Assembly (NCBI RefSeq): GCF_010747475.1
Contig: NZ_VSLZ01000004.1
Coordinates: forward strand, 248,001-312,000
Length of the DNA: 64,000 nucleotides
Reading direction: 5' to 3'
Origin: Halorussus sp. MSC15.2
GTDB taxonomy: Archaea > Halobacteriota > Halobacteria > Halobacteriales > Haladaptataceae
The position numbers were made by a program, and so were the translations under genes. A model generated the notes under the pieces. The model was not told the origin of the DNA. It did no database searches and saw only the letters and a list, made by a program, of their open reading frames with translations. Of the stretch, positions 1 to 64,000 are shown piece by piece (the first letter of the stretch is position 1; the number at the start of each line of letters is the position of its first letter).

Positions 1-488
1 GGAGCTTCGGGACCGTCCTCTCGGCCGCCGGACGCGGAACCGCAGACGCCCTGCGAATCGGCGCACGGGGACTCGCCGTGACGTTCACCGCGGTTCCACG
101 GGCGCTCGCGGGTCTCGGTGCCGGAGCGGGCGTCCTCACGAGTCTCGGGAACGTCAGCGTGCCGAGTTTCGGCGGGCGGAGTCGAAGCGAAGACAGCGGA
201 AACTCCGGGGGGACACCGAGAGACGGACCCGAGGACACCTCGCCGCCCTCCGTCGAGGAGGCGTGGCGGACGATGCGCGACCGGGTCGCGGTCCGGAACC
301 GGGACGCCCGGACGCCCGGCGAAGTCGCCCGGGCCGCCGCCCGGCGGGGCTACCCCGACGAGGCGGTCCGCCGCCTCACCGAAGCCTTCCGGGAAGTCCG
401 GTACGGCGACCTGCCGCGAGACGACCGGACCGACTCGGCCCGGTCGGCGCTCGACCGACTCCGCGACTACTGGAGGGGTGAGCAGTGA
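1..488 (+). CDS. DUF4129 domain protein, 3' part
   Basis: The reading frame is already open at the left edge, so this is the C-terminal part of a longer protein. A GTG at 78 lies in frame, but codons before it read on without a stop. The last 70 residues (EEAWRTMRDRV ... TPGEVARAAARRGY ... LTEAFREVRYG) match the DUF4129 pattern found at the end of transglutaminase-like membrane proteins that sit beside moxR and DUF58 genes. A Gly/Ala hydrophobic stretch followed by a Ser/Gly-rich linker precedes this domain. The stop overlaps the next start (GTGA), so it is translationally coupled to the following membrane protein. The molecular role of this gene set in archaea is not established; cell-surface protein processing is a common guess. 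Confidence 0.75.
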   Translation, partial: SFGTVLSAAGRGTADALRIGARGLAVTFTAVPRALAGLGAGAGVLTSLGNVSVPSFGGRSRSEDSGNSGGTPRDGPEDTSPPSVEEAWRTMRDRVAVRNRDARTPGEVARAAARRGYPDEAVRRLTEAFREVRYGDLPRDDRTDSARSALDRLRDYWRGEQ

Positions 489-1249
489 TTCCGCGACTCC
501 TCGGCCGAGCGAGCGCCCGAGTCCAGCAACCCCAGACCCTCGCAGTCGTGGGCGGGGTGTCGCTGGCGTTCGCGCTGGGCGTCGCCTTCCTCCCGTGGCT
601 GTTCCCCCCAGGGGTGTTCCGGCCGATTTCGACCGTGGTCGCCTCGCCCATCTCGATTCTGCTGTTCGGCGTCGCCGCGGGACTGCTCGGTGCGAACGCG
701 TTCCGCGAGAGCGCGACGGGCGCGTCCAGCGGGGACAGTGAGTCCGGCCCGCACGCGGTCGGGTTCGACCGCCGAACGCGAGACCGAGTGCCCGAGCGCG
801 GCTACTACGACGAACATCGGACGACCGGAGAGACGGTCGATTCGGTGCTGGGCGCGAACCCCGACGAGACCGACGACCTCTACGCGCGACGACGGAACGT
901 GCGCGGTCGAATCCGCGAAACCGCGATTTCCGTGGTCGCCGACGCCGAACGCATCGACTCGGAGACCGCCGCCGACCGAATCTCTGCGGGGTCGTGGACC
1001 GATGACCCCCGAGCGGCCGCCTTTCTCGGCGGCCGACACCTCGCGCCGCTCCGGACCCGCATCCGGGACTGGGCCAGCGGCGAGCGGTTCGAGCGATGGG
1101 CGACTCGCGCCGTCGCCGAGATAGAGACCATCGAAGGCGGTGAAGCGAGCGGGCCAAATATCGACGCCGGGTCTCGCGGTTCGACGACTGCGAGCGGCGA
1201 CGTCCGCGAGCGGAACCGCGACGCACGACTGGAGGTGGCCGAGCGATGA
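485..1249 (+). CDS. Two-helix membrane protein of the DUF58 operon
   Basis: A 254-residue protein starting with GTG that overlaps the upstream stop by four bases. Two hydrophobic helices lie near residues 18-40 and 48-72. A long soluble, charged C-terminal region (about residues 85-254) follows and is rich in Arg, Glu and Asp. Proteins of this size and layout regularly sit between the DUF4129 and DUF58 genes in haloarchaea, which supports a real gene, but I recognise no catalytic motif. It probably anchors or modulates the neighbouring complex in the cytoplasmic membrane; this is inference from context only. Its end overlaps the DUF58 start (ATGA). Confidence 0.7.
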   Translation: MIPRLLGRASARVQQPQTLAVVGGVSLAFALGVAFLPWLFPPGVFRPISTVVASPISILLFGVAAGLLGANAFRESATGASSGDSESGPHAVGFDRRTRDRVPERGYYDEHRTTGETVDSVLGANPDETDDLYARRRNVRGRIRETAISVVADAERIDSETAADRISAGSWTDDPRAAAFLGGRHLAPLRTRIRDWASGERFERWATRAVAEIETIEGGEASGPNIDAGSRGSTTASGDVRERNRDARLEVAER

Positions 1250-2757
1250 GTGAAACGGCCCTCGTCGCAGTCCTCATGATGGGCCTCCTCGGAGGCATCT
1301 ACGTCGCGGCGTTCCGCGTCGCCAACAACAAATCCGAGCGAGAGGAGCGCCGAGCGACGGACGCGGAGACGACCACCGACGACGACACGGCGGACGGCGA
1401 CGCCGACGAAGTGTCGGCTGCCGGCGGCGAAGACGAACCAACTGACGGTCTTCCGCCCGCCACTAGAATCGGCCCGCAGTGGGACCCGGGCACCACCGTC
1501 GCCCTGCTCGCGGGAGCGGGCGGCATCCTCACGAAGAACACGACCGTGTTCCTCGCCGGGGTCGTGGGGTTCGCCTACGCCGCCTACCGGTACGGCACTC
1601 GGCCGCCCGACCTCGACGTGTCGGTCGAGCGCGCCATCGCCGAACGGTCGCCCCTGCCGAGCAGCGACGTGGAAATCGCCCTGACGGTGCGAAACGAGGG
1701 CGACGAACCGATTTCGGACCTCCGAATCGTGGACGGGGTGCCAGAGCGACTCGGCGTCGTCTCGGGGTCGCCGCGCCACTGCACCAGCCTCCGCCCCGGC
1801 GAGGAGGCGACGTTCACCTACGAGGTCCGTGCGCGCCGCGGCACCCACGAGTTCGGCCGGACCGGTCTCGTGGCGCGGAACGTCAGCGGGAGCGCCGAGC
1901 GCCGGACCGAGCGGAACGCTCGCGCGCCGGGCGATGCGGCCGACGCCGCGACGACGATTACCTGCGAGACCCGCGCCGACGACGTTCCGCTCCCGGCCGA
2001 CACCTCGTCCCATCCGGGGCAGGTCACGACCGACTCGGGCGGCGAGGGCGTGGAGTTCTACGCCACGCGCGAGTACCAGTCGTCGGACCCGATGAGCCGA
2101 ATCGACTGGAAGCGGTACGCCAAGAGCCGCGAACTGACCACTGTCGATTTCCGCGAGACGCGGGCCGCGACCGTGATGGTGGTCGTGGACGCCCGGACGC
2201 CCGCGCTCGTCGCACGCCGGGCGGGCGAACCCGACGCCGTGGAACTCGGCGAGTACGCCGCCGAACGACTCGCGGAGGCGTTCGTCCGTCGGAACGACCG
2301 CGTCGGTCTCGCGATATTCGGGCCGGACGAGCGGTACCTCGCCCCGGCGGGCGGTGACGAGCAGGTCGCCCGGGTCCGGGCGGAACTCGAATCGACCGCG
2401 CCGCCGACCGACCACCTCGAAGGCATCTTCTCCGAGAGGCGTCGGAACCGCGCAAACGAGGACCGGTTCGACACACTCCGGAAGCGGATGCCGGACGCGG
2501 CCCAAGTCGTCTTCCTGTCGCCGATGGCCGACGACTACGCCGTCGACGTCGCCGAGCGATTCCGGGCGTACGGCCACGCAGTGACGGTCGTCAGCCCGGA
2601 CGTGACGGGGTCGGGGACGGTGGGCGGAGCCATCGACCGAATCGAACGCGACGAACGACTTACCGCGCTACGGGGGAGCGTGCGAGTCGTCGATTGGTCG
2701 CCCGACGAACCGATTCGTACCGCCGTGTCCGCCGCGACCGCGAGGTGGTCCGGATGA
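1246..2757 (+). CDS. DUF58 / vWA-like membrane protein
   Basis: A 503-residue protein. A membrane segment lies at residues 5-22 and another hydrophobic stretch near 85-110, separated by an acidic linker. A CARDB-like beta domain follows (residues about 125-220, repeated VRNEGDEPISDLRI type strands). The C-terminal half is the DUF58 von Willebrand-like domain, marked by the signature DPMSRIDWKRYAKSRELTTV near residues 280-300 and the following VMVVVDAR strand. DUF58 proteins are encoded with MoxR AAA+ ATPases; the moxR gene should lie upstream of this window. It starts at ATG 1246, four-base overlap with the previous gene, and its stop overlaps the next ATG. The function is probably chaperone or assembly related; no substrate can be named. 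Confidence 0.88.
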   Translation: MSETALVAVLMMGLLGGIYVAAFRVANNKSEREERRATDAETTTDDDTADGDADEVSAAGGEDEPTDGLPPATRIGPQWDPGTTVALLAGAGGILTKNTTVFLAGVVGFAYAAYRYGTRPPDLDVSVERAIAERSPLPSSDVEIALTVRNEGDEPISDLRIVDGVPERLGVVSGSPRHCTSLRPGEEATFTYEVRARRGTHEFGRTGLVARNVSGSAERRTERNARAPGDAADAATTITCETRADDVPLPADTSSHPGQVTTDSGGEGVEFYATREYQSSDPMSRIDWKRYAKSRELTTVDFRETRAATVMVVVDARTPALVARRAGEPDAVELGEYAAERLAEAFVRRNDRVGLAIFGPDERYLAPAGGDEQVARVRAELESTAPPTDHLEGIFSERRRNRANEDRFDTLRKRMPDAAQVVFLSPMADDYAVDVAERFRAYGHAVTVVSPDVTGSGTVGGAIDRIERDERLTALRGSVRVVDWSPDEPIRTAVSAATARWSG

Positions 2758-4262
2758 CGCGGCGCGAGTGGGCCGAGGACGCCGAGACCGGACTGCTCCC
2801 GGAGATTCGGGCCACGCCGTTCAGCGGGACGCTCGCCGTGCTGGTCGCGGTTCTGGCGGGACTCGCGCTCGGGGCCGCCGACGGGAGTCTCAGGTCGGTC
2901 CTCGGAACTGCGGCCGGGGCTATCGTTGCCTCGCTCGGGGTCCGGGCCGCGCAGTCGGAGACGAACGCGCGGCGGGCGGTCGGGAGCGTCTGCATCGTCG
3001 CGGGTGCGGCCGGGTTCGCGGGCGTCGCACTGCTCGGCGGCGGCGCGGTCGCCCCGCTGGTCGGCGCGGCGGTCGCCGCGGTCACTGTCAACGCGACCAT
3101 CTCGTTCGACGAGCGAGTCGAGCGGCCCGCCGTCAGGGCCGTCTGGCGCTCGGCGACGGTACTGGCGGTCGGGGCCGTTCTCGGAGTCCTGCTCTACACG
3201 GGCGTGTTCGTCGCCCTGTTCCGCGTCGGGACCGACGCCGTCCCGGTCGTCGCGTCGAGCGCGCTCGCCCTGTTGGTCGTGCTTCAAATCGAGTTACTAC
3301 TGGTCGTGGAGTTAGTCCACGTCGCGGTGCCCGTGCTGGACCGGTGGCTCCCCGAGAGCCGGGACCTCCGGGCCGCGACTGTAGAGCGGTTCGGCTTCCG
3401 GGCCGAGGACCTGCCGCGGGCCTACTGGGCCGTCTTCGCGCTACAGGTGATTCTGGCGCTCAGTTCGTGGGGGCCGCGCTGGTTCGGGGCGTTTCTCGAC
3501 TCGCTGTCGGTCTTCGGGGACGCGGTCGCGCTGCTGTTGTTCTCGGGCGTCTTGCACGTTCCGCTGGCAGCACTCATCGGCTTCCTCGTTTCCGTCCTGC
3601 TCGCGCGGGGCCTGCAGGCCGTGTTCGTCGCGTGGGCGGGCAGCGACCCGCCGCAGTCGGTGGCCCACGCCGCGGGCGGAATCGTGACGCTCGTCGCGCC
3701 TGCCCTGCTCGCGGTCGCGTTCCCGCAGACCGTCGACGCGCTCGCGGGCCTCGCTGGGCCGGACTGGGCGGAGACTGTCGAAGCGGTCGGTCTGACGGCG
3801 ACGGTCGCCGGAACGATGTCGGCAACGCTGTTCGTGGTCGCCGCCGCCCGCCGCGTCCTCGCCACGGCGGTCGCGCCGTGGGCTATCACCGACTCGGCGA
3901 GCGGGTTCGCGGTGTCCGGCGGGGCGCTGTTCGTCGCGTCGCTGGTCGTGGCCGACGGCGGCGGGTCGGCACTGGCGGTGTTCGCCGGCGTCGCCGCGGC
4001 GCTGCTGGTCCACGACCTCGGGACCCACGCGGTGGAACTCGGCGCACAGGTCGGGTCCGAAGCCGAGACGCGCGCCGGTGAGGCGACCCACGCGGTCGGG
4101 TCGCTGCTGGTCGGCACCGGCGGAGTCGCGTTCGCTGGACTGACCGCGTTCGTCATGGGGTCGGTCCCGCTCACGCCGCCCGCGTGGCGCGCGAGACTCG
4201 CGGTGGCGCTCCTGCTGGTCGCGGTGCTGTGCTTCGCGGTGCTGTTCGAGCGGGGGGAGTAG
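2754..4262 (+). CDS. Polytopic membrane protein of the DUF58 operon
   Basis: I place the start at ATG 2754, which overlaps the DUF58 stop (ATGA) and begins MTRREWAEDAE; a GTG/ATG further upstream would lie inside the DUF58 gene. The 502-residue product is almost entirely hydrophobic Ala/Val/Leu/Gly helices, at least ten, with short loops and no cysteine- or histidine-based motif. It is the last gene of the four-gene run, and a hairpin follows it. Such permease-like proteins usually close this haloarchaeal operon, but no transported substrate is known to me. The role is unassigned; the confident part is that it is a real multi-spanning membrane protein. Confidence 0.75.
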   Translation: MTRREWAEDAETGLLPEIRATPFSGTLAVLVAVLAGLALGAADGSLRSVLGTAAGAIVASLGVRAAQSETNARRAVGSVCIVAGAAGFAGVALLGGGAVAPLVGAAVAAVTVNATISFDERVERPAVRAVWRSATVLAVGAVLGVLLYTGVFVALFRVGTDAVPVVASSALALLVVLQIELLLVVELVHVAVPVLDRWLPESRDLRAATVERFGFRAEDLPRAYWAVFALQVILALSSWGPRWFGAFLDSLSVFGDAVALLLFSGVLHVPLAALIGFLVSVLLARGLQAVFVAWAGSDPPQSVAHAAGGIVTLVAPALLAVAFPQTVDALAGLAGPDWAETVEAVGLTATVAGTMSATLFVVAAARRVLATAVAPWAITDSASGFAVSGGALFVASLVVADGGGSALAVFAGVAAALLVHDLGTHAVELGAQVGSEAETRAGEATHAVGSLLVGTGGVAFAGLTAFVMGSVPLTPPAWRARLAVALLLVAVLCFAVLFERGE

Positions 4263-4357
4263 GAGTCTCCCTCCGGAGTCGTCTGGTTCACCTTGACGGT
4301 CGGCCGCGTCTTCGATGCGTGATGGAGAAGACGACGTCACGGAAACGCGTTTCGGAG

Positions 4358-4372
4358 GTCGCCAGTGGCGAC
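4358..4372. terminator. Short hairpin between convergent genes
   Basis: GTCGCC-AGT-GGCGAC forms a perfect six-base-pair stem with a three-base loop in the 127-base gap between the DUF58 operon (ending 4262) and the convergent nikR gene (ending 4390). The placement fits a transcript end for one or both, but there is no long T run, so termination is a guess. Confidence 0.3.
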
Positions 4373-4389
4373 GGTACCGGATTCGTGAC

Positions 4390-4782
4390 CTATCTGTCCG
4401 CCTCCAGCACCATCACTTTCACCCGCGCCACGGCGTCGAAGTCCCGGAGGCGGTAGACCAGTTCGCGGACCTCGGAGGCCGGACCCTCACAGAAGGCGGT
4501 CTCCATGCACCAGTCGCCGCGGTGGACGTGGTTGGTCGCGGTGATGACCTCGCCGAACTCGTGCTGGACCGCGTGGAGGTCGTGAATCACCGCGTCGTGT
4601 TCGTAGTCGTAGGCGAGGACGGCCATCACGTCGCCCTCGGCGGATTCGAGTTCGGCGTGAGACTCGACGTACTCGCGCATGGCCTCGCGGACGGCGCGCG
4701 AGCGCGAGTCGAGACCCTCGGCCTGCCACGTCTCGTCGAAGGCCGCGAGTACGTCGTCGGGAACGTTGAGGCTGGTTCGCAT
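4390..4782 (-). CDS. nikR: NikR-like Ni/Co-responsive regulator
   Basis: A 130-residue protein beginning MRTSLNVPDDVLAAFDE, a ribbon-helix-helix DNA-binding N-terminus (residues 1-45) followed by an ACT-like metal-sensing domain. The NikR ligand pattern is visible: His74 in QHEF, His85 and His87 in HVH, and Cys92. The spacing from the first to the second His matches E. coli NikR (11 residues), while the HVH-to-Cys spacing is one shorter. It is transcribed away from a NicO-type metal transporter across a 147-base gap that contains a dyad like known NikR operators, so it most likely represses or adjusts that transporter in response to nickel or cobalt. The start is at the Met before the beta strand; longer upstream readings run through the intergenic region. 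Confidence 0.85.
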   Translation of the reverse strand: MRTSLNVPDDVLAAFDETWQAEGLDSRSRAVREAMREYVESHAELESAEGDVMAVLAYDYEHDAVIHDLHAVQHEFGEVITATNHVHRGDWCMETAFCEGPASEVRELVYRLRDFDAVARVKVMVLEADR

Positions 4783-4861
4783 GTGGGGGAGTGGGTCGTC
4801 GGGGCGGTTGGGTATTTCGTTCGCGGCGAGAGGAACGTCGCTCCCGTAGGAGTCTCTCGGC

Positions 4862-4890
4862 GTATTACGCGAACCCCGATTCGGTAATAA
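4862..4890. promoter_or_regulatory. Candidate NikR operator
   Basis: GTATTAC (4862-4868) and GTAATAA (4884-4890) form an inverted repeat with one mismatch. Written as GTATTA-N17-TAATAA it resembles the E. coli NikR site GTATGA-N16-TCATAC. It lies midway between the divergent nikR and NicO genes, 39 bases before the NicO start, overlapping where a TATA box would be. The sequence is seen; recognition by this NikR is inference. Confidence 0.5.
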
Positions 4891-4929
4891 CAACCCGTTT
4901 ACGGGCGGTTCGCCAACGTCCCGACGCAA

Positions 4930-5895
4930 ATGATACCGGGTGACGCAGTCGGGTTGTTCGCCGGGGCCGTCGCGCTCGGCGTGGCGCACGGCATCGAACC
5001 GGGCCACGGATGGCCGGTCGCGGCCAGTTACGCCATGGACCAGTCGAACCAGTGGCTCTACGGCTTCGCGGCGAGTTTCCTCCTCGGGTTCGGCCACCTC
5101 GTCAGCAGTATCGCCATGGTGGTCGTCTTCTTCTTCGCCAAGCGCCACTTCGAACTCACTCAAATCAACGAGCCAATCGAACTGCTCGGGGTCCAGTTGG
5201 GCGGCCCAGTCGGCATCGTCGCCGGAGTGGTTCTCGTCCTGCTCGGGGTTCGGGAGTACTACCACGGCCACAGCCACTCCCACGGCGGAGGCGGCGACGA
5301 CCATTCGCACGGTCACGACGGAAGCAGTCACGACCACGGTGACCACTCGCACGGCCACGGCGAGTCCGGGCACAGTCACGACGGCCACGTCGCTCACGAC
5401 GACCAGCGGTATCACGTCGCTGATAACGCAACTGCATACCGGATGGACAAATCCGAGGCTGGTCGAGACGCAGACGACCATTCGCACGACCACGGCCATT
5501 CGCACGACCACGACCATCCGGAGCCAGAGGAACCCGGCCTTCTCGGCAGCATCAAACTGGCTATTCCCTTCGTCGGGGGACACAGCCACGGGTCGGCGGA
5601 CGACGCCGCCGAGCGCGGCCTGTGGGGAATCGCGGGGTTCGCCTTCGTCCTCGGGTTCGCCCACGAGGAGGAGTTCGAGATTATCGCGATGTGCGCCGGG
5701 TCGGACTACTGCCTCTCGCTGATGACCGTCTACGCGCTGACGGTCATTCTCGGCATCGTGGCGCTCACGCTCCTGCTCGTCGCAGGCTACCAGCACTACG
5801 AGGAGCGCGTCGAGCGGTACACCGACTACCTCCCGGCGTTCTCGGCGGCCGTGCTGATACTGATGGGTCTCGGATTCGTGACGGGACTGTTCTGA
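4930..5895 (+). CDS. NicO/RcnA-type nickel-cobalt transporter
   Basis: A 321-residue membrane protein. The first helix carries HGIEPGHGWP (residues about 21-30), the His/Glu/Asp motif of NicO-family nickel/cobalt transporters. Three helices are followed by a long cytoplasmic or extracellular loop (about 110-200) packed with HSHSHGG, HDHG and HGHG clusters, and then a GFAFVLGFAHEEEFE helix and two more helices. His-rich loops are typical of RcnA-like exporters and of NicO importers, so direction cannot be decided. The neighbouring NikR regulator and the large cobalamin cluster a few kilobases away make cobalt or nickel the likely substrate. The start at ATG 4930 is close to a promoter, fitting a short-leader transcript. 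Confidence 0.82.
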   Translation: MIPGDAVGLFAGAVALGVAHGIEPGHGWPVAASYAMDQSNQWLYGFAASFLLGFGHLVSSIAMVVVFFFAKRHFELTQINEPIELLGVQLGGPVGIVAGVVLVLLGVREYYHGHSHSHGGGGDDHSHGHDGSSHDHGDHSHGHGESGHSHDGHVAHDDQRYHVADNATAYRMDKSEAGRDADDHSHDHGHSHDHDHPEPEEPGLLGSIKLAIPFVGGHSHGSADDAAERGLWGIAGFAFVLGFAHEEEFEIIAMCAGSDYCLSLMTVYALTVILGIVALTLLLVAGYQHYEERVERYTDYLPAFSAAVLILMGLGFVTGLF

Positions 5896-5943
5896 GGCGC
5901 AGTCCCGTTCTCTCCTGCGTCGGGAGATTGTCGAGTGAAGTCG

Positions 5944-5967
5944 CCTCTCGCTGCTCGAATCGAGAGG
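5944..5967 (+). terminator. Hairpin downstream of the NicO transporter
   Basis: CCTCTCG (5944-5950) and CGAGAGG (5961-5967) form a perfect seven-base-pair stem with a ten-base loop, 49 bases after the NicO stop. A smaller stem TCTCC/GGAGA lies at about 5911-5927. The rest of 5896-6100 holds no gene I can support. A transcript-end role is inferred from position. Confidence 0.35.
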
Positions 5968-6100
5968 TGACTGAACCGCGACTGGCCGATAGTATTCGTA
6001 CTGCACTGCTCCAGCGCAGCGATGACGGCCTAGAATCTAGTGAGGGTCAGTCCTTGAACAACTGAGAACCGCACTACACGTACGGCACCGCCGTCAGCGG

Positions 6101-6226
6101 TTAACTGGCGCTCCGGCGGGCGGCCAGCCGAATCAGATACCAGATGGCGACCCCGGCCAGTAGTCCGACGAGAATCGGCGTCGGTTCCAGTCCGCCGTGA
6201 CCGGCGTGAAGCGGCAGGAGCGACAT
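6101..6226 (-). CDS. 41-residue single-helix membrane peptide
   Basis: ATG at 6226 reads MSLLPLHAGHGG then a helix (LEPTPILVGLLAGVAIWYLI) and ends RLAARRSAS, TAA. The first residues carry His-rich LPLHAGHGG, the helix is one membrane span, and the tail is positively charged, so N-out/C-in topology is likely. A second tiny gene at 6323-6445 has the same LPLH beginning and layout, which argues both are real. They lie between a Ni/Co transporter and a copper ATPase. The terminal His residues could contact metal, but no family is known to me and no function is claimed. Confidence 0.5.
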   Translation of the reverse strand: MSLLPLHAGHGGLEPTPILVGLLAGVAIWYLIRLAARRSAS

Positions 6227-6322
6227 GTGGGGACGTACGGTCGGGGCGATAGTCAATATTTCTGTCTCGGTCGGGAGTGGGCGGAGTCGGACTCAACGAC
6301 GACCGACGTCCTCCTGGAACAG

Positions 6323-6445
6323 TCACCGCGCTCGCAGACGCGTCGAGAGCCAGCGGACGGTCCGCCAGAGACCCGCGACGGCGAACGCGACGAGCAGGAA
6401 CGACCACCACGGCGTGCCGGGAACGTGGAGCGGGAGGAACTGCAC
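6323..6445 (-). CDS. 40-residue single-helix membrane peptide
   Basis: Starts with GTG at 6445 (an in-frame TTG lies eleven codons upstream) and reads MQFLPLHVPGTPWW, then the helix SFLLVAFAVAGLW, then an Arg-rich tail ending RLRAR, TGA. It shares FLPLH / LLPLH and helix-plus-basic-tail layout with the gene at 6101-6226, so the two look like diverged tandem copies. There is no Shine-Dalgarno sequence. It lies downstream of copA on the same strand, so it may be on the copA transcript if the hairpin at 6541-6578 is leaky. Function unknown. Confidence 0.4.
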   Translation of the reverse strand: MQFLPLHVPGTPWWSFLLVAFAVAGLWRTVRWLSTRLRAR

Positions 6446-6500
6446 GAGAGCGAAGTCGAGTCGTCTGAACGTCAACCTTTCCGTAGAAGAGAACGGGCCA

Positions 6501-6557
6501 CTACCGTAGGAACCCGAGCAGTTCGTAGTCGTGGTCCGGCGTGTACCGCCGAAGCGG
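6501..6557 (-). pseudogene. Remnant of a second copA 3' end
   Basis: Read on the minus strand this stretch encodes PLRRYTPDHDYELLGFLR and a stop. The end of the intact CopA gene just beside it encodes [17 protein letters not shown] and a stop. The shared RRYTPDxDYxLL core and the shared DNA core (gtccggcgtgtacc) show a short duplicated copA terminus 60 bases downstream of the real one. No start codon or other ATPase sequence belongs to it. It looks like a scar of a former tandem copA copy or a slipped duplication. Confidence 0.6.
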
Positions 6558-6578
6558 AAAAGCCGCTTCGAGGTACAC
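6541..6578 (-). terminator. Large two-part hairpin after copA
   Basis: Outer arms GTGTACC (6541-6547) and GGTACAC (6572-6578) and inner arms CGAAGCGG (6550-6557) and CCGCTTCG (6563-6570) pair around a five-base AAAAG loop, giving fifteen base pairs with one small internal bulge. On the copA strand the structure begins 12 bases after the stop and its loop reads CTTTT. It is the likely copA transcript end. One outer arm belongs to the duplicated copA scrap, so the hairpin was partly created by that duplication. Confidence 0.55.
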
Positions 6579-6589
6579 GCCTCCTCGGA

Positions 6590-9184
6590 CTACCGCCACC
6601 GATAGAGGAGGCGATAGTCCTCGTCCGGCGTGTACCTGCGAAACAGCATGCTGTTAGTGAGGACGCTCACGCTGGAGAACGCCATCGCGCCCGCCGCCAG
6701 CACGGGTTGGAGCAGGCCGAGGCTGGCCAGCGGAATCATCGCGGTGTTGTAGCCCAGCGCCCAGAAGAGGTTCTGCTTTATCTTGGCGAGGGTCCCCTCC
6801 GAGACGCGGATGGCCTTCAGCACGTCGGCCGGGTCGTCGCGCATCAGCGTCACGTCGGCGGCCTCGATGGCCACGTCGGTCCCCGACCCGATGGCCGCGC
6901 CGACGTAGGCCGCGGCCAGCGCGGGCGCGTCGTTCACGCCGTCGCCGACCATCATCGCCTCGCGGCCCGCCGACTGGATGGACTCGACCGCGTCGGCCTT
7001 GTCCTCGGGCAGTACCTCCGCGCGGACGTTGTCGGGGTCGATACCGACCTGCTCGGCGACGGCGCGGGCGGTGCGCTCGTTGTCGCCGGTAATCATCATG
7101 ACCTCGCGGCCCGACTCGCGGAGGTCGGCGACCGCCGCTCTGGCGCTCTCCTTGACGGTGTCGGCGTCCGCCACCACACCGACTAACTCGCCACCGACTG
7201 CAACGAGCATTGCGGTCTTGCCCTCGCGTTCGAGGCGCTCCATGGTCTCTTCGGCGCGCGAGACGTCGATGCCCCGGTCCGTCAGCAGTTTCCGGTTGCC
7301 GACTAAGACCTCGCCGTGAGAGGTCTCGGCTTCGACGCCGTGACCGGGAACGTTCTCGAAGTCCGTGGGGTCCTCGACAGTGATGCCACGGTCGCGCGCG
7401 CCCTCGACGATGGCCTCCGCGAGGGGATGTTCGCTCCCCTTCTCGGCGCTCGCGGCGGCCGAGAGGACGAACTCCTCGTCGGGTTCTTCTCGGGCCACTG
7501 CGCCACCGTCCGAAGCGGTATCGACCTCGGCACCGCCGTCCGCCCGAGGACCGAGCGCAACCACGTCGGTCAGGCGCATCTCGCCCTCGGTCAGGGTACC
7601 GGTCTTGTCGAAGACCACGGTGTCCACGTCGCGGACGCGTTCGAGGACGTCACCGCCCTTGAACAGCACGCCGTTCTGCGCGCCGATGGAAGTACCGACC
7701 ATCGTCGCGGCCGGAGTCGCGAGTCCGAGCGCGCAGGGACAGGCGATGAGGACCGCGGAGGCGAACACGACCACCGCGAACTCGAACGTCGAGACGGTTC
7801 CCCCGGCCGCTATCGGACCGCCCGCGACGAGTCCCCAGAGCGGGAGCGACTGGACGAACCCGGCCAGCGCCTCGGGGAACAGGAACCAGAGCGTCCCCCA
7901 CAGCAGGGCGTTCGTGATGACCGCGGGCACGAAGTACGCCGAGATGCGGTCGGCCACCTGCTGAATCTCCGGCTGGCGGCTCTGGGCCTCCTTGACCAAC
8001 TGGACTATCTGCTGGAGGGCGGTCTCCGACCCGACCTTGGTGGCCTCGACGCGGAGGACGCCGTTCTCGTTGACGGTGGCCCCGACCACCTCGTCGCCGG
8101 GCGACTTCTCGACGGGGACCGACTCGCCCGTGACCATCGACTCGTCCACCGCGCTGTCGCCCTCGCGGACGACGCCGTCGGTCGGAATCTTCTCGCCGGG
8201 CCGGACGACCATCAGGTCGCCGACGTCCACGTCCTCGACCGGGACGTCCTTCTCCTCGCCGTCCTCGACGATGGTGGCCGTATCGGCCTCCATCTCCAGC
8301 AGTTTCCGGAGGGCGTCGCTGGCTTGGCCCTTCGACCGGGCTTCGAGGTAGTTGCCCAGCGTGATGAACACGAGGATGAGCGCGGCGGTGTCGAAGTAGA
8401 GGCTCCCCGTGAACCCGAGCAGGACCGCCACGCTGTAGACGTACGCGGTCGAGGACCCGAGCGCGATGAGCACGTCCATGTTCGCGGTCCGGTTCCTGAC
8501 AACCGCGTTGTACGAGTTCTCGTAGAACTCCTTGCCGAGGAAGAACTGGACGGGCGTCGCCAGACCGAACATGAGCCACTCGAGCGGAACGCCGAGGATG
8601 GCGTCGCCCAGCAGGAAGTCGAACAGGTAGTGTTCGAGCAGGAAGAACACCAGCGGGGCCGAGAGGACCGCGCCGAGAATCGTCAGGTTGCGCTGGCGTC
8701 GAATCTCGGCGTCGCGAGCGTCCTCGCGTCTGTCGCCCGCGGTCTGGCCGTCCTCGTCGGACTCGTTCTCGCGGATGGGTTCGTAGCCCGCCCGCTCGAT
8801 GGCGTTGTAGAGGTCCTCCAAGTCGGCGTCGTTGGGGTTGTACCGGACCGTCCCCTCGTCGGTGGCGTAGTTGACCTCGGCGTCCACGACGCCCGGCGTC
8901 TCTTCGAGCGCCTCCTCGTTCGCCTCCGAGCAGTTCGCGCAGGACATCCCGGTGATGCCGATGGTCACCTGCTGGGCGACCGGGTCGTAGCCAGCGTCTT
9001 CGATGGCCCGGTAAATATCGGCGAGCGAGACGACCTCCGGGTCGTACTCGACGGTGCCCTCGTCGGTGGCGAAGTTGACGTTCGCCGACTCGACGCCCGC
9101 CAACTCGCTCAGGGCGTCCTCGACCGTGCCCGAGCAGTTGGCGCAACTCATGCCTCGTACGTCGAGGTGTGCGGTTCGCGCCAT
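6590..9184 (-). CDS. copA: Copper(I) P-type ATPase CopA
   Basis: An 864-residue P1B-type ATPase exporting Cu(I) across the membrane. Two heavy-metal domains carry GMSCANC at residues 11-17 and 79-85. The transmembrane ion site CPC is at 482-484, the phosphorylated Asp lies in DKTGTLT at 526, SEHPLAEA marks the nucleotide domain and GDGVNDAP the hinge. YN in helix 7 and MxxSS in helix 8 complete the Cu(I) signature. I choose ATG 9184, eleven codons inside the longest frame, because AGGAGG sits eight bases before it and the HMA domain starts directly. A TRASH-domain Lrp regulator of the type known to control such ATPases lies far away at 44559. The gene is followed by a strong hairpin and a copA-tail remnant. 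Confidence 0.95.
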
Positions 9185-9402
9185 AGTTTCCTCCTTGATA
9201 GAAGGTAGGGGACCCACGTTAATGCGGTTTGTGCCTTATCAATCGAATGTCTGTGTGTCGTTTGTTTTACTGACTGGAGCAGTTAAGAGCGAGTATCTTA
9301 GTTTCAAAACTGTCGGGGAGGGTCGGCTGTTTCGGTGTCAGCGAAATCGAGTGCACGCCCTCGATATCGAGGACGGCGACGCGGGCTGGCCTCCGAAACT
9401 CG

Positions 9403-10212
9403 TCAGGCCCGCACGTCGATGACCTCGTACCGCACGTTCTGTTCGCGGAGCGCGTCGGTGTGAGCGGTGAGTTCGTCCGTCACCGCGACGAGGAGAACGT
9501 CGAGACCCTTCGTGGCGGCCTCCCGGACCGCCTCGACGGTCCCGAATCGAACGTCGGGGTCGAGTTCCGCGGTTCGGGCCGCGGCCAGCGCCTCGGTCCC
9601 CGCGACCGCGAGCAGGTCGTGGGAAGCGGCGCAGTCGGCGACCACGTCGGACTCGACCGCGTCGCTTCCGCCCTCCCGGACCGCCGGAACCGAAATCGCG
9701 GTGACCTTCCCGAGGTCGTAGTCGAGGACGCCCTCGAAGTCGGTGACGCCCACGTCGGTCCCCTCGTCGGCGTCCGTGACCGCAACCGCGGTTGTACTCC
9801 CCGACCGACCGGGGGTCGCGTGGAGTGCGCCCTCGCGCATCGACAGCGACACGGCGTCGCCCTCGGACACGTCGGCGGCGGCGATGGCGGTTTCGACTTC
9901 GACCCCGCCGACGATGTCGTCCGAAACGTGCCGGACGAACTCCCGGAGTTCGTCGGTCCGGCAGATGAGCCAGTCCACGCCCTGTTTGGTCACTTCGTAC
10001 CGACCCCGGCCGTGCTTCCGGACGTACTCCTGTTCGACGAGGTCCCGGAGGTAGTTGCTGACCGCCTGCGAAGTGACGCCGATGGCGTCGGCGATTTCGC
10101 GCTGACTCACCGCTGGCTGACGTTCCGCGATTTCGGCGAGTATCTGGTACCGCGTGGCGTCTCGCTTGCTGCGAAGCACGTTTCCGTCCTCGCCCTCCGA
10201 ACGCTCCGACAT
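9403..10212 (-). CDS. Winged-helix regulator beside the cobalamin operon
   Basis: A 269-residue protein. Residues 18-80 form a winged helix (TRYQILAEIAERQPAVSQREIADAIGVTSQAVSNYLRDL, then a wing YVRKHGRGRYEVTKQG) of the MarR/HTH type. The rest (about 85-269) is an acidic alpha/beta domain with several [13 protein letters not shown] strands that could bind a ligand, with no known metal or cofactor motif. It is transcribed divergently from cbiT across 148 bases containing AATACAAC/GTTTTATT/GTTGTATT half-sites and a 13-mer also found before cbiX2. This makes it the best candidate in the window for a cobalamin-regulon regulator. The link to B12 is positional inference. Confidence 0.8.
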   Translation of the reverse strand: MSERSEGEDGNVLRSKRDATRYQILAEIAERQPAVSQREIADAIGVTSQAVSNYLRDLVEQEYVRKHGRGRYEVTKQGVDWLICRTDELREFVRHVSDDIVGGVEVETAIAAADVSEGDAVSLSMREGALHATPGRSGSTTAVAVTDADEGTDVGVTDFEGVLDYDLGKVTAISVPAVREGGSDAVESDVVADCAASHDLLAVAGTEALAAARTAELDPDVRFGTVEAVREAATKGLDVLLVAVTDELTAHTDALREQNVRYEVIDVRA

Positions 10213-10243
10213 GGTCCCGGCTTCGGATTGGAAGTGAAAGTAT

Positions 10244-10256
10244 CTTTGCTTTAGTT
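10244..10256 (-). promoter_or_regulatory. Shared 13-mer before the regulator gene
   Basis: CTTTGCTTTAGTT (minus strand AACTAAAGCAAAG) ends 31 bases before the regulator start. The identical 13-mer stands 26 bases before cbiX2 (30766-30778). The position fits a promoter element or an operator overlapping it. See the finding on the cobalamin motif family. Confidence 0.45.
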
Positions 10257-10314
10257 CCGGTCCATTTTCGCTATCCGCGCCGATATCGGCCGTTCCTGAA
10301 ACCAGACTTTCCCT

Positions 10315-10355
10315 AATACAACCAAAATTGTTTTATTCCCAGTCGAGGTTGTATT
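10315..10355 (+). promoter_or_regulatory. cbiT promoter with three dyad half-sites
   Basis: AATACAAC (10315-10322), GTTTTATT (10330-10337, one mismatch to the reverse complement of the first) and GTTGTATT (10348-10355, exact reverse complement of the first) lie within 46 bases upstream of the cbiT ATG. The first two form an inverted repeat with a seven-base spacer. The AT-rich block is also where the archaeal TATA element would fall, so a bound repressor would block transcription. Binding is inference. Confidence 0.5.
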
Positions 10356-10360
10356 CGGTG

Positions 10361-10972
10361 ATGGCGAGGATTGCGCTCCCACGAGACGCGAAAGCAGGCC
10401 CGACGAAATCCGAGGTTCGGGCCGTGTTACTGGGCAAACTCGACCTGAATCCCGACGACCACTTCGTCGAGGTAGGGTCCTGCACGGGTGCCGTCACCGT
10501 CGAGGCGGCGCGACGGGCCGGACGGGTCACTGCCCTCGAACGGAAGGCGGACCGACTCGAAGTCACCCGCGAGAACCTCGCGGCCAACGATATCGAGACC
10601 GACGACACCGCGACCGACGACACGTCCGCGACGGTGGAGTTACGCGAGACCGAGGCCCCCGACGGAATCCCCGAGGACGCCGACGCGCTGTTCATCGGCG
10701 GGAGTCGGAACTACGAGGCGGTACTCGACCGCGCGGTCGAGACGGGCGTCGAGCGAGTGGTCATGAACGTCTCGCGGTTGGAGGTCGCCGGGCGGGCGGT
10801 CGAGGCGTTCCGCGAGCGCGACCTACTGGACGAAGTCGTCCAGTTTCAGGTGAGTCACGGGTACGAACTCGCCGGGGCGACGAGTTTCGACTCGCAGAAC
10901 CCCGTCTACATGCTCGTCGGCGGCACCGACTCCGGCGAGACGACGCCGGAGACCGAGGAGGTGTCGGCGTGA
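10361..10972 (+). CDS. cbiT: Cobalt-precorrin-6B C15-methyltransferase / decarboxylase subunit CbiT
   Basis: A 203-residue SAM methyltransferase that decarboxylates and methylates the ring at C15. The nucleotide-binding fold is clear: DDHFVEVGSCTGAVTVEAAR (residues about 31-50) and the acidic ALERK at strand 2. PTKSEVRAVLLGKL near residues 14-27 is the CbiT N-terminal signature. I start at ATG 10361 rather than at an upstream TTG because the preceding codons overlap the promoter half-sites. It is the first gene of an operon running to about 19444, with stop/start overlaps to cbiL. CbiE, its usual partner, is encoded separately at 28146. Confidence 0.92.
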   Translation: MARIALPRDAKAGPTKSEVRAVLLGKLDLNPDDHFVEVGSCTGAVTVEAARRAGRVTALERKADRLEVTRENLAANDIETDDTATDDTSATVELRETEAPDGIPEDADALFIGGSRNYEAVLDRAVETGVERVVMNVSRLEVAGRAVEAFRERDLLDEVVQFQVSHGYELAGATSFDSQNPVYMLVGGTDSGETTPETEEVSA

Positions 10973-11742
10973 CCCTCTACGGCGTCGGACTCGGACCGGG
11001 CGAGGCAGACCTCGTGACGGTCCGGGGCCAGCGCGTCCTCGAGACCGCCGACGTGGTCTACTCGCCGGGGCGACTCTCCCGGACCGTGGCGACCCACCAC
11101 GTCCCCGAGTCGAAGGTCGGCGACCTCGACTTCCCGATGACACGCGACCCGGAGACGCTGCGGACCGCGTGGAAGGAGGCCGCCGACGAAATCGCCCCTC
11201 AAGCGCGGGAGGGCGACGCCGCGTTCGTCACGCTGGGCGACCCCAACGTCTACTCGACGTTCGGCCACCTCCGGCGGACGATGGACGCCTTCCACCCCAA
11301 CGTGGACCTCGAAATCGTCCCCGGCGTGAGCGCGGTCACCGCGTTCACCACCGCGCTGGACGTGGAAATCGACGCCGGGGCGGGACTCGCGCTGCGGGAG
11401 GCGTCCGGCGGCGCGTCCCCGACCGGTCCCGACAGGATGGTGCTGTTCAAGGTGACCGACGCGCCCGCGACCCACGAGGGTCTCGACGCCGCGGGCTACG
11501 ACGTGACCTACGGCCGCCGCCTCTACATGGAGCAGGGCGAGACGGCCGTGACCGGCGACCCCGAAGAGGTCGCCGAGCGCGACTACTACACCCTCGCCTA
11601 CGCCGAGAAACGAGGTATCGAGAAGGACCGCGCGACGGCGAAGTTCGACGTGGACGACGGTGCGGAGGCGGGAGAGGACGGCGGAGCAGAGGCCGGAGAG
11701 ACCGACGGTCCGACTGCGGAGACCGAGGAGGGGTCGGCGTGA
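10969..11742 (+). CDS. cbiL: Cobalt-factor II C20-methyltransferase CbiL
   Basis: A 257-residue tetrapyrrole methylase. It begins at GTG overlapping the cbiT stop and opens with the family glycine loop YGVGLGPGEADLVTVRG. LGDPNVYSTFGHLR (about residues 84-97) and IVPGVSAVTAF are the characteristic CbiL/CobI substrate and SAM motifs. It adds the C20 methyl group to cobalt-factor II. The last 35 residues are an acidic Gly/Glu/Ala tail (EAGEDGGAEAGE type) without fold, common in haloarchaeal proteins. The stop overlaps the cbiF GTG. Confidence 0.93.
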   Translation: MTLYGVGLGPGEADLVTVRGQRVLETADVVYSPGRLSRTVATHHVPESKVGDLDFPMTRDPETLRTAWKEAADEIAPQAREGDAAFVTLGDPNVYSTFGHLRRTMDAFHPNVDLEIVPGVSAVTAFTTALDVEIDAGAGLALREASGGASPTGPDRMVLFKVTDAPATHEGLDAAGYDVTYGRRLYMEQGETAVTGDPEEVAERDYYTLAYAEKRGIEKDRATAKFDVDDGAEAGEDGGAEAGETDGPTAETEEGSA

Positions 11743-12647
11743 CCGACTCCCCGAGCGATACGGACGCCAAGACCGCAACCGACCCACAGACCGCCATCGA
11801 CGCCCAGACCGAGGGCCGGAGGCGGGAACGCGACGACCGCGTCTACGACCACACTGCGGGCGACGTGCAGGAGGGCGTCCCCTTCATCGGCGCGGGACCG
11901 GGCGACCCCGGCCTGCTCACGGTGACCGGGAAGGGGCTCGTCGAGGCCGCCGACCTCGTGGTCCACGCGGGGTCGCTGGTCAACAGCGAACTCTTAGAGG
12001 AGTACTGCGCCGACGCGGAACTGGTCAACTCGGTCGGCAAGGACCTCGAAGAACTGGTTCCGCTGATGCGGGACGCGTACGAGGAGGGCCGCGACGTGGT
12101 GCGACTCCACAGCGGCGACCCCGCTATCTACGGCGCGGCGCTCGAACAGATGGACGCGCTGGAACACGAGGGCGTGCCGACCTACTTCGTGCCGGGCGTC
12201 ACCTCGGCGTTCGCCGCGAGCGCGACCCTGCGGACCCAACTCACGCTCAACGAGACCGCGAACCACGTCGCGTTCACCCGGCCGCAGGGCAAGACGCTGG
12301 ACCCCGAGGACGACCACATCTCCGAGTTCGTGGAGATGGGCGACGTGACGACCTGCATCTACCTCGGGACCCACGCGGTCGGCGACACGATGGACCGCCT
12401 GCTGGCGGAGGGCCACGACCCCGAGACGCCCGTCACGGTCGTCTACCACGCCTCGTGGCCCGACGAGGAGATTATCGAGGGCACCATCGAGACCATCGGC
12501 GAGCGACTCGACGACGCCGGATACCGGGCCTCGGCGATGGTCATCATCGGGCAGGCGGGCACCGGTGCGGGTTACGAGCGGTCGTACCTCTACGGCGACT
12601 GGGCGAACCGCGGACCGAACGACGGCGAGACGGAGGCAGACGATTGA
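11739..12647 (+). CDS. cbiF: Cobalt-precorrin-4 C11-methyltransferase CbiF
   Basis: A 302-residue protein. Residues 1-45 are a charged, low-complexity leader. The methylase domain starts at VPFIGAGPGDPGLLTVTG, followed by HAGSLV, RLHSGDPAIYGAALEQMD and VPGVTSAFAASATL, the diagnostic CbiF/CobM series. It transfers a methyl group to C11 before CbiG opens the delta-lactone. The start is GTG 11739 with a four-base overlap to cbiL; a longer frame upstream merely overlaps cbiL. The operon continues after a one-base gap into cbiG. Confidence 0.92.
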   Translation: MTDSPSDTDAKTATDPQTAIDAQTEGRRRERDDRVYDHTAGDVQEGVPFIGAGPGDPGLLTVTGKGLVEAADLVVHAGSLVNSELLEEYCADAELVNSVGKDLEELVPLMRDAYEEGRDVVRLHSGDPAIYGAALEQMDALEHEGVPTYFVPGVTSAFAASATLRTQLTLNETANHVAFTRPQGKTLDPEDDHISEFVEMGDVTTCIYLGTHAVGDTMDRLLAEGHDPETPVTVVYHASWPDEEIIEGTIETIGERLDDAGYRASAMVIIGQAGTGAGYERSYLYGDWANRGPNDGETEADD

Positions 12648-12648
12648 T

Positions 12649-13623
12649 ATGAGCACTGACAACGATACCAACAGTTCCGACGGAAGCCACTGCAGCACGC
12701 CGGATTCGGACGGCGAAGTGGCAGAGGAGATAGCGATAATCAGTTTTGAGCGAAAACTCGACACCGCCGAGGAGATAGTCGAGGGCATCGGCGACCGATA
12801 CGACACTATCGACATCATCGAGTACCACGGCGACGTGTTCGAGGAGTACTGGGGCGAGTACGACTGCTTCGTCGGGTTGATGGCCAGCGGCATCGCCATG
12901 CGCAAGACCGCCCACCTGCTCGACGACAAGTGGGACGACCCCGCCATCTGCGTCGTGGACGAGGAACTGACGTGGGCCATCCCCATCACGGGCGGCCACC
13001 ACGGCGCGAATCAGGTCGCCGACGACCTCGCCACGATGGGCGCGGTGCCCGCGATGACGACCGCCTCGGAGGCCGCCGACAAGCAGGGCGTCGAGAAGCA
13101 GGCCAAGGCGCTGGACGCCCACGTCGTCAACGGCGACTCGACGGTCGCGACCAACCTCGCGGTGCTGGACGACGAACTCGGCCCCGTCGAGCGACTCGAC
13201 GGGCCGAAGGCGGTCCTCGTTGGCGACGACGTGACGGTCCTCAAGCGTAACGGGGAAGAGGGCGTCGTCCTCGGGACCGGGAGCGTCTCCGGCGCGACCG
13301 AAGACCAGTTCGTCTCGGCGTGGGAGCAGGCCCTCGAATCGACCGAGTACGACCTCGGCGACGTGGAGTTCGTCGCCACCGCGACCCGCAAGGAGGACGA
13401 GGAGGGCCTGCTCGCGGCGGCCGAGGCGCTGGACCTCGGCGTGGTCGCCTTCGAGAAGGAGACGCTGGAGGAGTTCGAGGGACCCTCCCCGTCCAAGTCC
13501 AAGGAACTCATCGGGTGGCCCGGCATCTCCGAGGCATCGGCCATCGCTGGCGGACGCAACCACGAACTCGAAGCCGAGAAGACGCGGTACGACGACGCCG
13601 TGACCGTGGCGGTGGGGCGGTAG
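12649..13623 (+). CDS. cbiG: Cobalt-precorrin-5A hydrolase CbiG
   Basis: A 324-residue protein. ATG 12649 follows the cbiF stop by one base. After a short acidic leader it reads AIISFERKLDTAEEI, then the central CbiG motif CFVGLMASGIAMRKTAHLL and VVDEELTWAIPITGGHHGANQ (about residues 80-130), and a C-terminal CbiG domain beginning VEFVATATRKEDEEGLLAAAE and ending IAGGR. It opens the ring-A delta-lactone and releases the C20 carbon as acetaldehyde in the oxygen-independent route. The N-terminal, linker and C-terminal CbiG domains are all present. Confidence 0.92.
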   Translation: MSTDNDTNSSDGSHCSTPDSDGEVAEEIAIISFERKLDTAEEIVEGIGDRYDTIDIIEYHGDVFEEYWGEYDCFVGLMASGIAMRKTAHLLDDKWDDPAICVVDEELTWAIPITGGHHGANQVADDLATMGAVPAMTTASEAADKQGVEKQAKALDAHVVNGDSTVATNLAVLDDELGPVERLDGPKAVLVGDDVTVLKRNGEEGVVLGTGSVSGATEDQFVSAWEQALESTEYDLGDVEFVATATRKEDEEGLLAAAEALDLGVVAFEKETLEEFEGPSPSKSKELIGWPGISEASAIAGGRNHELEAEKTRYDDAVTVAVGR

Positions 13624-13624
13624 C

Positions 13625-14509
13625 ATGGCGGGCGACCGAGCGACTGACGACACCGGGGGAGCGACCGACGACGGCGAGGGGACCGGCACCCTCTACGTCG
13701 TCGGCATCGGACCCGGCCTGCCCCACGCGATGACCCAAGAGGCGAAGGACGTCATTTCGACCGCCGACTGCGTGGTCGCCTCGAACCTGTATCAGGAGTT
13801 CCTGCGGAAGGACGGCACCATTCCCCCGGAGACGGCGACGGACGGCGGAGTCGCGACCAAGTCCGACGGGAGCGAGCAGGAAATCGTCCGCTCCTCGATG
13901 GGCCAGCAGGTCGAACTCGCACGCGAGGCGTTCGAGCGCGTCCGCGACGGGCAGGACGTGGCCCACGTCTCGGGCGGCGACCCGAACGTGTACGGCAAGA
14001 GCGACCTCGTGTTCACGATGGCCGAGGAGGAGGACGCCACCGACGTTCCCATCGAAATCGTGCCGGGCGTCACGGCGGCGCTCGGCGGAGCGGCCAACCT
14101 CGGCGCGCCGCTCAGCAACGACTTCTGCACGGTCTCGCTGTCGGACAAGTGGCGAGGCTGGGACGAAATCGAGGAGAAGCTACGGGCGGCCGCCATCAGC
14201 GGCTTCGTCATCGTCCTCTACAACTGCTGGCGCGACTACGAGCGCGCAATCGAGGTCGTCCGCGAGGAGCGGGCCGACCACGTGCCGGTCGGCATCTTCA
14301 ACGACGCGGGCCGGGGCGAGTCCGGGCGGAACCTCGACGACGAGACCCACACCATCACGACGCTCGGCGAAGCGACCGACCACGACGAGAAGGTCGGCGG
14401 AATGGGCACCTCCATCCTCGTCGGCAACCACGAGACGAAGGTGTGGAGCAACGACGACCGAGACTTCCTCGTCACCCCGCGCGGCGGGCGTGACGTAGAC
14501 GACTTCTGA
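13625..14509 (+). CDS. cbiH: Cobalt-precorrin-3 C17-methyltransferase CbiH, paralogue 1
   Basis: A 294-residue tetrapyrrole methylase: LYVVGIGPGLPHAMTQEAK, SGGDPNVYGKSDLV, IVPGVTAALGGAANLGAPLSNDFCTVSLSDKW and GFVIVLYNCW, all matching the CbiH/CobJ family that methylates C17 and contracts the ring. It lies one base after cbiG and four bases before a second CbiH-like gene. Two CbiH-type genes in tandem are usual in haloarchaeal clusters. Whether one has taken over a missing step (no CbiD or CbiJ is seen here) is an open question. Confidence 0.9.
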   Translation: MAGDRATDDTGGATDDGEGTGTLYVVGIGPGLPHAMTQEAKDVISTADCVVASNLYQEFLRKDGTIPPETATDGGVATKSDGSEQEIVRSSMGQQVELAREAFERVRDGQDVAHVSGGDPNVYGKSDLVFTMAEEEDATDVPIEIVPGVTAALGGAANLGAPLSNDFCTVSLSDKWRGWDEIEEKLRAAAISGFVIVLYNCWRDYERAIEVVREERADHVPVGIFNDAGRGESGRNLDDETHTITTLGEATDHDEKVGGMGTSILVGNHETKVWSNDDRDFLVTPRGGRDVDDF

Positions 14510-14512
14510 ACC

Positions 14513-15556
14513 ATGAGTACGGATAATACTGAATCGAAGTGTGGCGCATCGACCGGCGAATCGAGTACCGAGACGGAAACGGCCGAATCGAAGTGCGGCG
14601 CTAGCGAGGCGCGTAGCGCCTCGAACGCAAGCGGCGAAGCCGCGAGCGCGACCAAGACCGAGACGAGTTCCGAATCGAAGTGCGGCGCGTCGAGCAGTTC
14701 GTCGTCTTCGAGTTCGAAGTGCGGTGCGAGTAGCGACGACGACGAGCAGGAGGTCGGTTCGACCGTCGAGGACTTCGACGGCGACCCCGGCCGCCTCGTG
14801 GCGGTGGGTCTCGGACCCGGCGAGGCCGAGGGGATGACCACTCGCGCGAAGACCGCGCTCGCGGAGGTCGAGCAAATCGTCGGCTACACGACCTACGTGG
14901 ACCTCCTGCCCGACGACATCACCGACGACGCCGAGGACATCTACTCGACGCCGATGTGCGGCGAGGTGTCCCGGACCGAGGAAGCCATCGACCGGGCGCT
15001 GGCGGGCAACGACGTGGCCATCATCGGGAGCGGCGACCCCAACGTCTACGCGCTGGCGGGCCTCGCGCTCGAAATCCTCGAATCCAAGGGCGGGACGGCC
15101 TCGATGGTCGATTTCGAGGTCGTGCCCGGCGTCCCGGCCGCCCAGTCGTGCGCGGCGCGGGTCGGCGCGCCGCTGGTCAACGACACCGTGAGCATCAGCC
15201 TCTCGGACCACCTCACCGACATGCCGACCATCGAGTCGCGGCTTCACGCCACCGCGAAGGAGGGGTTCACCATCGCCATCTACAACCCGTGGAGTCGCAA
15301 GCGCCGGGAGAACTTCGAGAAGTGCTGCGAGATTCTGCTGGAACACCGCGACGCGGACACCCCTGTCGGCGTCGTCCACGGCGCGGGCAGAGACGACGAG
15401 CAGGTCGAAATCACCACGCTCGGCGACCTCCCGGAACTCGGCGAGACCGACCTGATAGACATGACGACCACCCTCCTCGTCGGCAACGAGGAGACGTACG
15501 TGTGGGACGACCGGATGGTCACCCCGCGCGGGTACGAGACCAAGTACGACTACTGA
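14513..15556 (+). CDS. cbiH: CbiH paralogue 2 with four Lys-Cys-Gly repeats
   Basis: A 347-residue protein. The C-terminal 255 residues are a CbiH/CobJ-type methylase (LVAVGLGPGEAEGMTTRA, GYTTYVDLL, GSGDPNVYALAGLALE, VVPGVPAAQSCAARVGAPLVND, IAIYNPWSRKR). The first 90 residues are a Ser/Thr/Glu-rich, disordered-looking arm with four SKCGAS copies, with Cys at 10, 28, 57 and 70. The arm also contains an eight-base-pair DNA palindrome at 14605-14623. The Cys repeats could hold a metal or a redox cluster near the corrin site. CbiH proteins do not normally carry such an arm, and no role is established. Confidence 0.9.
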   Translation: MSTDNTESKCGASTGESSTETETAESKCGASEARSASNASGEAASATKTETSSESKCGASSSSSSSSSKCGASSDDDEQEVGSTVEDFDGDPGRLVAVGLGPGEAEGMTTRAKTALAEVEQIVGYTTYVDLLPDDITDDAEDIYSTPMCGEVSRTEEAIDRALAGNDVAIIGSGDPNVYALAGLALEILESKGGTASMVDFEVVPGVPAAQSCAARVGAPLVNDTVSISLSDHLTDMPTIESRLHATAKEGFTIAIYNPWSRKRRENFEKCCEILLEHRDADTPVGVVHGAGRDDEQVEITTLGDLPELGETDLIDMTTTLLVGNEETYVWDDRMVTPRGYETKYDY

Positions 15557-15816
15557 TGTACAGAGTGACCATCGACACCGACGCGTGCGACGGTATCTTC
15601 GCGTGCCTGACCCGCGACGACCGGTTCGCCGAGGGCGAGGACGGTCTCGCGACCATCGAGGCGGACGGGGAGAACGTCCGCCGGGAAGACGGCCGCGTCG
15701 TCGCGGAGTTCGACGACGACCGGCGCGCGGACGCCGAGCAGGCCGCCGCGGCCTGTCCCCCGAGCGCGATTCGCGTCGAGACCGTGGGCGAAGCGGGAGG
15801 TGGCGGGAATGAGTGA
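15556..15816 (+). CDS. Small [3Fe-4S]-type ferredoxin
   Basis: An 86-residue protein whose ATG overlaps the cbiH2 stop by one base. It starts MYRVTIDTDACDGIFACLTRD and has ACPPSAI near residue 66: a Cys-x5-Cys pair and a distant Cys-Pro, the pattern of single-cluster [3Fe-4S] ferredoxins (no second cluster motif). It is acidic. Its place between methyltransferase genes suggests it feeds electrons to a corrin-ring reaction, for instance the reduction step for which no CbiJ is seen, but that is inference. Confidence 0.75.
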   Translation: MYRVTIDTDACDGIFACLTRDDRFAEGEDGLATIEADGENVRREDGRVVAEFDDDRRADAEQAAAACPPSAIRVETVGEAGGGGNE

Positions 15817-16487
15817 CGCCGAGGTCGGCGCGAGCGCGCCCGACGACGTGCTGGCGAGCCACCCGGAACTGGCCTACTTCTGGGGCCGGGTCGCCGGGAA
15901 CGGCGACGTGACACGGGACGCCGTTGAGGTGAGAACCAGCGACGAGACCGCGGCCCGACGACTGGCCGCTATCGCCGGGGCCGAGCGCGTGGACCACCGC
16001 ATCTCCGAGCGCGACTACGCGCACGACACCGCCGTCACCCGGACAGAGGACGAGTTCACGGTACAGGTCGTCGGACGCACGCTCGCCGACCGCGCGAGCG
16101 CCGCCCTCGGTCTCCCGGTCGAAGACCAACCCGGCGGCTACCGGTTCGGCGCGTTCGCCGACCACGACCGCCAACTGCTCCGGGGACTCTCGGAGGGATG
16201 CGGCACCATCTGCCTCAAGAGTTCCAGCGGGACCGTCGGAATCTCGTTCGTCCACGATGACCGGACGCTGGTGGAGACCGTTCGGGGTCTCGTCGAGCGT
16301 TCGGAGCCGGACGCCCCCCACCGGCGAGGTGGCCGAAGCCTCGTCGGGGCGGTACTGGTTCGGCGTGGACGACGACGCCGCGGGCCGATTCGGGGAATGG
16401 CTCTACGAGGGAACCGAGGAATCGGGGCTGTTCTCGCCGTCCCGGCGGCGGAAACTGCGGAAGAGCCTCGAACGGGCCGAGGGATGA
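15809..16487 (+). CDS. LAGLIDADG-like cobalamin-operon protein (frameshifted)
   Basis: ATG 15809 opens MSDAEVGASAPDD; the reading frame is intact to about residue 170 (LVERSEPDAP) and resumes in another frame as TGEVAEASSGRYWFGVDDD to the stop at 16487. A run of six C at about 16314-16319 explains the break: five C would restore a 225-residue protein. Two motifs resemble LAGLIDADG helices, YFWGRVAGNG (residues 23-32) and LLRGLSEGCG (123-132), with Asn31 and Cys131 where homing endonucleases have the catalytic acids. It overlaps the ferredoxin by eight bases and cbiX by four, so it belongs to the operon. I infer a domesticated, non-cutting fold; its job in B12 synthesis is unknown. Confidence 0.6.
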
Positions 16488-17707
16488 GTCGCGCTAAAGG
16501 GACCGCGACGGAGTTCGCGGGCGAGGCCGTCCTGCTGGTCGGCCACGGGTCCCGGCGCGAGAAATCTAACGAGCAGGTTCGCGAACTCGCGGCCGCGCTG
16601 GAGGAGCGCATCGGCGTGGCGGTCGATGCGGCGTTCCTCGAACTCGCGGAGCCGTCGATACCGGATGCGATAGACGCCCTCGCGCCCGCCGTCGAGGAGG
16701 TGTCGGTCGTCCAGTTGTCGCTGTTCGCCGCCAGTCACGTCAAGAACGACGTGCCGCTGGCGGTGGAGCAGGCCCGCCGGGACCACCCCGAGACGACGTT
16801 CGACGTCGGGTCGCACCTCGGGGTCCACCCGGCGCTGCTCGACCTGTTGGACGACCGGGCGGCCGAAGTCGAAGCGGAACTCGGCGTGGACCGCGAGGAC
16901 GACGACGTGGCGGTCGCGCTCTGCGCCCGCGGGTCCAGCGACCCCGACGCCAACGCCGACGTGCACAAACTCGCTCGCCTGCTCTACGAGGGCCGGGAGT
17001 TCTCGTCGGTGGAAGCGACGTTCATCGGCGTCACGGAACCGACGCTCGACGAGACGCTCCACGGCGTCGCCAAGGAGCGACCCGACGCCGTGGTCGCGCT
17101 GCCGTACATGCTCGGCGACGGGGTGCTGACCCAGCGGGTCCGCGACTGGACCGACGAGTTCGCCGAGGAGTACCCCTACGTCGACGCCGCGGCGGGCGAC
17201 CCGCTCGGGACCGACTCGCGCCTGCTCGACGTGCTGGCCGACCGCTGGCAGGAGGCCCGGACCGGCAGCGTGGAGATGTCCTGTGACACCTGCAAGTACA
17301 AGGTCGAACTCGACGGCTACGAGGAAGACCAAGGCGGTGCGCGGGCGATGCTCCGGGCGCTGACCCATCAGGAGACCCACGCCGACCGCGAGGACGTGGA
17401 CGACGACCCGCACGTCCACGACGCGCCGGACAAGCACGTCGCGGTCTGCACGAACCAGACCTGCGCCGCGGACGGGTCGGCCGCCGTGCTGGAACGCCTG
17501 CGACAGGAAGTACGCGACTCCGAGGAGGCCGACGCCCGCATCACCCGGTCGTCGTGTCTCGGCCAGTGCGGCGAAGGCCCGATGGTCGCCGTCTACCCCG
17601 ACGGCGTCTGGTACGGCGGCGTCGGCGAGGACGACGCCGAGCGAATCGTCTCGTCCCACCTCGACAGGGACCGCATCGTGAGCGACATCGTGGACCAGAC
17701 GCTCTGA
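16484..17707 (+). CDS. cbiX: Two-domain CbiX cobaltochelatase fused to a 2Fe-2S domain
   Basis: A 407-residue protein starting at ATG 16484 (overlap ATGA); the longer open frame before it is only the shifted neighbour. Two CbiX/SirB domains occupy about residues 14-125 (LLVGHGSRREKSNEQVRELAA, SLFAASHVKNDVPLA) and 145-255. They insert Co2+ into sirohydrochlorin, with His20 and His89-type ligands. MSCDTCKYKV (about 265) and an Asp/His linker follow. The final 80 residues are a thioredoxin-fold [2Fe-2S] domain (CTNQTC ... SSCLGQCGEGPMV). This fusion suggests redox or iron-sulfur control of cobalt insertion. Confidence 0.88.
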   Translation: MSRAKGTATEFAGEAVLLVGHGSRREKSNEQVRELAAALEERIGVAVDAAFLELAEPSIPDAIDALAPAVEEVSVVQLSLFAASHVKNDVPLAVEQARRDHPETTFDVGSHLGVHPALLDLLDDRAAEVEAELGVDREDDDVAVALCARGSSDPDANADVHKLARLLYEGREFSSVEATFIGVTEPTLDETLHGVAKERPDAVVALPYMLGDGVLTQRVRDWTDEFAEEYPYVDAAAGDPLGTDSRLLDVLADRWQEARTGSVEMSCDTCKYKVELDGYEEDQGGARAMLRALTHQETHADREDVDDDPHVHDAPDKHVAVCTNQTCAADGSAAVLERLRQEVRDSEEADARITRSSCLGQCGEGPMVAVYPDGVWYGGVGEDDAERIVSSHLDRDRIVSDIVDQTL

Positions 17708-17732
17708 AAACGGATTCCGAAACCATTCAACC

Positions 17733-18107
17733 ATGAGCTGTTACGAAATCGAAGCACTACGACTCGGACTGATGAACGTACTGGGAACCGAAGACGAGAG
17801 CGCGCGCCGACACGCACAGAAGGAACTGGAGGGCCACCTCGACGGGCCGGTCGGCGCGCTCGCGGCGGCCGAGACGCTGGCCGAAATCGAGCGCCACCTC
17901 GACGCCGCGCTGGTGGACCTCGAAGCGGAAATCGCCGAGACCAGCGACGACGCCCCGGAGTACGACTACCTCCGCGGGCGACTGGTCGCGGTCCGTGACG
18001 CCGAGCGCGCGGTCCAGCGCCTGACGACGCAGGGCGAGAGCGTACTGGACGGTCTCGGCGAGGCCCACGACGTGCTCCACGAGGCGTTCCCGGTCGAAGA
18101 CGAATGA
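17733..18107 (+). CDS. DUF3209 family protein
   Basis: A 124-residue, mostly helical acidic protein beginning MSCYEIEALRLGLMNVLGTED. It matches DUF3209, a small family found almost only in archaeal and a few bacterial cobalamin clusters next to cbiX. Cys3 in the opening MSCYEIEALR is the only cysteine and could be functional. It starts 25 bases after cbiX and overlaps the next gene by four bases. A cobalt-chaperone or chelatase accessory role is plausible from context but unproven. Confidence 0.8.
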   Translation: MSCYEIEALRLGLMNVLGTEDESARRHAQKELEGHLDGPVGALAAAETLAEIERHLDAALVDLEAEIAETSDDAPEYDYLRGRLVAVRDAERAVQRLTTQGESVLDGLGEAHDVLHEAFPVEDE

Positions 18108-19444
18108 GCCTCGACCGAAGCGTCTCGGTCGGTCTGGGCGAGGCGACGGCTCGCGGAAGTCGCCAGCAGTGGCGGCGGTCCAGCGTGACCGCGCTCGGAG
18201 ACGGTGGCTTCGCTGTCGGGACCGCCGACGGGACCATCCGGTCGCTGGACGCCGACGGACGGGAGCGGTGGCGAGCGCCCGGCGAGGAGATGGCCGTCGC
18301 GCTCACCGAGTTCGCGGGCGGTGAGAGGACCGACGGTTCGCGAACCTCGTCGGACCGTCGGTCCGACGGCGGCGTCGCCGTCGGCACCCGGGGCGACCGC
18401 GGCCGGATTCGACTGCTCGACGGCGACGGGAGCGAGCGGTGGCGCTACGACACCGCGGACGACCTCGGGGGTCCCGCGAAGGAGAGCCTGTTCTGGTACC
18501 CCTTCGTGGTCGATATGGTCGCCGACGGGCCGGTCGAGGGCGACGACGCGTCCGACGGGACCGCAGAGGGCCGACTCTACGTCGCGGCCCGGCGGTACGA
18601 GCGCGACGGCGACGAGCGCGTCTGGAACAGCGCCGTGTACGCGTTCGGCCCCGACGGCGGGGTCCGCTGGCGGTACGAGACCGACGCCTCTCCCATCGCG
18701 CTCTCGCTCGGCGACCGACAGTCGTCGTCCGACGACGATGACCGCGCGAAGCGTCTCGCGGTGGCTTACAACCGCTGCGGCGGCGACCACGACCGGGGTC
18801 TCGTCGTGCTGGACGCCGAGTCCGGTACCCCCGTCTCGGACTGGGACCCGGAGACCGACGGCGAGCGTCGCGTCGGGGACGCGTCGCTCTCCGGCGGCGT
18901 CGTCGCGGCGGCGAGTCACGGCGACTACCGTGGGTACGCGCTCGATGCGGAGCGCGCCGAACAGCGGTGGGCCGCGGACCTCGGCGTCGAACGCGAGGTC
19001 GGCGAGGAGACGCTGTACGCCTACCCGAACCACGTCCACCTCGCGGACGAGGTCGCGCTGTTCGTCACGGGCAACACCTTCCCCGAGGAGGGCCGCGAGG
19101 CCGAGGGACGCCACCCGAACGAACACACCATCGCCGCGCTCGGACGCGAGGGTGGCGAGCGCCTCTGGACGGCCCCCGTCGGCGGGTTCGTCGCGGAGTT
19201 GTCGGCATCTGACGGGCGCGTCGCGGTGCCCTGCGCACAGCACTTCCGAGACCGCGACGCCGAGGCCCACGCGCTGCGGGTGTTCGACGCCCGAGAGGGA
19301 CCCGCCAGAGAAGTCGCTGCGGAGGGCATCGTGACCGCCGCCGCGCTCTCGGGCGACCGCGTCGCCTTCGTCGAGGAGCCAGTGGAGTACCACGACGAGG
19401 GCGAGGTTCGCGGGGAGTACCGACTGCGAATCGAAGCGGTCTGA
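18104..19444 (+). CDS. Cytoplasmic PQQ-like beta-propeller protein
   Basis: A 446-residue protein made of repeated blades with WRYDTADD, RWRYETDA and RWAADLG type Trp-docking motifs of the PQQ/BamB-like propeller. There is no signal peptide or Tat motif, so it stays in the cytoplasm. It is the last gene of the cbiT operon and starts inside the DUF3209 stop (ATGA). Cofactor-binding residues of true PQQ dehydrogenases are not recognisable, so a scaffold or sensor role is more likely. It is followed by a T-run terminator. Confidence 0.75.
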   Translation: MSLDRSVSVGLGEATARGSRQQWRRSSVTALGDGGFAVGTADGTIRSLDADGRERWRAPGEEMAVALTEFAGGERTDGSRTSSDRRSDGGVAVGTRGDRGRIRLLDGDGSERWRYDTADDLGGPAKESLFWYPFVVDMVADGPVEGDDASDGTAEGRLYVAARRYERDGDERVWNSAVYAFGPDGGVRWRYETDASPIALSLGDRQSSSDDDDRAKRLAVAYNRCGGDHDRGLVVLDAESGTPVSDWDPETDGERRVGDASLSGGVVAAASHGDYRGYALDAERAEQRWAADLGVEREVGEETLYAYPNHVHLADEVALFVTGNTFPEEGREAEGRHPNEHTIAALGREGGERLWTAPVGGFVAELSASDGRVAVPCAQHFRDRDAEAHALRVFDAREGPAREVAAEGIVTAAALSGDRVAFVEEPVEYHDEGEVRGEYRLRIEAV

Positions 19445-19834
19445 GCAGCAGACTGACCCGTCTGACTCTCCTCGTATCAGTTTTTCCTACCGAGAGGTCC
19501 CGCCACGGTCCGCTCGACGCGAAGCCCCCGCTTCTCGGTCGAACTTTCACTTCGCTACCGAACCGAACGATACCGACGTTCGCAGTGCGACGATACTCCT
19601 ATCCCACGAGTGGCGTGATTCGGAGAGCCAGTGTCCTCGTTCGCTCCACGTCCGCTTCGTACGCTATCGTCGGAGAATCGGCGTTCGATACGCACAGGCC
19701 GGTCTCTCGGGGCTTCGAACAGGTAGCAGTCGGCGACCGCTTCGACCGCCCGCACAGCGACGCTGTAGAAATTCCATCGCGGAACGCGCGTTCGACGCCG
19801 AATCTTTACCCCCTCTGACCGCCAACCACCGAAC
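19445..19834. other. Intergenic stretch after the cobalamin operon
   Basis: 390 bases without a supportable gene. TTTTT at 19481-19485 just after the operon is a plausible archaeal terminator. Short frames here have no homologous look or start context. ATCTTTACC at about 19802-19810 is a reasonable TATA-like element for the small gene at 19835. Confidence 0.5.
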
Positions 19835-19957
19835 ATGTCCACGGAGAACTGGCCGCGAGAAATCGGCGACCATCGCGTCAACGACCGCTGGGAGTGCGAG
19901 GACTGCGGCGCGGACTTCGACTGCCTCTCGCAGTTCCGCGAGACCGACTGCGAGTAG
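19835..19957 (+). CDS. 40-residue zinc-ribbon micro-protein
   Basis: ATG 19835 encodes MSTENWPREIGDHRVNDRWE followed by CEDCGADFDCLSQFRETDCE and TAG. CxxC plus two further Cys can bind one zinc ion, in the style of the many C2H2/zinc-ribbon micro-proteins of haloarchaea. A TATA-like ATCTTTACC stands about 25-33 bases upstream, fitting a leaderless transcript. Convergent with the 2Fe-2S/cbtAB genes. A regulatory or RNA/protein-binding role is possible; nothing in the sequence ties it to B12 except position. Confidence 0.6.
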   Translation: MSTENWPREIGDHRVNDRWECEDCGADFDCLSQFRETDCE

Positions 19958-19992
19958 TTCGACTGCGAAAAGGAGTTGGAAGCGTCCCGCCT

Positions 19993-20361
19993 TCAGCACC
20001 CGTCAGACGGCGACCCGTCGGAGTCAGACGGGCCGACACCCAACCGAGTCGCGTCTGGGCCGAACACGTCGGCGAGTACCTCCGGCACCTCGTCGGGCGT
20101 CACTCCCGAGAACCACCGACCGCGGGGCTGGACGGCCACTGCGGTCCCGTCGGCGCTACAGAGACCGAGGCAACTCGTCTCGACGAGGTGGACCCGCGAC
20201 CAGAGCACGTCGCGCTCTCGGAGCCACGCCGTCGTCGCCTCGAAGACCGAGGGACCGTGAGCGTCCCCACAGCAGGCGTGTTCGGAGTCGCGGGCGTGCG
20301 TGCAAACCAGCACATGGTCGGTGAACCCGTTCACACGGACTTCCTCGGTGCGTTCGCGCAT
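19993..20361 (-). CDS. Thioredoxin-like [2Fe-2S] protein next to cbtAB
   Basis: A 122-residue protein starting at ATG 20361, one base into the cbtA stop. It reads VLVCTHARDSEHACCGDAHGPSVF ... VHLVETSCLGLCSADGTAVAVQPRGRWFSGV: the Cys spacing and LGLC loop of thioredoxin-fold [2Fe-2S] ferredoxins, with an extra Cys-Cys pair. It is similar in layout to the C-terminal domain of CbiX (16484). As last gene of the cbtB-cbtA unit it may couple cobalt uptake to redox state or deliver electrons to the pathway; inference. Confidence 0.75.
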   Translation of the reverse strand: MRERTEEVRVNGFTDHVLVCTHARDSEHACCGDAHGPSVFEATTAWLRERDVLWSRVHLVETSCLGLCSADGTAVAVQPRGRWFSGVTPDEVPEVLADVFGPDATRLGVGPSDSDGSPSDGC

Positions 20362-21089
20362 CAGTCGGCGTGACGCCCCGCTCCGACCGAGCGAGAATCC
20401 ACGTCGGGTGACCGCCGGTCGCGGCGGAGCAACCACGCGTGCCCGCTCGCGAGGACTGACCAGAGACCGACCTGACCGAAGACGACGAGACCGCTGAACG
20501 AGGCCGCGAGGCCCGCTGGAACCGCACCGTGGGTCGGGTTCGCGGGCGCGAACCCGGCCGACACGGCGAGCAGTGCGAGCGGTACAGCGGCCCCCGCCAC
20601 CGCGGCCGGGCGACCGGAACGGGATTCGAGTCGCCGATACGCGTATCCGGAGAACGCGCACGTCAGTGCGCCAGCGACCATCATCGCCGCGTACCACGAC
20701 AGTCGAGCGTCGGCCCCGAGCGTCTGCTCGACGCCCGCGGGTCGCGGAGGCAGGACGAGCCACGGTGCGCCCGAGACGGTGACGAATCCCGCGGCCGCCA
20801 GCACGTAGCTCGCGGCGTCCCCGCCCGGAAGACCGGGTTCGAGGAAGTAGTACGCCAGTCCGAACACGGCACCGAGCAGCCCCCCGAAGCAGACACCGGC
20901 GGCGACGCTGACCAGTTCGGTGGCGTGTTCCGAGACGGCCGCGTCGGCATGGTCGTGCTCGGCGTGGTCGTGGCCCGCCGTCTCCGCGAACCCCACCATG
21001 GGATTGCCGACGAGAGCGACGAACAGCCCGAAGGCGAGTCCCGCGACCAGACCGGCCTTCAGCCCGCGGAGGACGTAGTCCGCGAACAT
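20361..21089 (-). CDS. cbtA: Cobalt transporter subunit CbtA
   Basis: A 242-residue membrane protein starting MFADYVLRGLKAGLVAGLAFGLFVALVGNP. A His/Asp cluster AGHDHAEHDHADAAVSEHA (about residues 38-56) follows the first helix, the CbtA metal-binding loop. Further helices carry AGVCFGGLLGAVFGLAYYF and GAPWLVLPPRPAGVE. CbtA works with CbtB in predicted cobalt uptake for B12 synthesis. The pair lies between the two halves of the cobalamin cluster and shares promoter sequence features with other cobalamin genes. Confidence 0.88.
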   Translation of the reverse strand: MFADYVLRGLKAGLVAGLAFGLFVALVGNPMVGFAETAGHDHAEHDHADAAVSEHATELVSVAAGVCFGGLLGAVFGLAYYFLEPGLPGGDAASYVLAAAGFVTVSGAPWLVLPPRPAGVEQTLGADARLSWYAAMMVAGALTCAFSGYAYRRLESRSGRPAAVAGAAVPLALLAVSAGFAPANPTHGAVPAGLAASFSGLVVFGQVGLWSVLASGHAWLLRRDRRSPDVDSRSVGAGRHAD

Positions 21090-21090
21090 G

Positions 21091-21279
21091 TCAGTGGCAG
21101 GTGATTCCCGCGGCGTGTCGGAAGTTGTGCATCGAATCGTGGAGCATCGGGTCCTGTCCGAACAGGAGCGCGAACCCCACGGCCGCGAGGAGAGCGATTC
21201 CGAGCGCCGCCTTCAACGGTGTGAGTTCGACTCGCGCACGTTCGATTCGACCGTAGACGGTGTCGTTTGCAGTCGTCAT
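21091..21279 (-). CDS. cbtB: Cobalt transporter subunit CbtB
   Basis: A 62-residue single-helix protein: a charged N-terminus, helix LKAALGIALLAAVGFALLFG and the conserved His-rich end DPMLHDSMHNFRHAAGITCH. This tail is the CbtB signature and probably delivers Co2+ to CbtA. Its stop lies one base before the cbtA start. The 52 bases before its ATG hold a TATA-like TATAATAA and two inverted repeats, so expression is probably tightly regulated. Confidence 0.88.
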   Translation of the reverse strand: MTTANDTVYGRIERARVELTPLKAALGIALLAAVGFALLFGQDPMLHDSMHNFRHAAGITCH

Positions 21280-21280
21280 T

Positions 21281-21316
21281 GCAAATTCATTTGCTTATTA
21301 TACAAGTATGTTTGTA
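21281..21316 (-). promoter_or_regulatory. cbtB promoter with two inverted repeats
   Basis: GCAAATTCATTTGC (21281-21294) is a perfect six-base inverted repeat with a two-base spacer directly before the start codon. TACAA-N6-TTGTA (21301-21316) is a second one further upstream. On the cbtB strand TATAATAA lies 23 bases before ATG, so the first dyad would cover the transcription start and the second would flank the TATA box. Operator function is inferred. Confidence 0.5.
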
Positions 21317-21331
21317 AAACTTCCGTCTGCG

Positions 21332-23506
21332 CTATCGGTCGGTGGCGGCGAGAACTCGCTCGGGCGACAGCGACTCCAAGGGGATTCGCTCGCCGTCCGC
21401 GGCCGTAGCTATCTCGCCGACCAGTCCGCGGTCGCTATCGCCCGCGTCCACCACCACGACGTGGGCGTCCCGTTCGGCGAGTCCGCGGGCGGCCCGTCGG
21501 GTCGCCTCGGTCGGACTCCCCGACGCCACGTTGGCCCGGCCGTCGGTGACGACCACGACGACGCTCGCCGCCGCGTCGGCCCGCTCGACCACCTCGCCCG
21601 CGGTCCGGAGTCCCGCGGGGAGCGGCGTCCGGTCGCCGACCGGCAGGTCCTTGAGGTGGCGGGCGGCGAGGTCGGTGCTGTCGGTCGGCGGGAGCAACAC
21701 CTCGGCGTCCTCGCCCGCGAACGCGACGAAGGCGACCTCGTCGCGGCGCTCGTAGGCGTCCCGCAGCAGTTCCAGCACGACTCCCTTCGCGGTCCGCATC
21801 GCCGACCGCATCGAGACGCTGGCGTCCACCGCGAAGACGACCAGCGCCGACTGCTCGCGCGTCCGGACGGACGTGCGGAGGTCGCGCTCGGCCACCGCGT
21901 CCGCGCCGCGACTCGCCGCGGCGCGGACCGACGCGGCGGCGTCCACGGCGTCGCCCGCCTCGGCGCGCTCGGTTCTGACCTGCGCACCCCGGCCTTCGGA
22001 ACTCGGCGTCGCGGCCGCCCGCGAACCGTCCCCGTTGCGGGTCGCGGTCGAAGTTGCGTCGGCCTCCACACTGTCGATGTCCGGGCGTTCGGCCTCGCCG
22101 ACGCCGCGACGGGCCTGTCCGGGCACCAGCGGTACTCCCTCCTCGGACTCGTCGAAGCCACCCTCAGAGTCGCCCCCCGACTCCGAGTTCTCGCGGTCCT
22201 CGTCTGCGGCGTCAGGCTCGTCGCCGTCTCCGGTCTTCACGTCGGCGGGCGACTCCGCGCCGGGTCGGTCGCCGCGGTGGGAGTCGTCATCGTCGCTCGT
22301 CGAGTCCTCGGCGTCCGAGTTCCCCGATTGGGATTCGGGGCTGTCGGAATCCTCGGAGTCCGCCTCGGCGTGAGGACCGGAATCGTCGGCGTTGCCGGAG
22401 TCGTCGTTCGGCCCGCCCTCGGTGGCGGAGTCCTCGGCGTCCGAGTCTCCCTGTGGCTCGTCTCCTTCGTCCTCCGCGGCGTCCGCCTCGTCGTCGAAGT
22501 GGTCGTCGAGAACGTCGTCGGGGTCGGGCGCGTCCTCGAACGGGCGACTCCGGAGGCGGTGGGGGAGCGCGAGTTCGGCGGCCTCCCGGACGTCGGACTC
22601 GACGACCTTCGCCCGCCCGTCGAGCGCCGCGACGGTCCGGGCCGCGCGGGCGACCGAGATGTCCGCGCGGTGGCCCTCGACGCCCGCGTCTCGGCAGAGT
22701 TCGGCGATGTCGGCCTTGAACTGTTCGGGGAGGGTCACGCCCCCGAGGGTCTCGCGGGCGTCCGCGAGGCGGTCGGCGAGGTCGGCCGTCTCGTCGGCGA
22801 ACCCCTCGCGGAGGTCGCCCGTCTCGCCCAGCGCCCGGTCGAGAATCGTCACGCGGTCCTCGATGTCCTCGCACCCGGTGACGGTGGTCTGCAGGGCGAA
22901 GCGGTCCTTCAGTTGCGGTCGCAGGTCGCCCTCCTCTGGGTTCATCGTCCCGACCAGCGTGAAGTTCGCGGGGTGGGAGACGCTGACGCCGTCGCGCTCG
23001 ACGCGGTTGACCCCGGACGCCGCCGCGTCGAGGAGCACGTCCACGAGGTGGTCGTCCAGCAGGTTCACCTCGTCCACGTAGAGGATGCCGCGGTTCGCCC
23101 GGGCGAGCAGTCCGGGGTCGAACTCCGCCTCGCCATCGAGCGCGTCGGCCACCGAGAGCGTGCCGACCACGCGCTCGCGGGTCGCGCCCAGCGGGAGGGT
23201 CACGAGCGGAACGCCCCGGGTCTCGACCGGCGGGTCGGTCCGTGTCCGGCAGTCCGCGCACTGCGCTCCGGGGTCGTCCGGCGGACACCCGTACGGGCAG
23301 TCAGCGACCGCCCGCTGGTCGGGGAGGAGGTCCACCAGCGCCCGTACTGCGGTCGATTTGGCCGTCCCCTTCTCGCCGCAGACCAGTAACCCGCCGAGAC
23401 CGTCGTCCGTTGCGACCGCGAGCAACGCCCGCTTCAGGCGTTCCTGTCCGACTATCGCCGGAAAGGGGACGGTCGAAGCCTTTTTGGAGCCGCGTAATTC
23501 AATCAT
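21332..23506 (-). CDS. ChlI-ChlD fusion, cobaltochelatase motor subunit
   Basis: A 724-residue protein starting at ATG 23506 (the longer frame runs into cobN). Residues 1-330 are a ChlI-type AAA+ domain: FPAIVGQERLKRALL, Walker A GEKGTAKST, a four-Cys insertion DCPYGC ... CADC, and Walker B GILYVDEVNLL. A very acidic Ser/Asp/Glu linker of about 140 residues follows. The C-terminus is a von Willebrand A domain with the MIDAS sequence DASVSMRSA and VTDGRANV. It powers metal insertion by CobN, from which it is transcribed divergently across only 34 bases. Specificity for cobalt rather than magnesium is inferred from the neighbours; no chlorophyll genes are present. Confidence 0.9.
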   Translation of the reverse strand: MIELRGSKKASTVPFPAIVGQERLKRALLAVATDDGLGGLLVCGEKGTAKSTAVRALVDLLPDQRAVADCPYGCPPDDPGAQCADCRTRTDPPVETRGVPLVTLPLGATRERVVGTLSVADALDGEAEFDPGLLARANRGILYVDEVNLLDDHLVDVLLDAAASGVNRVERDGVSVSHPANFTLVGTMNPEEGDLRPQLKDRFALQTTVTGCEDIEDRVTILDRALGETGDLREGFADETADLADRLADARETLGGVTLPEQFKADIAELCRDAGVEGHRADISVARAARTVAALDGRAKVVESDVREAAELALPHRLRSRPFEDAPDPDDVLDDHFDDEADAAEDEGDEPQGDSDAEDSATEGGPNDDSGNADDSGPHAEADSEDSDSPESQSGNSDAEDSTSDDDDSHRGDRPGAESPADVKTGDGDEPDAADEDRENSESGGDSEGGFDESEEGVPLVPGQARRGVGEAERPDIDSVEADATSTATRNGDGSRAAATPSSEGRGAQVRTERAEAGDAVDAAASVRAAASRGADAVAERDLRTSVRTREQSALVVFAVDASVSMRSAMRTAKGVVLELLRDAYERRDEVAFVAFAGEDAEVLLPPTDSTDLAARHLKDLPVGDRTPLPAGLRTAGEVVERADAAASVVVVVTDGRANVASGSPTEATRRAARGLAERDAHVVVVDAGDSDRGLVGEIATAADGERIPLESLSPERVLAATDR

Positions 23507-23540
23507 ACTTGTACTACTACAATGGAGGTTTAACAACGTT
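23507..23540. promoter_or_regulatory. 34-base divergent promoter of chlID and cobN
   Basis: The two starts are only 34 bases apart. TTGTA-CTAC-TACAA (23509-23522) is a perfect inverted repeat in the middle. On the minus strand TTAAAC lies about 27 bases before the chlID ATG, as expected for a leaderless promoter. On the plus strand GGAGG (23524-23528) lies 12 bases before the cobN ATG and suggests a leadered transcript starting inside chlID. One bound regulator could switch both genes. Confidence 0.55.
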
Positions 23541-26500
23541 ATGCCAACCATCGGACTCTACACCGCCACCGAGAACGAACTCGGGGCAGTACAGCGGGCC
23601 GCCGACAGACTAGAGGGCATCGACCTCGTCGCCCGGTCGGAGAGCGACTTCGACGACGGGACCGACGTGGACGCGTTCGTGGACGAAATCGAAGACGCGA
23701 CGGCCGCGGTGTTCTGGCTCCACGGCGCGGAAGACAGCATGCCGGGCTACGACCACGCGGTCGAACGATTGCGACAGGCGGGCGTCCCCCTCGTCGTGAA
23801 GTCCACCGGTGACGCCTTCGCGTTCGAGGACACCAGCGTGGCCGACGCCGACCGTGACCGGGCCTACGAGTATCTGGAGCGAGGCGGTGCGGTCAACGTC
23901 GCCAACCTCTGTCGGTTCCTCGTCGCGGAGTACGCCGGTGGCGACACGGGCGAGGCGTTCGACCCCGAGGACCCGGTCGAACTTCCGACCGAGGGCGTCT
24001 ACCACCCCGACTACCCCGGCGCGACGTACGACGACCTCCGGGCCGAACTGGACGACGGGAAACCGACCGTGGGCGTCTGGTTCTACGAGTCCCACTGGAC
24101 CCACGAGAACACCCGGTACGTGGACGCGCTCGTCCGGGAAATCGAATCCGAGGGCGCGAACGCCCTCCCGGTGTTCTGCAACCCGGCGACCGACAGCGAC
24201 GAGCAGGAGGACGCCGAGTGGGTCACCGACGAGTGGTTCACCGACGGGAACGGGGAACCGGTCGTGGACGCGGTCCTCTCGTCGTTCATGTTCTCGCTGT
24301 CGATGGACGAGCGCGGCCGGAGCGCCGCGGACGAGGGCGACGGGGCCGAGGAGGTGTTCCTCGACAGACTCGGCGTCCCCGTCCTCCAGACGGTCACGAC
24401 GATGCGCTCGCGCTCGCGCTACCAGTCGTCGGACACGGGCGTCATGGGCTTCGAACTCGCGCTCTCGGTCGCCCTGCCGGAGTTCGACGGGAACGTGATT
24501 ACTCATCCCATCTCGGGCAAGGAGCGCACCGACGACGAGGCCGACATCGGCAGCGCCCCGAAACAGCACTTCCCCATCGAGGACCGGGTCGAACACGCCG
24601 TCTCCCTCGCGGTCAACTGGGCCGAGTTGCGCCACACCCCGAACGACGACAAGCGGGTCGCGGTGGTCCTCCACAACTACCCGCCGAGCGACGACGGCAT
24701 CGGGACGGCGTTCGGACTCGACAGCCCCGAGAGCACGGTCAACCTGCTCGAAGAACTCGACGGGAGAGGGTACGATACGGGCGGCGAGACGCCCGAGAGC
24801 GGCCAGAAGCTCGTGGAGAAGCTGACCGCTCAGCTCACGCTGGACGACCGCTGGGTCGCGCCCGAGGACGTGCGCGACCTGAGCGTGGACGTGGTCGATT
24901 CCGACCAGTACCGCGACTGGTTCGAGGCCAAGGACGAGCGCTTCCGCGAGAACGTCGTCGAGGAGTGGGGCGACCCGCCCGAGCGACCGTTCGCCATCCC
25001 CGGCGTCGAGTTCGGCAACGTCCTCGTCACGGTCCAACCGCCGCGCGGGTTCGGCATGGACCCCTCGAAGGTGTACCACGACTCTGACCTCCAACCGCCC
25101 CACGACTACGTGGCGTTCTACTCGTGGCTCCGCGACGAGTTCGAGACCGACGCGGTGGTCCACTTGGGCACTCACGGCAGTCTGGAGTGGCTCCCGGGCA
25201 AGACGGTCGGACTGGACGGCGAGAGTGCGCCCGACCAGCTAATCGAGGACATCCCGAACGTCTACCCCTACATCGTCAACAACCCCGGTGAAGGGACGCA
25301 GGCCAAGCGCCGGTCGTACGCCGCCATCGTGGACTACCTCACGCCGGTCATGTCCAACGCGGGCACCTACGACGAAATCGGCGAACTCGAAGAACTCGCC
25401 CGCCAGTACCGAGAGGCCGGGATGGAGGACGCCCGCGCCGACGACGGCGAGAAGTTGGCCGACGAGATTCGGGCGCTGGTGGACGAGTTGGACCTCGCGG
25501 TCGAACTCGGCATCGAGGGGCAGATAGACGAGACGGCCGACGTGCGGGGTCCCGAGGAAGCCGGGACCACGCTCGCCGAGGGCGACGTTGCGGGCGACAA
25601 GGTTGACATCGACGAACTGGTCGAGCGCGTCCACGAGTACGTGACCGACGTGAAGACGACCCAGATTCGGCTGGGTCTCCACACCATGGGCGAACCGCCA
25701 GCGGACGAGCGACTGGTCGAGTACCTCGTCGCGCTCACCCGTCTCGAAAATCCGGGCGCACCGAGTCTCCGCGAGAGCGTGGCGGGCGTGCTCGGCGTCG
25801 AGTACCAGCGGATGCTCGACGAACCGGGCGCGTACGACGACGACCTCGGGATGACCTACGCCGAGGCCGCCGACGAGGTGTACGAGACCAGCCTCGAACT
25901 GGTCACGCACCTCGCGGAGAACGACTTCGACGCCGAGTCCATCAACTGGAACCTGCTCGTGGTAGACATCGACCAACTCGGCGACGGGCGCGCGAAGAGC
26001 GGCGCACACGACGACCTGCGCGAGGCCCTGAAATACATCTGCGAGGAGGCCGCCCCGCGGGTCGCGGGTGCCGAGGACGAGATTCCTCGGACCGCGGAGG
26101 CGCTGTCGGGCGAGTACGTCCCGCCGGGCGGGAGCGGCGCGCCGACCCGCGGCGGGGTGGACCTGCTCCCGACCGCGCGGAACTTCTACACGCTCGACCC
26201 GCGGAAGGTGCCCGCGAAGTCGGCGTGGCGCGTCGGGCGGGAAGTCGGAGACGGAGTGGCCGAACGCCACCGCTCCGAAGCGGGCGAGTACCCCGAGGAG
26301 GTCGGCGTCGTGGCGTGGGGCACCCCGACGGTCCGGACGCGCGGGGAGACCATCGCGCAGGTCCTCGCGCTGATGGGCGTCGAACCCGAGTGGACCGACG
26401 CCGGGCGCGTGGACGACGTGGCTCCGATTCCGCTGGACGAACTCGACCGGCCGCGAATCGACGTGACGACCCGCGTATCGGGACTCTTCCGGGACGCCTT

Positions 26501-27410
26501 CCCGCAGGCCGCGGGCGTGATTCACGACGCGGTGGACGCCGTGGTCGAGTTGGACGAACCTCACGAGATGAACTACGTGAAGAAGCACGTCGAGGAGGAG
26601 GCCGAAGAACTGGCCGAGGAGGGAGTCGAGAACCCCGAGAAGGCCGCCAAACACCGCGTGTTCACCACCCGGCCCGGCGGCTACGGCGCGGGGACGAACA
26701 AGGCCGTGGACGAGGGCAACTGGGACGACCGCGCCGACCTCGCGGAGGTGTACAAGCAGTGGGGCGGCTACGCCATGGGGTCGCGCGGCACGGTCTCGGA
26801 CGCCCACGACGCGTTCGAGCGGCGACTCGGCAACGTCGAGGCCACCGTGAAAATCGAGGACACCGCCGAGCAGGACGAGTTCGACTCCTCGGACTGGTAC
26901 GCCTTCCACGGCGGATTCATCACGGCTGTCGCGGAGACCGCCGGGGAGGAACCGGCCTCCTACGTCGGCGACTCCAGCGACCCGGACAACGTGGACGTCT
27001 ACACCAACGAGGAGAAGGTCCGGAAGGCGATGCGCGCCCGGGTTCTGAACCCCGAATGGCTCGACAGCATGGAAGACCACGGCTACAAGGGCGCGGGCGA
27101 CCTCTCGTCCGCGGTGGACGTGGCCCTCGGGTGGGACGCGACCACGGGCGTCGTCAGCGACACCCTCTGGGAGGACGTCGCCGAGAAGTACGCGTTCGAC
27201 GAGGAGCGACAGGAGTGGCTCCGGGACGTGAACCCGTGGGCGCTCGACAGCATCACCGACACCCTCTTGGAGGCCATCGAGCGCGGTCTCTGGGACGCCG
27301 ACGAGGAGACCGCCGACCGCCTGCGGGACCTCAATCTCGACGTGGACGGTGACTTGGAAGCGCGTGCTAGCGAGGCGACTCCCGCGGAGGTGACCGGCGA
27401 TGACGACTAA
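23541..27410 (+). CDS. cobN: Cobaltochelatase large subunit CobN
   Basis: A 1289-residue CobN/BchH-type chelatase starting MPTIGLYTATENELGAVQRA at ATG 23541 after GGAGG. The family core VHLGTHGSLEWLPGKTVGLD is near residues 535-555, preceded by GNVLVTVQPPRGFGMDPSK and followed by PYIVNNPGEGTQAKRR. VFTTRPGGYGAGTNKAVDEGNW and GFITAVAE mark the C-terminal part. It binds the corrin and inserts Co2+ with ATP from ChlID. Because CbiX (early insertion) is also present, the two chelatases may act on different intermediates. The end overlaps cbiC by 11 bases. Confidence 0.93.
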   Translation: MPTIGLYTATENELGAVQRAADRLEGIDLVARSESDFDDGTDVDAFVDEIEDATAAVFWLHGAEDSMPGYDHAVERLRQAGVPLVVKSTGDAFAFEDTSVADADRDRAYEYLERGGAVNVANLCRFLVAEYAGGDTGEAFDPEDPVELPTEGVYHPDYPGATYDDLRAELDDGKPTVGVWFYESHWTHENTRYVDALVREIESEGANALPVFCNPATDSDEQEDAEWVTDEWFTDGNGEPVVDAVLSSFMFSLSMDERGRSAADEGDGAEEVFLDRLGVPVLQTVTTMRSRSRYQSSDTGVMGFELALSVALPEFDGNVITHPISGKERTDDEADIGSAPKQHFPIEDRVEHAVSLAVNWAELRHTPNDDKRVAVVLHNYPPSDDGIGTAFGLDSPESTVNLLEELDGRGYDTGGETPESGQKLVEKLTAQLTLDDRWVAPEDVRDLSVDVVDSDQYRDWFEAKDERFRENVVEEWGDPPERPFAIPGVEFGNVLVTVQPPRGFGMDPSKVYHDSDLQPPHDYVAFYSWLRDEFETDAVVHLGTHGSLEWLPGKTVGLDGESAPDQLIEDIPNVYPYIVNNPGEGTQAKRRSYAAIVDYLTPVMSNAGTYDEIGELEELARQYREAGMEDARADDGEKLADEIRALVDELDLAVELGIEGQIDETADVRGPEEAGTTLAEGDVAGDKVDIDELVERVHEYVTDVKTTQIRLGLHTMGEPPADERLVEYLVALTRLENPGAPSLRESVAGVLGVEYQRMLDEPGAYDDDLGMTYAEAADEVYETSLELVTHLAENDFDAESINWNLLVVDIDQLGDGRAKSGAHDDLREALKYICEEAAPRVAGAEDEIPRTAEALSGEYVPPGGSGAPTRGGVDLLPTARNFYTLDPRKVPAKSAWRVGREVGDGVAERHRSEAGEYPEEVGVVAWGTPTVRTRGETIAQVLALMGVEPEWTDAGRVDDVAPIPLDELDRPRIDVTTRVSGLFRDAFPQAAGVIHDAVDAVVELDEPHEMNYVKKHVEEEAEELAEEGVENPEKAAKHRVFTTRPGGYGAGTNKAVDEGNWDDRADLAEVYKQWGGYAMGSRGTVSDAHDAFERRLGNVEATVKIEDTAEQDEFDSSDWYAFHGGFITAVAETAGEEPASYVGDSSDPDNVDVYTNEEKVRKAMRARVLNPEWLDSMEDHGYKGAGDLSSAVDVALGWDATTGVVSDTLWEDVAEKYAFDEERQEWLRDVNPWALDSITDTLLEAIERGLWDADEETADRLRDLNLDVDGDLEARASEATPAEVTGDDD

Positions 27411-28149
27411 GGACGGCGACTTCGAGGAGTACGCCGACCTCGGCGCGACAACGTCGAACGCCATGGAGATAGCCGAGACCAGCATGGACCGGGTGCGGGA
27501 ACTCGTGCCCGACGAGACGCTGGCCGACCGAGTCCGCCAGAAGTCGGTCCACGCCACGGGTGACCCCGAGTTCCAGCACCTGCTGCGGTTCACGGGCACG
27601 GACGAGAGCGAACCCGTCCGCGCGGGAGCGCGGGCCGTCCTCGACGAGCGACCCATCGTGACCGACATCACGATGGTCAAGGAGGGAATCACCGGCCGCG
27701 GACACGACTGCGAGGTCCGGAAGGCCATCGGCAACGGCGCGGAACTGGCGGCCGAGACCGGGATGACCCGGACCGCCGCGTCGGTGCTCGAACTCGACAA
27801 GCGCGGCGTCTACGACGGCGCCATCGCCACGGTGGGCAACGCGCCGACCGCGGCGCTCGCGCTGGCCGACTGCATCGAAGACGGGACTCGCCCCGCGGTC
27901 GTGGTCGCCACCCCTGTCGGCTTCGTGAAGGCCGCCGAGAGCCGCGAACGACTGCGCGAGGTCGCGGCGGACCACGGCGTGCCGGTCGTCACCAACGTCG
28001 GTCGGCGCGGCGGGAGCGGTCTCGCGGCCGGACTGACGAACGAGTTGATTCACGTCGCCAGCGACGTGCGGGACGGCGAGGTCGACCTCGGCGAGACCGC
28101 CGAGAAGTCGAGCGAACGGCGGCGGGACGACGGAGTAGACCTCGAATGA
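27400..28149 (+). CDS. cbiC: Cobalt-precorrin-8 methylmutase CbiC
   Basis: A 249-residue protein with EIAETSMDRVRELVP, VRQKSVHATGDPEFQHLLRF (the catalytic-region His of CbiC/CobH lies in this stretch), PIVTDITMVKEGITGRGH, and GNAPTAALALADCI. It moves the methyl group from C11 to C12, giving cobyrinate. It overlaps cobN by 11 bases and cbiE by four, so it is translationally coupled. The last 20 residues are an acidic/basic tail without motif. Confidence 0.92.
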   Translation: MTTKDGDFEEYADLGATTSNAMEIAETSMDRVRELVPDETLADRVRQKSVHATGDPEFQHLLRFTGTDESEPVRAGARAVLDERPIVTDITMVKEGITGRGHDCEVRKAIGNGAELAAETGMTRTAASVLELDKRGVYDGAIATVGNAPTAALALADCIEDGTRPAVVVATPVGFVKAAESRERLREVAADHGVPVVTNVGRRGGSGLAAGLTNELIHVASDVRDGEVDLGETAEKSSERRRDDGVDLE

Positions 28150-28919
28150 GCGACGACTACGACCTCGATTCGGGACCAGACCCCGCGTCGTTCGCGGCGG
28201 CGGAACCGGAGTCGGCCTCCGAGAGCGCGGACGACGCCGCGCGGTCGTTCCGCGCGGTCGGCATCGGACCGGGGAACCTCGACTACCTGACGCCGCGGGG
28301 CGAGCGCGCGATTCGGGAGGCCGACGTGGTCGTCGGCTTCGAGACGGTCGTGGAGTTCGTCGCCGACCGGACCGAGGCCGACCTGCTGACCTGCGGCTAC
28401 GCCGACGAGGGCGAGACGCTGGAGCGGTTCGCCGAGCGCGTGGCCGACGGCGAGACCGGGACCGCGGTGCTGATGGGCGACCCGAACCACTCGGGCTACC
28501 AGTTCGTCGGCAAGGTCGAGCGGGCAATCGACCGTCCGGTCCGCGTAGTTCCGGGCATCTCGTCGCTCCAGATGGCCGCGAGCAGGGCGCGGACGCCGAT
28601 GGAGGACTCGGCGTTCGTCACCCTCCACAAGAGCGGCGACGTGTCGGCCGACCTCGACCGACTCCGGTCGGCGGCGGGCGAGCGACACCTGCTCGTGCTG
28701 CCCCGACCGTTCGACTGGATGCCGGGCGACGTCGCGGCGGACCTGCTCGACGCGGGCGCGTCCGCGTCGCTGGAGGCAATCGTCTGCGAGCGCTTGACCC
28801 ACGACGACGAGGCGATTACGCGGACGACGCTCGGCGACCTCGCCGAGGAATCGGGCGGGACCGGACGGGAGGACACGCCGTTCTCTGACCTCTCGGTGCT
28901 GGTCGTCCGGGCGGACTGA
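28146..28919 (+). CDS. cbiE: Cobalt-precorrin-7 C5-methyltransferase CbiE
   Basis: A 257-residue tetrapyrrole methylase with an acidic 35-residue leader and then FRAVGIGPGNLDYLTPRGERAI, ADVVVGFETVVEF, LMGDPNHSGYQFVGK and VVPGISSLQMAASRARTPMED, all CbiE features. It methylates C5; CbiT, the C15 enzyme, is encoded separately at 10361. It is the last gene of the cobN unit. Confidence 0.92.
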   Translation: MSDDYDLDSGPDPASFAAAEPESASESADDAARSFRAVGIGPGNLDYLTPRGERAIREADVVVGFETVVEFVADRTEADLLTCGYADEGETLERFAERVADGETGTAVLMGDPNHSGYQFVGKVERAIDRPVRVVPGISSLQMAASRARTPMEDSAFVTLHKSGDVSADLDRLRSAAGERHLLVLPRPFDWMPGDVAADLLDAGASASLEAIVCERLTHDDEAITRTTLGDLAEESGGTGREDTPFSDLSVLVVRAD

Positions 28920-29045
28920 ACTCTCGTCGCCCCACCCGAGCTTCCCGATAGGTTACGATTCGGCGGCAACCCGTCGGATTCTGCCTAAAGTTCACACATA
29001 GCGAACATCCACAATGTCATATTTTCTCGGAACTTCGGTGCGGGT

Positions 29046-29903
29046 ATGGACGACGCGGAGACCGCAATCGACTCGCTGGAGCAACTCGGTCTGACCGAAT
29101 ACGAGGCGCGGTGCTTCGTGGCGCTCACGCGACTGCCCCACGCGACGGCCAAGGAGGTCGGACAGGTGGCCGACATCCCCCGTTCGCGGGTGTACGAGAC
29201 GATGGACCGCCTTCAGGAGCGGGGACTGGTGGAGATACAGGAAGGCGAACCCCGGACGTTCCAGAGCGTCTCCATCGACACCGCCGTCCGGGTGCTTCGG
29301 AAGGAGTACGACTCGCACTTCGAGACCATGGAGCGGTCGCTCCGTCGCATGGAGCCGATATACAAAGAAGTCCAACAGGCGGTCTGGGCGCTCAGCGACC
29401 ACGAGCAGGTCACCGAGCGCGTCGTGGACCTCGTCTCCGAGGCGAGCGACGAGATAGTGCTAGTCGTGCTGGACGACGCGCTCCTCGACGACGAACTCCT
29501 CGCGTATCTCACGGAGGCAGACGAACGCGGCGTCGCCATCAACGTCGGGACGGTCGTCGATTCCGTCCGGGAGCGCGTCGCGGACGCCGAGTTCGATGCC
29601 AGCGTCTTCTCGACCGGGCTAATCGAGTGGTTCCAAGAGATGAGCGGTGCCCCGCGAGTCGGGCGGTTGCTGATGGTGGACCGGGGACCGGTGTTGGTGA
29701 GCGCGCTTCACGACGAGCGACTGCCGGGCGTGCCCAACGAGACGGCGGCGTGGAGCGACGGTATCAACCACGGGATGGCGACCTTTACGGAGCGAGTGTT
29801 GACGTACGAATTGCAGGAGAACGTCGAGGAGGTCTACTCGCGGGGCAGTTCCGAGTCGGGGGATTCCGAGTCGGGGGATTCCGAGTCGGGGGATTCCGAC
29901 TGA
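29046..29903 (+). CDS. TrmB-family transcription regulator
   Basis: A 285-residue regulator: LEQLGLTEYEARCFVALTRLPHATAKEVGQVADIPRSRVYETMDRLQERGLVEI is the TrmB winged helix (residues about 9-65), followed by a coiled coil (about 80-125) and a PLD-like sensory domain of TrmB type. The C-terminus has three copies of SESGD encoded by perfect 15-base repeats. TrmB proteins often sense sugars, but here the gene stands between cobalamin units and could instead sense a B12-related ligand. Its own 126-base upstream region shows no cobalamin-type motif. Confidence 0.82.
   Translation: MDDAETAIDSLEQLGLTEYEARCFVALTRLPHATAKEVGQVADIPRSRVYETMDRLQERGLVEIQEGEPRTFQSVSIDTAVRVLRKEYDSHFETMERSLRRMEPIYKEVQQAVWALSDHEQVTERVVDLVSEASDEIVLVVLDDALLDDELLAYLTEADERGVAINVGTVVDSVRERVADAEFDASVFSTGLIEWFQEMSGAPRVGRLLMVDRGPVLVSALHDERLPGVPNETAAWSDGINHGMATFTERVLTYELQENVEEVYSRGSSESGDSESGDSESGDSD
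29849..29893 (+). repeat. Three perfect 15-base direct repeats in trmB
   Basis: ttccgagtcggggga occurs three times in a row and a fourth copy begins before the stop. They encode the acidic SESGD tail. Slippage could change copy number without breaking the frame. Confidence 0.9.
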
Positions 29904-29959
29904 TTTGCCCGGTGTATCACGAGAGGGCTTCGATTCTCTCGGTTGGAGGACCGACCCCG

Positions 29960-30739
29960 TCAGAGCGCGCCGTGTCCGTCGGTCGCTACCGGACGCCGGG
30001 CCTGCGCGAGCGAGGCTTCGAACGAGGCGGGACCGTCGTCGGTCGCCAGAATTCGTTGCTTCTCGACCTCGGCCCGAATCGCCCGGGTGATTCGGGGATG
30101 CGCGCCGAGGGGGTCGGCGTACTCGACGCCGCCGCGGTCGAGTTCGAGTTTGGCGGGAATCCGCTCGTCGGTCGCCTCGCTGCGGTGGACGAACAGCGGG
30201 ACCGCCACCGCGCGGTCGTTCGAGACGTTGTAGCGGGCGCACTCGACGGCGGGGTTCTGGACGAGGAAACTGGTAACGACTTCGCCGTAGTCGGACTGCT
30301 CGCGGAGTCGAGCGGCGTGGTACTCCGCGGTCTGTCGCTGATAGGGCAGCGAACTGCTCCCGAAGGCGACGAGGACGAGGGTGGCGTCCTCGCCGGGCGT
30401 GACGCGGGCGGCGGCCCGCTCCGCGAGGACGCCGGTGGTCGCCGAACTCCGGCCGACCGGTTCGCAGTACCGGGCGTCACACGGGAGATACGAGAGCGCC
30501 GCGGGAACGTCGTCGGTCGTCTCGTGAGTGTGGGCGGCCCGCATCGGGACGACGTAGGCCGCGTCGGCCGCGACCGATTCGAGAGTGTCGCGCAGGTCAC
30601 GAATCGGTTCCGAACCGTAGAAACCGGTGTGAACTGCGTCCGTTACCGCTCGGTCGCGGAGACGGCGGGCGTGCGTTCGGAGTACCTCGCGTGCGTCCGG
30701 GGTGTCCGTGCCGACGAGTACGATTGCTTCCTCTGTCAT
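29960..30739 (-). CDS. cbiX: Second CbiX-family protein
   Basis: A 259-residue protein starting MTEEAIVLVGTDTPDAREVLR at ATG 30739. The fold pattern is CbiX/SirB-like: a first half with AVHTGFYGSEPIRDLRDTLESVAADAAYVVPMRAAHTHETTDDVP and a second half with VLVAFGSSSLPYQRQTAEYHAARL, SNDRAVAVPLFVHRSEATDERIPAKL. The His residues differ from the classical HGSR motif (GTDT and GSSS stand there instead), so metal binding may be altered. It shares the GTTACTACAA box and a 13-mer with other cobalamin promoters. It could be a second chelatase, a cobalt chaperone, or a siroheme-branch chelatase. Confidence 0.72.
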   Translation of the reverse strand: MTEEAIVLVGTDTPDAREVLRTHARRLRDRAVTDAVHTGFYGSEPIRDLRDTLESVAADAAYVVPMRAAHTHETTDDVPAALSYLPCDARYCEPVGRSSATTGVLAERAAARVTPGEDATLVLVAFGSSSLPYQRQTAEYHAARLREQSDYGEVVTSFLVQNPAVECARYNVSNDRAVAVPLFVHRSEATDERIPAKLELDRGGVEYADPLGAHPRITRAIRAEVEKQRILATDDGPASFEASLAQARRPVATDGHGAL

Positions 30740-30765
30740 TAGTGGACCTCGCACCGCCCAATCAA

Positions 30766-30785
30766 CTTTGCTTTAGTTACTACAA
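30766..30785 (-). promoter_or_regulatory. cbiX2 upstream motif
   Basis: CTTTGCTTTAGTT (30766-30778, identical to 10244-10256) runs into GTTACTACAA (30776-30785, identical to 31916-31925 before cobA). It ends 26 bases upstream of the start codon, where TATA/BRE elements are expected. See the motif-family finding. Confidence 0.5.
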
Positions 30786-30903
30786 TTGGGCTTGATTCCG
30801 TCAACGCGAGCGTCCCCCAAATATGTTTTGACACCGGAGGAGAGAGGTCAGTCGAACGAGAGGCGAGGAGAAAATCTACTGGAAAGCGGGCGAAACGGCC
30901 GGG

Positions 30904-31914
30904 TCACCGGTCGAGCCACTCTCGCGTGTCGGCTCTCACGTCCACCACGTCGCCGACGACGGTGACCGCGGGCGGTTCGATTCCCGCCGCCTCCTTCTCG
31001 GCTTCGATGGTCGCGAGCGTCCCGGACACCGTCTGTTCCTCGCGCCACGTCGCCTTCTGGACCATCGCCACCGGGGTCTCGGCCGGGACGCCGTGGTCGC
31101 GGAGCGCGGCGACGTTGTTCGAGAGTCGTCGGACTCCCATCAGTACGACCAAGGTGCCGCCGCTGACTATCGTGTCGGCGAGGGCGTCCCAGTCGAGTGC
31201 GCTCTCGTCCTTGTCGGGGGTCTCGTGGCCCGTGACGACGGTCACGCTCGACGCGCAGTCGCGGTGGGTCAGGGGGATGCCCGCGACGCCGGGTGCCCCG
31301 ACCGCGCTTGACACGCCGGGGACGACCTCGAAGGGCACGTCGGCGGCCGCGAGGTGCTGGGCCTCCTCGCCGCCCCGGCCGAAGACGTGGGGGTCCCCGC
31401 CCTTCAGGCGGACGACCGCCGCGCCGTCGCGCGAGAGGTCCACCAGCATGTCGTTGATGTCGGCCTGCGAGGTCCGGTCGGGCGGACGCTTGCCCACGTC
31501 CACGACCTCGACCGAGGCGGGGAGTTGGTCGAGGAGCGCGTCGTCCACCAGCGAGTCGTGGAGGACGAAATCCGCGTCCGTGAGGAGTCGCCACGCCTTC
31601 CGGGTGAGCAGTTCGGGGTCGCCCGGTCCCGACCCGACGAGGAACACCTTGCCGCCCGCGGCCGAATCCGCGACCGACCCCGACGCCGCGGCCGGGTCGC
31701 CCTCGGGGTCGGAGTCGCCGGGAGCGCGACCGCCGACCGAGTCCCCCTGCCGAGAGACCCCGCCGGGGTCGGTCCCCGCGGTCGAGTCGGCGGCGAGCGT
31801 CTCGAACCCGTCGCTCGGCCGGGTAGCTCCCGGTATCGAGTCTCCCAACGGGCGGTCGGAGCGTTGGCCCTCCTCGGCGTCGGCCCTGTAGCGGTCACCG
31901 CTGTCTTCGTCCAT
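30904..31914 (-). CDS. cobA: Uroporphyrinogen-III C-methyltransferase (SUMT) with disordered N-terminal arm
   Basis: A 336-residue protein. From residue about 88 it is a canonical SUMT: KVFLVGSGPGDPELLTRKAW, DFVLHDSLVDDALLD, RLKGGDPHVFGRGGEE and VPGVSSAVGAPGVAGIPLTHR. It methylates C2 and C7 of uroporphyrinogen III, the branch point to siroheme and cobalamin. The first 85 residues are Asp/Ser/Gly-rich and lack structure; a Met close to the domain is absent, so the long start at ATG 31914 stands. It is preceded by a dense cluster of the cobalamin-type boxes. Confidence 0.92.
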   Translation of the reverse strand: MDEDSGDRYRADAEEGQRSDRPLGDSIPGATRPSDGFETLAADSTAGTDPGGVSRQGDSVGGRAPGDSDPEGDPAAASGSVADSAAGGKVFLVGSGPGDPELLTRKAWRLLTDADFVLHDSLVDDALLDQLPASVEVVDVGKRPPDRTSQADINDMLVDLSRDGAAVVRLKGGDPHVFGRGGEEAQHLAAADVPFEVVPGVSSAVGAPGVAGIPLTHRDCASSVTVVTGHETPDKDESALDWDALADTIVSGGTLVVLMGVRRLSNNVAALRDHGVPAETPVAMVQKATWREEQTVSGTLATIEAEKEAAGIEPPAVTVVGDVVDVRADTREWLDR

Positions 31915-31915
31915 C

Positions 31916-31972
31916 GTTACTACAACGAGTTTTGATTTACTTCAATCTTGCTTGTACTACTTGGCTTGTACT
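31916..31972 (-). promoter_or_regulatory. cobA upstream region with clustered boxes
   Basis: Within 58 bases of the cobA start: GTTACTACAA (31916-31925), CTTGCTTGTACTAC (31947-31960) and GGCTTGTACT (31963-31972). On the cobA strand the last two read as a tandem repeat AGTACAAGCCAAG / AGTACAAGCAAGA with 14-base period. The rest of the cobA-cbiA gap (to 32282) holds no gene I can support; a 60-codon frame over these boxes looks spurious. Confidence 0.5.
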
Positions 31973-32115
31973 CTCGTCGAGGTGAGACGGCGACGTGCTG
32001 TGGTCAGTGGCTACTACCGGAGGGTGTGAACTCGAACGAGGCGCGACGACGCCACCGAGAGGGCAGAACTGTGCCGCGCCGACGGCCGGGGACCGCGAAG
32101 CGGCAGTTAATTAAA

Positions 32116-32134
32116 CTTAGCTTGTGTTAACTAC
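32116..32134 (+). promoter_or_regulatory. Motif upstream of cbiA
   Basis: CTTAGCTTGTGTTAACTAC resembles the boxes before cobA and cbiX2 (reverse complement GTAGTTAACACAAGCTAAG). An AT-rich TTAATTAAAC precedes it at 32107-32116. It stands about 150 bases before the cbiA start, so it serves cbiA only if the transcript has a leader; a closer TATA-like CTATTGA lies at about 32240. Confidence 0.35.
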
Positions 32135-32282
32135 GGGACGATGGTACTTCGGCGCGGAGCAACCCGAGTGCGGGACCGCCGCGGTCGCCGAGCGACCGGC
32201 CGCGGTGGGGCGGGTCGGACGAACTCGCCCGCGAGAGAGCTATTGAACGCGCAGACGACGGCCGAACACGGAGGGCCGAGAC

Positions 32283-33580
32283 GTGAGGGGGTTCGTTCTC
32301 GGCGGGACGAGTTCCGGCGTCGGCAAGACCGTGGCCGCCCTCGCCGTGACGCGGGCGCTACAGGACGCCGGGAGGGAGGTCCAACCCGCGAAGGCGGTCC
32401 CGACTTCATCGACCCGAGCCACCACGAGCAAGTCGCGGGACGGCCCTCCCGGACGCTGGACCTGTGGCTCGAAGGGACCGACGGCCTGCGGCGCAACTAC
32501 GACCGCGGAGAGGGCGATATCTGCGTGGTCGAGGGCGTGATGGGTCTCTACGACGGCGACGGGTCCAGCACCGCGATGGTCGCGGAGGCGCTCGACCTCC
32601 CGGTCGTTCTCGTCGCGGACGCGAGCGCCGGGATGGAGAGCGTGGCCGCGACGGCCCTCGGCTTCCGGGAGTACGCCGAGCGTGCGGGCCGGGACATCGA
32701 CGTGGCTGGCGTCCTCGTCCAGCGCGCCCACGGCGGCCGACACGCCGAGGGCATCCGCGAGGCCCTGCCCGAGGACCTGACGTACTTCGGTCGAATCGCG
32801 CCGAACTCCGACCTCGAAATCCCGGACCGCCACCTCGGTCTGGAGATGGGCGAGGAGCGCCCGCTGAGCGACGAGGCGCTCGCCGCGGCGGCCGAGAACG
32901 TCCGGACCGACCGACTGCTGGACGCCGCGCGCGAACCGCCCCGACCGGCCGACGACGACGATTGGGGGCGGACCGAGGCGCGAATCGCGGTCGCCCGCGA
33001 CGCCGCCTTCCGGTTCTGCTACCCCGCCACGACCGAGCGACTCCGGGCGCGCGCCGACGTGACGACGTTTTCGCCGGTCGCGGGCGACGACCTGCCCGAC
33101 TGCGACGGCGTCTACCTCCCCGGCGGCTACCCGGAACTCCGCGCCGACGAACTCGAATCGAGTCCGGCGCTCGCGACGCTGTCCGACCGCGCGAGCGAGG
33201 GCCTGCCGGTCCTCGGGGAGTGCGGCGGTCTGATGGCGCTCTGCGAGTCGCTGACCACCACCGAGGGCGAGACCCGCGAGATGGCGGGCGTCCTCCCCGC
33301 CGACGTGGAGATGCGCAACCGGTATCAGGCGCTCGACCACGTGGAACTCCGGGCACGCGACGGGACGCTCACCGCCCCCGCGGGCGGTCGGCTACGGGGC
33401 CACGAGTTCCACTACTCAGAGGCCGACCCCGACACCGACGCCCGGTTCGCCTTCGACGTCGAGCGGGGCGACGGCATCGACGGCGACCGCGACGGACTGA
33501 CCGAGTACCGGACGCTCGGCACCTACTGCCACGTCCACGCGGAGAGCGGCGCGTTCGACGCCTTCATCGAGAATCTATGA
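32283..33580 (+). CDS. cbiA: Cobyrinate a,c-diamide synthase CbiA (frameshifted)
   Basis: The P-loop end is in one frame (MRGFVLGGTSSGVGKTVAALAVTRALQDAGREVQPAKA, starting GTG 32283). The rest is in another frame from PDFIDPSHHEQVAG to the stop at 33580. One missing G in aaggcGGtcccgac at about 32392-32394 explains it: with GGG the text reads AKAGPDFIDPSHH, the normal CbiA sequence, and the protein has 432 residues. The glutaminase half is intact, with the catalytic Cys in GECGGLMALCE and the triad His near HEFHYSE. It amidates the a and c side chains of cobyrinate. It overlaps cobO by four bases. A true frameshift would stop B12 synthesis, so I favour sequencing error. Confidence 0.8.
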
Positions 33581-34269
33581 CCGACGACACCACCGACGAT
33601 TCGAGCGAGCGAGGAATCGAGAGCGAGACCGACGAGGACGCCACCGCACCGACTGCCAGTGCGATAGAACCAGCGGCCCCCGAGGAGTTCGGACTGGTGC
33701 AGGTCTGGTGGGGCGACGGGAAGGGCAAGACCACCGCCGCGATGGGCATGGGCTTCCGGGCCGCGGGGCACGGCTACCGCGTCCACATGGTCCAGTTCAT
33801 GAAGGGCGGCGCGGGGAGCGTCGAGGACGTGCGCGGCGAGTACAACGCCATCGAGAACTTCCCGGGGTTCAGCTACGAGAACACCGGCCACTACGGCTGG
33901 CACGGCTTTCTGGACGGCTCCGACGACGACGAACACGCGGCCAAGGCCAGCGGCGGTCTCGCCCGCGCCGAGGAGATAGTCGCGGCCTCGGCGGACCCCG
34001 GCCCCGTGGCCCTCGACGCGCCCCCGGAGGAGGGCGTCCACATGCTGATACTCGACGAAATCCTCTACGCGGTCAACCGCGACCTGCTCGACGCCGAGGC
34101 GGTCCGTGACCTCGTCGAGTCCAAGCCCGACGACCTCGAACTGGTCCTGACCGGCGGCCACGACCGCCCGGCGTTCGCCTGCGACCTCGCGGACCTCGTC
34201 ACGCACGTCGAGAAGGAGACCCATCCGATGGACGCGGGCCACGGCGCGCGGAAGGGGACCGAGTACTGA
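33577..34269 (+). CDS. cobO: Corrinoid adenosyltransferase CobO
   Basis: A 230-residue protein starting at ATG 33577, overlapping the cbiA stop. After an acidic leader of about 38 residues comes VQVWWGDGKGKTTAAMGMGFRAAGHG (the P-loop), MVQFMKGG, LILDEILYAVNRDLL, and ELVLTGGHDRPAFACDLADLVTHVEKETHPMDAG, the full CobO/BtuR signature. It transfers adenosyl from ATP to the corrinoid cobalt. Its neighbours cbiA and cbiP are the steps directly before and after. Confidence 0.93.
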   Translation: MTDDTTDDSSERGIESETDEDATAPTASAIEPAAPEEFGLVQVWWGDGKGKTTAAMGMGFRAAGHGYRVHMVQFMKGGAGSVEDVRGEYNAIENFPGFSYENTGHYGWHGFLDGSDDDEHAAKASGGLARAEEIVAASADPGPVALDAPPEEGVHMLILDEILYAVNRDLLDAEAVRDLVESKPDDLELVLTGGHDRPAFACDLADLVTHVEKETHPMDAGHGARKGTEY

Positions 34270-34270
34270 G

Positions 34271-34294
34271 ATGGCCCGAACGACCGACCAGTGA
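34271..34294 (+). other. Seven-residue micro-frame before cbiP
   Basis: ATG GCC CGA ACG ACC GAC CAG TGA begins one base after the cobO stop (34267-34269) and ends overlapping the cbiP GTG (GTGA). The tiny frame would bring a terminating ribosome exactly onto the cbiP GTG start. Coincidence is possible; no peptide function is suggested. Confidence 0.3.
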
Positions 34295-35853
34295 CCCGGA
34301 GCCTACTCGTCGCCGGAACCGCGAGCCACGTCGGCAAGAGCACCGTGGCCGCCGGACTCTGCCGACTGCTCGCCGACGCGGGGGTCTCGGTCGCGCCGTA
34401 CAAAGCCCAGAACATGAGTAACAACGCGCGAGCGGTCCTCTCGCCGGGGTCGGGGAGTGACAGGAAGTCGGGGAGGGGCGAGGAATCGGGCGAGGGAGCA
34501 GACGGGGATGATTCAGACGCGCAGCGTGCCGAGTGGGGCGAAATCGGCGTCTCCCAGTACGTGCAGGCGGAGTCCGCCCGAGTGACGCCGACAACCGACA
34601 CGAACCCGGTCCTCCTCAAGCCCCGCGGCGAAGGAGAGAGCCAACTCGTCGTACAGGGCGAGGCCGTCGGTCACTTCGAGGCGGGGTCGTACTACGACGA
34701 CCACTGGGAGGCGGCGCGCGAAGCAGCGGTCGAGTCCTACCGGCGACTCGCCGACGACCACGACGTCGTCGTCGCGGAGGGCGCGGGGAGCATCGCCGAA
34801 ATCAACCTCCACGACCGCGACCTCGCCAACGTCGAGACCGCGCGGTTCGCGGACGCCGACGTGCTGCTCGTCGCCGACATCGAGCGCGGCGGAGCCTTCG
34901 CCAGTCTCTACGGGACCCTCGAACTGATGCCCGAAGACGTGCGCCAGCGAGTCGTCGGGGCGGTAATCACGAAGTTCCGGGGCGACGAGTCCATCCTCGA
35001 ACCCGGAGTCGCGGAGTTCGAGGACAGGACGAGCGTCCCGATACTCGGCGTCCTGCCCTACGACGACCCGGGACTCCCCGAAGAGGACAGCGTCTCACTC
35101 CCGGCCCCCGGCGAACGCGCGGTTCGGGGCGACGACGCACCCGACGACCGGTCGGTCACGGTCGCGGTGCCCCGACTCCCGCGCGTGTCGAACTTCACCG
35201 ACCTCGGACCGCTGGAACGCGAGGCGGGCGTCAAGGTGGCCTACGTCTCGCCCGACGCCGCCATCGCGGACGCCGACGCCGTGGTCCTCCCGGGTACCAA
35301 GAACACCGTGGACGACCTGCTCGCGCTCCGCGACACGGGGTTCGGCGACGCGCTGGCGGCGTTCGACGGGCCGGTGGTCGGCCTCTGCGGCGGCTATCAG
35401 ATGCTCGGCGAGCGAATCACGAACGCCGGAGTCGAGAGCACGGGCGACCGCGACGAGGTGGCGGGATTCGGCCTGCTCCCGGTGGAGACGCGGTTCTCGA
35501 CCGACAAGCGCGTCGAGCAGGTCGTCCGAGCGGTCGAGGGCGTCGGCCCCATCGCCGACGCGACGGGAGAGGTCTCGGGCTACGAGATTCACATGGGCGA
35601 CTCGGAACCCACCGAGGAGGTGGCCCGGCCCCTCGGCGAGGGGAGCGCGGCGACCGAGGAGGCGCTGGGGACCTACCTCCACGGTCTCTTCGAGAACGAG
35701 ACGGTCAGGTCGGCGTTCGTCGCCCGCGCGTTCGAGTCCGCCGGGAAGACGCCTCCGGAGCGCGAGGCGACCGACGAATCGCCCTACGACGCCGCGGCGG
35801 AGTTGCTCCGAGACCACGTGGACCTGTCGGCGCTCGGGGTGCCCGAGGCGTAG
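34291..35853 (+). CDS. cbiP: Cobyric acid synthase CbiP
   Basis: A 520-residue protein starting at GTG 34291: [26 protein letters not shown] (P-loop), [60 protein letters not shown]. The glutaminase domain has the catalytic Cys in [11 protein letters not shown] and YEIHMGD. It amidates four side chains of adenosylcobyrinate diamide. An insertion of about 30 hydrophilic residues ([16 protein letters not shown] type) separates NMSNN from [11 protein letters not shown], where other CbiP proteins have a short loop. Confidence 0.93.
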
Positions 35854-35895
35854 CGGGCCGCGCTACTTACAGTCCAGAACGACGATACGGACAGC

Positions 35896-36066
35896 GTGAA
35901 CAGGCAGATAGAACTCGTTCAGTCGGGGAGCAGACAGCAGGTCGAGAGTTCGGCCAACAACCGCATCGAGGAGTTCGAGGCCGACGGCTACGACCTCGTG
36001 GACCAAGAGATATCGCTGGACGGGAACGGAATGACGATACTGCTCGTCTTCGCGTCGGACGAGTAG
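35896..36066 (+). CDS. 56-residue conserved-looking small protein
   Basis: GTG 35896 encodes MNRQIELVQSGSRQQVESSA and continues through NNRIEEFEADGYDLVDQEIS to LDGNGMTILLVFASDE and TAG. No stop-free extension has a better start. The pattern strand-helix-strand-strand, with good amphipathicity and haloarchaeal codon bias, argues for a real gene. CTACTTACAG at about 35870-35879, some 17-26 bases upstream, may be a promoter. I do not recognise the family. It follows cbiP by 42 bases on the same strand and might be co-transcribed. Confidence 0.55.
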   Translation: MNRQIELVQSGSRQQVESSANNRIEEFEADGYDLVDQEISLDGNGMTILLVFASDE

Positions 36067-36148
36067 CGGCGGGGTTGCGGCGTGCTCCGGAGACCGGACG
36101 TTGGGAAGAAGGGGTCGGAAAGAGGGTCTGCGGGGTCGAGACGAGAAT

Positions 36149-36574
36149 TTACGGTCGGTAGTCCGGCGACTGGGACTCGATGGTCTCCGAGACGTGGTCT
36201 AGCTGTTCGCCTATCGTGGCGACGAGGTCGTCGAGCGTGACGATGCCGGTCAGCTGGTCGTTCTCGTCCACGACCGGGATGCGCCGGACGTTCTGTTCGT
36301 CGATTGTCCGGGATATCTCCATCGCTTCGGCGTCTTCCCGAATCGTGGCGGGGTTTTCGGTCATCACGTCCTCGACCGACATCGACGCCGCGTCGTCGCT
36401 CTCCGCGACCGCCAGCGCGACGTCGCGGTCGGTGACGATGCCGACGGGTTCGTCGTCCTCGGTGACGACTGCCGCGCCCACGTTCTCGGAGCGCAACTGC
36501 TCCGCGAGGTCGCTCAGCGTGCTGTCGCGTGCTGTCGTGACCACTTCGTCGGGGCCGAGGTCGCCTACTGGCAT
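36149..36574 (-). CDS. Two-CBS-domain protein
   Basis: A 141-residue protein consisting of a Bateman module: CBS1 (VVTTARDSTLSDLAEQLRSENVGAAVVTEDDEPVGIVTDRDVALAV) and CBS2 (VEDVMTENPATIREDAEAMEISRTIDEQNVRRIPVVDENDQLTGIVTLDDLVATI). Such modules bind adenine nucleotides or SAM and regulate partners. No fused effector domain is present. Many similar CBS-only proteins exist in haloarchaea, so no specific target can be given. Confidence 0.9.
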   Translation of the reverse strand: MPVGDLGPDEVVTTARDSTLSDLAEQLRSENVGAAVVTEDDEPVGIVTDRDVALAVAESDDAASMSVEDVMTENPATIREDAEAMEISRTIDEQNVRRIPVVDENDQLTGIVTLDDLVATIGEQLDHVSETIESQSPDYRP

Positions 36575-36625
36575 GATGCCTCGATTTGTACGGGAGTCAC
36601 GTCATTCAATCTACGGGCCGCGGCG

Positions 36626-38389
36626 CTACGACTCGTGGACCTTCTCGCCGCGGTGGAGGCGGTCCGCGATGGTGAACGTCTGCTCGGCCGAGCGACGAGT
36701 TGGGACGTGCGCGGAGACGTAGCGCGTGGTGGCGACCATGTGGACCCGCGCCTCCGCCGGGTCTTCGGTCCGGTCGAACTGCTCGAAGGCCGCCTCGACG
36801 TTCTGGAGCGTGTGGAAGTCGGCGTCCTCGCGGAGCAGTCCCTCGCCGAGGACCGTCTTCAGTTCGGCCGGGTCGCCTCCGTTGCGGAGGTAGGCCGCGA
36901 CCAACCGTCCGGCGGAATCGACCTCTCCCTCCGCGTCGAAGAGGGCGAGCAGTTCCGTCCGGAGGTCGTCGGGGGCCTCGACTTCGGTCCCGTCCGGAAT
37001 CGGCGTCGGGGGCGTGTTGAGGAACCGGTCGAGGTAGACGCTCGTCGCGCCCGCGAAGGCCCCGCGGTACGCTGCCAGCGAGTCGGGAGTCGCCGCCGAG
37101 TCGGTGCGCCGGGCCGCCGCGTGAACCGCGTTGGCGTAGGTGTAGGTGTGGTGGACCGTGTCCCAGTCGTCGAACTCGTTGGACGTGCCGAACTGCGCGA
37201 CCCGGCGACCCGCGGCCTGCGCGACTTCCGCGGCGAGTTGCTCGGGTGTCGCCCCGTTCTGGACCGCGGCCTTCATCCCGGTGACTATCTCCTCGGGGTC
37301 GTCGCTGAGGAGCGTGTCACCGAACCCGTCGGGGGCGTCCCACTCGCCGTCCGCGCCGTCCGCCGCGAGGTCCGGCAGTTCGTCGTAGGCGTCGAAGGTG
37401 AGTCGGGCCACGTCGATGGGTTGTCGCCACGAGGAGCGTTCCTCCGAGCGCGTGGCCTCGGTGAGGCGCGGAATCACGCTCGGCAGCACCTCGTCGGCGT
37501 GTTCCCACCCGACGTGGTCCAGCGCCTCGCAGGCCTTGTTCACGAAGTCGAAGGTGTGGCCCGCGTCCATGTAGAGGTGGTCGGTCGCGGCCAGATAGAG
37601 GATGTCCGCGACCTCCGTCGGTTCGAGCGTGGTGATAGCGGTCTGGAGGCAGCGCTCCGCGCCCTCGCGGTCGCGGACCTCGATGGTCTCGCGGAACCAC
37701 GATTCGAGGCGCTCGCGCGAGAGGTCCCGCGCCGAGAACGACGGTTGGTCGAACTTCGGCGGTTCGCCCCGACAGTCCTCGGCCACCCGGTAGAGTCCGG
37801 TGTACAGCGCCCGTTTTTTATCCTCGGGCCGGAGCGCGTCGTGCAGGTTGGCCATCGCCGAGAGGATGGTCAGTCCCGAACTCCACCCGTCGTCGCGATA
37901 CTGCGCGCCGAAGGTCAGGCCCTGTCGGAACGGGTCGGTGTACGCCACGTCCTCGTCGGCCAGTCCGATGACCGACTTCGCGACCACGAGGCGCAGACTC
38001 TCCTCCAGTCCGGTCCGGAGTCGGTCCGTCCAGTGTTCGACGGGAGGCAGGTCGGGGTCCGGGTTCGGGTCCACGTACACCTCGCCGTCCCGGACTTCGG
38101 TCGGGAAACTCTGCACATCGTCGGCCCATGGGTCGAAGGTGTCGCCGCAGGAGAGTTCGAACCGGGCGTGGTGCCAGTGACAGGTCAGGATGCCGTCGTC
38201 CACGGTGCCGTCCGAGAGCGGGAACCCCATGTGGGGACACCGGTTGTCCACGGCCTGAAACTCGCCCTCGTGGTGGAAGACGGCGATGGCACGGCCGCCC
38301 GCTCGCGTCACGATTCGACCCTCTTCGCGGAGTTCCTCGGCGTCGGCCACGCTGACGTACTCCGTGTCGTCTGACTCTTGTGTCGCCAT
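36626..38389 (-). CDS. Rieske 2Fe-2S protein with large helical domain
   Basis: A 587-residue protein, start chosen at MATQESDDTEYVSV (38389) because the longer frame adds only nine unlikely residues. The N-terminal Rieske domain binds a [2Fe-2S] cluster through NRCPHMGFPLSDG and LTCHWHHARFELSCG (about residues 45-80), as in ring-hydroxylating oxygenase ferredoxins. The remaining 470 residues are helical, with no oxygenase Fe site that I can see (DHLYMDAGHTFDFVNKACEALDHVG carries His but not the 2-His/1-Asp pattern clearly). The role is unknown; possibly a stand-alone oxidoreductase or a redox sensor. Confidence 0.8.
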   Translation of the reverse strand: MATQESDDTEYVSVADAEELREEGRIVTRAGGRAIAVFHHEGEFQAVDNRCPHMGFPLSDGTVDDGILTCHWHHARFELSCGDTFDPWADDVQSFPTEVRDGEVYVDPNPDPDLPPVEHWTDRLRTGLEESLRLVVAKSVIGLADEDVAYTDPFRQGLTFGAQYRDDGWSSGLTILSAMANLHDALRPEDKKRALYTGLYRVAEDCRGEPPKFDQPSFSARDLSRERLESWFRETIEVRDREGAERCLQTAITTLEPTEVADILYLAATDHLYMDAGHTFDFVNKACEALDHVGWEHADEVLPSVIPRLTEATRSEERSSWRQPIDVARLTFDAYDELPDLAADGADGEWDAPDGFGDTLLSDDPEEIVTGMKAAVQNGATPEQLAAEVAQAAGRRVAQFGTSNEFDDWDTVHHTYTYANAVHAAARRTDSAATPDSLAAYRGAFAGATSVYLDRFLNTPPTPIPDGTEVEAPDDLRTELLALFDAEGEVDSAGRLVAAYLRNGGDPAELKTVLGEGLLREDADFHTLQNVEAAFEQFDRTEDPAEARVHMVATTRYVSAHVPTRRSAEQTFTIADRLHRGEKVHES

Positions 38390-38482
38390 GGGACGGGGTT
38401 CGTCAGCAACTCTCAAAACAATTCGCTGAAACGATATTTTGTACGCCTGCTGACAGTATTCGGGGCGGCTCTGTCGCCGAAC

Positions 38483-39433
38483 TCAGTCGAACGAGTCGAG
38501 GTGCCGCGAGAAGGAAACGGACGCCGACCCGTCCGTGCCGGAGCGGCCGTCGCGGCGGGCCGGGTCGGTTCGCGCGGACGCGCCCCCCGAAGCGTCCTCG
38601 AAGAGTTCCTCGCGCCGGTCGGCCAGCATCGACGCGAACGCCTCCTTGGTCTCGAGTCGCTCCCGTTCCCAGACTCTGATGCGGTCGTCCGGGATGTGCT
38701 GGCGGTGGTGGAACCGGAGTTCCACCTTGGCGAGCATGGTGACGAATGAATCGAGGAACTCCTCGACCACCGCGTAGTCGGGGTTCTCGGCCTCCAGCAG
38801 GCGCTCCACCGCGTCGTGCCACTCCAAGAACAGGTCGTAGGCCTCGGGGTAATCGTCGCGGGGGTAGGTGTCCACCATGGTTTCGAGCGACTCCACCACG
38901 AACCCGCGCGTCGAGTGGGACGTGACCCGGAAGTCGCCGAGGGTGTACTGGCGGTTCAAATCGACTTCCTTCAACTGGGTCCGGAGGTCGTTGTACGTCC
39001 GGACGAACTCGTTGGGGACGTGGTGGCGGTACTGGTAGGTCTCGACGCGTTCGGCGTTCGCGCGCTCGAACGACTCGACGACCCACTCGACCGCCTCGTC
39101 GATGGCGTCCTTGCGGTCGCTCGACACGGCGAACTCCCAGTCGTTCACGTCCTCGACCGGGAGGTAGCGCCGTCCGGACCAGTGGTTCGCCGAGGGTGCG
39201 ATGTAGAAGTCGCCGTCGAGCGACTGTTCGTCCACGACTTCGCCGTAGACGTACCAGTGGCGCGGGAACGCGATGTCGCAGTCGAGTTCCGACGAGAGGT
39301 GACGGTCGGCGATGCAACTGAGTTTGTGGAACCGCGACCCCGAGACCGGGTAACTCCGCGAGTCTTCGAGTTCCACGAGGAGGCGGTAACAGAGGTACTC
39401 GCTCGGCCCGAAGTCGCGGTCGGCGTCGCTCAC
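38483..39433 (-). CDS. Uncharacterised 316-residue protein
   Basis: I start at GTG 39433 (MSDADRDFGPSEYLCYRLLVELEDS), which gives a compact acidic protein; a longer frame adds an Arg-rich non-haloarchaeal-looking leader. It contains RFHKLSCIADRHLSSELDCDIAFPRHWYVYGE, a region of conserved-looking Trp, His and Tyr, and a helical C-terminal half with MLAKVELRFHHRQHIPDDRIRVWERERLETKEAF. No known domain is recognised. The His/Trp-rich motifs hint at an enzyme or nucleic-acid-binding role, but nothing more can be said. Confidence 0.7.
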   Translation of the reverse strand: MSDADRDFGPSEYLCYRLLVELEDSRSYPVSGSRFHKLSCIADRHLSSELDCDIAFPRHWYVYGEVVDEQSLDGDFYIAPSANHWSGRRYLPVEDVNDWEFAVSSDRKDAIDEAVEWVVESFERANAERVETYQYRHHVPNEFVRTYNDLRTQLKEVDLNRQYTLGDFRVTSHSTRGFVVESLETMVDTYPRDDYPEAYDLFLEWHDAVERLLEAENPDYAVVEEFLDSFVTMLAKVELRFHHRQHIPDDRIRVWERERLETKEAFASMLADRREELFEDASGGASARTDPARRDGRSGTDGSASVSFSRHLDSFD

Positions 39434-39786
39434 GGCCGGGCACCTCCGGGACCGACCTCGCGGCCGGGACTCGCGCGACCCGTCGTCTTCGACGGAGAGA
39501 GTTGTCCGAACACGTCGTGTAGCACCTCGCACGGCGTCTGCTCGTGAGTCCGTCCGACTGGGCGTCCGCGCGGGGTCGGGAGACGCGCGTCGGCCGAGGT
39601 GGAATCGGCAGACGACGATGGCGTCACCGACAGCGCGGACCGACTCGGAACGAGATGTCTTGCGAGCGTCTTGCAGAGGGGGTTTCTGAAAGCGTTATCA
39701 TAAATGTTCGTATTCCCGAAATATGGTGTTAGGTCGAGTTCGTATCGGACAGAAACCGGATTCGAAGACGAAACGGGGCTTTCGGG
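39434..39786. other. Gap between unknown gene and dppF
   Basis: 353 bases on which I see no convincing gene. It presumably holds the 3' end of the ABC transporter transcript and the promoter of the 316-residue gene; ATAAATGTTCG at about 39700-39710 is the only strongly AT-rich element. Confidence 0.5.
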
Positions 39787-41052
39787 TCAGTCGTCGGACT
39801 CCAACCGAGGCGACTTCGCCGCCGCGCTGTCGTGGAGATGACAGGCGGCGGGATGGCCGACGTCTGTCGCCCGGAGGTCCGGACGGTCGGTCTCGCAGAC
39901 AGTCTCGAACTCCTCGGCCAGCAGGCGGCGGGCCGCCTCGCGGTCGCCGCCGGTTAGCGAGTCGATTGCCTCCGACAGCACCGCCTCCGCGTCCGAGTCT
40001 GATAGTTCGTCTGGGAGACCGAACCGCTCGCGGACCGCGCTCGCCGACCGTCGGGCGTTTCCGGTGTCGAAGTCGTCGGCCGCCAGCGCCGTTCGCAGGT
40101 CCAGCACCGCACGCCAGTGGTCCTGCTGGAAGTCGTAACCTTCGGGCGGAATCACCTCGGGACACCGCGTGTGGAACCGGCACCCCGACGGCGGGTCCGC
40201 GGGCGAAGGGACGTCGCCCGAGAGCCGGACGCCTGACCCGCGCTGGTCCGGGTCGGGATGGGGCACAGACGACGTCAGCGCACGCGTGTAGGGGTGTTGG
40301 GGGTCGGACAGAACCGCTTCGGTGGGTCCGACCTCGACGATTTCGCCGAGGTACATCACGGCAACTCGGTCGCAGATTTCCCGGACCACCGCCATGTCGT
40401 GACTGATGAGCAGTACGGCGAGGTCGAACTCGCGCTGGAGGTCGTCCAACAGCGAGAGGATACCGGCCTGTACGGAGACGTCGAGCGCCGAGACGGGTTC
40501 GTCGGCCACCAGCAAGTCGGGGTTCAGGACCAGCGACCGCGCGAGGGCGGCGCGCTGTTTCTGGCCGCCAGAGAACTGGTGGGGGTAGCGGTCGGCGTCG
40601 TCGGCCGACAGGCCCACGCGCTCCAGCAGGTCCGCGACGATGTCTCGCCTGCGGTCGGCGTCGTCGAGACCGTGAATCGCGAGGGGTTCGGCCACCGACT
40701 GGCCGACGGTCATCCGGGGGTCGAAGCTCGACGTCGGGTCCTGAAACACCATGCCGACGCGCCGCCGGAACGCCCGGCGTTCGCTGTCGTCGCGGTCCGC
40801 GACGCCGACACCGTCGAACGTGATTCGACCGGCGGTCGGTTCTTCGAGTCCCATCAACGTCGTGGCGACGGTGGATTTCCCGCACCCCGATTCGCCGACC
40901 AAACCGAGCGTCTCGCCCCGTTCGACCTCGAAGTCCACGCCGTCCACCGCCCGGACGCGGCCGACCTCGCTCCGGAGCGGTCCCTCGGTGACGGGGTAGT
41001 GTTTCGTCAGACCGCGGACCGACAACAGCGACTCGGACGTCGAATCAGTCAT
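39787..41052 (-). CDS. dppF: Dipeptide/oligopeptide-type ABC ATPase (DppF-like)
   Basis: A 421-residue ATPase starting [20 protein letters not shown] (41052): Walker [10 protein letters not shown], signature FSGGQKQR, Walker [14 protein letters not shown]-loop SHD, and the C-terminal oligopeptide-specific [10 protein letters not shown]. An extra C-terminal region of about 85 residues contains further Cys and His (GHPAACHLH). It energises the DppB/DppC pore with DppD. The gene overlaps dppD by eight bases. The solute-binding protein is not in the window, so peptide, nickel or other substrate cannot be told apart. Confidence 0.88.
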
Positions 41053-42097
41053 CGTCGCCCTCCGTCTGGACCCCGGCGAGCGGCACGGACGACGCGAGGT
41101 CCGCTCGGTCGTAGTCGGGACCGTAGAACACGCACGAGACGCAGTGGTCGGCGTCGCCCGGGTCGCTGGCGTCGTCGGAGGGGTCGGCGTCGCGGAGCGG
41201 CGGTTGGTCGCCCGACTCGCACTCCCGGACCGCGGCGGTGCATCGGGGGTGGAACCGACACCCCTCGGGCGGGTCGGTCGGGTCGATAGGGTCGCCCGGA
41301 ATCGGGTCAAGCGCCGACCCGACGCCGGGCAGACACCGCATCAGAGCGCGGGTGTAGGGGTGGCCCGGCGAGTCGAAGACCGCCGAGACGCCGCCGCGCT
41401 CCATCACCTTCCCGGCGTACATCACGACGATTCGGTCGGCGACCTGCGCGGCCACGCCGAGGTCGTGGGTGACGAAGAGGACCCCGACGTCGCGCTCGGC
41501 CTGCAGGTCGCGCAGGAGGTCCAGAATCTGGGCTTGAATCGTCACGTCGAGCGCGGTGGTGGGTTCGTCGGCCACCAGCAGGTCGGGGTCGCCGGACAGC
41601 GCGAGCGCGATGACGACGCGCTGTTTCATCCCGCCCGAGAACTCGTGAGGGTAGTCGTCGTACCGAGCGGTTGGCTCGGGGATGCCGACGCGGTCCAGCA
41701 GGTCGATGGCCACCTCGCGTGCCTCCCCGCCCGAGACCTCGCGGTTGCGCTCGACGCCCTCTCGGAGCTGGTCGCCGATTGAGTACACCGGGTCCAGCGC
41801 GCCCTGCGGATTCTGGAAGACGTGGGCCACCGAGGACCCCCGAATCTCGCGGAGTTCCGTCTCCGAGCAGTCGAGCAGATTCCGCCCGTCGAACCGAATC
41901 TCGCCGTCGAGGTCGGCCGGAACGAGGCGGGTCAGCGCCTCGCAGGTGACGGTCTTTCCGGACCCCGACTCGCCGACCAGACAGAGCGTCTCGCCCGCGT
42001 CGAGGTCGAAGCTCACGCCGTCTACCGCGCGGACCTCGCCCGACTCGCCCTCGAACCGCACCCGGAGGTCCCGCACCGACAGCAGGGGGTCGGTCAT
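41045..42097 (-). CDS. dppD: Dipeptide/oligopeptide-type ABC ATPase (DppD-like)
   Basis: A 350-residue ATPase: [21 protein letters not shown] (Walker A), [15 protein letters not shown] (signature), [19 protein letters not shown] (Walker B) and [17 protein letters not shown]. The C-terminus has the oligopeptide [12 protein letters not shown] motif and then [10 protein letters not shown], a short Cys cluster. Its start overlaps the dppC stop by four bases. Confidence 0.9.
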
Positions 42098-43317
42098 CGG
42101 TGCCCCCCGTCAGAGTGGCCGTCGGTTCGGGGGTCCAGCACGTCCCGGAGCGCGTCGCCGAGCAGGTTGAGCGACACCACGGTGGCGACGAGGAAGCCGA
42201 CCGGCGCGGCGACGCCCCACCACACCAGCGTCGGGAAGTTGTCGTCGTGGATGCTGGTCTCGATGAGGTAGCCCCACGACTGGCTCTGCATCGGGCCGAG
42301 TCCGAGGTACGAGAGCGTGGTCTCGACGATGAGGAGCATCGGAATCTGGAGCGTGACCGCCGTGACCACGGCGTTCGAGACGTTGGGTATCAGGTGACGG
42401 CGCACGACCGCGAGCCGACTGCTCCCGGCGGCCTGCGCGGCCTTGACGTAGGCGGTCTCGCGCTTCTTGAGCGCCTCGCTCCGGACGAGGCGGGCGACCC
42501 CGCCCCAGTTCAACAGGCCGAACACCGCCACCATCAGCAGGAGACTCCCGCCGTAGAGGAACTGAGCGACGAGGTAGACGAAGAACGCGGGGATGACCTG
42601 CTGGAGGTCCACGTACCGCATCAGCACCGAGTCCACCCAGCCGCCGTACTGGGCCGCGACCGACCCGACGACGGTGGCGATGGGGACCAGAATCATGCCG
42701 GAGACGAACGCCAGTTTCAACTCGATTCGCGCGCCCCGCGCGACGAACGCCAGCACGTCCTTGCCGGTGTTGGTCGTACCGAACGGGTGGAGGAACGTCC
42801 CCCAGCACTTACCGTTCGAGAGTGGCCCGCCGCAGACGGTCGTCGCGTACTCCGAGATGCTGGTGCCGACCGGCGGTTGGTAGATGGGGATGCCGTAGCG
42901 CCCTTGGGACGCACCCATCCCCATCGGCGCGGTCTCCGGGTCGCCCAGAATCACCGGACCGACCAGCGCGAACAGGACGAAGAAGGTCAGCCAGCCGAGA
43001 CTGGCGAGCGCGAGACGGTCACGTCGGAGTTGCCGCCAGTAGCGCCGCGTCAACTGTCGGTTGCACGCGAGCGGGACCACCACGTAGCAGGCGAAGGTGG
43101 CCACCCCGACTAGCGAGAACCAGTCGAGCGGGGTCGGCGACCAGTCGGCGACGAGCGCGCCGTCGGCGAGCAGGTAGTCGTACGCGAACGCCGAGACGAG
43201 GACGCCGAGCGCAGCCAGAAAGCCCACCGTCGCAGTGCTCGGCCGGTACTTCGGGCGGTCGATGGACGACCAATCGACCGACTCGAACGTCTCGTAGTCG
43301 CCGGAATCGGCCGCCAC
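42094..43317 (-). CDS. dppC: ABC permease (DppC-like)
   Basis: A 407-residue membrane protein. Three helices near residues 30-130 and the DppC core with the EAA-loop KAAQAAGSSRLAVVRRHLIPNVSNAVV, preceded by KDVLAFVARGARIELKLAFVSG and ended by DALRDVLDPRTDGH. It has a longer periplasmic insertion (about 140-190, CGGPLSNGKCWGTFLHPFGT) than bacterial DppC, with two Cys that could form a disulphide. It forms the channel with DppB, but dppB lies on the opposite strand across 237 bases. Confidence 0.88.
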   Translation of the reverse strand: MAADSGDYETFESVDWSSIDRPKYRPSTATVGFLAALGVLVSAFAYDYLLADGALVADWSPTPLDWFSLVGVATFACYVVVPLACNRQLTRRYWRQLRRDRLALASLGWLTFFVLFALVGPVILGDPETAPMGMGASQGRYGIPIYQPPVGTSISEYATTVCGGPLSNGKCWGTFLHPFGTTNTGKDVLAFVARGARIELKLAFVSGMILVPIATVVGSVAAQYGGWVDSVLMRYVDLQQVIPAFFVYLVAQFLYGGSLLLMVAVFGLLNWGGVARLVRSEALKKRETAYVKAAQAAGSSRLAVVRRHLIPNVSNAVVTAVTLQIPMLLIVETTLSYLGLGPMQSQSWGYLIETSIHDDNFPTLVWWGVAAPVGFLVATVVSLNLLGDALRDVLDPRTDGHSDGGHR

Positions 43318-43554
43318 GGACTATCTCGCCTCCCGACGTCGGCCCGACGGCCGCCGTGATACGTGCGCTGACATTTGGTTTGCGAAGTCATAGCAAAATT
43401 ACTAAAACGTTTGGATTGGTGTCGGTCTCGGGCGTTTCGTCGAGACAGAGACGACACGAATCGACATCGCGACACGGTCCGGAGACTCGGCCGGCGACCA
43501 GTTCGTATCAAGACAGTAAAATTTAACAGGACAGTGTGAGATTCACAGCCAAAC
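43318..43554. promoter_or_regulatory. Divergent promoter region of dppC and dppB
   Basis: 237 bases between the divergent permease genes. AGTAAAATTTAACAGG at 43515-43530 is an AT-rich TATA-like box 25-40 bases before the dppB GTG. For dppC the reverse strand carries TTTTAGTAATTTTGC at about 43392-43406. No inverted repeat stands out. Confidence 0.45.
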
Positions 43555-44544
43555 GTGAACGATACGCACTGGTTCCTCGCCAAGCGGGTGGCGTGGACGA
43601 TGTTCGCCGCCTACCTGATACTCTCGGGCGCGTTCTTCGTCTTCGCGTACACGCCGGACCCGAACAAGGCGCTGGTCTCGTTCGGTGCCGCGAACCCGGA
43701 GGACCCGGAAAACATGTCCGAGAACTCTCAGCAAGCGGTCGAAGCCTACGAGGAGGCCCGAAACTACGACGAACCCGTCCTCCAGCGGTACGGCAGATGG
43801 ATGGTGAGTTACGCTACGTTCGACTGGGGGACGTCTCGGACGACGGGCCAACCGGTGACGGACGCGCTCGCCGAGCGGATTCCCGTCACGCTCGTCTACC
43901 TCGTGCCCGCGGTGGTCCTCTCGACGCTGCTCGGCGTCGGCGTGGGACTGGTCTCCGCGATGAACCCGAACGGCGTCGTCGACCGTGTGAGCGCGGCGCT
44001 GAGTTACGTCGGTCTGGGCGTGCCGGGGTTCGTCCTCGGCGAACTCCTGCTGGTCGTGTCCATCATGGAGTTCTCGTGGTACCGGGCGTACTACGACACG
44101 CGGTTCGGTCTCTGGACCCCAGAGAACCTCGCGTCGCTCGCGCTCCCGTCGTTCGTGGTCGCACTCAACCTGCTCGCGGCGCAGGCCAGATACGCCCGCG
44201 CGGAGTCCCGGGAGTACCTCCCCGCGGAGTTCGTCAAGACGCTCCGCGCCAGCGGTGCCGACGCCCGGACCGTCGGGCGACACGTCCTCCGGAACGCCGC
44301 GCTCCCGCTGATGACGGTGTTCTTCGCCGAACTGCTCACCGTCCTCTTCCTGACCGTCTACGTCATCGAGGTCGTGTTCCGGATTCCGGGCGTCGGCGAC
44401 TTGGCGTATCAGGCCATCCAGCGCCGGGACGTCGCGACGATTCTGGCGACCACGCTCCTCCCGGCGTTCGTCGCGCTTTCGGGCAACCTGCTACAGGACT
44501 TCGCGTACACCCTACTCGACCCACGAGTCGGTGACGACACGTAA
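43555..44544 (+). CDS. dppB: ABC permease (DppB-like), divergent from its partners
   Basis: A 329-residue permease starting at GTG 43555 (MNDTHWFLAKRVAWTMFAAYLI). It has the DppB layout: first helix, a large external loop carrying PENMSENSQQAVEAYEEARNY and the typical FDWGTS, then RIPVTLVYLVPAVVLSTLLGVGVGLVSA and the EAA-loop KTLRASGADARTVGRHVLRNAALPLMTV, ending GNLLQDFAYTLLDPR. Normally dppB precedes dppC in one operon; here it is alone on the opposite strand. Confidence 0.88.
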   Translation: MNDTHWFLAKRVAWTMFAAYLILSGAFFVFAYTPDPNKALVSFGAANPEDPENMSENSQQAVEAYEEARNYDEPVLQRYGRWMVSYATFDWGTSRTTGQPVTDALAERIPVTLVYLVPAVVLSTLLGVGVGLVSAMNPNGVVDRVSAALSYVGLGVPGFVLGELLLVVSIMEFSWYRAYYDTRFGLWTPENLASLALPSFVVALNLLAAQARYARAESREYLPAEFVKTLRASGADARTVGRHVLRNAALPLMTVFFAELLTVLFLTVYVIEVVFRIPGVGDLAYQAIQRRDVATILATTLLPAFVALSGNLLQDFAYTLLDPRVGDDT

Positions 44545-44558
44545 CGCGAGAAGAGCGC

Positions 44559-45149
44559 TCAGGCCGCTTTCTTCAGTTCCTCGTACTGCTCTTCGAACCG
44601 CTCCTGACAGGACGAACAGCAGAACTGGTAGAGTTCCCCGTCGATGCGGGAGGATTCGCCCTCGCTGGTGACGGTGTTACCGCACTCGTCGCACTCCAGC
44701 GCGAACTCGACGCCGCGGGGTTCCGGATGCCACGCCGAGTCGGTGAGCAGTCGCACGTCGTACTCCCGGACGGCGTCGGTGTCCACCGCGCTCGACAGCA
44801 GCGGTTCGATAGCGCCGTTCCGGAGTCGAGCGTGGAAGACGACGTTCCCGTCGGCGGTCACGAAGAGGTGCTCGACCCCGTCGATGTCCTCGACGTCGCT
44901 GCGAACCTCCGAGACCCGCCCGGGTTCGACGTGGAGGTCCACGAGGACCGCGACGCCCTCCGAGAGGCGCGAGCGGTCGAGGTCCACGGTGAACCGGCGG
45001 ACGACGCCGAGTTCCTTGAGGCGGTCGATGCGGTCCGAGACCGTCGGCGGCGAGAGGTCCACCGCGTCGGCGATTTCGTTGTACGGTCGGCGAGCGTCGG
45101 CCACCAGCAGTTGCAGTATTTCGAGGTCGGTTTCGTCGAGTTCGCGCAT
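44559..45149 (-). CDS. Lrp/AsnC regulator with TRASH metal domain
   Basis: A 196-residue protein starting MRELDETDLEILQLLVADARR at 45149; upstream in-frame sequence is rejected because it is Pro/Arg-rich and has no domain. Residues 1-60 are the AsnC-type helix-turn-helix (DAVDLSPPTVSDRIDRLKELGVV), followed by a RAM-like alpha/beta part. The last 45 residues are a TRASH domain (LECDECGNTV ... QFCCSSCQERFEE) with five Cys for metal binding. Proteins of this type in Halobacterium respond to copper and act on a Cu-exporting ATPase; CopA (6590) is a natural target. Confidence 0.85.
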   Translation of the reverse strand: MRELDETDLEILQLLVADARRPYNEIADAVDLSPPTVSDRIDRLKELGVVRRFTVDLDRSRLSEGVAVLVDLHVEPGRVSEVRSDVEDIDGVEHLFVTADGNVVFHARLRNGAIEPLLSSAVDTDAVREYDVRLLTDSAWHPEPRGVEFALECDECGNTVTSEGESSRIDGELYQFCCSSCQERFEEQYEELKKAA

Positions 45150-45309
45150 TACTGAATGGATTGTCAGGCCAACGTAGAAACACTTTTCGTCATCTTCCGA
45201 CAGTTCGTGTGAATCGAGCGCAAACCGAGGTCGGGTCGGCACGCCTTCACCGTCCTCGTGGGGGGACCGACCGTAACCGTCCGAATCGGGTCCCCGTGAT
45301 GGGGCGGGG

Positions 45310-46356
45310 TCAGTCGGCTTGCACCGATTGACGCTCTTCACGGGCCTGCTCGATTCGCTCGCGCACGTCCACCGTCCGGCCGGTCTCGGCCGCCTCGTAG
45401 GCCGACTCGGTGAGCGCGGTCACTCGTAGCCCGAACGACCCCGGGACCGCGGGTTCGGTCCCGGCTTCGGACGCGCGGACGAAGTCCGAGAGTTTGCGCC
45501 GCGTGAGCGTCTCGAAATCGCGGTCGCCCGCCACCTCGCCCTCGTAGGTCACGCCGTCCTCGTAGACCGTGAGTCCGCCGTCCTCGTAGCGGACGTGACC
45601 CTCGGTGCCCCAGACGACCATCCCCTCGTCGGGTTCCCCGTTAGTCCCATCGCCGACCACGCCGACGCTGGCTGTGACGGGGGCGTCGCCGCCCTCGCGG
45701 TCCAGCGTGAGCGCCAGCGCGGAGTTCACGTCCACGGTCTCGCCGCGGTCGTCGGTGACTGCCGCCACCGTCCGGGGTTCGGCGTCGAGGGTCCAGAGCA
45801 GCGCGTCGAGTAGGTGGCTCCCCGAGTCGTAGAGTTGGCCGCCGCCCGAGAGACCGGGGTCGGTGCGCCACGACCCGCGCTGAATCGCTATCCAGTCCTG
45901 TCCGAGGTAGGCGTTTGCGGCGTGAATCTCGCCGAGGCGCCCCGACGAGACGATTCGCTTGAGTTCCCGAAAGAGGGGGTCGAAGTGGCGCTGATAGCCG
46001 ACCTGCAGGACGCGGCCGCGTTCGTCCGCGGCGGCCACGAGGTCCACCGCGTTCTCGATGCCGGTGACCATCGGCTTTTCGAGGAACACGTCCGCACCCG
46101 CCGCGAAGCAGTCCATCGCCTGCTCGTAGTGGAGGGTGTGGGGCGTGACGACGTTCACCGCGTCGAGGTCGTGGTCGGCCAACATCTGCTCGTGGGTCTC
46201 GTAGGTCGGTGCGCCGTACTCTCCGGCGAACGCCTCGCGCGCGCCCTCGGACACGTCCGCGCCAGCGACGACTTCCACGTCGTCCATCTCGTCGTACAGT
46301 CCCAGTTCGATGTTTCCGAGTCCACCCAGTCCGATAGCTCCCAGTCGAAGTGCCAT
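45310..46356 (-). CDS. Gfo/Idh/MocA-family oxidoreductase
   Basis: A 348-residue protein: LRLGAIGLGGLGNIELGLYDEM (Rossmann loop), NVVTPHTLHYEQAMDCFAAGADVFLEKPMV (the EKP motif with catalytic Lys), and GGGQLYDSGSHLLDALLWTL in the C-terminal substrate domain. It acts as an NAD(P)-dependent sugar or polyol dehydrogenase; the sugar is unknown. It is a single gene between the TRASH regulator and a membrane protein; two glycosyltransferases nearby suggest a sugar-modification theme. Confidence 0.88.
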   Translation of the reverse strand: MALRLGAIGLGGLGNIELGLYDEMDDVEVVAGADVSEGAREAFAGEYGAPTYETHEQMLADHDLDAVNVVTPHTLHYEQAMDCFAAGADVFLEKPMVTGIENAVDLVAAADERGRVLQVGYQRHFDPLFRELKRIVSSGRLGEIHAANAYLGQDWIAIQRGSWRTDPGLSGGGQLYDSGSHLLDALLWTLDAEPRTVAAVTDDRGETVDVNSALALTLDREGGDAPVTASVGVVGDGTNGEPDEGMVVWGTEGHVRYEDGGLTVYEDGVTYEGEVAGDRDFETLTRRKLSDFVRASEAGTEPAVPGSFGLRVTALTESAYEAAETGRTVDVRERIEQAREERQSVQAD

Positions 46357-46416
46357 ACCACGGCCGAGGAGTTATTCAATGTAAACCCGTCGGTTCAACT
46401 TCGTCCCTCGGACGTG

Positions 46417-48573
46417 TCAGAGCCAGTCCGGCGGGCGTTTCGGCTTCGGGAAGGCCTCAGGAGGGACTTCGTGGACCCTGACCGACTCCTCCCGAAGGCG
46501 GTCGAGTTGCGGCGAGCGCACCTCGTCGTCGCCCGGTACCAGAACGTGGAGTTGCTCGTTCGATTCGAGTTGCTCCCGCTTTTCGACCACCTCGCGGAGC
46601 GTCTCGTCGTCAACCGTGACCGCAGTCACGATTTGAACGACGACGTCCGTCCCCCGCAGGACGCCGAAGAGTCGGCCCACGCCCGACCCGAGGGAGCCGA
46701 ACCGGATTTCGTCCAGGTCCGGGTTGACGATATCGGTATCGGGGCGGACGACGTACTGGACGTACTGTTCGAAGTTGACCTCCCAAAACCGGCGTCGGGA
46801 CCGCCGCTGCACGCGCTCTATCGTATCTCTCATGCCGTAGACGACGTCCGCGTCGTAGCCGAGTTCACCGAAGGCCTCGTCTTCGGTGAGACCGGGTCCG
46901 TCGACGAGGAAGGCAACCGCCTCGTCTTCGAGGGGGTCGTAGTCGTAATCGACCTCCGGTTCGGTGGTGAGTCGGTCGCAGATGTCGTCCACGAGGCGGT
47001 AGTAGCCGTAGTTTCGGACACTAGCGAACAACCGCCCGCCGTCGACGGCGCCATCGCCGTCGGTAACGTCGTCCTCACCGTCGGCGGCGAAGTACGTCAA
47101 CTGCAGCAGGTCGAGTATCAGGCTCTCCGGAGCGACGAACCCCGCCCCGTCGTCGTCAGCCCGGTACAGTAACTTTTCGTAGTATCGCCGGACAGTGGTG
47201 AAAATCCGGTCACCGTCGTCGGGGTTGTCGGTGAGGAGCGTCCCGACTAGTCGGCGGTGGTGCTGGTGCCAGTCGGCGAACGAGTACGGGACCGCTCCGG
47301 ACTCGGGACCGGTCGCCGCGTCCGATTCAAGGAGGTCGCTCGACCCGCGGAGGAGTTGGTCGAGCGTCTGGTCGTACACGTCCGACGGCGTCTCGCGTCC
47401 GTCGGTCGCCGCGCGCTCGTCCACGAGACCGGACGAGTGGGTCAAAATCCGGTCGGCGAGTCTGTCGTACTCCTCTTCCGGGACCGTCCCGCTGACGTCG
47501 GCCGTCCAGTCGGCCGACCGCTCGGCGAGTTTCTCGGCGAGTATCGGACTGCCGCGGTCGAACTTCCATCGCGCGAGGAGCAGCGCCGCGTCCACGGCGT
47601 CCTCGCGTCCGGACGCCGAGGGGAAGTCGGCGTCCGCCGTGACGATATCGCCGAGCGCGCCGTGTGCCGCGCCAGCGAGGGAGTTACGCGCCTCACTGCC
47701 GAGGAGCGAGACCCAGAACAGCGTGGCGACCAACGTGTGTCCGGCGTCGTCCGCCCGCTCTGCGTACGCAGTGACCGCCAGCGTCGGGAGGTGGTCCGCG
47801 ACCGGTCGCTCGAACCACTCGACGACGCCCTCGGCGGTCTCGACCGACACGTCCCCGGTAGCCGGGACGCGCGAGGCGTCGAAGTCGTCGCTCTCGAACG
47901 CTCGGCGGAGTTCCGCGAAGAGACGGGTCGCGTAGCAGTTAGCGACCTTCGGAGCGACAACTTCGCCGTCTGCGAGTTCGGACTCGACCTGCTCGGCCAC
48001 GGGGTCGAGCGAGTGGGAGTCCGTGAACGGCTGGAGGGGTGGCTTCCCGTTGGCGAACACCGCATCGAGGTAATCCTCCACGGCGGCGACCGGACGGCTG
48101 AACTTCAGCCCGTAGGTGAGGACCAGCAGGAGCGAGAAGATGGCCGCCGCGGCGAGACCGGCCGCGACGGCCACGGCGACGCCGAGAGCGAGCGTGGTCT
48201 CCTCGGGAGCGTTGTAGAGGACCCAGAGGTCGAGACCGATAGAGAGGACGAACAGGAGGAACACGAGGTTGAACACGGGGTGACGTATCAACCCGTACAA
48301 CAGCGCCGAGGAGTAGCGCTGGGAGAGCAGTTGGAGCATCACCAGACCGACCGAGAACACGATTCCCAGCACCGCCGCTTGCCCGGTCGCCAGCCGACCG
48401 AGCACGTCTCCCGCGTTGGGTGAGGGCGCGCCGAAGGGGTAGAAGCCGAGGTGAGTAGCGAGGACCGTGGCGGCGACGAACGCCGCGACGACGCCGGCAC
48501 CGCCGAGGAGCCACCGCGCGCGTCTGGTCGCCACCCAGTGGAGGTCCGCGAACGTGTGCCGTAGGTATCCCAT
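46417..48573 (-). CDS. Large membrane protein, DUF2254-like N-terminus
   Basis: A 718-residue protein starting MGYLRHTFADLHWVATRRAR at 48573. Four hydrophobic helices occupy about residues 24-165 with AVLGIVFSVGLVMLQLLSQRYSSALL between them, reminiscent of DUF2254 membrane proteins. The remaining 550 residues are soluble and helical, with no enzyme motif. A charged C-terminus ends FPKPKRPPDWL. The similarity to DUF2254 is by eye and uncertain. Confidence 0.65.
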   Translation of the reverse strand: MGYLRHTFADLHWVATRRARWLLGGAGVVAAFVAATVLATHLGFYPFGAPSPNAGDVLGRLATGQAAVLGIVFSVGLVMLQLLSQRYSSALLYGLIRHPVFNLVFLLFVLSIGLDLWVLYNAPEETTLALGVAVAVAAGLAAAAIFSLLLVLTYGLKFSRPVAAVEDYLDAVFANGKPPLQPFTDSHSLDPVAEQVESELADGEVVAPKVANCYATRLFAELRRAFESDDFDASRVPATGDVSVETAEGVVEWFERPVADHLPTLAVTAYAERADDAGHTLVATLFWVSLLGSEARNSLAGAAHGALGDIVTADADFPSASGREDAVDAALLLARWKFDRGSPILAEKLAERSADWTADVSGTVPEEEYDRLADRILTHSSGLVDERAATDGRETPSDVYDQTLDQLLRGSSDLLESDAATGPESGAVPYSFADWHQHHRRLVGTLLTDNPDDGDRIFTTVRRYYEKLLYRADDDGAGFVAPESLILDLLQLTYFAADGEDDVTDGDGAVDGGRLFASVRNYGYYRLVDDICDRLTTEPEVDYDYDPLEDEAVAFLVDGPGLTEDEAFGELGYDADVVYGMRDTIERVQRRSRRRFWEVNFEQYVQYVVRPDTDIVNPDLDEIRFGSLGSGVGRLFGVLRGTDVVVQIVTAVTVDDETLREVVEKREQLESNEQLHVLVPGDDEVRSPQLDRLREESVRVHEVPPEAFPKPKRPPDWL

Positions 48574-48819
48574 GTCTGTGGCGAGCCAACACCGAGTCAA
48601 CTATCTTTCCATCTATCACACCGTCGTCGGATTCCACCGGGAGTCGTCTGGACCGTTCGTGGGCCGAGAGACCACCGTCACGGCCGTCGAGAGGTCCCGT
48701 CACTTTCCGACAATACGTTTGTCGGCTTACAGTCGCTCCTACCCGGCCGATGACGTGTTTCTCTCCGCCCAGAATACCTAACTTCGGCCGACCCCTCCTT
48801 GTTACAGGAGAGCGATACG

Positions 48820-50037
48820 ATGGGGGAAATTGCAGTTATCCATATGGATTTGATGTCGAAAGGTGGCGGCGAAGCGGTGGCCATGAACGTCCTCGAAGCG
48901 CTGCAGGAGGACCACGACGTGACGGTGCTGACGCTGACCGACCCCGACCTCCGCGAACTCAACGACTACTTCGACACCGACGTGGACGTTCGGGACCTGC
49001 GTGTCGAGCGAGCGGGGTACCTCGCTCCGTGGCTGAACCGGCAGTTGGGACTGAAGTACTACGTCCTTCAGAACGCCCTGCTCGGACGCTACGCCCGGCG
49101 TCGGAGCGACGACTTCGACCTGTTGGTCAGCACTATCAACGAACTCGGTCTCGAATCGAACTCGGTCCAGTACGTCCACTTCCCGTTCGACTGGACCGTG
49201 AGTTGCGAGGAGCGCGAACACATCTTCCACCCGACCGTCGAGGAGGACTCGTTCCACGAGCGACTCGCGACCCGCGTCGCGAGCGTCGAACGCGAGGACA
49301 TCCAGCAGAACACGCTGCTGGCCAACTCCGACTGGACCGCCGACGTGGTCGAGGACGCGTACGGCACCCGGCCGCGAGTCCTCCACCCGCCCATCGACAC
49401 CCGCGAGTTCGAGGACCGACCGTGGGACGAACGCGAGGACGGCATCGTGACGGTGGGTCGCATCGAGCGGAGCAAGCGAATCAAAGAGCTAATTCGAATC
49501 ACCGACGGCGTCCGCGAGCGAGGCCACGACACTCACCTCCACGTCATCGGCCCGACGGTGGACGAGGAGTACCGGGAGGAGGTCGAGGCGATGGCCGCGA
49601 GTCGGGAGTACGTGGAACTGGAGGGCGAGGTCCCACGCGAGCAACTGGTCGAGCGCATCTGCACCCACAAGTACGGCGTCCACGGCAAGCAGTACGAGCA
49701 CTTCGGGATGGCAGTGGCCGAACTCGCGGCGGGCGGCACGATTCCGTTCGTACCGAACGACGGCGGGCAGCACGCCATCGTCAACGACCGCGAGCAGCTG
49801 CTGTACGAGAGCGTCGCGGACGCCCGAGAGAAGATTTCGACGGTGGCGGCCGACCCGGACCTCCAGCGGGACCTCCGGGAACCGATGGGACCGCGCGCGA
49901 TTCGCCGCCGGTTCGGCCGCGAGCGGTTCCAGCACCAGATTCGGCGCATCGTCGCCGACGCGCTCGACCGGCCGAGCGCCAGCGTCTCGGGAACCTCCGC
50001 CGACGCTCCGGCCGAGCGACCGGCGAGCGGGGACTGA
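48820..50037 (+). CDS. GT-B glycosyltransferase (GT4-like)
   Basis: A 405-residue protein starting MGEIAVIHMDLMSKGGGEAVAMNVLEAL, ATG 48820 with CAGGAG nine bases before. It has YVHFPFDW (ALG11-like), LLANSDWTADVV, the sugar-nucleotide domain VGRIERSKRIKELIRITDGV, and EHFGMAVAELAAGGTIPFVPNDGG (the E-x7-E motif). It transfers a sugar from a nucleotide donor, probably in lipid-linked glycan or S-layer glycosylation; acceptor unknown. It converges with a second glycosyltransferase. Confidence 0.85.
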   Translation: MGEIAVIHMDLMSKGGGEAVAMNVLEALQEDHDVTVLTLTDPDLRELNDYFDTDVDVRDLRVERAGYLAPWLNRQLGLKYYVLQNALLGRYARRRSDDFDLLVSTINELGLESNSVQYVHFPFDWTVSCEEREHIFHPTVEEDSFHERLATRVASVEREDIQQNTLLANSDWTADVVEDAYGTRPRVLHPPIDTREFEDRPWDEREDGIVTVGRIERSKRIKELIRITDGVRERGHDTHLHVIGPTVDEEYREEVEAMAASREYVELEGEVPREQLVERICTHKYGVHGKQYEHFGMAVAELAAGGTIPFVPNDGGQHAIVNDREQLLYESVADAREKISTVAADPDLQRDLREPMGPRAIRRRFGRERFQHQIRRIVADALDRPSASVSGTSADAPAERPASGD

Positions 50038-50049
50038 GCGAACGAGCGA

Positions 50050-51363
50050 CTACGCTATTTCCCGATACTCCGCCGCTATGGCGTCGGCGGTCCGGTCCCA
50101 CGCGTAATTTTCACGGGCGTGTTCCCGGCAGGCGCGACCCGCGGCGTCCCGGCGGGCGGGCGCGAGGTCGGCCCACGCCGCCATCCGGTCGGCCAGCGAG
50201 TCCGGCGCGACCGATTCGACGACCATCTCGGTCGGGACTCGGGGGTCCTCACGGAGTCCCGACAGAATCTCGGTCGTGCCGCCGACCGGGGTGGCGACGA
50301 CCGGGGTCCCAGACGCGAGGGCTTCGAGCGTCGCGAGACCGAACCCCTCCAATCGCCGGGTCGGCAGGACGAAGCAGTCCGCCGTGGCGTAAGCGCCGGG
50401 CAAGTCCTCGTCGGGGACGTAGCCCAGAAAGGTCACGCGGTCGGCGACGCCGAGGTCGGCCGCCGTTCGCTCCAACTCCTCGCGCAGGGGCCCGTCGCCA
50501 GCGACGTGGAGGTGAACGTCGGGTCGCTCGCGAGCGACGCGGGCGAACGCCCGCAGGAGCATCCCGTGGCCCATTCTGGGCGAGAGACGGCGGACCGTCA
50601 GGAAGTCGGTCGCGACGTCCCCGCCCTCGGACTCCACCGCGGCCGATATCGCGCGCTCGGCGGACGTCTCCGGAGTGGACGAGTACGTGGGGACCGATTC
50701 GCTCGCACCGACTGACTCGCCACTGTTTGCCGACCGCATCGAGTCGTAGACGCCGGCGTCCGGCCGGTAGCGCTCGGCGTCCACGCCGCCGGGGACGACG
50801 ACGGGGTCGGCCACCGGACCGTGGACCTCGCGGAGTTTCCCGGCCATGAACTCGCTGAGCGCGAGGACCCGCTCGCAGGAGGCGAGGGTGGACCGCTCGA
50901 TTCGCCGGCGGAGCGCGGCGTTCAGTCCGCGGCGCGGGCCGGAGACGGTATCGGCGTGACCCGCGCGGATGCGGTACTCGGTCGGCCACGGACTGTGGAA
51001 GGTCGCGCTTCGGGGAACATCTTCGGGGACGAGCAGGTCGGCGAGTAGGTCGGTCACGGTGCCCTGAAGGCTCACGAGGTCGGGGTCGGGCAGAGCGTCG
51101 AAGTGGTCGCGGACGGCCCGGACCGCACCGGGGAGTCGGGCCGCGATTTCGGGCGCGGAGCGCTCGGCCACGTCGAGGTCGTATCGCGCGACTCGGACGC
51201 CTGAAACCGTCTCGCGGGCGGGCACGTCGCCCCGGCGGCGCGTGAGGACCGACACGTCGTGACCCCGGTCGGCGAGTCGCTTCGTCGTCTCGTAGACGTA
51301 CCGGCCCGTCCCGCCGGAACCGGGGTCGGGGTAGAAGTCGTGTGCGGCGACGAGGACGCGCAT
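50050..51363 (-). CDS. GT4-family glycosyltransferase
   Basis: A 437-residue protein: MRVLVAAHDFYPDPGSGGTGRYVYETTKRLADRGHDVSVLTRR (acceptor domain with the PxxGG loop), VVPGGVDAERY, TVRRLSPRMGHGMLLRAFA, and LEGFGLATLEALASGTPVVATPVGG with the E-x7-E retaining-glycosyltransferase motif. An Asp/Ser insertion of about 40 residues (GESVGASESVPTYSSTPE) sits between the two domains. It is convergent with the GT at 48820. Likely glycan assembly at the cytoplasmic face. Confidence 0.9.
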   Translation of the reverse strand: MRVLVAAHDFYPDPGSGGTGRYVYETTKRLADRGHDVSVLTRRRGDVPARETVSGVRVARYDLDVAERSAPEIAARLPGAVRAVRDHFDALPDPDLVSLQGTVTDLLADLLVPEDVPRSATFHSPWPTEYRIRAGHADTVSGPRRGLNAALRRRIERSTLASCERVLALSEFMAGKLREVHGPVADPVVVPGGVDAERYRPDAGVYDSMRSANSGESVGASESVPTYSSTPETSAERAISAAVESEGGDVATDFLTVRRLSPRMGHGMLLRAFARVARERPDVHLHVAGDGPLREELERTAADLGVADRVTFLGYVPDEDLPGAYATADCFVLPTRRLEGFGLATLEALASGTPVVATPVGGTTEILSGLREDPRVPTEMVVESVAPDSLADRMAAWADLAPARRDAAGRACREHARENYAWDRTADAIAAEYREIA

Positions 51364-51464
51364 GGCGGAGCGACGACGGAGACGGACAAATGCCCGACGG
51401 CCGGAACGCGTCGTTCGACCGCCCGTTGAGATAATTTAAGAGGCGCGGGCGAGACGCGTCGGTC

Positions 51465-51965
51465 ATGATAGAGTCCCCGAAGCGAACCGCGTTCGAAGCG
51501 CTCCCGGTGGCGGCGATTCTGCTGTTCTGGAACCTGCTCGCCGGAATCGCGCACTTCCAAGGCGTCGGCGGGCCGGTGAGCGCTGCCGGCGTCGTCATGG
51601 CCGCGCTATACGTCACGGTCCGCGGCGTGTCGCTCGCGGCGGAGGTCATTCCGCCCGCGACGGCCGACGTGAGAAGGAGCCTCTACGAGAACGCCCGACT
51701 CGCGGTCCCCGCGGGAGCGTGGTTCGTCGCCGCGATGGCGGTCGGTGCAGTCGAGGCCCACATCGACGAGTTTACGTGGGTCATCTCGTCGGTCGAGACG
51801 GCGCTGGCGGGCGCGGGTCTCGGGGTCGTCGGCCTCTACGCCGTCGCCGCGGGACACTCGGCGCTCGGCGGCGCGAACGCCGGAAGTGGCGGTCGCACAC
51901 TCACGGGAGACGAGAGTTCGACCCGCGACGAACCCGCGACGGACGGCGCGTCGGGCGACGACTGA
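51465..51965 (+). CDS. Four-helix membrane protein
   Basis: A 166-residue protein with hydrophobic stretches at about residues 13-30, 38-56, 75-95 and 105-130, and an acidic, Ser/Thr-rich C-terminal tail (TLTGDESSTRDEPATDG). AACAAATG-free upstream sequence is AT-poor except TAATTTAAG at about 51432-51440, a TATA-like box. No domain is recognised. Confidence 0.65.
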   Translation: MIESPKRTAFEALPVAAILLFWNLLAGIAHFQGVGGPVSAAGVVMAALYVTVRGVSLAAEVIPPATADVRRSLYENARLAVPAGAWFVAAMAVGAVEAHIDEFTWVISSVETALAGAGLGVVGLYAVAAGHSALGGANAGSGGRTLTGDESSTRDEPATDGASGDD

Positions 51966-52049
51966 CAGACGACCGAGCGTAACACGGTCTCTTTGTTCGG
52001 ACTCTACCCCGGACTACTGCGACGAGTTTGCTCAATTCGTAGCGCGGGG

Positions 52050-52316
52050 TTATTCGGAGTACCCGAGTAACTGTCCGCCAAGAACGATAATCGCAGAGGC
52101 GAACAAAAGAATACCCACCCCGGAACCGAAGAGACCACTGTTTCCTGCTGGCGTCGGGCCAGTCGGTGGCGGTGAAAGCAGTTCGGTCAGGCCGAGTGCT
52201 ACGCCGTACAGGCCTCCAGTCACGAGAACCACACCGCCGAGAAGAACCAATGCGGTACCGGGAATCGACCGAGAGAGCATCCGGTCGAGTGATAGCCACG
52301 AGAACGACGCCGACAT
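52050..52316 (-). CDS. Small two-helix membrane protein
   Basis: 88 residues starting MSASFSWLSLDRMLSRSIPG at 52316. Helices GTALVLLGGVVLVTGGLYGVAL and GVGILLFASAIIVLGGQLLGYS are joined by a Pro/Thr/Gly linker. The DNA has lower GC than its neighbours. No function can be given. Confidence 0.55.
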   Translation of the reverse strand: MSASFSWLSLDRMLSRSIPGTALVLLGGVVLVTGGLYGVALGLTELLSPPPTGPTPAGNSGLFGSGVGILLFASAIIVLGGQLLGYSE

Positions 52317-52433
52317 AATTGAGCGTGTGCGCTCCACAGTAAATAGTTTTCTCCGCCGTGGCAGTTCGTGGTCGGTATCGGGCCAGAAGTCCACGAGATG
52401 TCTCGAAGAGAGAACCCGGATGGCGACCGACCG

Positions 52434-52958
52434 CTACGGCGAGTCCCGACGGTAGTCGTCCAGCCACGGCGGGGCCGTCCTGTCTCCGGACCACTCGAAC
52501 AGGTGACGCTTCTCGTTGGCGTAGTAGAGTCGGTAGGCCTCCACGTAGTCGTCGGCGTGCCACTGCCCCGTGACCTGCGGCGGGTCGCTCGGTTCGCCGG
52601 GCCAGTCGAGCGCCGAAATCTCGTCGCGGTCCAGCGACTCCACGGTGGCCCAACTCCCGTGGGTCTCCTCCGGCGGGTGATTCCACCGGTAGCGCCACTC
52701 GTCGTGCGCGGCCTCCGTGTAGTCGTGGAGGTACTCCCAGTTGTCGGGATGCGCGGCGGCCCACCGCGTCAGCGGGTGGTCGGCGTGAGAGAAGTAGAGG
52801 TCCTCGCGAGTCTCCGGGTCGCCCTCGGCGTAGCCGTTCGACTGGACCGCAGTGGTCAGGACCATCGCGTTCTCCAACACGGACGAGAGGACGTGGCGGT
52901 CCACCAACCAGCGCGCGGTCTGGTCCAAATCGCGGTCCAGCCAGAAGGCGTTGACCAT
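52434..52958 (-). CDS. Endonuclease-V-like / phage-associated family protein
   Basis: A 174-residue protein reading MVNAFWLDRDLDQTARWLVDRHVLSSVLENAMVLTTAVQ. This matches the pattern of a small phage and environmental family (FLDxDPxxxAxxLxDKHVxKMxLExAQxLxTA), which some annotations link to the pyrimidine-dimer glycosylase (T4 endonuclease V) fold. Central conserved-looking segments include WAAAHPDNWEYLHDYTEAAHDEWRYRWNHPPEE. No phage genes surround it, so it seems chromosomal. Enzymatic activity is uncertain. Confidence 0.6.
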   Translation of the reverse strand: MVNAFWLDRDLDQTARWLVDRHVLSSVLENAMVLTTAVQSNGYAEGDPETREDLYFSHADHPLTRWAAAHPDNWEYLHDYTEAAHDEWRYRWNHPPEETHGSWATVESLDRDEISALDWPGEPSDPPQVTGQWHADDYVEAYRLYYANEKRHLFEWSGDRTAPPWLDDYRRDSP

Positions 52959-53027
52959 GGCGGGCGTAAGGGACCGAGCGATTTAGGCGCGACGGGAGAG
53001 CGCTGACTGACAGAATGGGAACCGGCG

Positions 53028-53762
53028 TCAGTCCGCGGCGTCGGGGGCCGAATTCGCGAACTCGGCGGACGAGACGCCGCTCTCCGACGCGTCCTGTCCG
53101 CCGCCGGCGTCCAGCGCGTCGATGTTGACGAACAGGAACCCCGCGAAGCCGACTCGAATCAGCACGGCGATGTACTGCCCGAGTACGTGGACGCCGAAGG
53201 CGGTGAACGCGCCCGCCAGCGAGAGGAAGGCGAACGCGATGAGCATCCCGATGAGGAACAACAGGAGGTTACGCGACTTCCAGTGGAGCAGTCGCCGCTC
53301 GTCGGGGAGTCGCTGTGCGGTCTGCCAGATGGGACCCACGAACAGATACGCGAGTACGAGGTGGCCGCCGATGACCACCACCGTCGATGCGAGCGCGACG
53401 AGACCGCCCATCGGGGTCCCGAACTGGAAGGCGACGACCTGCACGAACGGGAACGCAGTGACGACGGCGAGTCTCCGACGCGAGACGTCCGCCAGCATCG
53501 CGGTGACGAACCACAGCACCGAGTAGGCGACAGCGTCGTTGAGGAACGTCGAGAGGAGGACCGTCTTCCCGCCGACGGAGACGCCGCCGATTCCGGCCGC
53601 CGCGAGGAAACTCGTCAGCACGCCGAGACCGACGACGAAGGTCATGAGGTTGCAGTACCGGCGACCGTGGTCCGGCACGTTTCTGAGCCACGCGACTAGC
53701 ACGGCGAGCGTCGCGGCGTACACGCACCCGGAGGTCGCGTACACGGCCGATTCGCTAATCAT
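53028..53762 (-). CDS. Sensory-rhodopsin-like 7-helix protein lacking the retinal lysine
   Basis: A 244-residue protein with seven helices, overlapping the transducer gene by eight bases. It aligns along nearly its whole length with archaeal sensory rhodopsin [12 protein letters not shown] after helix [10 protein letters not shown] after helix [12 protein letters not shown] at the end of helix [10 protein letters not shown] opening helix F and [10 protein letters not shown] in helix G. In that last motif Arg203 stands where TKVGFGF has the retinal-binding Lys; no Lys exists in helix G. Thr72 and Asn75 replace the helix-C Arg and Asp counterion, and AYS replaces TTP. The retinal-pocket aromatics of helix F are also missing. 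It probably cannot form a Schiff base and may sense something other than light. Gene order (transducer first) matches htr-sop operons. Confidence 0.75.
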
Positions 53763-55395
53763 CGTCACCTCCGGTGACCGCACCTGCGTCCGGACGAGGC
53801 GTCTCGTCCAAGCCACCGTCGTCCTTTGCACTGTCGTGACCGCCTTCGGCGTCGCCGTCGGTGTGACGCGTCTCGAACGCGGTCAGCATCGAACGGAGGT
53901 CTTCGGTCCGCTCGGCGAGGGCGTCGGCGCGCCTGCGCACGTCGCCCATGGTCTCGACTGTCTCGTCTGCCGTCGCCGCGAGGTCGTGCGAGCGGTCGGC
54001 GATGTCTATCGCGGCCTCACGGACGGTCTCGACCGCCGCCGCGACCTCCTCGGTCGCCGCCGCGCCGTCGTCGGTCGCGCGGCTAATCTCCGCCATGGCG
54101 TCGTCCACGTCGGTGACGGTGGTGGTCAACTCCCGGAGCGTATCGCCGGTGGCGGTCACGGTATCGACGCTCGCGTCTATCTTCGTCCTCGTGGCGGCCA
54201 TCTCCTCGGTCACCTCGGTGACGTCGGTTCGCGCGCCGTCGATTATCCCGTCGATTTCGTCGATGGCGTTCCGGGTCTCGGTCGCCAACTCCTTGACCTC
54301 GTCCGCGACCACGGCGAACCCGTCGCCGTCGGCGTCGGCGTGGGCGGCCTCGATGTTGGCGTTCAGCGCGAGCATGTTGGTCTGCTCGGCGATGTCGTCG
54401 ATGAGACCGGTCGTCGATTCGACCTCGTCCATCCGGTCGTCGAGTTGGTCCACCAACCGACCGAGTCCCGCGACGGCCTCCTCGAACTGCTCGATAGTAC
54501 CGACCGCCTCGGCCGCGCGCTCCGCGCCCGACTCCCCGACCTCCGCCGCGTCGCTGGCCCGTCCGGCGACCTCGTCGGTCGTGGAAGCGACTTCCTCGAT
54601 AGTCGCCGAGAGGTCGTTGGCCTCCTCGGCCGCGCTCTGCAGTTGGTCGGTCTGGTCGGTGATGGCGTCGGCGAGCGAGCGGATGTCCCCCGCGAGCGCC
54701 TCGTGGGACTCCTCGACCGCGGCCGCGTCCGCCGCGACCGCGTTGCTGGCGCGTTCGACCTCGGCGGCGAAGTCGAGTATCTCCTCGATAGTGCCGGACA
54801 GCGACTCGGCCATCTCGTCGTACGCGCCGCCGATGCGTTCGATGGCCTCGATGTCTCCGCTCGTGTCGAGTCGGTGCGTGAAGTCGCCGTCCGCGGCCGA
54901 CGACATGGCGTCGCCGATTTCCGACGCCTGTTCGAGGAGCAGGTCGTTTCGCTCCTCGGCCTCCTGTTGAGCGCGTTCGGCCCGTTTCCGGGCGCGTTCG
55001 GCCTCTTCTCTGGCGGCGTCGGACTCGTCGAACGCCTCGTCGAGCGACTGCCGCATCGTGTCGAACGACGACGCCAACTGTCCGAACTCGTCGCCCCGGT
55101 CGCTCTCGGGCGAGACGTCGAGGTCACCGTCCTCGATGGCCTCGGCGGCGTCCGTCAGATTCCGGAGTTCGATACCGACGCTACCGCCGAGAACGATACC
55201 GAGCAGTCCGACGTGAAGCGCGAGGACGAACAGCGTTCCGGCGACCGCGCGAGCACCGTCGCCGCCGCCGCGCGCCACGTCCAGCGCGAACAGGACGCCG
55301 AACGCCATCGTCACGGCGAGCGTGACGAACAGCGCCGCGCCGATGCGGCGACTGTACTTCCTCGCGACCCAATCTCGGAGAGAACGTCTCTTCAT
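53755..55395 (-). CDS. HtrII-like methyl-accepting transducer
   Basis: A 546-residue transducer, start at [10 protein letters not shown] (55395; a GTG three codons upstream is possible). Two helices at about residues 18-39 and 49-72 are joined by a short loop with no ligand-binding domain, exactly as in archaeal rhodopsin transducers. A HAMP domain follows ([37 protein letters not shown]), then a second HAMP-like segment ([36 protein letters not shown]). The signalling tip is [40 protein letters not shown]. The N-terminal layout closely resembles the Natronomonas HtrII pattern. It overlaps the opsin-like gene at 53762, so the two form a receptor-transducer pair feeding CheA. Confidence 0.9.
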
Positions 55396-55695
55396 TACGA
55401 CCACTCTTTCAAGTTACCGTTTGTATACCTTTGGACCACAGTATCACGAGGAATAATTTCGGGTTCGAGACGCTCATGACGCCGTATACGAGCTATCCAT
55501 CGTAAATTTCTGTTTTTAAACTCGTAAACATTCTCCGGTCGTGTTTCTTCCATCGTTTCCAAGCACGTCACATAGCGATGGAACCGACGGTGCCGGTTCG
55601 AGTCCCACCGCGTAGACGGAGACTGTCGGGAGAGTCGAGGTCGGTTTCCGGCAATCAGCGTTTTACCGCTCGCTACCGTCGCTCCTTCGGTAACC
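55396..55695. other. Divergent promoter region of htr-like and SDR genes
   Basis: 300 bases. On the minus strand TATACAAACGG (about 55417-55427) is a good TATA-like box 22-32 bases before the transducer start. AT-rich sequence (AAATTTCTGTTTTTAAACTCG, about 55503-55523) is the most A+T-dense point. A ggttcgagtccc string at about 55601 resembles a tRNA T arm but does not pair. Confidence 0.5.
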
Positions 55696-56508
55696 ATGGC
55701 GGAGTACGATTTCGACGGACAGGTGGCGTTCGTGACGGGAGCGGCCCGCGGACAAGGTCGTTCGCACGCCCTGCGGTACGCCGAGAACGGTGCGGACGTG
55801 GTGTGTGCCGACATCTGCGAGACGACCGACGAATCGACGTACGAACTGGGCGACGAGACCGAACTGGACGAGACCGCCCGGGAGGTCGAGGAGCGCGGCC
55901 AGCGAGCGCTCGGCGTCCAGATGGACGTGTCGGACGCCGCCGAGGTCGAGGCCGGGGTGGAACACGCCGTCTCGGAGTTCGGCCGCATCGACATCCTCGC
56001 CAACAACGCCGGGGTCGCGCCGGTCTCGGGGCTGATGGAACTGGACGAGGAGACGTGGGACCACGCGCTCGACGTGAACCTCAAGGGGATGTGGCTCTGC
56101 GCGAAGCACGTCGGCCAGCACATGATAGAACGCGGCGAGGGCGGGCGCATCGTCAACACCTCCTCGACCGCCGGGATGGTCGCCTCGCCCGGACTGGGCC
56201 ACTACAGCGCCGCTAAGCACGGCGTCGTCGGTTTGACGAAGAACCTCGCGATGGAACTGGCCCAGTACGACGTGACGGTCAACGCGGTGTGTCCGACCGC
56301 GGTAGACACCGCGATGGTGGGCGGCATCGTCGAGTCCATCGGCGAGGAGATGGCCGAAATCGCCGAGCAGTCTGGACCGGACAACGTGTTGGGCGAAATC
56401 GTGCAACCCGAGGACGTGAGCGCGGCGTTCATGTGGCTGTCGAGCGACGACGCCCGCTACGTCACCGGCATCGCGCTCCCGGTCGCGGCGGGGGCGACCG
56501 CGATATGA
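55696..56508 (+). CDS. Short-chain dehydrogenase/reductase
   Basis: A 270-residue SDR: VAFVTGAARGQGRSHALRYAENGADVV (TGxxxGxG cofactor loop), ILANNAGVAPV (NNAG), NTSSTAGMVASPGLGHYSAAKHGVVG (Ser and YxxxK catalytic residues) and NAVCPTAVDTAM. The TGAARGQGRSHA string and a 12-residue acidic insertion after ADICE are typical of a subgroup often called mycofactocin-coupled SDRs, but no mycofactocin genes are visible. Substrate unknown. Confidence 0.92.
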   Translation: MAEYDFDGQVAFVTGAARGQGRSHALRYAENGADVVCADICETTDESTYELGDETELDETAREVEERGQRALGVQMDVSDAAEVEAGVEHAVSEFGRIDILANNAGVAPVSGLMELDEETWDHALDVNLKGMWLCAKHVGQHMIERGEGGRIVNTSSTAGMVASPGLGHYSAAKHGVVGLTKNLAMELAQYDVTVNAVCPTAVDTAMVGGIVESIGEEMAEIAEQSGPDNVLGEIVQPEDVSAAFMWLSSDDARYVTGIALPVAAGATAI

Positions 56509-56515
56509 ACGCTCG

Positions 56516-57700
56516 GTGAGACCAGTGAACTTGGAGACGTTTCTGGACTACGACCGGAATCGAATCGCGTGGTGGCTCTACATCGTCGCGTTAGCCATCG
56601 GCGTCGCATTCGTCGGCTACTCGTTCGTGGGGATGTTCGTGCTGGGCGTGTTCTTCTACTACGCGTCGCGGCCCATCGACGACCGAATCGGCGAGTACGT
56701 GGACAACGACGGACTGGCGGCGGGCCTGACGCTGGCGGGCATCGTGACGCCGATACTGTTCGTAGTGGGCTACGTAATCTTGGTGGGGCTACAGGACTTA
56801 GCGTCGCTGTCGGGGACGCCGGGGAGCGGACTGCTCGCGCCGGTGTTGAACGTCGGGGAGTTCACCTCGAACCAGCAGAGCCTGCTCGACACGCTGTTGG
56901 AGAACCCGGGGAAACTCCGCTCGCTCGACACGGACCGCGTCCGGCAACTGGTGAGTACCGCTCTCTCCGCGCTGGGAACCGTGGTCAACGTCCTCATCGT
57001 CCTCTCGCTGGCGTTCGGACTGGCGTTCTTCCTGCTCCGGGACGACGACAGAATCGCGGCGTGGTTCCGCGACGAGATGGCCCCCGAGGGGACGACCGGG
57101 TACGCCTACGCCTACGCCGTGGACGACGAACTGGAGACGGTCTTCTTCGGGAACTTGGTGTTCGTCCTCGTCATGGCCGTCCTCGCGGCGGTCGTCTACT
57201 ACGGGTTCAACTTCCTCGCGCCGCCCGCCCTGACCATCCCGTTCGCCATCTTGCTGGCGCTGCTGACGGGGGTGGCCAGCCTCATCCCGCTCGTCGTCGG
57301 GAAGGTGGTCTACGTGCCGATAGTCGCGTACCTCGCGTGGGTCGCGTCCGGACAGGGCGGTGTGGCGATGATATACCCCATCGGTCTGTTGGTGGTGTCG
57401 TTCCTCGTCCTCGACATCCTGCCCCAGACGTTCCTCCAGCCCTACATCTCGGGCAACGACATCCACGTCGGTATCATGATGTTCGCGTACATCCTCGGCC
57501 CGATTCTGTTCGGGTGGTACGGGTTCTTCCTGCTCCCGCTGTTCTTCGTGCTGGTGATTCAGGCGGTCCGCATCGTCGTGACCGACCTGATTCACGGCGA
57601 CGAACTCAGTCCGGACGTGGACGCCGCGCCCTCGCTCGGAGAACGCGACCTCGGCGAGATGGGCGACTCCGACGAGGACGACTCCGCGACCTCCTCGTGA
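56516..57700 (+). CDS. AI-2E family transporter
   Basis: A 394-residue membrane protein starting at GTG 56516, seven bases after the SDR stop. About eight helices with the AI-2E family segment FAILLALLTGVASLIPLVVGKVVYVP and PQTFLQPYISGNDIHVGIMMFAYILGPILFGWYGFFLLPLFFVL. Members export autoinducer-2 or act as sodium/proton antiporters; in haloarchaea antiport is more likely, but untested here. The acidic C-terminus faces the cytoplasm. Confidence 0.88.
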   Translation: MRPVNLETFLDYDRNRIAWWLYIVALAIGVAFVGYSFVGMFVLGVFFYYASRPIDDRIGEYVDNDGLAAGLTLAGIVTPILFVVGYVILVGLQDLASLSGTPGSGLLAPVLNVGEFTSNQQSLLDTLLENPGKLRSLDTDRVRQLVSTALSALGTVVNVLIVLSLAFGLAFFLLRDDDRIAAWFRDEMAPEGTTGYAYAYAVDDELETVFFGNLVFVLVMAVLAAVVYYGFNFLAPPALTIPFAILLALLTGVASLIPLVVGKVVYVPIVAYLAWVASGQGGVAMIYPIGLLVVSFLVLDILPQTFLQPYISGNDIHVGIMMFAYILGPILFGWYGFFLLPLFFVLVIQAVRIVVTDLIHGDELSPDVDAAPSLGERDLGEMGDSDEDDSATSS

Positions 57701-57768
57701 CTGGAACACCTTCTCCCGACGCCAACACCACGCCCTGACGACAACACCACGTCCCGACGCGAGGCGAA

Positions 57769-59202
57769 CTACCGTCGGACGAACGTCGGCGTCCCCGGGT
57801 TTCCGGCGTCCCGATACCCGAGCGACCGGAGCGCGTACACGAGGTCGGCGAGCGCGTAGTCGGCCGACTCGGTGACGGGGAGCGCGTCGTCGGTGTAGTC
57901 GGCGGTTCGCTCCCGGAGGTCGTCCAGCGAGACCTCCGCGCCGGGCGAGTCTGCGAGCGCGGCGCGAACCGAGTCGTCGTCCGGGCCGAGGTCGTAGCTC
58001 TCGCGCTTGGTCTGGACGCGCTCCCGGAGGTCGCGGTGGGTCCGACGGGCCGACCGGTCGGGGTCCCGGACGCGCGCGACGCGGGCCACGAGGCGGCGGT
58101 TCTCGCGGACCGCCCGGTCCCAGTTTCGGACCGCGGTAACTGCGATATCGGCGAGGTCGTCGGGGTCACCGACGAGACGGTAGTCGTCGGGCACGCAGTC
58201 GTATATCCATGGTTCGTCTCGGAGAACGAGCACCTGTCCGCTGGCGGCCTGCTCGAAGGGCGTCCGGGCCATGGTCTCGTACTCGCTGGCGCAGACCGCG
58301 AGGTCGCCGCGCCGGAGCGCGGTCTCGTAGGTCTCGCGGTCGGCTTCCGGGAAGGTCTCGACCCACTCGGGACTCGCGTACTCGTCCGGTATCTGCTCCA
58401 TGCTCGTGAGTAGCGTCTCGACGCCGAACTCCTCGTGCAGGCGCTCGCCGACCGCGAGGAGACGGTCGGCGCGTTTCTTCTCCCAGAGCGACCCCGCGAG
58501 GTGGAGGACCTCGGGAGCGTCGGCGTACGACTCCTCGAACCCCGAGAGGTCGATGGGACTCCCGGTCTCGATTGCGTCGTCGAGCGCGTCTTCGACCACC
58601 TCGGGACGGAGAACCTCGGTCGCGCGCTCGCGGAGTCGGTCGGCGTCCACTCCGGCCTTGAACCAGACCCCGTCGGCGAAGACGGCCCCGGCCATCGCCA
58701 TCCTGCTCTGGAACTCGTCGCGGTACGAGCAGTAGCGGTACTTGAACGGGACCTGCAGGTCGTGGACGTTGGCTATCACGTCGAAGGGAACCACGTCGGC
58801 GGCCCACCGGTCGGTCTGCTGGCAGAGCCACTTGCGGAGGTCGAACCGGCCGGTCCGGCGCTGGTCCACGACGGCGTCGAGGTACGCGCCCCGGTCGTAG
58901 ATAGCGCGCTTCAGCGCGTCGAGTTCGGCCCAACTGTAGCCGCCCTCGGTGAAGATGTCGGCCTCGTCTGGCCGGTCGGTGCCGTCTCCGCCATCACCGA
59001 ACGGTTCGGCCCGAATCGCGGTGACCCGCTCGCGGTCGGCCAGAATCGCCTCGTCCGGGACCTGCGGCGGGACGAGCCAGTAGACGTGGAGCGCGGGGTC
59101 GCGGTCGAGCCACCCCTCGACCCACGTCGCGGCGTCGCCGAGGGTGCCGTTTGCCGTCGGGTCGTCGGGGCGGTAGAGTTCCGGAATTAGCAGGACGCGC
59201 AT
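57769..59202 (-). CDS. Glycosyltransferase-like protein
   Basis: A 477-residue protein starting MRVLLIPELYRPDDPTANGTLGDAATWVEGW. It has GT-B features: HDLQVPFKYRY, a second domain beginning VLHLAGSLWEKKRADRLLAVGERL, and FEQAASGQVLVLRDEPW in place of the usual E-x7-E loop. The C-terminal 100 residues are helical and charged. The donor and acceptor are unknown; the degenerate motif leaves open that it is a non-catalytic relative. Confidence 0.7.
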   Translation of the reverse strand: MRVLLIPELYRPDDPTANGTLGDAATWVEGWLDRDPALHVYWLVPPQVPDEAILADRERVTAIRAEPFGDGGDGTDRPDEADIFTEGGYSWAELDALKRAIYDRGAYLDAVVDQRRTGRFDLRKWLCQQTDRWAADVVPFDVIANVHDLQVPFKYRYCSYRDEFQSRMAMAGAVFADGVWFKAGVDADRLRERATEVLRPEVVEDALDDAIETGSPIDLSGFEESYADAPEVLHLAGSLWEKKRADRLLAVGERLHEEFGVETLLTSMEQIPDEYASPEWVETFPEADRETYETALRRGDLAVCASEYETMARTPFEQAASGQVLVLRDEPWIYDCVPDDYRLVGDPDDLADIAVTAVRNWDRAVRENRRLVARVARVRDPDRSARRTHRDLRERVQTKRESYDLGPDDDSVRAALADSPGAEVSLDDLRERTADYTDDALPVTESADYALADLVYALRSLGYRDAGNPGTPTFVRR

Positions 59203-59449
59203 CGAGAGTCACCTGTTCGGTCGCGTCGTCCGTGAAAACGACAGCGAGTAGTTTGAACGTCTCGGCCGTTCCGCACCGTCGTAGCGCGAGAGAGCGACCC
59301 GACGGTCGGCAGTCGGTACTGCGTTCCGTTTCCTCGGAATCTCGTTCGGGTCCCGACGTGACGAGTGTCTCGTTTTTGTCGTCCGCTCGCGTGTTTCGAG
59401 AGTCGTACCAGAAACGCCTTTTCAGTAGCGTTCGTGGTATCGTGCGGAG

Positions 59450-59656
59450 ATGGTTCGTTTGAAAATTTTGGTCGCGGTGATGCTCGTCCTCGCGCTGTTC
59501 AGTGGCGCAACGGCGGGTGTCGCAGTCGCACAGGGAGAAAGTGACGAGAATCACTGTCGAGGTCTCCACAACGCCGACGAGAGAACTGACGGCACGTCGG
59601 GCGAAGATACCGTGAGAGACGTGCACAGTCTGTGTCATCACGGCGAACTGGGCTGA
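59450..59656 (+). CDS. Small secreted peptide
   Basis: 68 residues: a signal peptide MVRLKILVAVMLVLALFSGATAGVAVAQ with an Ala-x-Ala type cleavage site, then a 40-residue acidic mature part with two Cys and two His pairs (HCRGLHNADE ... HSLCHHGELG). The Cys/His pattern could bind a metal or form one disulphide. A T7 run follows the stop. Family not recognised. Confidence 0.6.
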   Translation: MVRLKILVAVMLVLALFSGATAGVAVAQGESDENHCRGLHNADERTDGTSGEDTVRDVHSLCHHGELG

Positions 59657-59670
59657 GCAGCTCCCGCGTA

Positions 59671-59677
59671 TTTTTTT
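59671..59677 (+). terminator. T7 run after the secreted peptide gene
   Basis: TTTTTTT fourteen bases downstream of the stop, in an otherwise GC-rich context, matches the oligo-T signals that end archaeal transcripts. Confidence 0.55.
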
Positions 59678-59903
59678 GTCCGTATCGGTAGCGTTTTGGT
59701 CTAAAGTTCGGTCAGCCTCCGGGGTCCCGAAGAGGGAGAGACCGTACTATTATCGGCCCGAGTGACGACGCATCCACGCTTTCGAGGAGTTGCTTCGGGT
59801 CGGACGTCCAAGTTCTGCCGTCGAACTCTCCCCGACGATTCCTCCCGCTGACCGAGAGACTCGATTCCGAAACCATTAGCCTCCGCCGTCCGAAGTCCGG
59901 ATA

Positions 59904-60916
59904 ATGAGCGACCTTCTCGTGCGCGCCGCCCGAGGTGAGCGGACCGAGCGACCACCCGTCTGGCTGATGCGACAGGCGGGTCGGTACATCCCGGAGTACC
60001 GCGAGATTCGGCAGGACTACACCTTCAGAGAGGCCATCTCGACGCCCGAGGTGGCCGAGCGCATCACGCTCCTGCCGTGGGACATCTTCGAACCCGACGG
60101 ACTCGTGATGTTCTCGGACATCCTGACCGTCCTCGAACCGCTGGGGCTGGACTACCACATCGAGAGCGGCGTGGGTCCGGTCATCGAGAACCCCGTGACC
60201 CGACCGGACGAGGTGCCCGAGAGCCACACCGACGTGCGGGAGGAACTCGATTACGTCGGCGCGCTCCTCGAACGACTCCAGCGGAGCGTCGGCGACCGGA
60301 CCAGCATCATCGGCTTCACCGGCGGCCCGTTCACCCTCGCGGCCTACGCCGTCGCGGGCCAACCCGCGGGCAAGAAGCAGAAGCCCATCCGGCGGTTCCG
60401 CGTCGAGTACCCCGAGGCGTTCCGGAGCCTGCTCGAACGATTTACCGACGTTGTGGTCGAGTACGTCGAGTATCAGGTCGAGGCGGGCGCGGACGTGATT
60501 CAGTTGTTCGACACCTACGCCGGACTCCTGACCCCCGACGACTACCGGGAGTTCGTCCAACCGCTCCACCGGCGCATCTTCGAGGCAATCGACGTGCCCT
60601 CCATCGCCTTCGTGCGCAACCCCGGCGGCACGCTGGACCTGCTGGCGGACTCGGGCGCGGACGCGGTGAGCCTCGACTGGACGGTGGACATGCGCCGCGC
60701 CGCGAACAGTTAGGGGAGATGCCGGTGCAGGGCAACCTCGACCCGTCGTACCTGCTCGGCGACGAGGAGTTCGTCCGCGAGAAGACCGCGGAGGTCATTG
60801 AGAAGGCCGGACCCGAGGGTCACATCCTGAATCTGGGCCACGGCATCGACCGCGAGACGCCGGTCGAGAACGCGAAGGCGTTCGTCGAGACGGCGAAGGA
60901 GTGGGAGTGGGAGTAG
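59904..60916 (+). CDS. hemE: Uroporphyrinogen decarboxylase HemE (frameshifted)
   Basis: The first frame (MSDLLVRAARGERTERPPVWLMRQAGRYIPEYREIRQDY to ...VDMRRAANS, stop at 60711) carries the HemE signature PVWLMRQAGRY, GFTGGPFTLAAYAVAG and DTYAGLL. The last 67 residues continue in another frame: LGEMPVQGNLDPSYLLG, GHILNLGHGIDRETPVENAKAFVE. One missing C in gaaCagtta at about 60707 accounts for the break; restored, the protein has 337 residues. HemE makes coproporphyrinogen III. With hemY and hemH downstream it marks a bacterial-type heme route. Loss of the C-terminal NLGHG part would inactivate it, so error or recent mutation are the options. Confidence 0.85.
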
Positions 60917-60943
60917 AGAGACGAACTCGCCAGTGACCGACCA

Positions 60944-62196
60944 TCACCGGAGCGCGTACAACACGCCGTTTCGACCGCTTTCGGGACTGTTCTCGGTCGC
61001 GACGAACACCGTCTGGCCCACCGCCGCCACTCCGCGAACCGCGCTCCCCGCGTCGAACGACCACCGCTCTCGCCCGTCGAGCGTGAACCCGAAGAGTCGG
61101 TTCCGCGCGTCGCCCGGCGTGTCGGGGTCGCCAAACGTGCCCACGAGGACGGTCTCACCGCCGACCGCGACTGTACTCACCCAATCACTGGTCTCGAAGC
61201 GCCAGCGTTCGGTCCCGTCCGAAAGCGAGTGTGCAACCAGCGCGTGGTATCGCCGACCGTCCTGTCCGAGACGGAGCGACGAGAAACACCGACCGCGACG
61301 ACCGCGGACGACCCGACGACGACGGGCGCGTCGTCGTCCGAGACCTCGACCGCGCTCCACCGCCGCTCGCCCGAGTCGGCGTCGAACGCCGAGAGCGCGC
61401 CGTTCTCGGGAGCTTGGCGGTAGCTTTCCGACCCGACGAGGACGCGACCCCCGGCGACGACCGGGTGGGACGTGAAACCCGAAATCTCGGCCTGCCAGTC
61501 TCTCGGCGGCGTACTGCCGGTCAGTACGTCGCTGACTCGTCGCGAACGGTACCGACAGAGGTCGTAGGTGTCCGTTGCGAACAACGACCCATCGGCGACT
61601 GCAGGGTAGGCTTGAGGGCCGCCGGTATCGGTCCAACGAATCCGACCCGAGGCGGCGTCTATCGCCGCGAAGTCGGGATTCCCGCCAACGAATACCGTCT
61701 CGTCGGCGACGGCTATGCCATCGACTTCACCGACTGAAGAGCGCCAGCGTCGCTCGCCCGTCGCCGCGTCGAGGGCGGTGAGACCGGTCGATTCGCCCTG
61801 GTGTGCCCCGGCGTAGAGTGTCCCCCGTCGGAGCGCCAGCGTCGCACCGCCGACGCTCGCAGTCCACTCGACGCGGCCCTCCTCGCGGTGGAGCGCCGCG
61901 ACGCCCTGCCCGCCAGCGTGAATCTCGCCGCCGACGTAGACCCGCTCGGGACCGACGACGACGGAACCGGGTTTTTCGACCGGACGGGCGCGCCACGCGA
62001 CTTCCGGGTCGGTCGGCGGTTCGGCGTGGGGGTTCGCGGCGCGATTCCGGAGGTCGTAGTGGTCTCGGGGCCACGTGCCGAACGAGGGCGTCCACGACTC
62101 GACGGGACCGATGCCGACGAGCGTGCTAACACCGCCGAGGGCGGCGACGCCGACGCCGGACGCGAGGAAGTGGCGACGAGAGCAATCGGAGGGCAT
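60944..62196 (-). CDS. Tat-exported PQQ-like beta-propeller protein (frameshifted)
   Basis: Starts MPSDCSRRHFLASGVGVAALGGVST at 62196, a twin-arginine signal with SRRHFL. Blades carry VAWRARPV, VEWTASVG, RRWRSSVG, RIRWTDTGG and RRWSAVEV type Trp repeats. After VVGSSAVVAVG the frame changes at about 61272: a missing G in gcggtcgGtgtttc leads into CFSSLRLGQDGRRYHALVAHS and the last blades to the stop at 60944. Restored length is 417 residues. It is convergent with hemE. Extracellular; function unknown. Confidence 0.75.
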
Positions 62197-62262
62197 CGTT
62201 CGGCGTGAGACGGAACGCCGGGAAAGAATCTTCGGTTCGCCGACAGGAACGGGTGGAAAGTA

Positions 62263-63549
62263 TTATTGAATCTCGTCCGCCAGCGACTCGGCCTCCCGAA
62301 TCCGACTGGGGACGCCCATCCGCGCGGTGTAGTTGGTCGCCAGTCGGACGTTCTCCGGGAGGTCGATACGCTCGACGGCGTCCCACGAGGTGTCGTAGGC
62401 CGGGAACCCGCGCCGGAGGACGTTCACGGCCACGACCGCCGCCTCGGCGCCCGTCACCTCCTCGAACTCGGCCGCCGCAATCTCGCCCATTCGCTCCTCG
62501 CTCTCGTCCAGAATCCCGGGGTCGTGCATCCCGCCGAGGAAGGCCGTGCAGACCCCTCGGTCGAACATGCTGGCGTTCCACGAGACGCCGAGCGTCCGGA
62601 GGCCCTCGTCGAACCCGACCTGATAACCGAGCGCCGGGTCCACGCCCGCCGCGTCGAGGTCCGTCCGGAGGTAGACCATGGCGAGCGGGTTGTAGTTCAG
62701 TTCGCGGAGCGCGTCGGCCGAGTCGGGCGCGAGGCCGGCCACGAGGTCGGCGGTGAGGTCCGCGGGCGTCGTCAGGACTACGCGGTCGAACGACTCGGAC
62801 CCGTCGGGCGTCTCCAGCGTGACGGTCCCGTCGTCGCCCTCCCGAACCCCCGTCACGGGCGTTTCGAGGCGGACGTTCTCGGCGTGGGCTTCGGCGAGCG
62901 CCTCCGGCAGTCGCTGGAGACCGTCGTCGAAGGAGATGGCCGGCGGCGTGTCGCGCCCGCCGGCGGTGCGGTGGATGGCGGCCTTCAGGAGACTCCCGTG
63001 GCGCGCTTCGAGTTTCACGAGGCCCGAGAGCGCGTGGCCGACCGGCATCTCGGCGGGGTCCGACCCGTAGATGCCGCCGAACAGCGGACCGAGCAGGTTC
63101 CGGTAGGTCTCCGCGCCGAACTTCCGGGTGAACATCTCGGCCGCGCTCTCCTCGGGGTCCGCGGGGTCGGTGAAGGGTTCGGCGAGGACCGTCCGCTTGG
63201 TCTCGGCCGACAGCAGGTCGGTCGCGCCGAACTCCTCGACGGAGAAGGGCGCTGGCCGGAGTTCGCCGTCGGCGTAGACGCAGATGGGGAGGTCGGGGTC
63301 CGCGGTGCGGACTTCCGACTCCAGTCCGAGGTCCTGAATCAGCCCGTCGATGCGGTCGGTGCGCCGGACGCGTTGGGGACCCCACTCGAGCAGGTAGCCA
63401 TCGACGCGCTCGCTTCGGACGACGCCGCCGGGGTCGGGCGCGGCCTCGAACAGGGTGAAATCGGCGTCGCGCCGGTCGAGATAGTGGGCCAGCGCGAGAC
63501 CCGTGATGCCCCCGCCGACGATTCCCACCGACTGCTCGTCCGTCCTCAT
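62263..63549 (-). CDS. hemY: Porphyrinogen oxidase HemY/CgoX
   Basis: A 428-residue flavoprotein: VGIVGGGITGLALAHYLDRRDADFTLFEAAPDPGGVVRSERVDGYLLEWGPQ is the FAD-binding start and the DxG(G)xxxS/T motif of HemY. FGGIYGSDPAEMPVGHAL is in the substrate domain, and RLATNYTARMGVPSRIREAESLADEI is the C-terminal FAD-contact region. In Gram-positive bacteria such enzymes oxidise coproporphyrinogen III (CgoX) rather than protoporphyrinogen. It overlaps hemH by four bases (ATGA). Confidence 0.88.
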   Translation of the reverse strand: MRTDEQSVGIVGGGITGLALAHYLDRRDADFTLFEAAPDPGGVVRSERVDGYLLEWGPQRVRRTDRIDGLIQDLGLESEVRTADPDLPICVYADGELRPAPFSVEEFGATDLLSAETKRTVLAEPFTDPADPEESAAEMFTRKFGAETYRNLLGPLFGGIYGSDPAEMPVGHALSGLVKLEARHGSLLKAAIHRTAGGRDTPPAISFDDGLQRLPEALAEAHAENVRLETPVTGVREGDDGTVTLETPDGSESFDRVVLTTPADLTADLVAGLAPDSADALRELNYNPLAMVYLRTDLDAAGVDPALGYQVGFDEGLRTLGVSWNASMFDRGVCTAFLGGMHDPGILDESEERMGEIAAAEFEEVTGAEAAVVAVNVLRRGFPAYDTSWDAVERIDLPENVRLATNYTARMGVPSRIREAESLADEIQ

Positions 63550-64000
63550 ATCCGTTCGACCGGCGCGTTGAGGCACATCGCGTCGGGCGAGTCGGAACAC
63601 TGGCACTGGCGGAACTGGTAGTAGCCAGGGTCGAAGTCGCCGACGAACGGTTCGACCAAGTCGCCGAGGACGTCGCGGAAGCGGTCGTCGTCGTGGGGCA
63701 CCGGGACCCGGTAGAAGTCGAGACCGAGTTCCTCGGCCTCCTCGCGGAGTTCGTCGTCGAGTTCCGAGAGCGTCTCGCTCTGCTCGTGCATGAAGCTTAT
63801 CGGTTCGACGACGATGCGCTCGATGTCGTCGGACTCGCCGATTTCCTCGACTAGCTCCTCCACGTCGGGTTCGGTCCACGGAATGTCGCGGTTCTCGTGG
63901 TTCTGGTAGCCCAGCGAGTAGGATTCGACGCCGAGCTTTCGGCCGACGACCTCGCAGAACTCCTCGACGTAGGTGTCGTACCTGCTCCCCTCGTCGAGGT
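63546..64000 (-). CDS. hemH: Ferrochelatase HemH/CpfC, 3' part
   Basis: The gene starts beyond the right edge; 151 codons are visible. They read GYQNHENRDIPWTEPDVEEL, ERIVVEPISFMHEQSETLSELDDEL, EELGLDFYRVPVPHDD and end YYQFRQCQCSDSPDAMCLNAPVERI. The PISFxHEQSETLSELD segment is the ferrochelatase C-terminal signature with the acidic metal-route residues. The terminal CxC...C could be part of a [2Fe-2S] site as in many ferrochelatases. It inserts Fe2+ into coproporphyrin or protoporphyrin, and precedes hemY in the same operon. Confidence 0.88.
   Translation of the reverse strand, partial: LDEGSRYDTYVEEFCEVVGRKLGVESYSLGYQNHENRDIPWTEPDVEELVEEIGESDDIERIVVEPISFMHEQSETLSELDDELREEAEELGLDFYRVPVPHDDDRFRDVLGDLVEPFVGDFDPGYYQFRQCQCSDSPDAMCLNAPVERI

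Follow-up and report, generated by a model that had tools for sequence, protein, structure and literature searches.

The cobalamin gene cluster of Haloferax volcanii, HVO_B0062 to HVO_B0052, includes four genes whose assignment is an open annotation issue, among them HVO_B0055, recorded as 'function unassigned' and located between HVO_B0056 (ferredoxin) and HVO_B0054 (cbiX1) (PMC8305020). The paper describing this cluster does not bring up LAGLIDADG in its main text (PMC8305020). A literature search joining LAGLIDADG, cobalamin and archaea returned nothing relevant. LAGLIDADG proteins are DNA binders.

The closest described folds are the endonucleases PI-PfuI and I-DmoI and the regulator WhiA (DUF199), which likewise carries a domesticated, degenerate LAGLIDADG domain, its role there being other than cleavage (PMC3781837). 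In actinomycetes, WhiA acts together with the Fe-S protein WhiB, and its LAGLIDADG domain is believed to take no part in DNA binding (PMC4850268). Here, we analysed a stretch of 64,000 nucleotides from Halorussus sp. MSC15.2 (hereafter, the window), in which a gene with a predicted LAGLIDADG fold lies within a cobalamin operon.

The gene and its operon

The operon in the window runs in the order cbiT, cbiL, cbiF, cbiG, cbiH1, cbiH2, ferredoxin, LAGLIDADG-fold gene, cbiX, DUF3209 and PQQ propeller gene, with chlID and cobN located downstream of the latter after other intervening genes (Table 1). The same order is found in Halorussus aquaticus, where the LAGLIDADG-fold gene is annotated only as 'cobalamin biosynthesis protein', and in Halorubrum lacusprofundi, where it is a 'hypothetical protein', and matches the order of the Haloferax volcanii locus tags (PMC8305020). 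By gene order, the gene is thus a member of the HVO_B0055 family. The original prediction had taken the overlaps with both neighbours as a sign that the gene is an integral part of the operon; the overlaps are there, 8 bases with the ferredoxin gene and 4 bases with cbiX, and operon membership proved both real and conserved.

Table 1. Positions, in the window, of the LAGLIDADG-fold gene, its main residues and its operon neighbours
Feature	Positions	Strand	Remarks
Core genes cbiT, cbiL, cbiF, cbiG, cbiH1, cbiH2	10361..15556	+	Same operon, upstream
Single-cluster 4Fe-4S ferredoxin gene (Fer4_15; HVO_B0056 by order)	15556..15816	+	Upstream, overlaps LAGLIDADG-fold gene by 8 bases
LAGLIDADG-fold gene (family of HVO_B0055)	15809..16487	+	Intact form 225 aa; window copy frame-broken after residue 170
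Motif 1, YFWGRVAGNG, residues 23-32	15875..15904	+	Asn31 at catalytic-acid place
His72	16022..16024	+	Invariant, 62/62 relatives
Motif 2, LLRGLSEGCG, residues 123-132	16175..16204	+	Cys131 at catalytic-acid place (Cys in 60/62)
Cys135	16211..16213	+	Invariant, 62/62; by register on cleft face, first strand of domain 2
C6 run	16314..16319	+	One base too many compared with intact reading frame
cbiX cobaltochelatase, C-terminal 2Fe-2S thioredoxin-like domain	16484..17707	+	Overlaps LAGLIDADG-fold gene by 4 bases
DUF3209 gene (HVO_B0053 by order)	17733..18107	+	Same operon type
PQQ-type beta-propeller gene (HVO_B0052 by order)	18104..19444	+	Same operon type

The stretch proposed as a gene is indeed one, but a frame break in the window copy had been missed. 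Its 679 bases are not divisible by three: residues 1-170 are read in frame 1 (96% identity to the Halorussus aquaticus gene), while the extra C in the C6 run places the following residues in another frame from about 16317 (residues 170-225, 98% identity). The Halorussus aquaticus orthologue (96% identical) has an intact frame, nearly all relatives consist of one uninterrupted frame of about 200-270 aa, and among the regional genes of Halorussus aquaticus with a counterpart in the window the two-frame split is unique to this gene. Either an error in base calling or a mutation of recent date may account for the break. The open frame of the window continues into cbiX as an ORF of 635 aa, the first 170 residues of the LAGLIDADG-fold gene sharing an open frame with cbiX (15800-17707); should the extra C be genuine, a truncated LAGLIDADG protein fused to CbiX may be produced in this strain.

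Other features of the region are a Ser-rich N-terminal extension of cbiH2 (14513-14840) in which the cysteine motif KCGAS recurs, and an imperfect inverted repeat, TAATACAACCAAAATTGTTTTA, at 10314-10335, i.e. 26-47 bases before the cbiT start. Divergent from and beside cbiT lies a winged-helix gene with a DUF7839 domain (9403-10212), for which Halorussus aquaticus has a MarR-type annotation. An Rfam scan of 9300-24500 gave no RNA family.

Fold, catalytic positions and conserved face

Sequence comparison links the protein to LAGLIDADG proteins beyond what chance would give. Pfam LAGLIDADG_3 (PF14528), the only Pfam family found in the window protein, matches it with E 0.015, and matches 35 of the 62 relatives, with a best E of 2.7e-5. 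At E 1.5e-4, a profile of the 62-member family retrieved a LAGLIDADG ORF from another family of the phylum, outside the haloarchaea; at E 0.009, it also picked up the endonuclease part of an MCM intein from haloarchaea. The LAGLIDADG ORF of locus L080, itself recognized by LAGLIDADG_3 at 6e-9, aligns motif to motif with the family over 137 columns (E 0.003, with an hhalign probability of only 10%), motif 2 pairing ICRGIFDADGMISYK with LLRGLLEGCGTVCFK; it carries homing-endonuclease-associated repeats and, in contrast to the family, has D at both catalytic places and lies in a different genomic setting. A PDB sequence search with the family profile gave no meaningful match, and the sole NCBIfam match, sub-threshold and to part of the RNA polymerase A'' model, was discarded. 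When the N-terminal half was compared with the C-terminal half by hhalign, the score of 14.5 did not exceed what shuffled controls reached (up to 16.8); by sequence, the halves therefore do not recognize each other.

AlphaFold predictions for two different members, from seven sequences each, reached mean pLDDT values of 68.6 and 63.7, in each case only in the best of five predictions. By DSSP, both models show a doubled alpha-beta-beta-alpha-beta-beta-alpha pattern with two LAGLIDADG helices, the last of the LAGLIDADG helices (residues 210-224) closing the chain. Across residues 15-225, the fold comparison gave for the first model PI-PfuI (Z 12.2; 3.7 Å, 180 residues), WhiA (Z 11.6) and I-DmoI (Z 11.2), and for the second model WhiA (Z 11.3) and PI-PfuI (Z 11.2); the best E in Foldseek was 1.3e-5, and the structure matches listed were LAGLIDADG proteins throughout, led by these three. 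The proposed fold was thus recovered in two separate structure predictions and in the fold comparisons.

The likeness to PI-PfuI and I-DmoI, a shared double fold, extends along the full chain (Z 11-12), but the present protein has Cys in place of the second catalytic acid and is encoded by a conserved, non-mobile operon gene. The likeness to WhiA chains (Z 11.3-11.6) concerns the degenerate N-terminal domain; WhiA, however, has a C-terminal HTH, whereas no HTH was found in a Pfam scan of the 62 members of this archaeal family, which belongs to a biosynthetic operon and has a conserved Cys/His pattern.

Two LAGLIDADG-like motifs about 100 residues apart had been expected, and both are present with a spacing of exactly 100. 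When the protein is aligned to a true LAGLIDADG protein, residues 31 and 131 fall on the catalytic places. Both motifs are conserved in the orthologues, yet of the Asn/Cys pair that was predicted at these places only the Cys is typical: residue 131 is C in 60, T in 1 and A in 1 of the 62 relatives, whereas residue 31 is D in 35, S in 17, N in only 4, G in 4 and A in 2. Therefore, none of the relatives has kept the second acid, nearly half have also lost the first, and an acid at the end of both motifs, as in LAGLIDADG homing endonucleases, is not found in the family. Judged by known LAGLIDADG chemistry, DNA cleavage by the protein is unlikely.

With the cleft face assigned by strand alternation and by the register of I-CreI, which we take to apply here, rather than by model coordinates, the predicted cleft-facing positions of domain 2 have a mean entropy of 0.40 bits compared with 0.63 for the strand core, while in domain 1 the relation is reversed, the cleft face (1.71) being more variable than the core (1.16). 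Beyond the structural motif residues, the invariant positions include, among others, H72, C135, G144, S146 and S179. Conservation in the aligned sequences is thus one-sided, i.e. restricted to one face of domain 2 (C131, C135, K/R137, S146 and S179), plus H72.

Distribution and operons without the gene

The LAGLIDADG-fold gene was found in 146 of 292 haloarchaeal genomes, all of which have CbiG, and in 146 of the 151 genomes with CbiG; among a further 59 CbiG genomes it is present in 56. All operon-borne copies examined adjoin cbiX. The gene shows none of the marks of mobility looked for (intron, intein, free-standing selfish gene or patchy position) but keeps to one position within the cbi operon, and no relative was found among 12 pattern-scan candidates from viral contigs. 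By its distribution and context, it is a domesticated operon gene, probably vertically inherited, rather than a mobile one. From the models and comparisons together, we regard the predicted fold and the domestication as settled computationally, with high confidence.

The only relocated copy seen lies apart from the cbi operon in genome G021 (L088:7445-10454), between two PF01545 cation-efflux genes and beside a rhodanese gene; these genes share a strand and are separated by short gaps.

Eight CbiG genomes lack the gene, and seven of their loci were inspected. Six of these (genomes G001, G007, G129, G269, G629 and G671) are without ferredoxin, LAGLIDADG-fold, DUF3209 and PQQ genes altogether, forming a second haloarchaeal type of cbi operon (loci L082, L083, L085, L086, L089 and L090). 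A His-rich tail replaces the 2Fe-2S domain of CbiX in four of the six, and no cbiX was found in the stretch inspected of the other two. In a cbiF-cbiG-cbiH2 tree the six module-less operons form one clade (support 0.999), so their joint lack of these genes represents one evolutionary event. In the seventh locus, from genome G052, the other module genes are retained, and a second, His-tailed cbiX occupies the very position that the LAGLIDADG-fold gene has in relatives of this genome (L084:12203-13144). An operon with a His-tailed CbiX that still has the LAGLIDADG-fold gene was also found (L036). The cbiH2 extension with CGAS cysteine repeats occurs in most operons of the window type and in G052, and is missing in the other type.

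Of the eight CbiG genomes that lack the LAGLIDADG-fold gene, three have no COX1, compared with none of the 62 that carry the gene. We rejected a reading as an adaptation to aerobic life, since this association is weak, the shared lack in one clade being one event.

Candidate roles of the protein

The one-sided conservation, the cation-efflux context in G021, the second cbiX in place of the gene in G052, the Cys repeats of CbiH2 and the cbiX and ferredoxin neighbours point to the handling of a metal or corrin, the metal-transporter context and the replacement by cbiX each coming from one genome (G021 and G052, respectively). The L036 operon, which has the gene in spite of its His-tailed CbiX, speaks against this reading. 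We give even chances to the reading that the protein handles cobalt or a corrinoid. A former single-chain LAGLIDADG endonuclease would have been recruited into one of the two kinds of haloarchaeal cobalamin operon, and its old catalytic cleft, chiefly the domain 2 half, would have been rebuilt as a site for cobalt or a cobalt-corrin intermediate, made of Cys131, Cys135, Lys/Arg137, Ser146, Ser179 and Trp183 together with His72 from domain 1. The protein would not cut DNA but would act alongside the products of its two flanking genes, the ferredoxin and the CbiX cobaltochelatase, in an accessory role, i.e. delivery of the metal or intermediate, or its protection, rather than as a ring-building enzyme; in other haloarchaea, the core enzymes do without it. 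More tentatively, and with some doubt on our part, the divalent-metal cleft of the endonuclease may have turned into a thiolate/histidine site carrying cobalt or a cobalt-corrin intermediate, in a metabolic LAGLIDADG protein belonging to a cysteine-rich add-on module; this module of one operon type would further comprise the ferredoxin, the 2Fe-2S CbiX, the CbiH2 with Cys repeats, DUF3209 and the PQQ propeller.

As the main alternative, the fold could bind DNA without cutting it and regulate the cobalamin operon, e.g. at the 22-base box before cbiT, which we consider unlikely, though worth weighing. DNA binding would be in keeping with LAGLIDADG proteins in general, and the box is conserved, operator-like and unique in the genome, the next best place having two mismatches. 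Moreover, a second activator of cob/cbi genes has been inferred in Halobacterium (PMC3794607), and WhiA, one of the closest folds, has an Fe-S protein as its partner, just as an Fe-S protein is encoded next door here; the LAGLIDADG domain of WhiA is, however, the part thought not to bind DNA (PMC4850268). Each of the 26 aligned haloarchaeal cbi operons has a recognizable box, whether or not the LAGLIDADG-fold gene is present, and so have all seven examined operons that lack this gene; before the relocated G021 copy the box is absent, so another factor must read it. The DUF7839 winged-helix protein, encoded at the same place in several, though not all, operons, is a possible reader. In addition, the conserved face, confined to domain 2, holds C, G, S, W and a single K/R, not many basic residues, and Pfam detects no HTH. 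Net charge was also considered and does not discriminate: the family (K+R 9.6%, D+E 18.5%) resembles the neighbouring winged-helix regulator (10.0% and 19.3%) and stays below the MCM inteins (K+R 11-13%). Altogether, the evidence leans somewhat against an autoregulator, and we favour cobalt or corrinoid handling over a DNA-binding regulator.

A catalytically dead fold might also serve purely as a scaffold bringing together ferredoxin, CbiX and a methyltransferase. The tight place between the ferredoxin gene and cbiX with overlapping reading frames, the strong conservation of one face and the precedent of WhiA (PMC3781837) would fit; the invariant Cys and His, however, exceed what a scaffold needs, and the gene survives relocation from the operon in G021, which makes this an improbable explanation.

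Even less probable, to the point of being a marginal option, is a missing pathway enzyme, i.e. one for CbiD-type C1 methylation or CbiJ-type reduction. HVO_B0055 is one of four candidates for these two gaps (PMC8305020), and CbiD and CbiJ are indeed absent here; across 15 genomes, with or without the LAGLIDADG-fold gene, neither CbiD (PF01888) nor CbiJ (PF02571) had a genome-wide match. However, five of these genomes have the core operon but lack CbiD, CbiJ and the LAGLIDADG-fold gene alike, and in four of these five the operon has none of the four candidates, so the gaps also occur where this gene is absent. The window protein matches neither PF01888 nor PF02571, and no methyltransferase or reductase fold was among the structure matches listed. 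Finally, an active homing endonuclease in transit, for which the fold alone speaks, can practically be dismissed: all 62 of 62 relatives have another residue in place of the second catalytic acid, and the same is indicated by the fixed operon place, the co-occurrence with CbiG and the lack of a relative in the pattern scan of viral contigs.

Of the four genes left unassigned in the haloarchaeal cobalamin cluster, our analysis provides one with a predicted fold and a likely origin, and narrows its role to that of an accessory in one operon type only, rather than a universal filler of the CbiD and CbiJ gaps. As judged from the sequences, a gene that is kept in nearly all B12-making haloarchaea probably helps to handle a metal or a B12 precursor. 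If the metal or corrin reading is true, the family would represent a LAGLIDADG protein outside nucleic-acid work, and would show how a selfish endonuclease can enter cofactor metabolism by recruitment.

Follow-up and report, generated by a model that had tools for sequence, protein, structure and literature searches.

What does a receptor built like sensory rhodopsin II (SRII) sense when the lysine that binds retinal is replaced, and does it work with a transducer of its own? The question is raised by two overlapping genes of Halorussus sp. MSC15.2 in the window analysed here (the whole stretch of 64,000 nucleotides). All features of this locus described below lie on the minus strand.

Structure of the Receptor

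The receptor gene (53028–53762) runs from an ATG at position 53762 to a stop at 53028. Its seven-transmembrane (7TM) product of 244 residues is an opsin-related protein of the group A type (see below), as judged from the open reading frame, SRII homology, the AlphaFold2 fold, Foldseek and the tree. Sequence matches in the PDB were to Natronomonas SRII only (best E 3.3e-5), and Pfam and NCBIfam searches gave no meaningful match. The AlphaFold2 model, based on a 100-sequence alignment, consists of seven helices and the BC hairpin (pLDDT 92.6, pTM 0.86); the best 15 Foldseek matches in the PDB are all SRII, with TM-scores to the target of 0.79–0.90, in agreement with the rhodopsin fold claimed in an initial annotation of this DNA. 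A search of viral folds in BFVD with the same model returned nothing at E ≤ 0.001.

The Schiff-base Lys205 of SRII aligns with Arg203 (codon CGA, 53154–53156) in the motif IRVGF. Helix G contains no lysine, K66 and K162 being the only ones in the protein, so that an alternative helix-G lysine is ruled out. Further SRII residues, those of the retinal pocket included, are also replaced: R72 by T72, D75 by N75, W76 by D76 (Asn75–Asp76, helix C, 53535–53540), F127 by T127, W171 by I171, Y174 by L174 and W178 by A178. Both the missing lysine and the lost pocket had been read correctly from the letters of the sequence. Of the residues characteristic of the SRII photoreceptor, the helix-G lysine, Asp75 and Arg72 are thus absent, and the transducer-contact tyrosine, Tyr199, is present as Tyr197 (53172–53174, by alignment; contact role from PMC3274258), at a position invariant across the 100-sequence alignment.

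Transducer and Gene Pairing

The second gene (53755–55395) starts with an ATG at 55395 and ends with a stop at 53755. By its reading frame, Pfam domains and structure–sequence match, it encodes an HtrII-like transducer of 546 residues with two transmembrane (TM) helices, two HAMP stretches, of which the best-scoring covers residues 77–119 (55039–55167; PF00672, E 3.7e-15), and an MCP signalling domain (residues 292–459, 54019–54522; PF00015, E 7.9e-37). The top match of its N-terminus is HtrII (2f95_B, E 8e-20), and the HtrII-type arrangement of two TM helices, HAMP and MCP domain is complete; Asn74 of HtrII is replaced by His61 (55213–55215). Since the Pfam scan found no sensory domain and the TM1–TM2 loop is short, input is expected to come via the 7TM subunit. 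The transducer gene overlaps the start of the receptor gene by 8 nt (ATGATTAG, 53755–53762), which bears out the dedicated, overlapping HtrII-like transducer of the initial annotation; most relatives have the same overlap of −8 or −4.

Relatives were searched in 394 Halobacteria genomes and found in 112; the 123 distinct sequences gathered and the NpSRII reference make up 124 rows, in which SRII position 205 carries Lys in 16, Arg in 73, His in 5, a hydrophobic residue in 29 and Ser in 1. To look for spread beyond Halobacteria, a phylum-wide sample of 394 genomes was searched, and every match was in the order of MSC15.2; a scan of genome contigs gave a single relative, from Halobacterium.

In the tree, thinned to 105 rows, the MSC15.2 receptor falls into a clade of 56 Arg sequences from several families, none with Lys, which together with the Ser-bearing L050 forms one side of a branch with support of 100/99 after removal of the trait columns. 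Arg occupies position 205 in 45/45 clade members of the thinned alignment. With 56 members carrying Arg at this site, the substitution is real and chance is excluded, and a local mutation to Arg is ruled out; the phylogeny thus answers whether the Arg is common to a clade, which the initial annotation had left to be decided. L050 (3960–4706, minus strand) is a derived clade member with Ser205 and Ser-Gln at 75/76; both charges are gone, and a transducer still adjoins it.

The transducer gene lies directly upstream on the same strand in 53/56 members of the clade, with an overlap of 4–14 nt in 51 of these, so the pair is conserved as a unit, as had been supposed. One of the three unpaired members lies at a contig end, and each of the two true orphans shares its genome with another copy that is paired (L112 with L048 in G100; L046 with L108 in G355). 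Orphan L112 (4325–6255, minus strand) stands downstream of a gene whose end, by eye, resembles an HTH_10 (Bat-like) regulator. Among the other sequences, a transducer is paired with 14/15 true rhodopsins, 16/30 non-basic sequences and 1/5 sequences with His at the retinal-lysine position (L065, L071, L137, L138 and L139; four do not directly follow a transducer gene). Long open frames in L111 and L090, considered as fused transducer–receptors, were rejected as out-of-frame readings through the transducer region.

The closest named relative of the receptor (78.9% identity) is on a plasmid of Halorussus limi, where its neighbourhood likewise comprises an AI-2E transporter, an SDR, the transducer, the ORP, two hypothetical proteins and two glycosyltransferases. 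Since this gene block is plasmid-borne in H. limi (NZ_CP096660.1, 414.6 kb), the MSC15.2 contig (405,066 bases) may be a megaplasmid. The H. limi protein is annotated 'bacteriorhodopsin', as are ORP relatives on NZ_CP119990.1 and NZ_CP081960.1, a public label that is misleading for lysine-less proteins.

Comparison with H. limi gives dN/dS values of 0.45 for the receptor and 0.24 for the transducer; both are under purifying selection. The lost retinal residues and an evolution faster than that of its neighbours might suggest a former rhodopsin in decay, but this is hardly credible: dN/dS is below 1, and decay is refuted by conservation across 56 clade members of several families, which keep the Arg and the Tyr and of which 53 have a transducer.

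Relation to Opsin-Related Proteins

Becker et al. (2016) named a family of opsin-related proteins (ORPs) and proposed them as non-light taxis receptors (PMC4915679). Its group A, primarily from Halorubrum, has Arg in place of Lys, W76D, Y174L and W178A, and 15/16 members adjoin a HAMP/MCP transducer; group B has a hydrophobic residue at 205, and 17/32 have transducers (PMC4915679). The MSC15.2 receptor combines type 1 opsin homology and fold with Arg203, D76, L174, A178, T127, T72 and an adjacent transducer; judged by these described features, it appears to be a new member of group A. The interpretation in the initial annotation stands in its fold, lysine and pocket loss, transducer and conserved unit, and falls short in presenting as a distinct receptor class what Becker et al. 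had already described (PMC4915679).

With group A the receptor also shares a polar residue at 127 and Tyr199; it differs in having Asn75 together with Asp76, and Thr187/transducer Asp39 in place of the common Asp–His pair. Group B is likewise retinal-free and partly transducer-paired, but it is separate from the MSC15.2 clade, keeps Arg72, has Gly75–Tyr76 in helix C and adjoins a transducer in about half of the cases. Bacterial Rh-noK and freshwater FArhodopsins are lysine-less type 1 opsins too, but they are relatives of proton pumps, and the FArhodopsin cluster lacks a transducer gene (PMC10308929). The legend of the 2016 ORP tree names neither Halorussus nor Halobacterium among its genera (PMC4915679). 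Our data add a wider distribution, which takes in Halobacterium and the family of Halorussus, as well as covariation at the contact sites, a pairing of charges and a second lineage with Arg, all described below.

Of nine ORP genes tested, eight were transcribed; native ORP protein was not detected by LC-MS/MS, and neither of two ORPs that were purified, one of them from Halorubrum distributum, absorbed at 480–580 nm with retinal (PMC4915679). Because of this last result, retinal binding by the MSC15.2 receptor is unlikely, including the non-covalent binding considered in the initial annotation. A photoreceptor that holds retinal or a carotenoid non-covalently would find some favour in the MSC15.2 genome, which has one true rhodopsin (L032/L093) with a transducer of ~790 residues (L093) and one Brp/Blh homologue. 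We nevertheless regard it as very improbable: the pocket aromatics W76, W171, Y174 and W178 are lost, the spectra of the expressed ORPs largely refute it for retinal (PMC4915679), and the retinal-forming enzyme is missing in some clade genomes, with no Brp/Blh match in at least six (G139, G058, G026, G355, G315 and G147).

Predicted Receptor–Transducer Contact

The crystal structure of SRII/HtrII shows bonds from Tyr199 to Asn74 and from Thr189 to Glu43/Ser62; other rhodopsins bind HtrII once both SRII contact residues are grafted in (PMC3274258). By alignment, Tyr197 of the MSC15.2 receptor is expected to face transducer His61, and Thr187 (SRII Thr189, 53202–53204) to face Asp39 (HtrII Glu43, 55279–55281). 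Tyr199 is combined with Asn (32) or His (10) at transducer position 74 in 42/42 pairs of the clade. Positions 189 and 43 covary: 28/42 pairs have Asp–His, two (MSC15.2 and its sister) Thr–Asp, and others Ser–Ser, Gly–Tyr or Val–Val.

An unbiased inter-protein scan placed 189–43 and 189–45 within the top 25 pairs, 11 of which involve helix F/G versus 6 expected; position 43 of the second-lineage transducers, which is misaligned, was left out. Since the shuffle test takes no account of relatedness in its p values and the pairs amount to an effective ~30 only, the covariation lends support to the partnership and is not proof of it.

Overall, the pair resembles SRII/HtrII of Natronomonas pharaonis in fold, gene order, transducer architecture and the contact positions 189–43 and 199–74, and differs from it in having no Schiff-base lysine, Arg72/Asp75, retinal pocket or Tyr174–Thr204 relay. 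With the relay bond lost, the internal signal path must differ from that of SRII.

Proposed Core Charge Pair and a Second Arg Lineage

An acid stands at 75/76 in 73/76 of the sequences whose residue 205 is basic and in 0/29 of the others; on the tree this association does not reach significance, because a phylogenetically independent test has only two or three independent events or pairs. L096, of the MSC15.2 clade, has Asn-Asn at 75/76. As read from the alignment rather than from coordinates, the pair of protonated Schiff base and Asp75 has probably been replaced by a permanent Arg/Asp pair, with Asn75–Asp76 as the proposed acid partner of Arg203. In SRII itself, disruption of the Schiff base–Asp salt bridge reportedly causes constitutive signalling (Spudich 1997).

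Seven positions are invariant in the MSC15.2 clade, including Tyr80, Lys162, Arg164 and Arg205, and several former-pocket positions vary (entropy 1–2.7 bits).

Arg at 205 also occurs in 17 sequences of one family (f4) that are separate from the MSC15.2 clade (L053, L054, L055, L056, L121–L128 and L130–L134). All 17 overlap a transducer of ~770 residues by 4 nt. They have the helix-C motif RYxDY and retain Arg72, Asp/Glu75, Tyr174, Asp201 and mostly Thr204, with Lys205, Trp178 and Trp76 lost; 13/17 of their genomes have no Brp/Blh match. Compared by the text description of 2016, this second lineage appears to fit neither ORP group, because group A is without Arg72 and Tyr174 and group B is hydrophobic at 205. 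Tree tests rejected neither a common grouping of both Arg lineages (p 0.106) nor a grouping of the second one with the Lys rhodopsins (p 0.464); one Lys-to-Arg change and two would both agree with this outcome. We tentatively suggest that a receptor for a cue other than light might be switched by a buried Arg/Asp ion pair that has taken over from the protonated Schiff base and its counterion, the second lineage being a surviving intermediate between light and non-light receptors; this is possible rather than likely.

Proposed Function

We consider it probable that the two proteins sense independently of light, with a group A ORP and its own HtrII-like transducer forming an SRII/HtrII-type complex that feeds the chemotaxis kinase. 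The receptor has kept the SRII fold and the transducer contact surface, while the retinal lysine and pocket are gone; Arg203 would provide a permanent positive charge at the position of the protonated Schiff base and probably pair with Asp76 of helix C, as the Schiff base does with Asp75 in SRII. The stimulus would be something other than light, most probably a small molecule or ion that reaches the remodelled core, with pH or membrane voltage as less likely candidates. By disturbing this core it would move helices F and G and rotate TM2 of the transducer. Beyond the observed sequence, predicted fold, clade, gene pairing and contact-site covariation, we infer complex formation, the ion pair, coupling to CheA and the stimulus; the genome has six CheW-domain matches.

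The joint occurrence of a basic residue at 205 and an acid at 75/76 would also agree with direct, ligand-free sensing of membrane voltage or the proton gradient by an Arg–Asp pair in the membrane core, and the seven invariant positions suggest one trigger common to the clade and not ligands that differ between members. The variable former-pocket positions, however, fit differing ligands, and group B, of the hydrophobic type, has neither charge, yet about half of it is transducer-paired; on balance this explanation seems rather unlikely. We know of no electrophysiology that bears on it.

Still less likely is that the transducer itself senses and is stabilised by the 7TM subunit, which would act as its structural partner or as a lipid scramblase. 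Opsins without retinal can scramble phospholipids (PMC12805836), and selection on the receptor is looser than on the transducer; but hardly any of the transducer is external, no sensory domain is recognised in it, and the ORP keeps its seven invariant residues, core Tyr80 and Arg205 among them.

A partial literature search found no functional ORP study after 2016 and no demonstration of a stimulus, ligand or behaviour for any ORP. MSC15.2 adds a Halorussus member to this family, and the contact covariation and Arg–Asp pairing point to specific mutants, with the second Arg lineage as a possible natural intermediate. If the proposed light-independent complex works as inferred, the rhodopsin/transducer module has been re-used for a non-light cue and would be a microbial parallel of the visual opsins among GPCRs.
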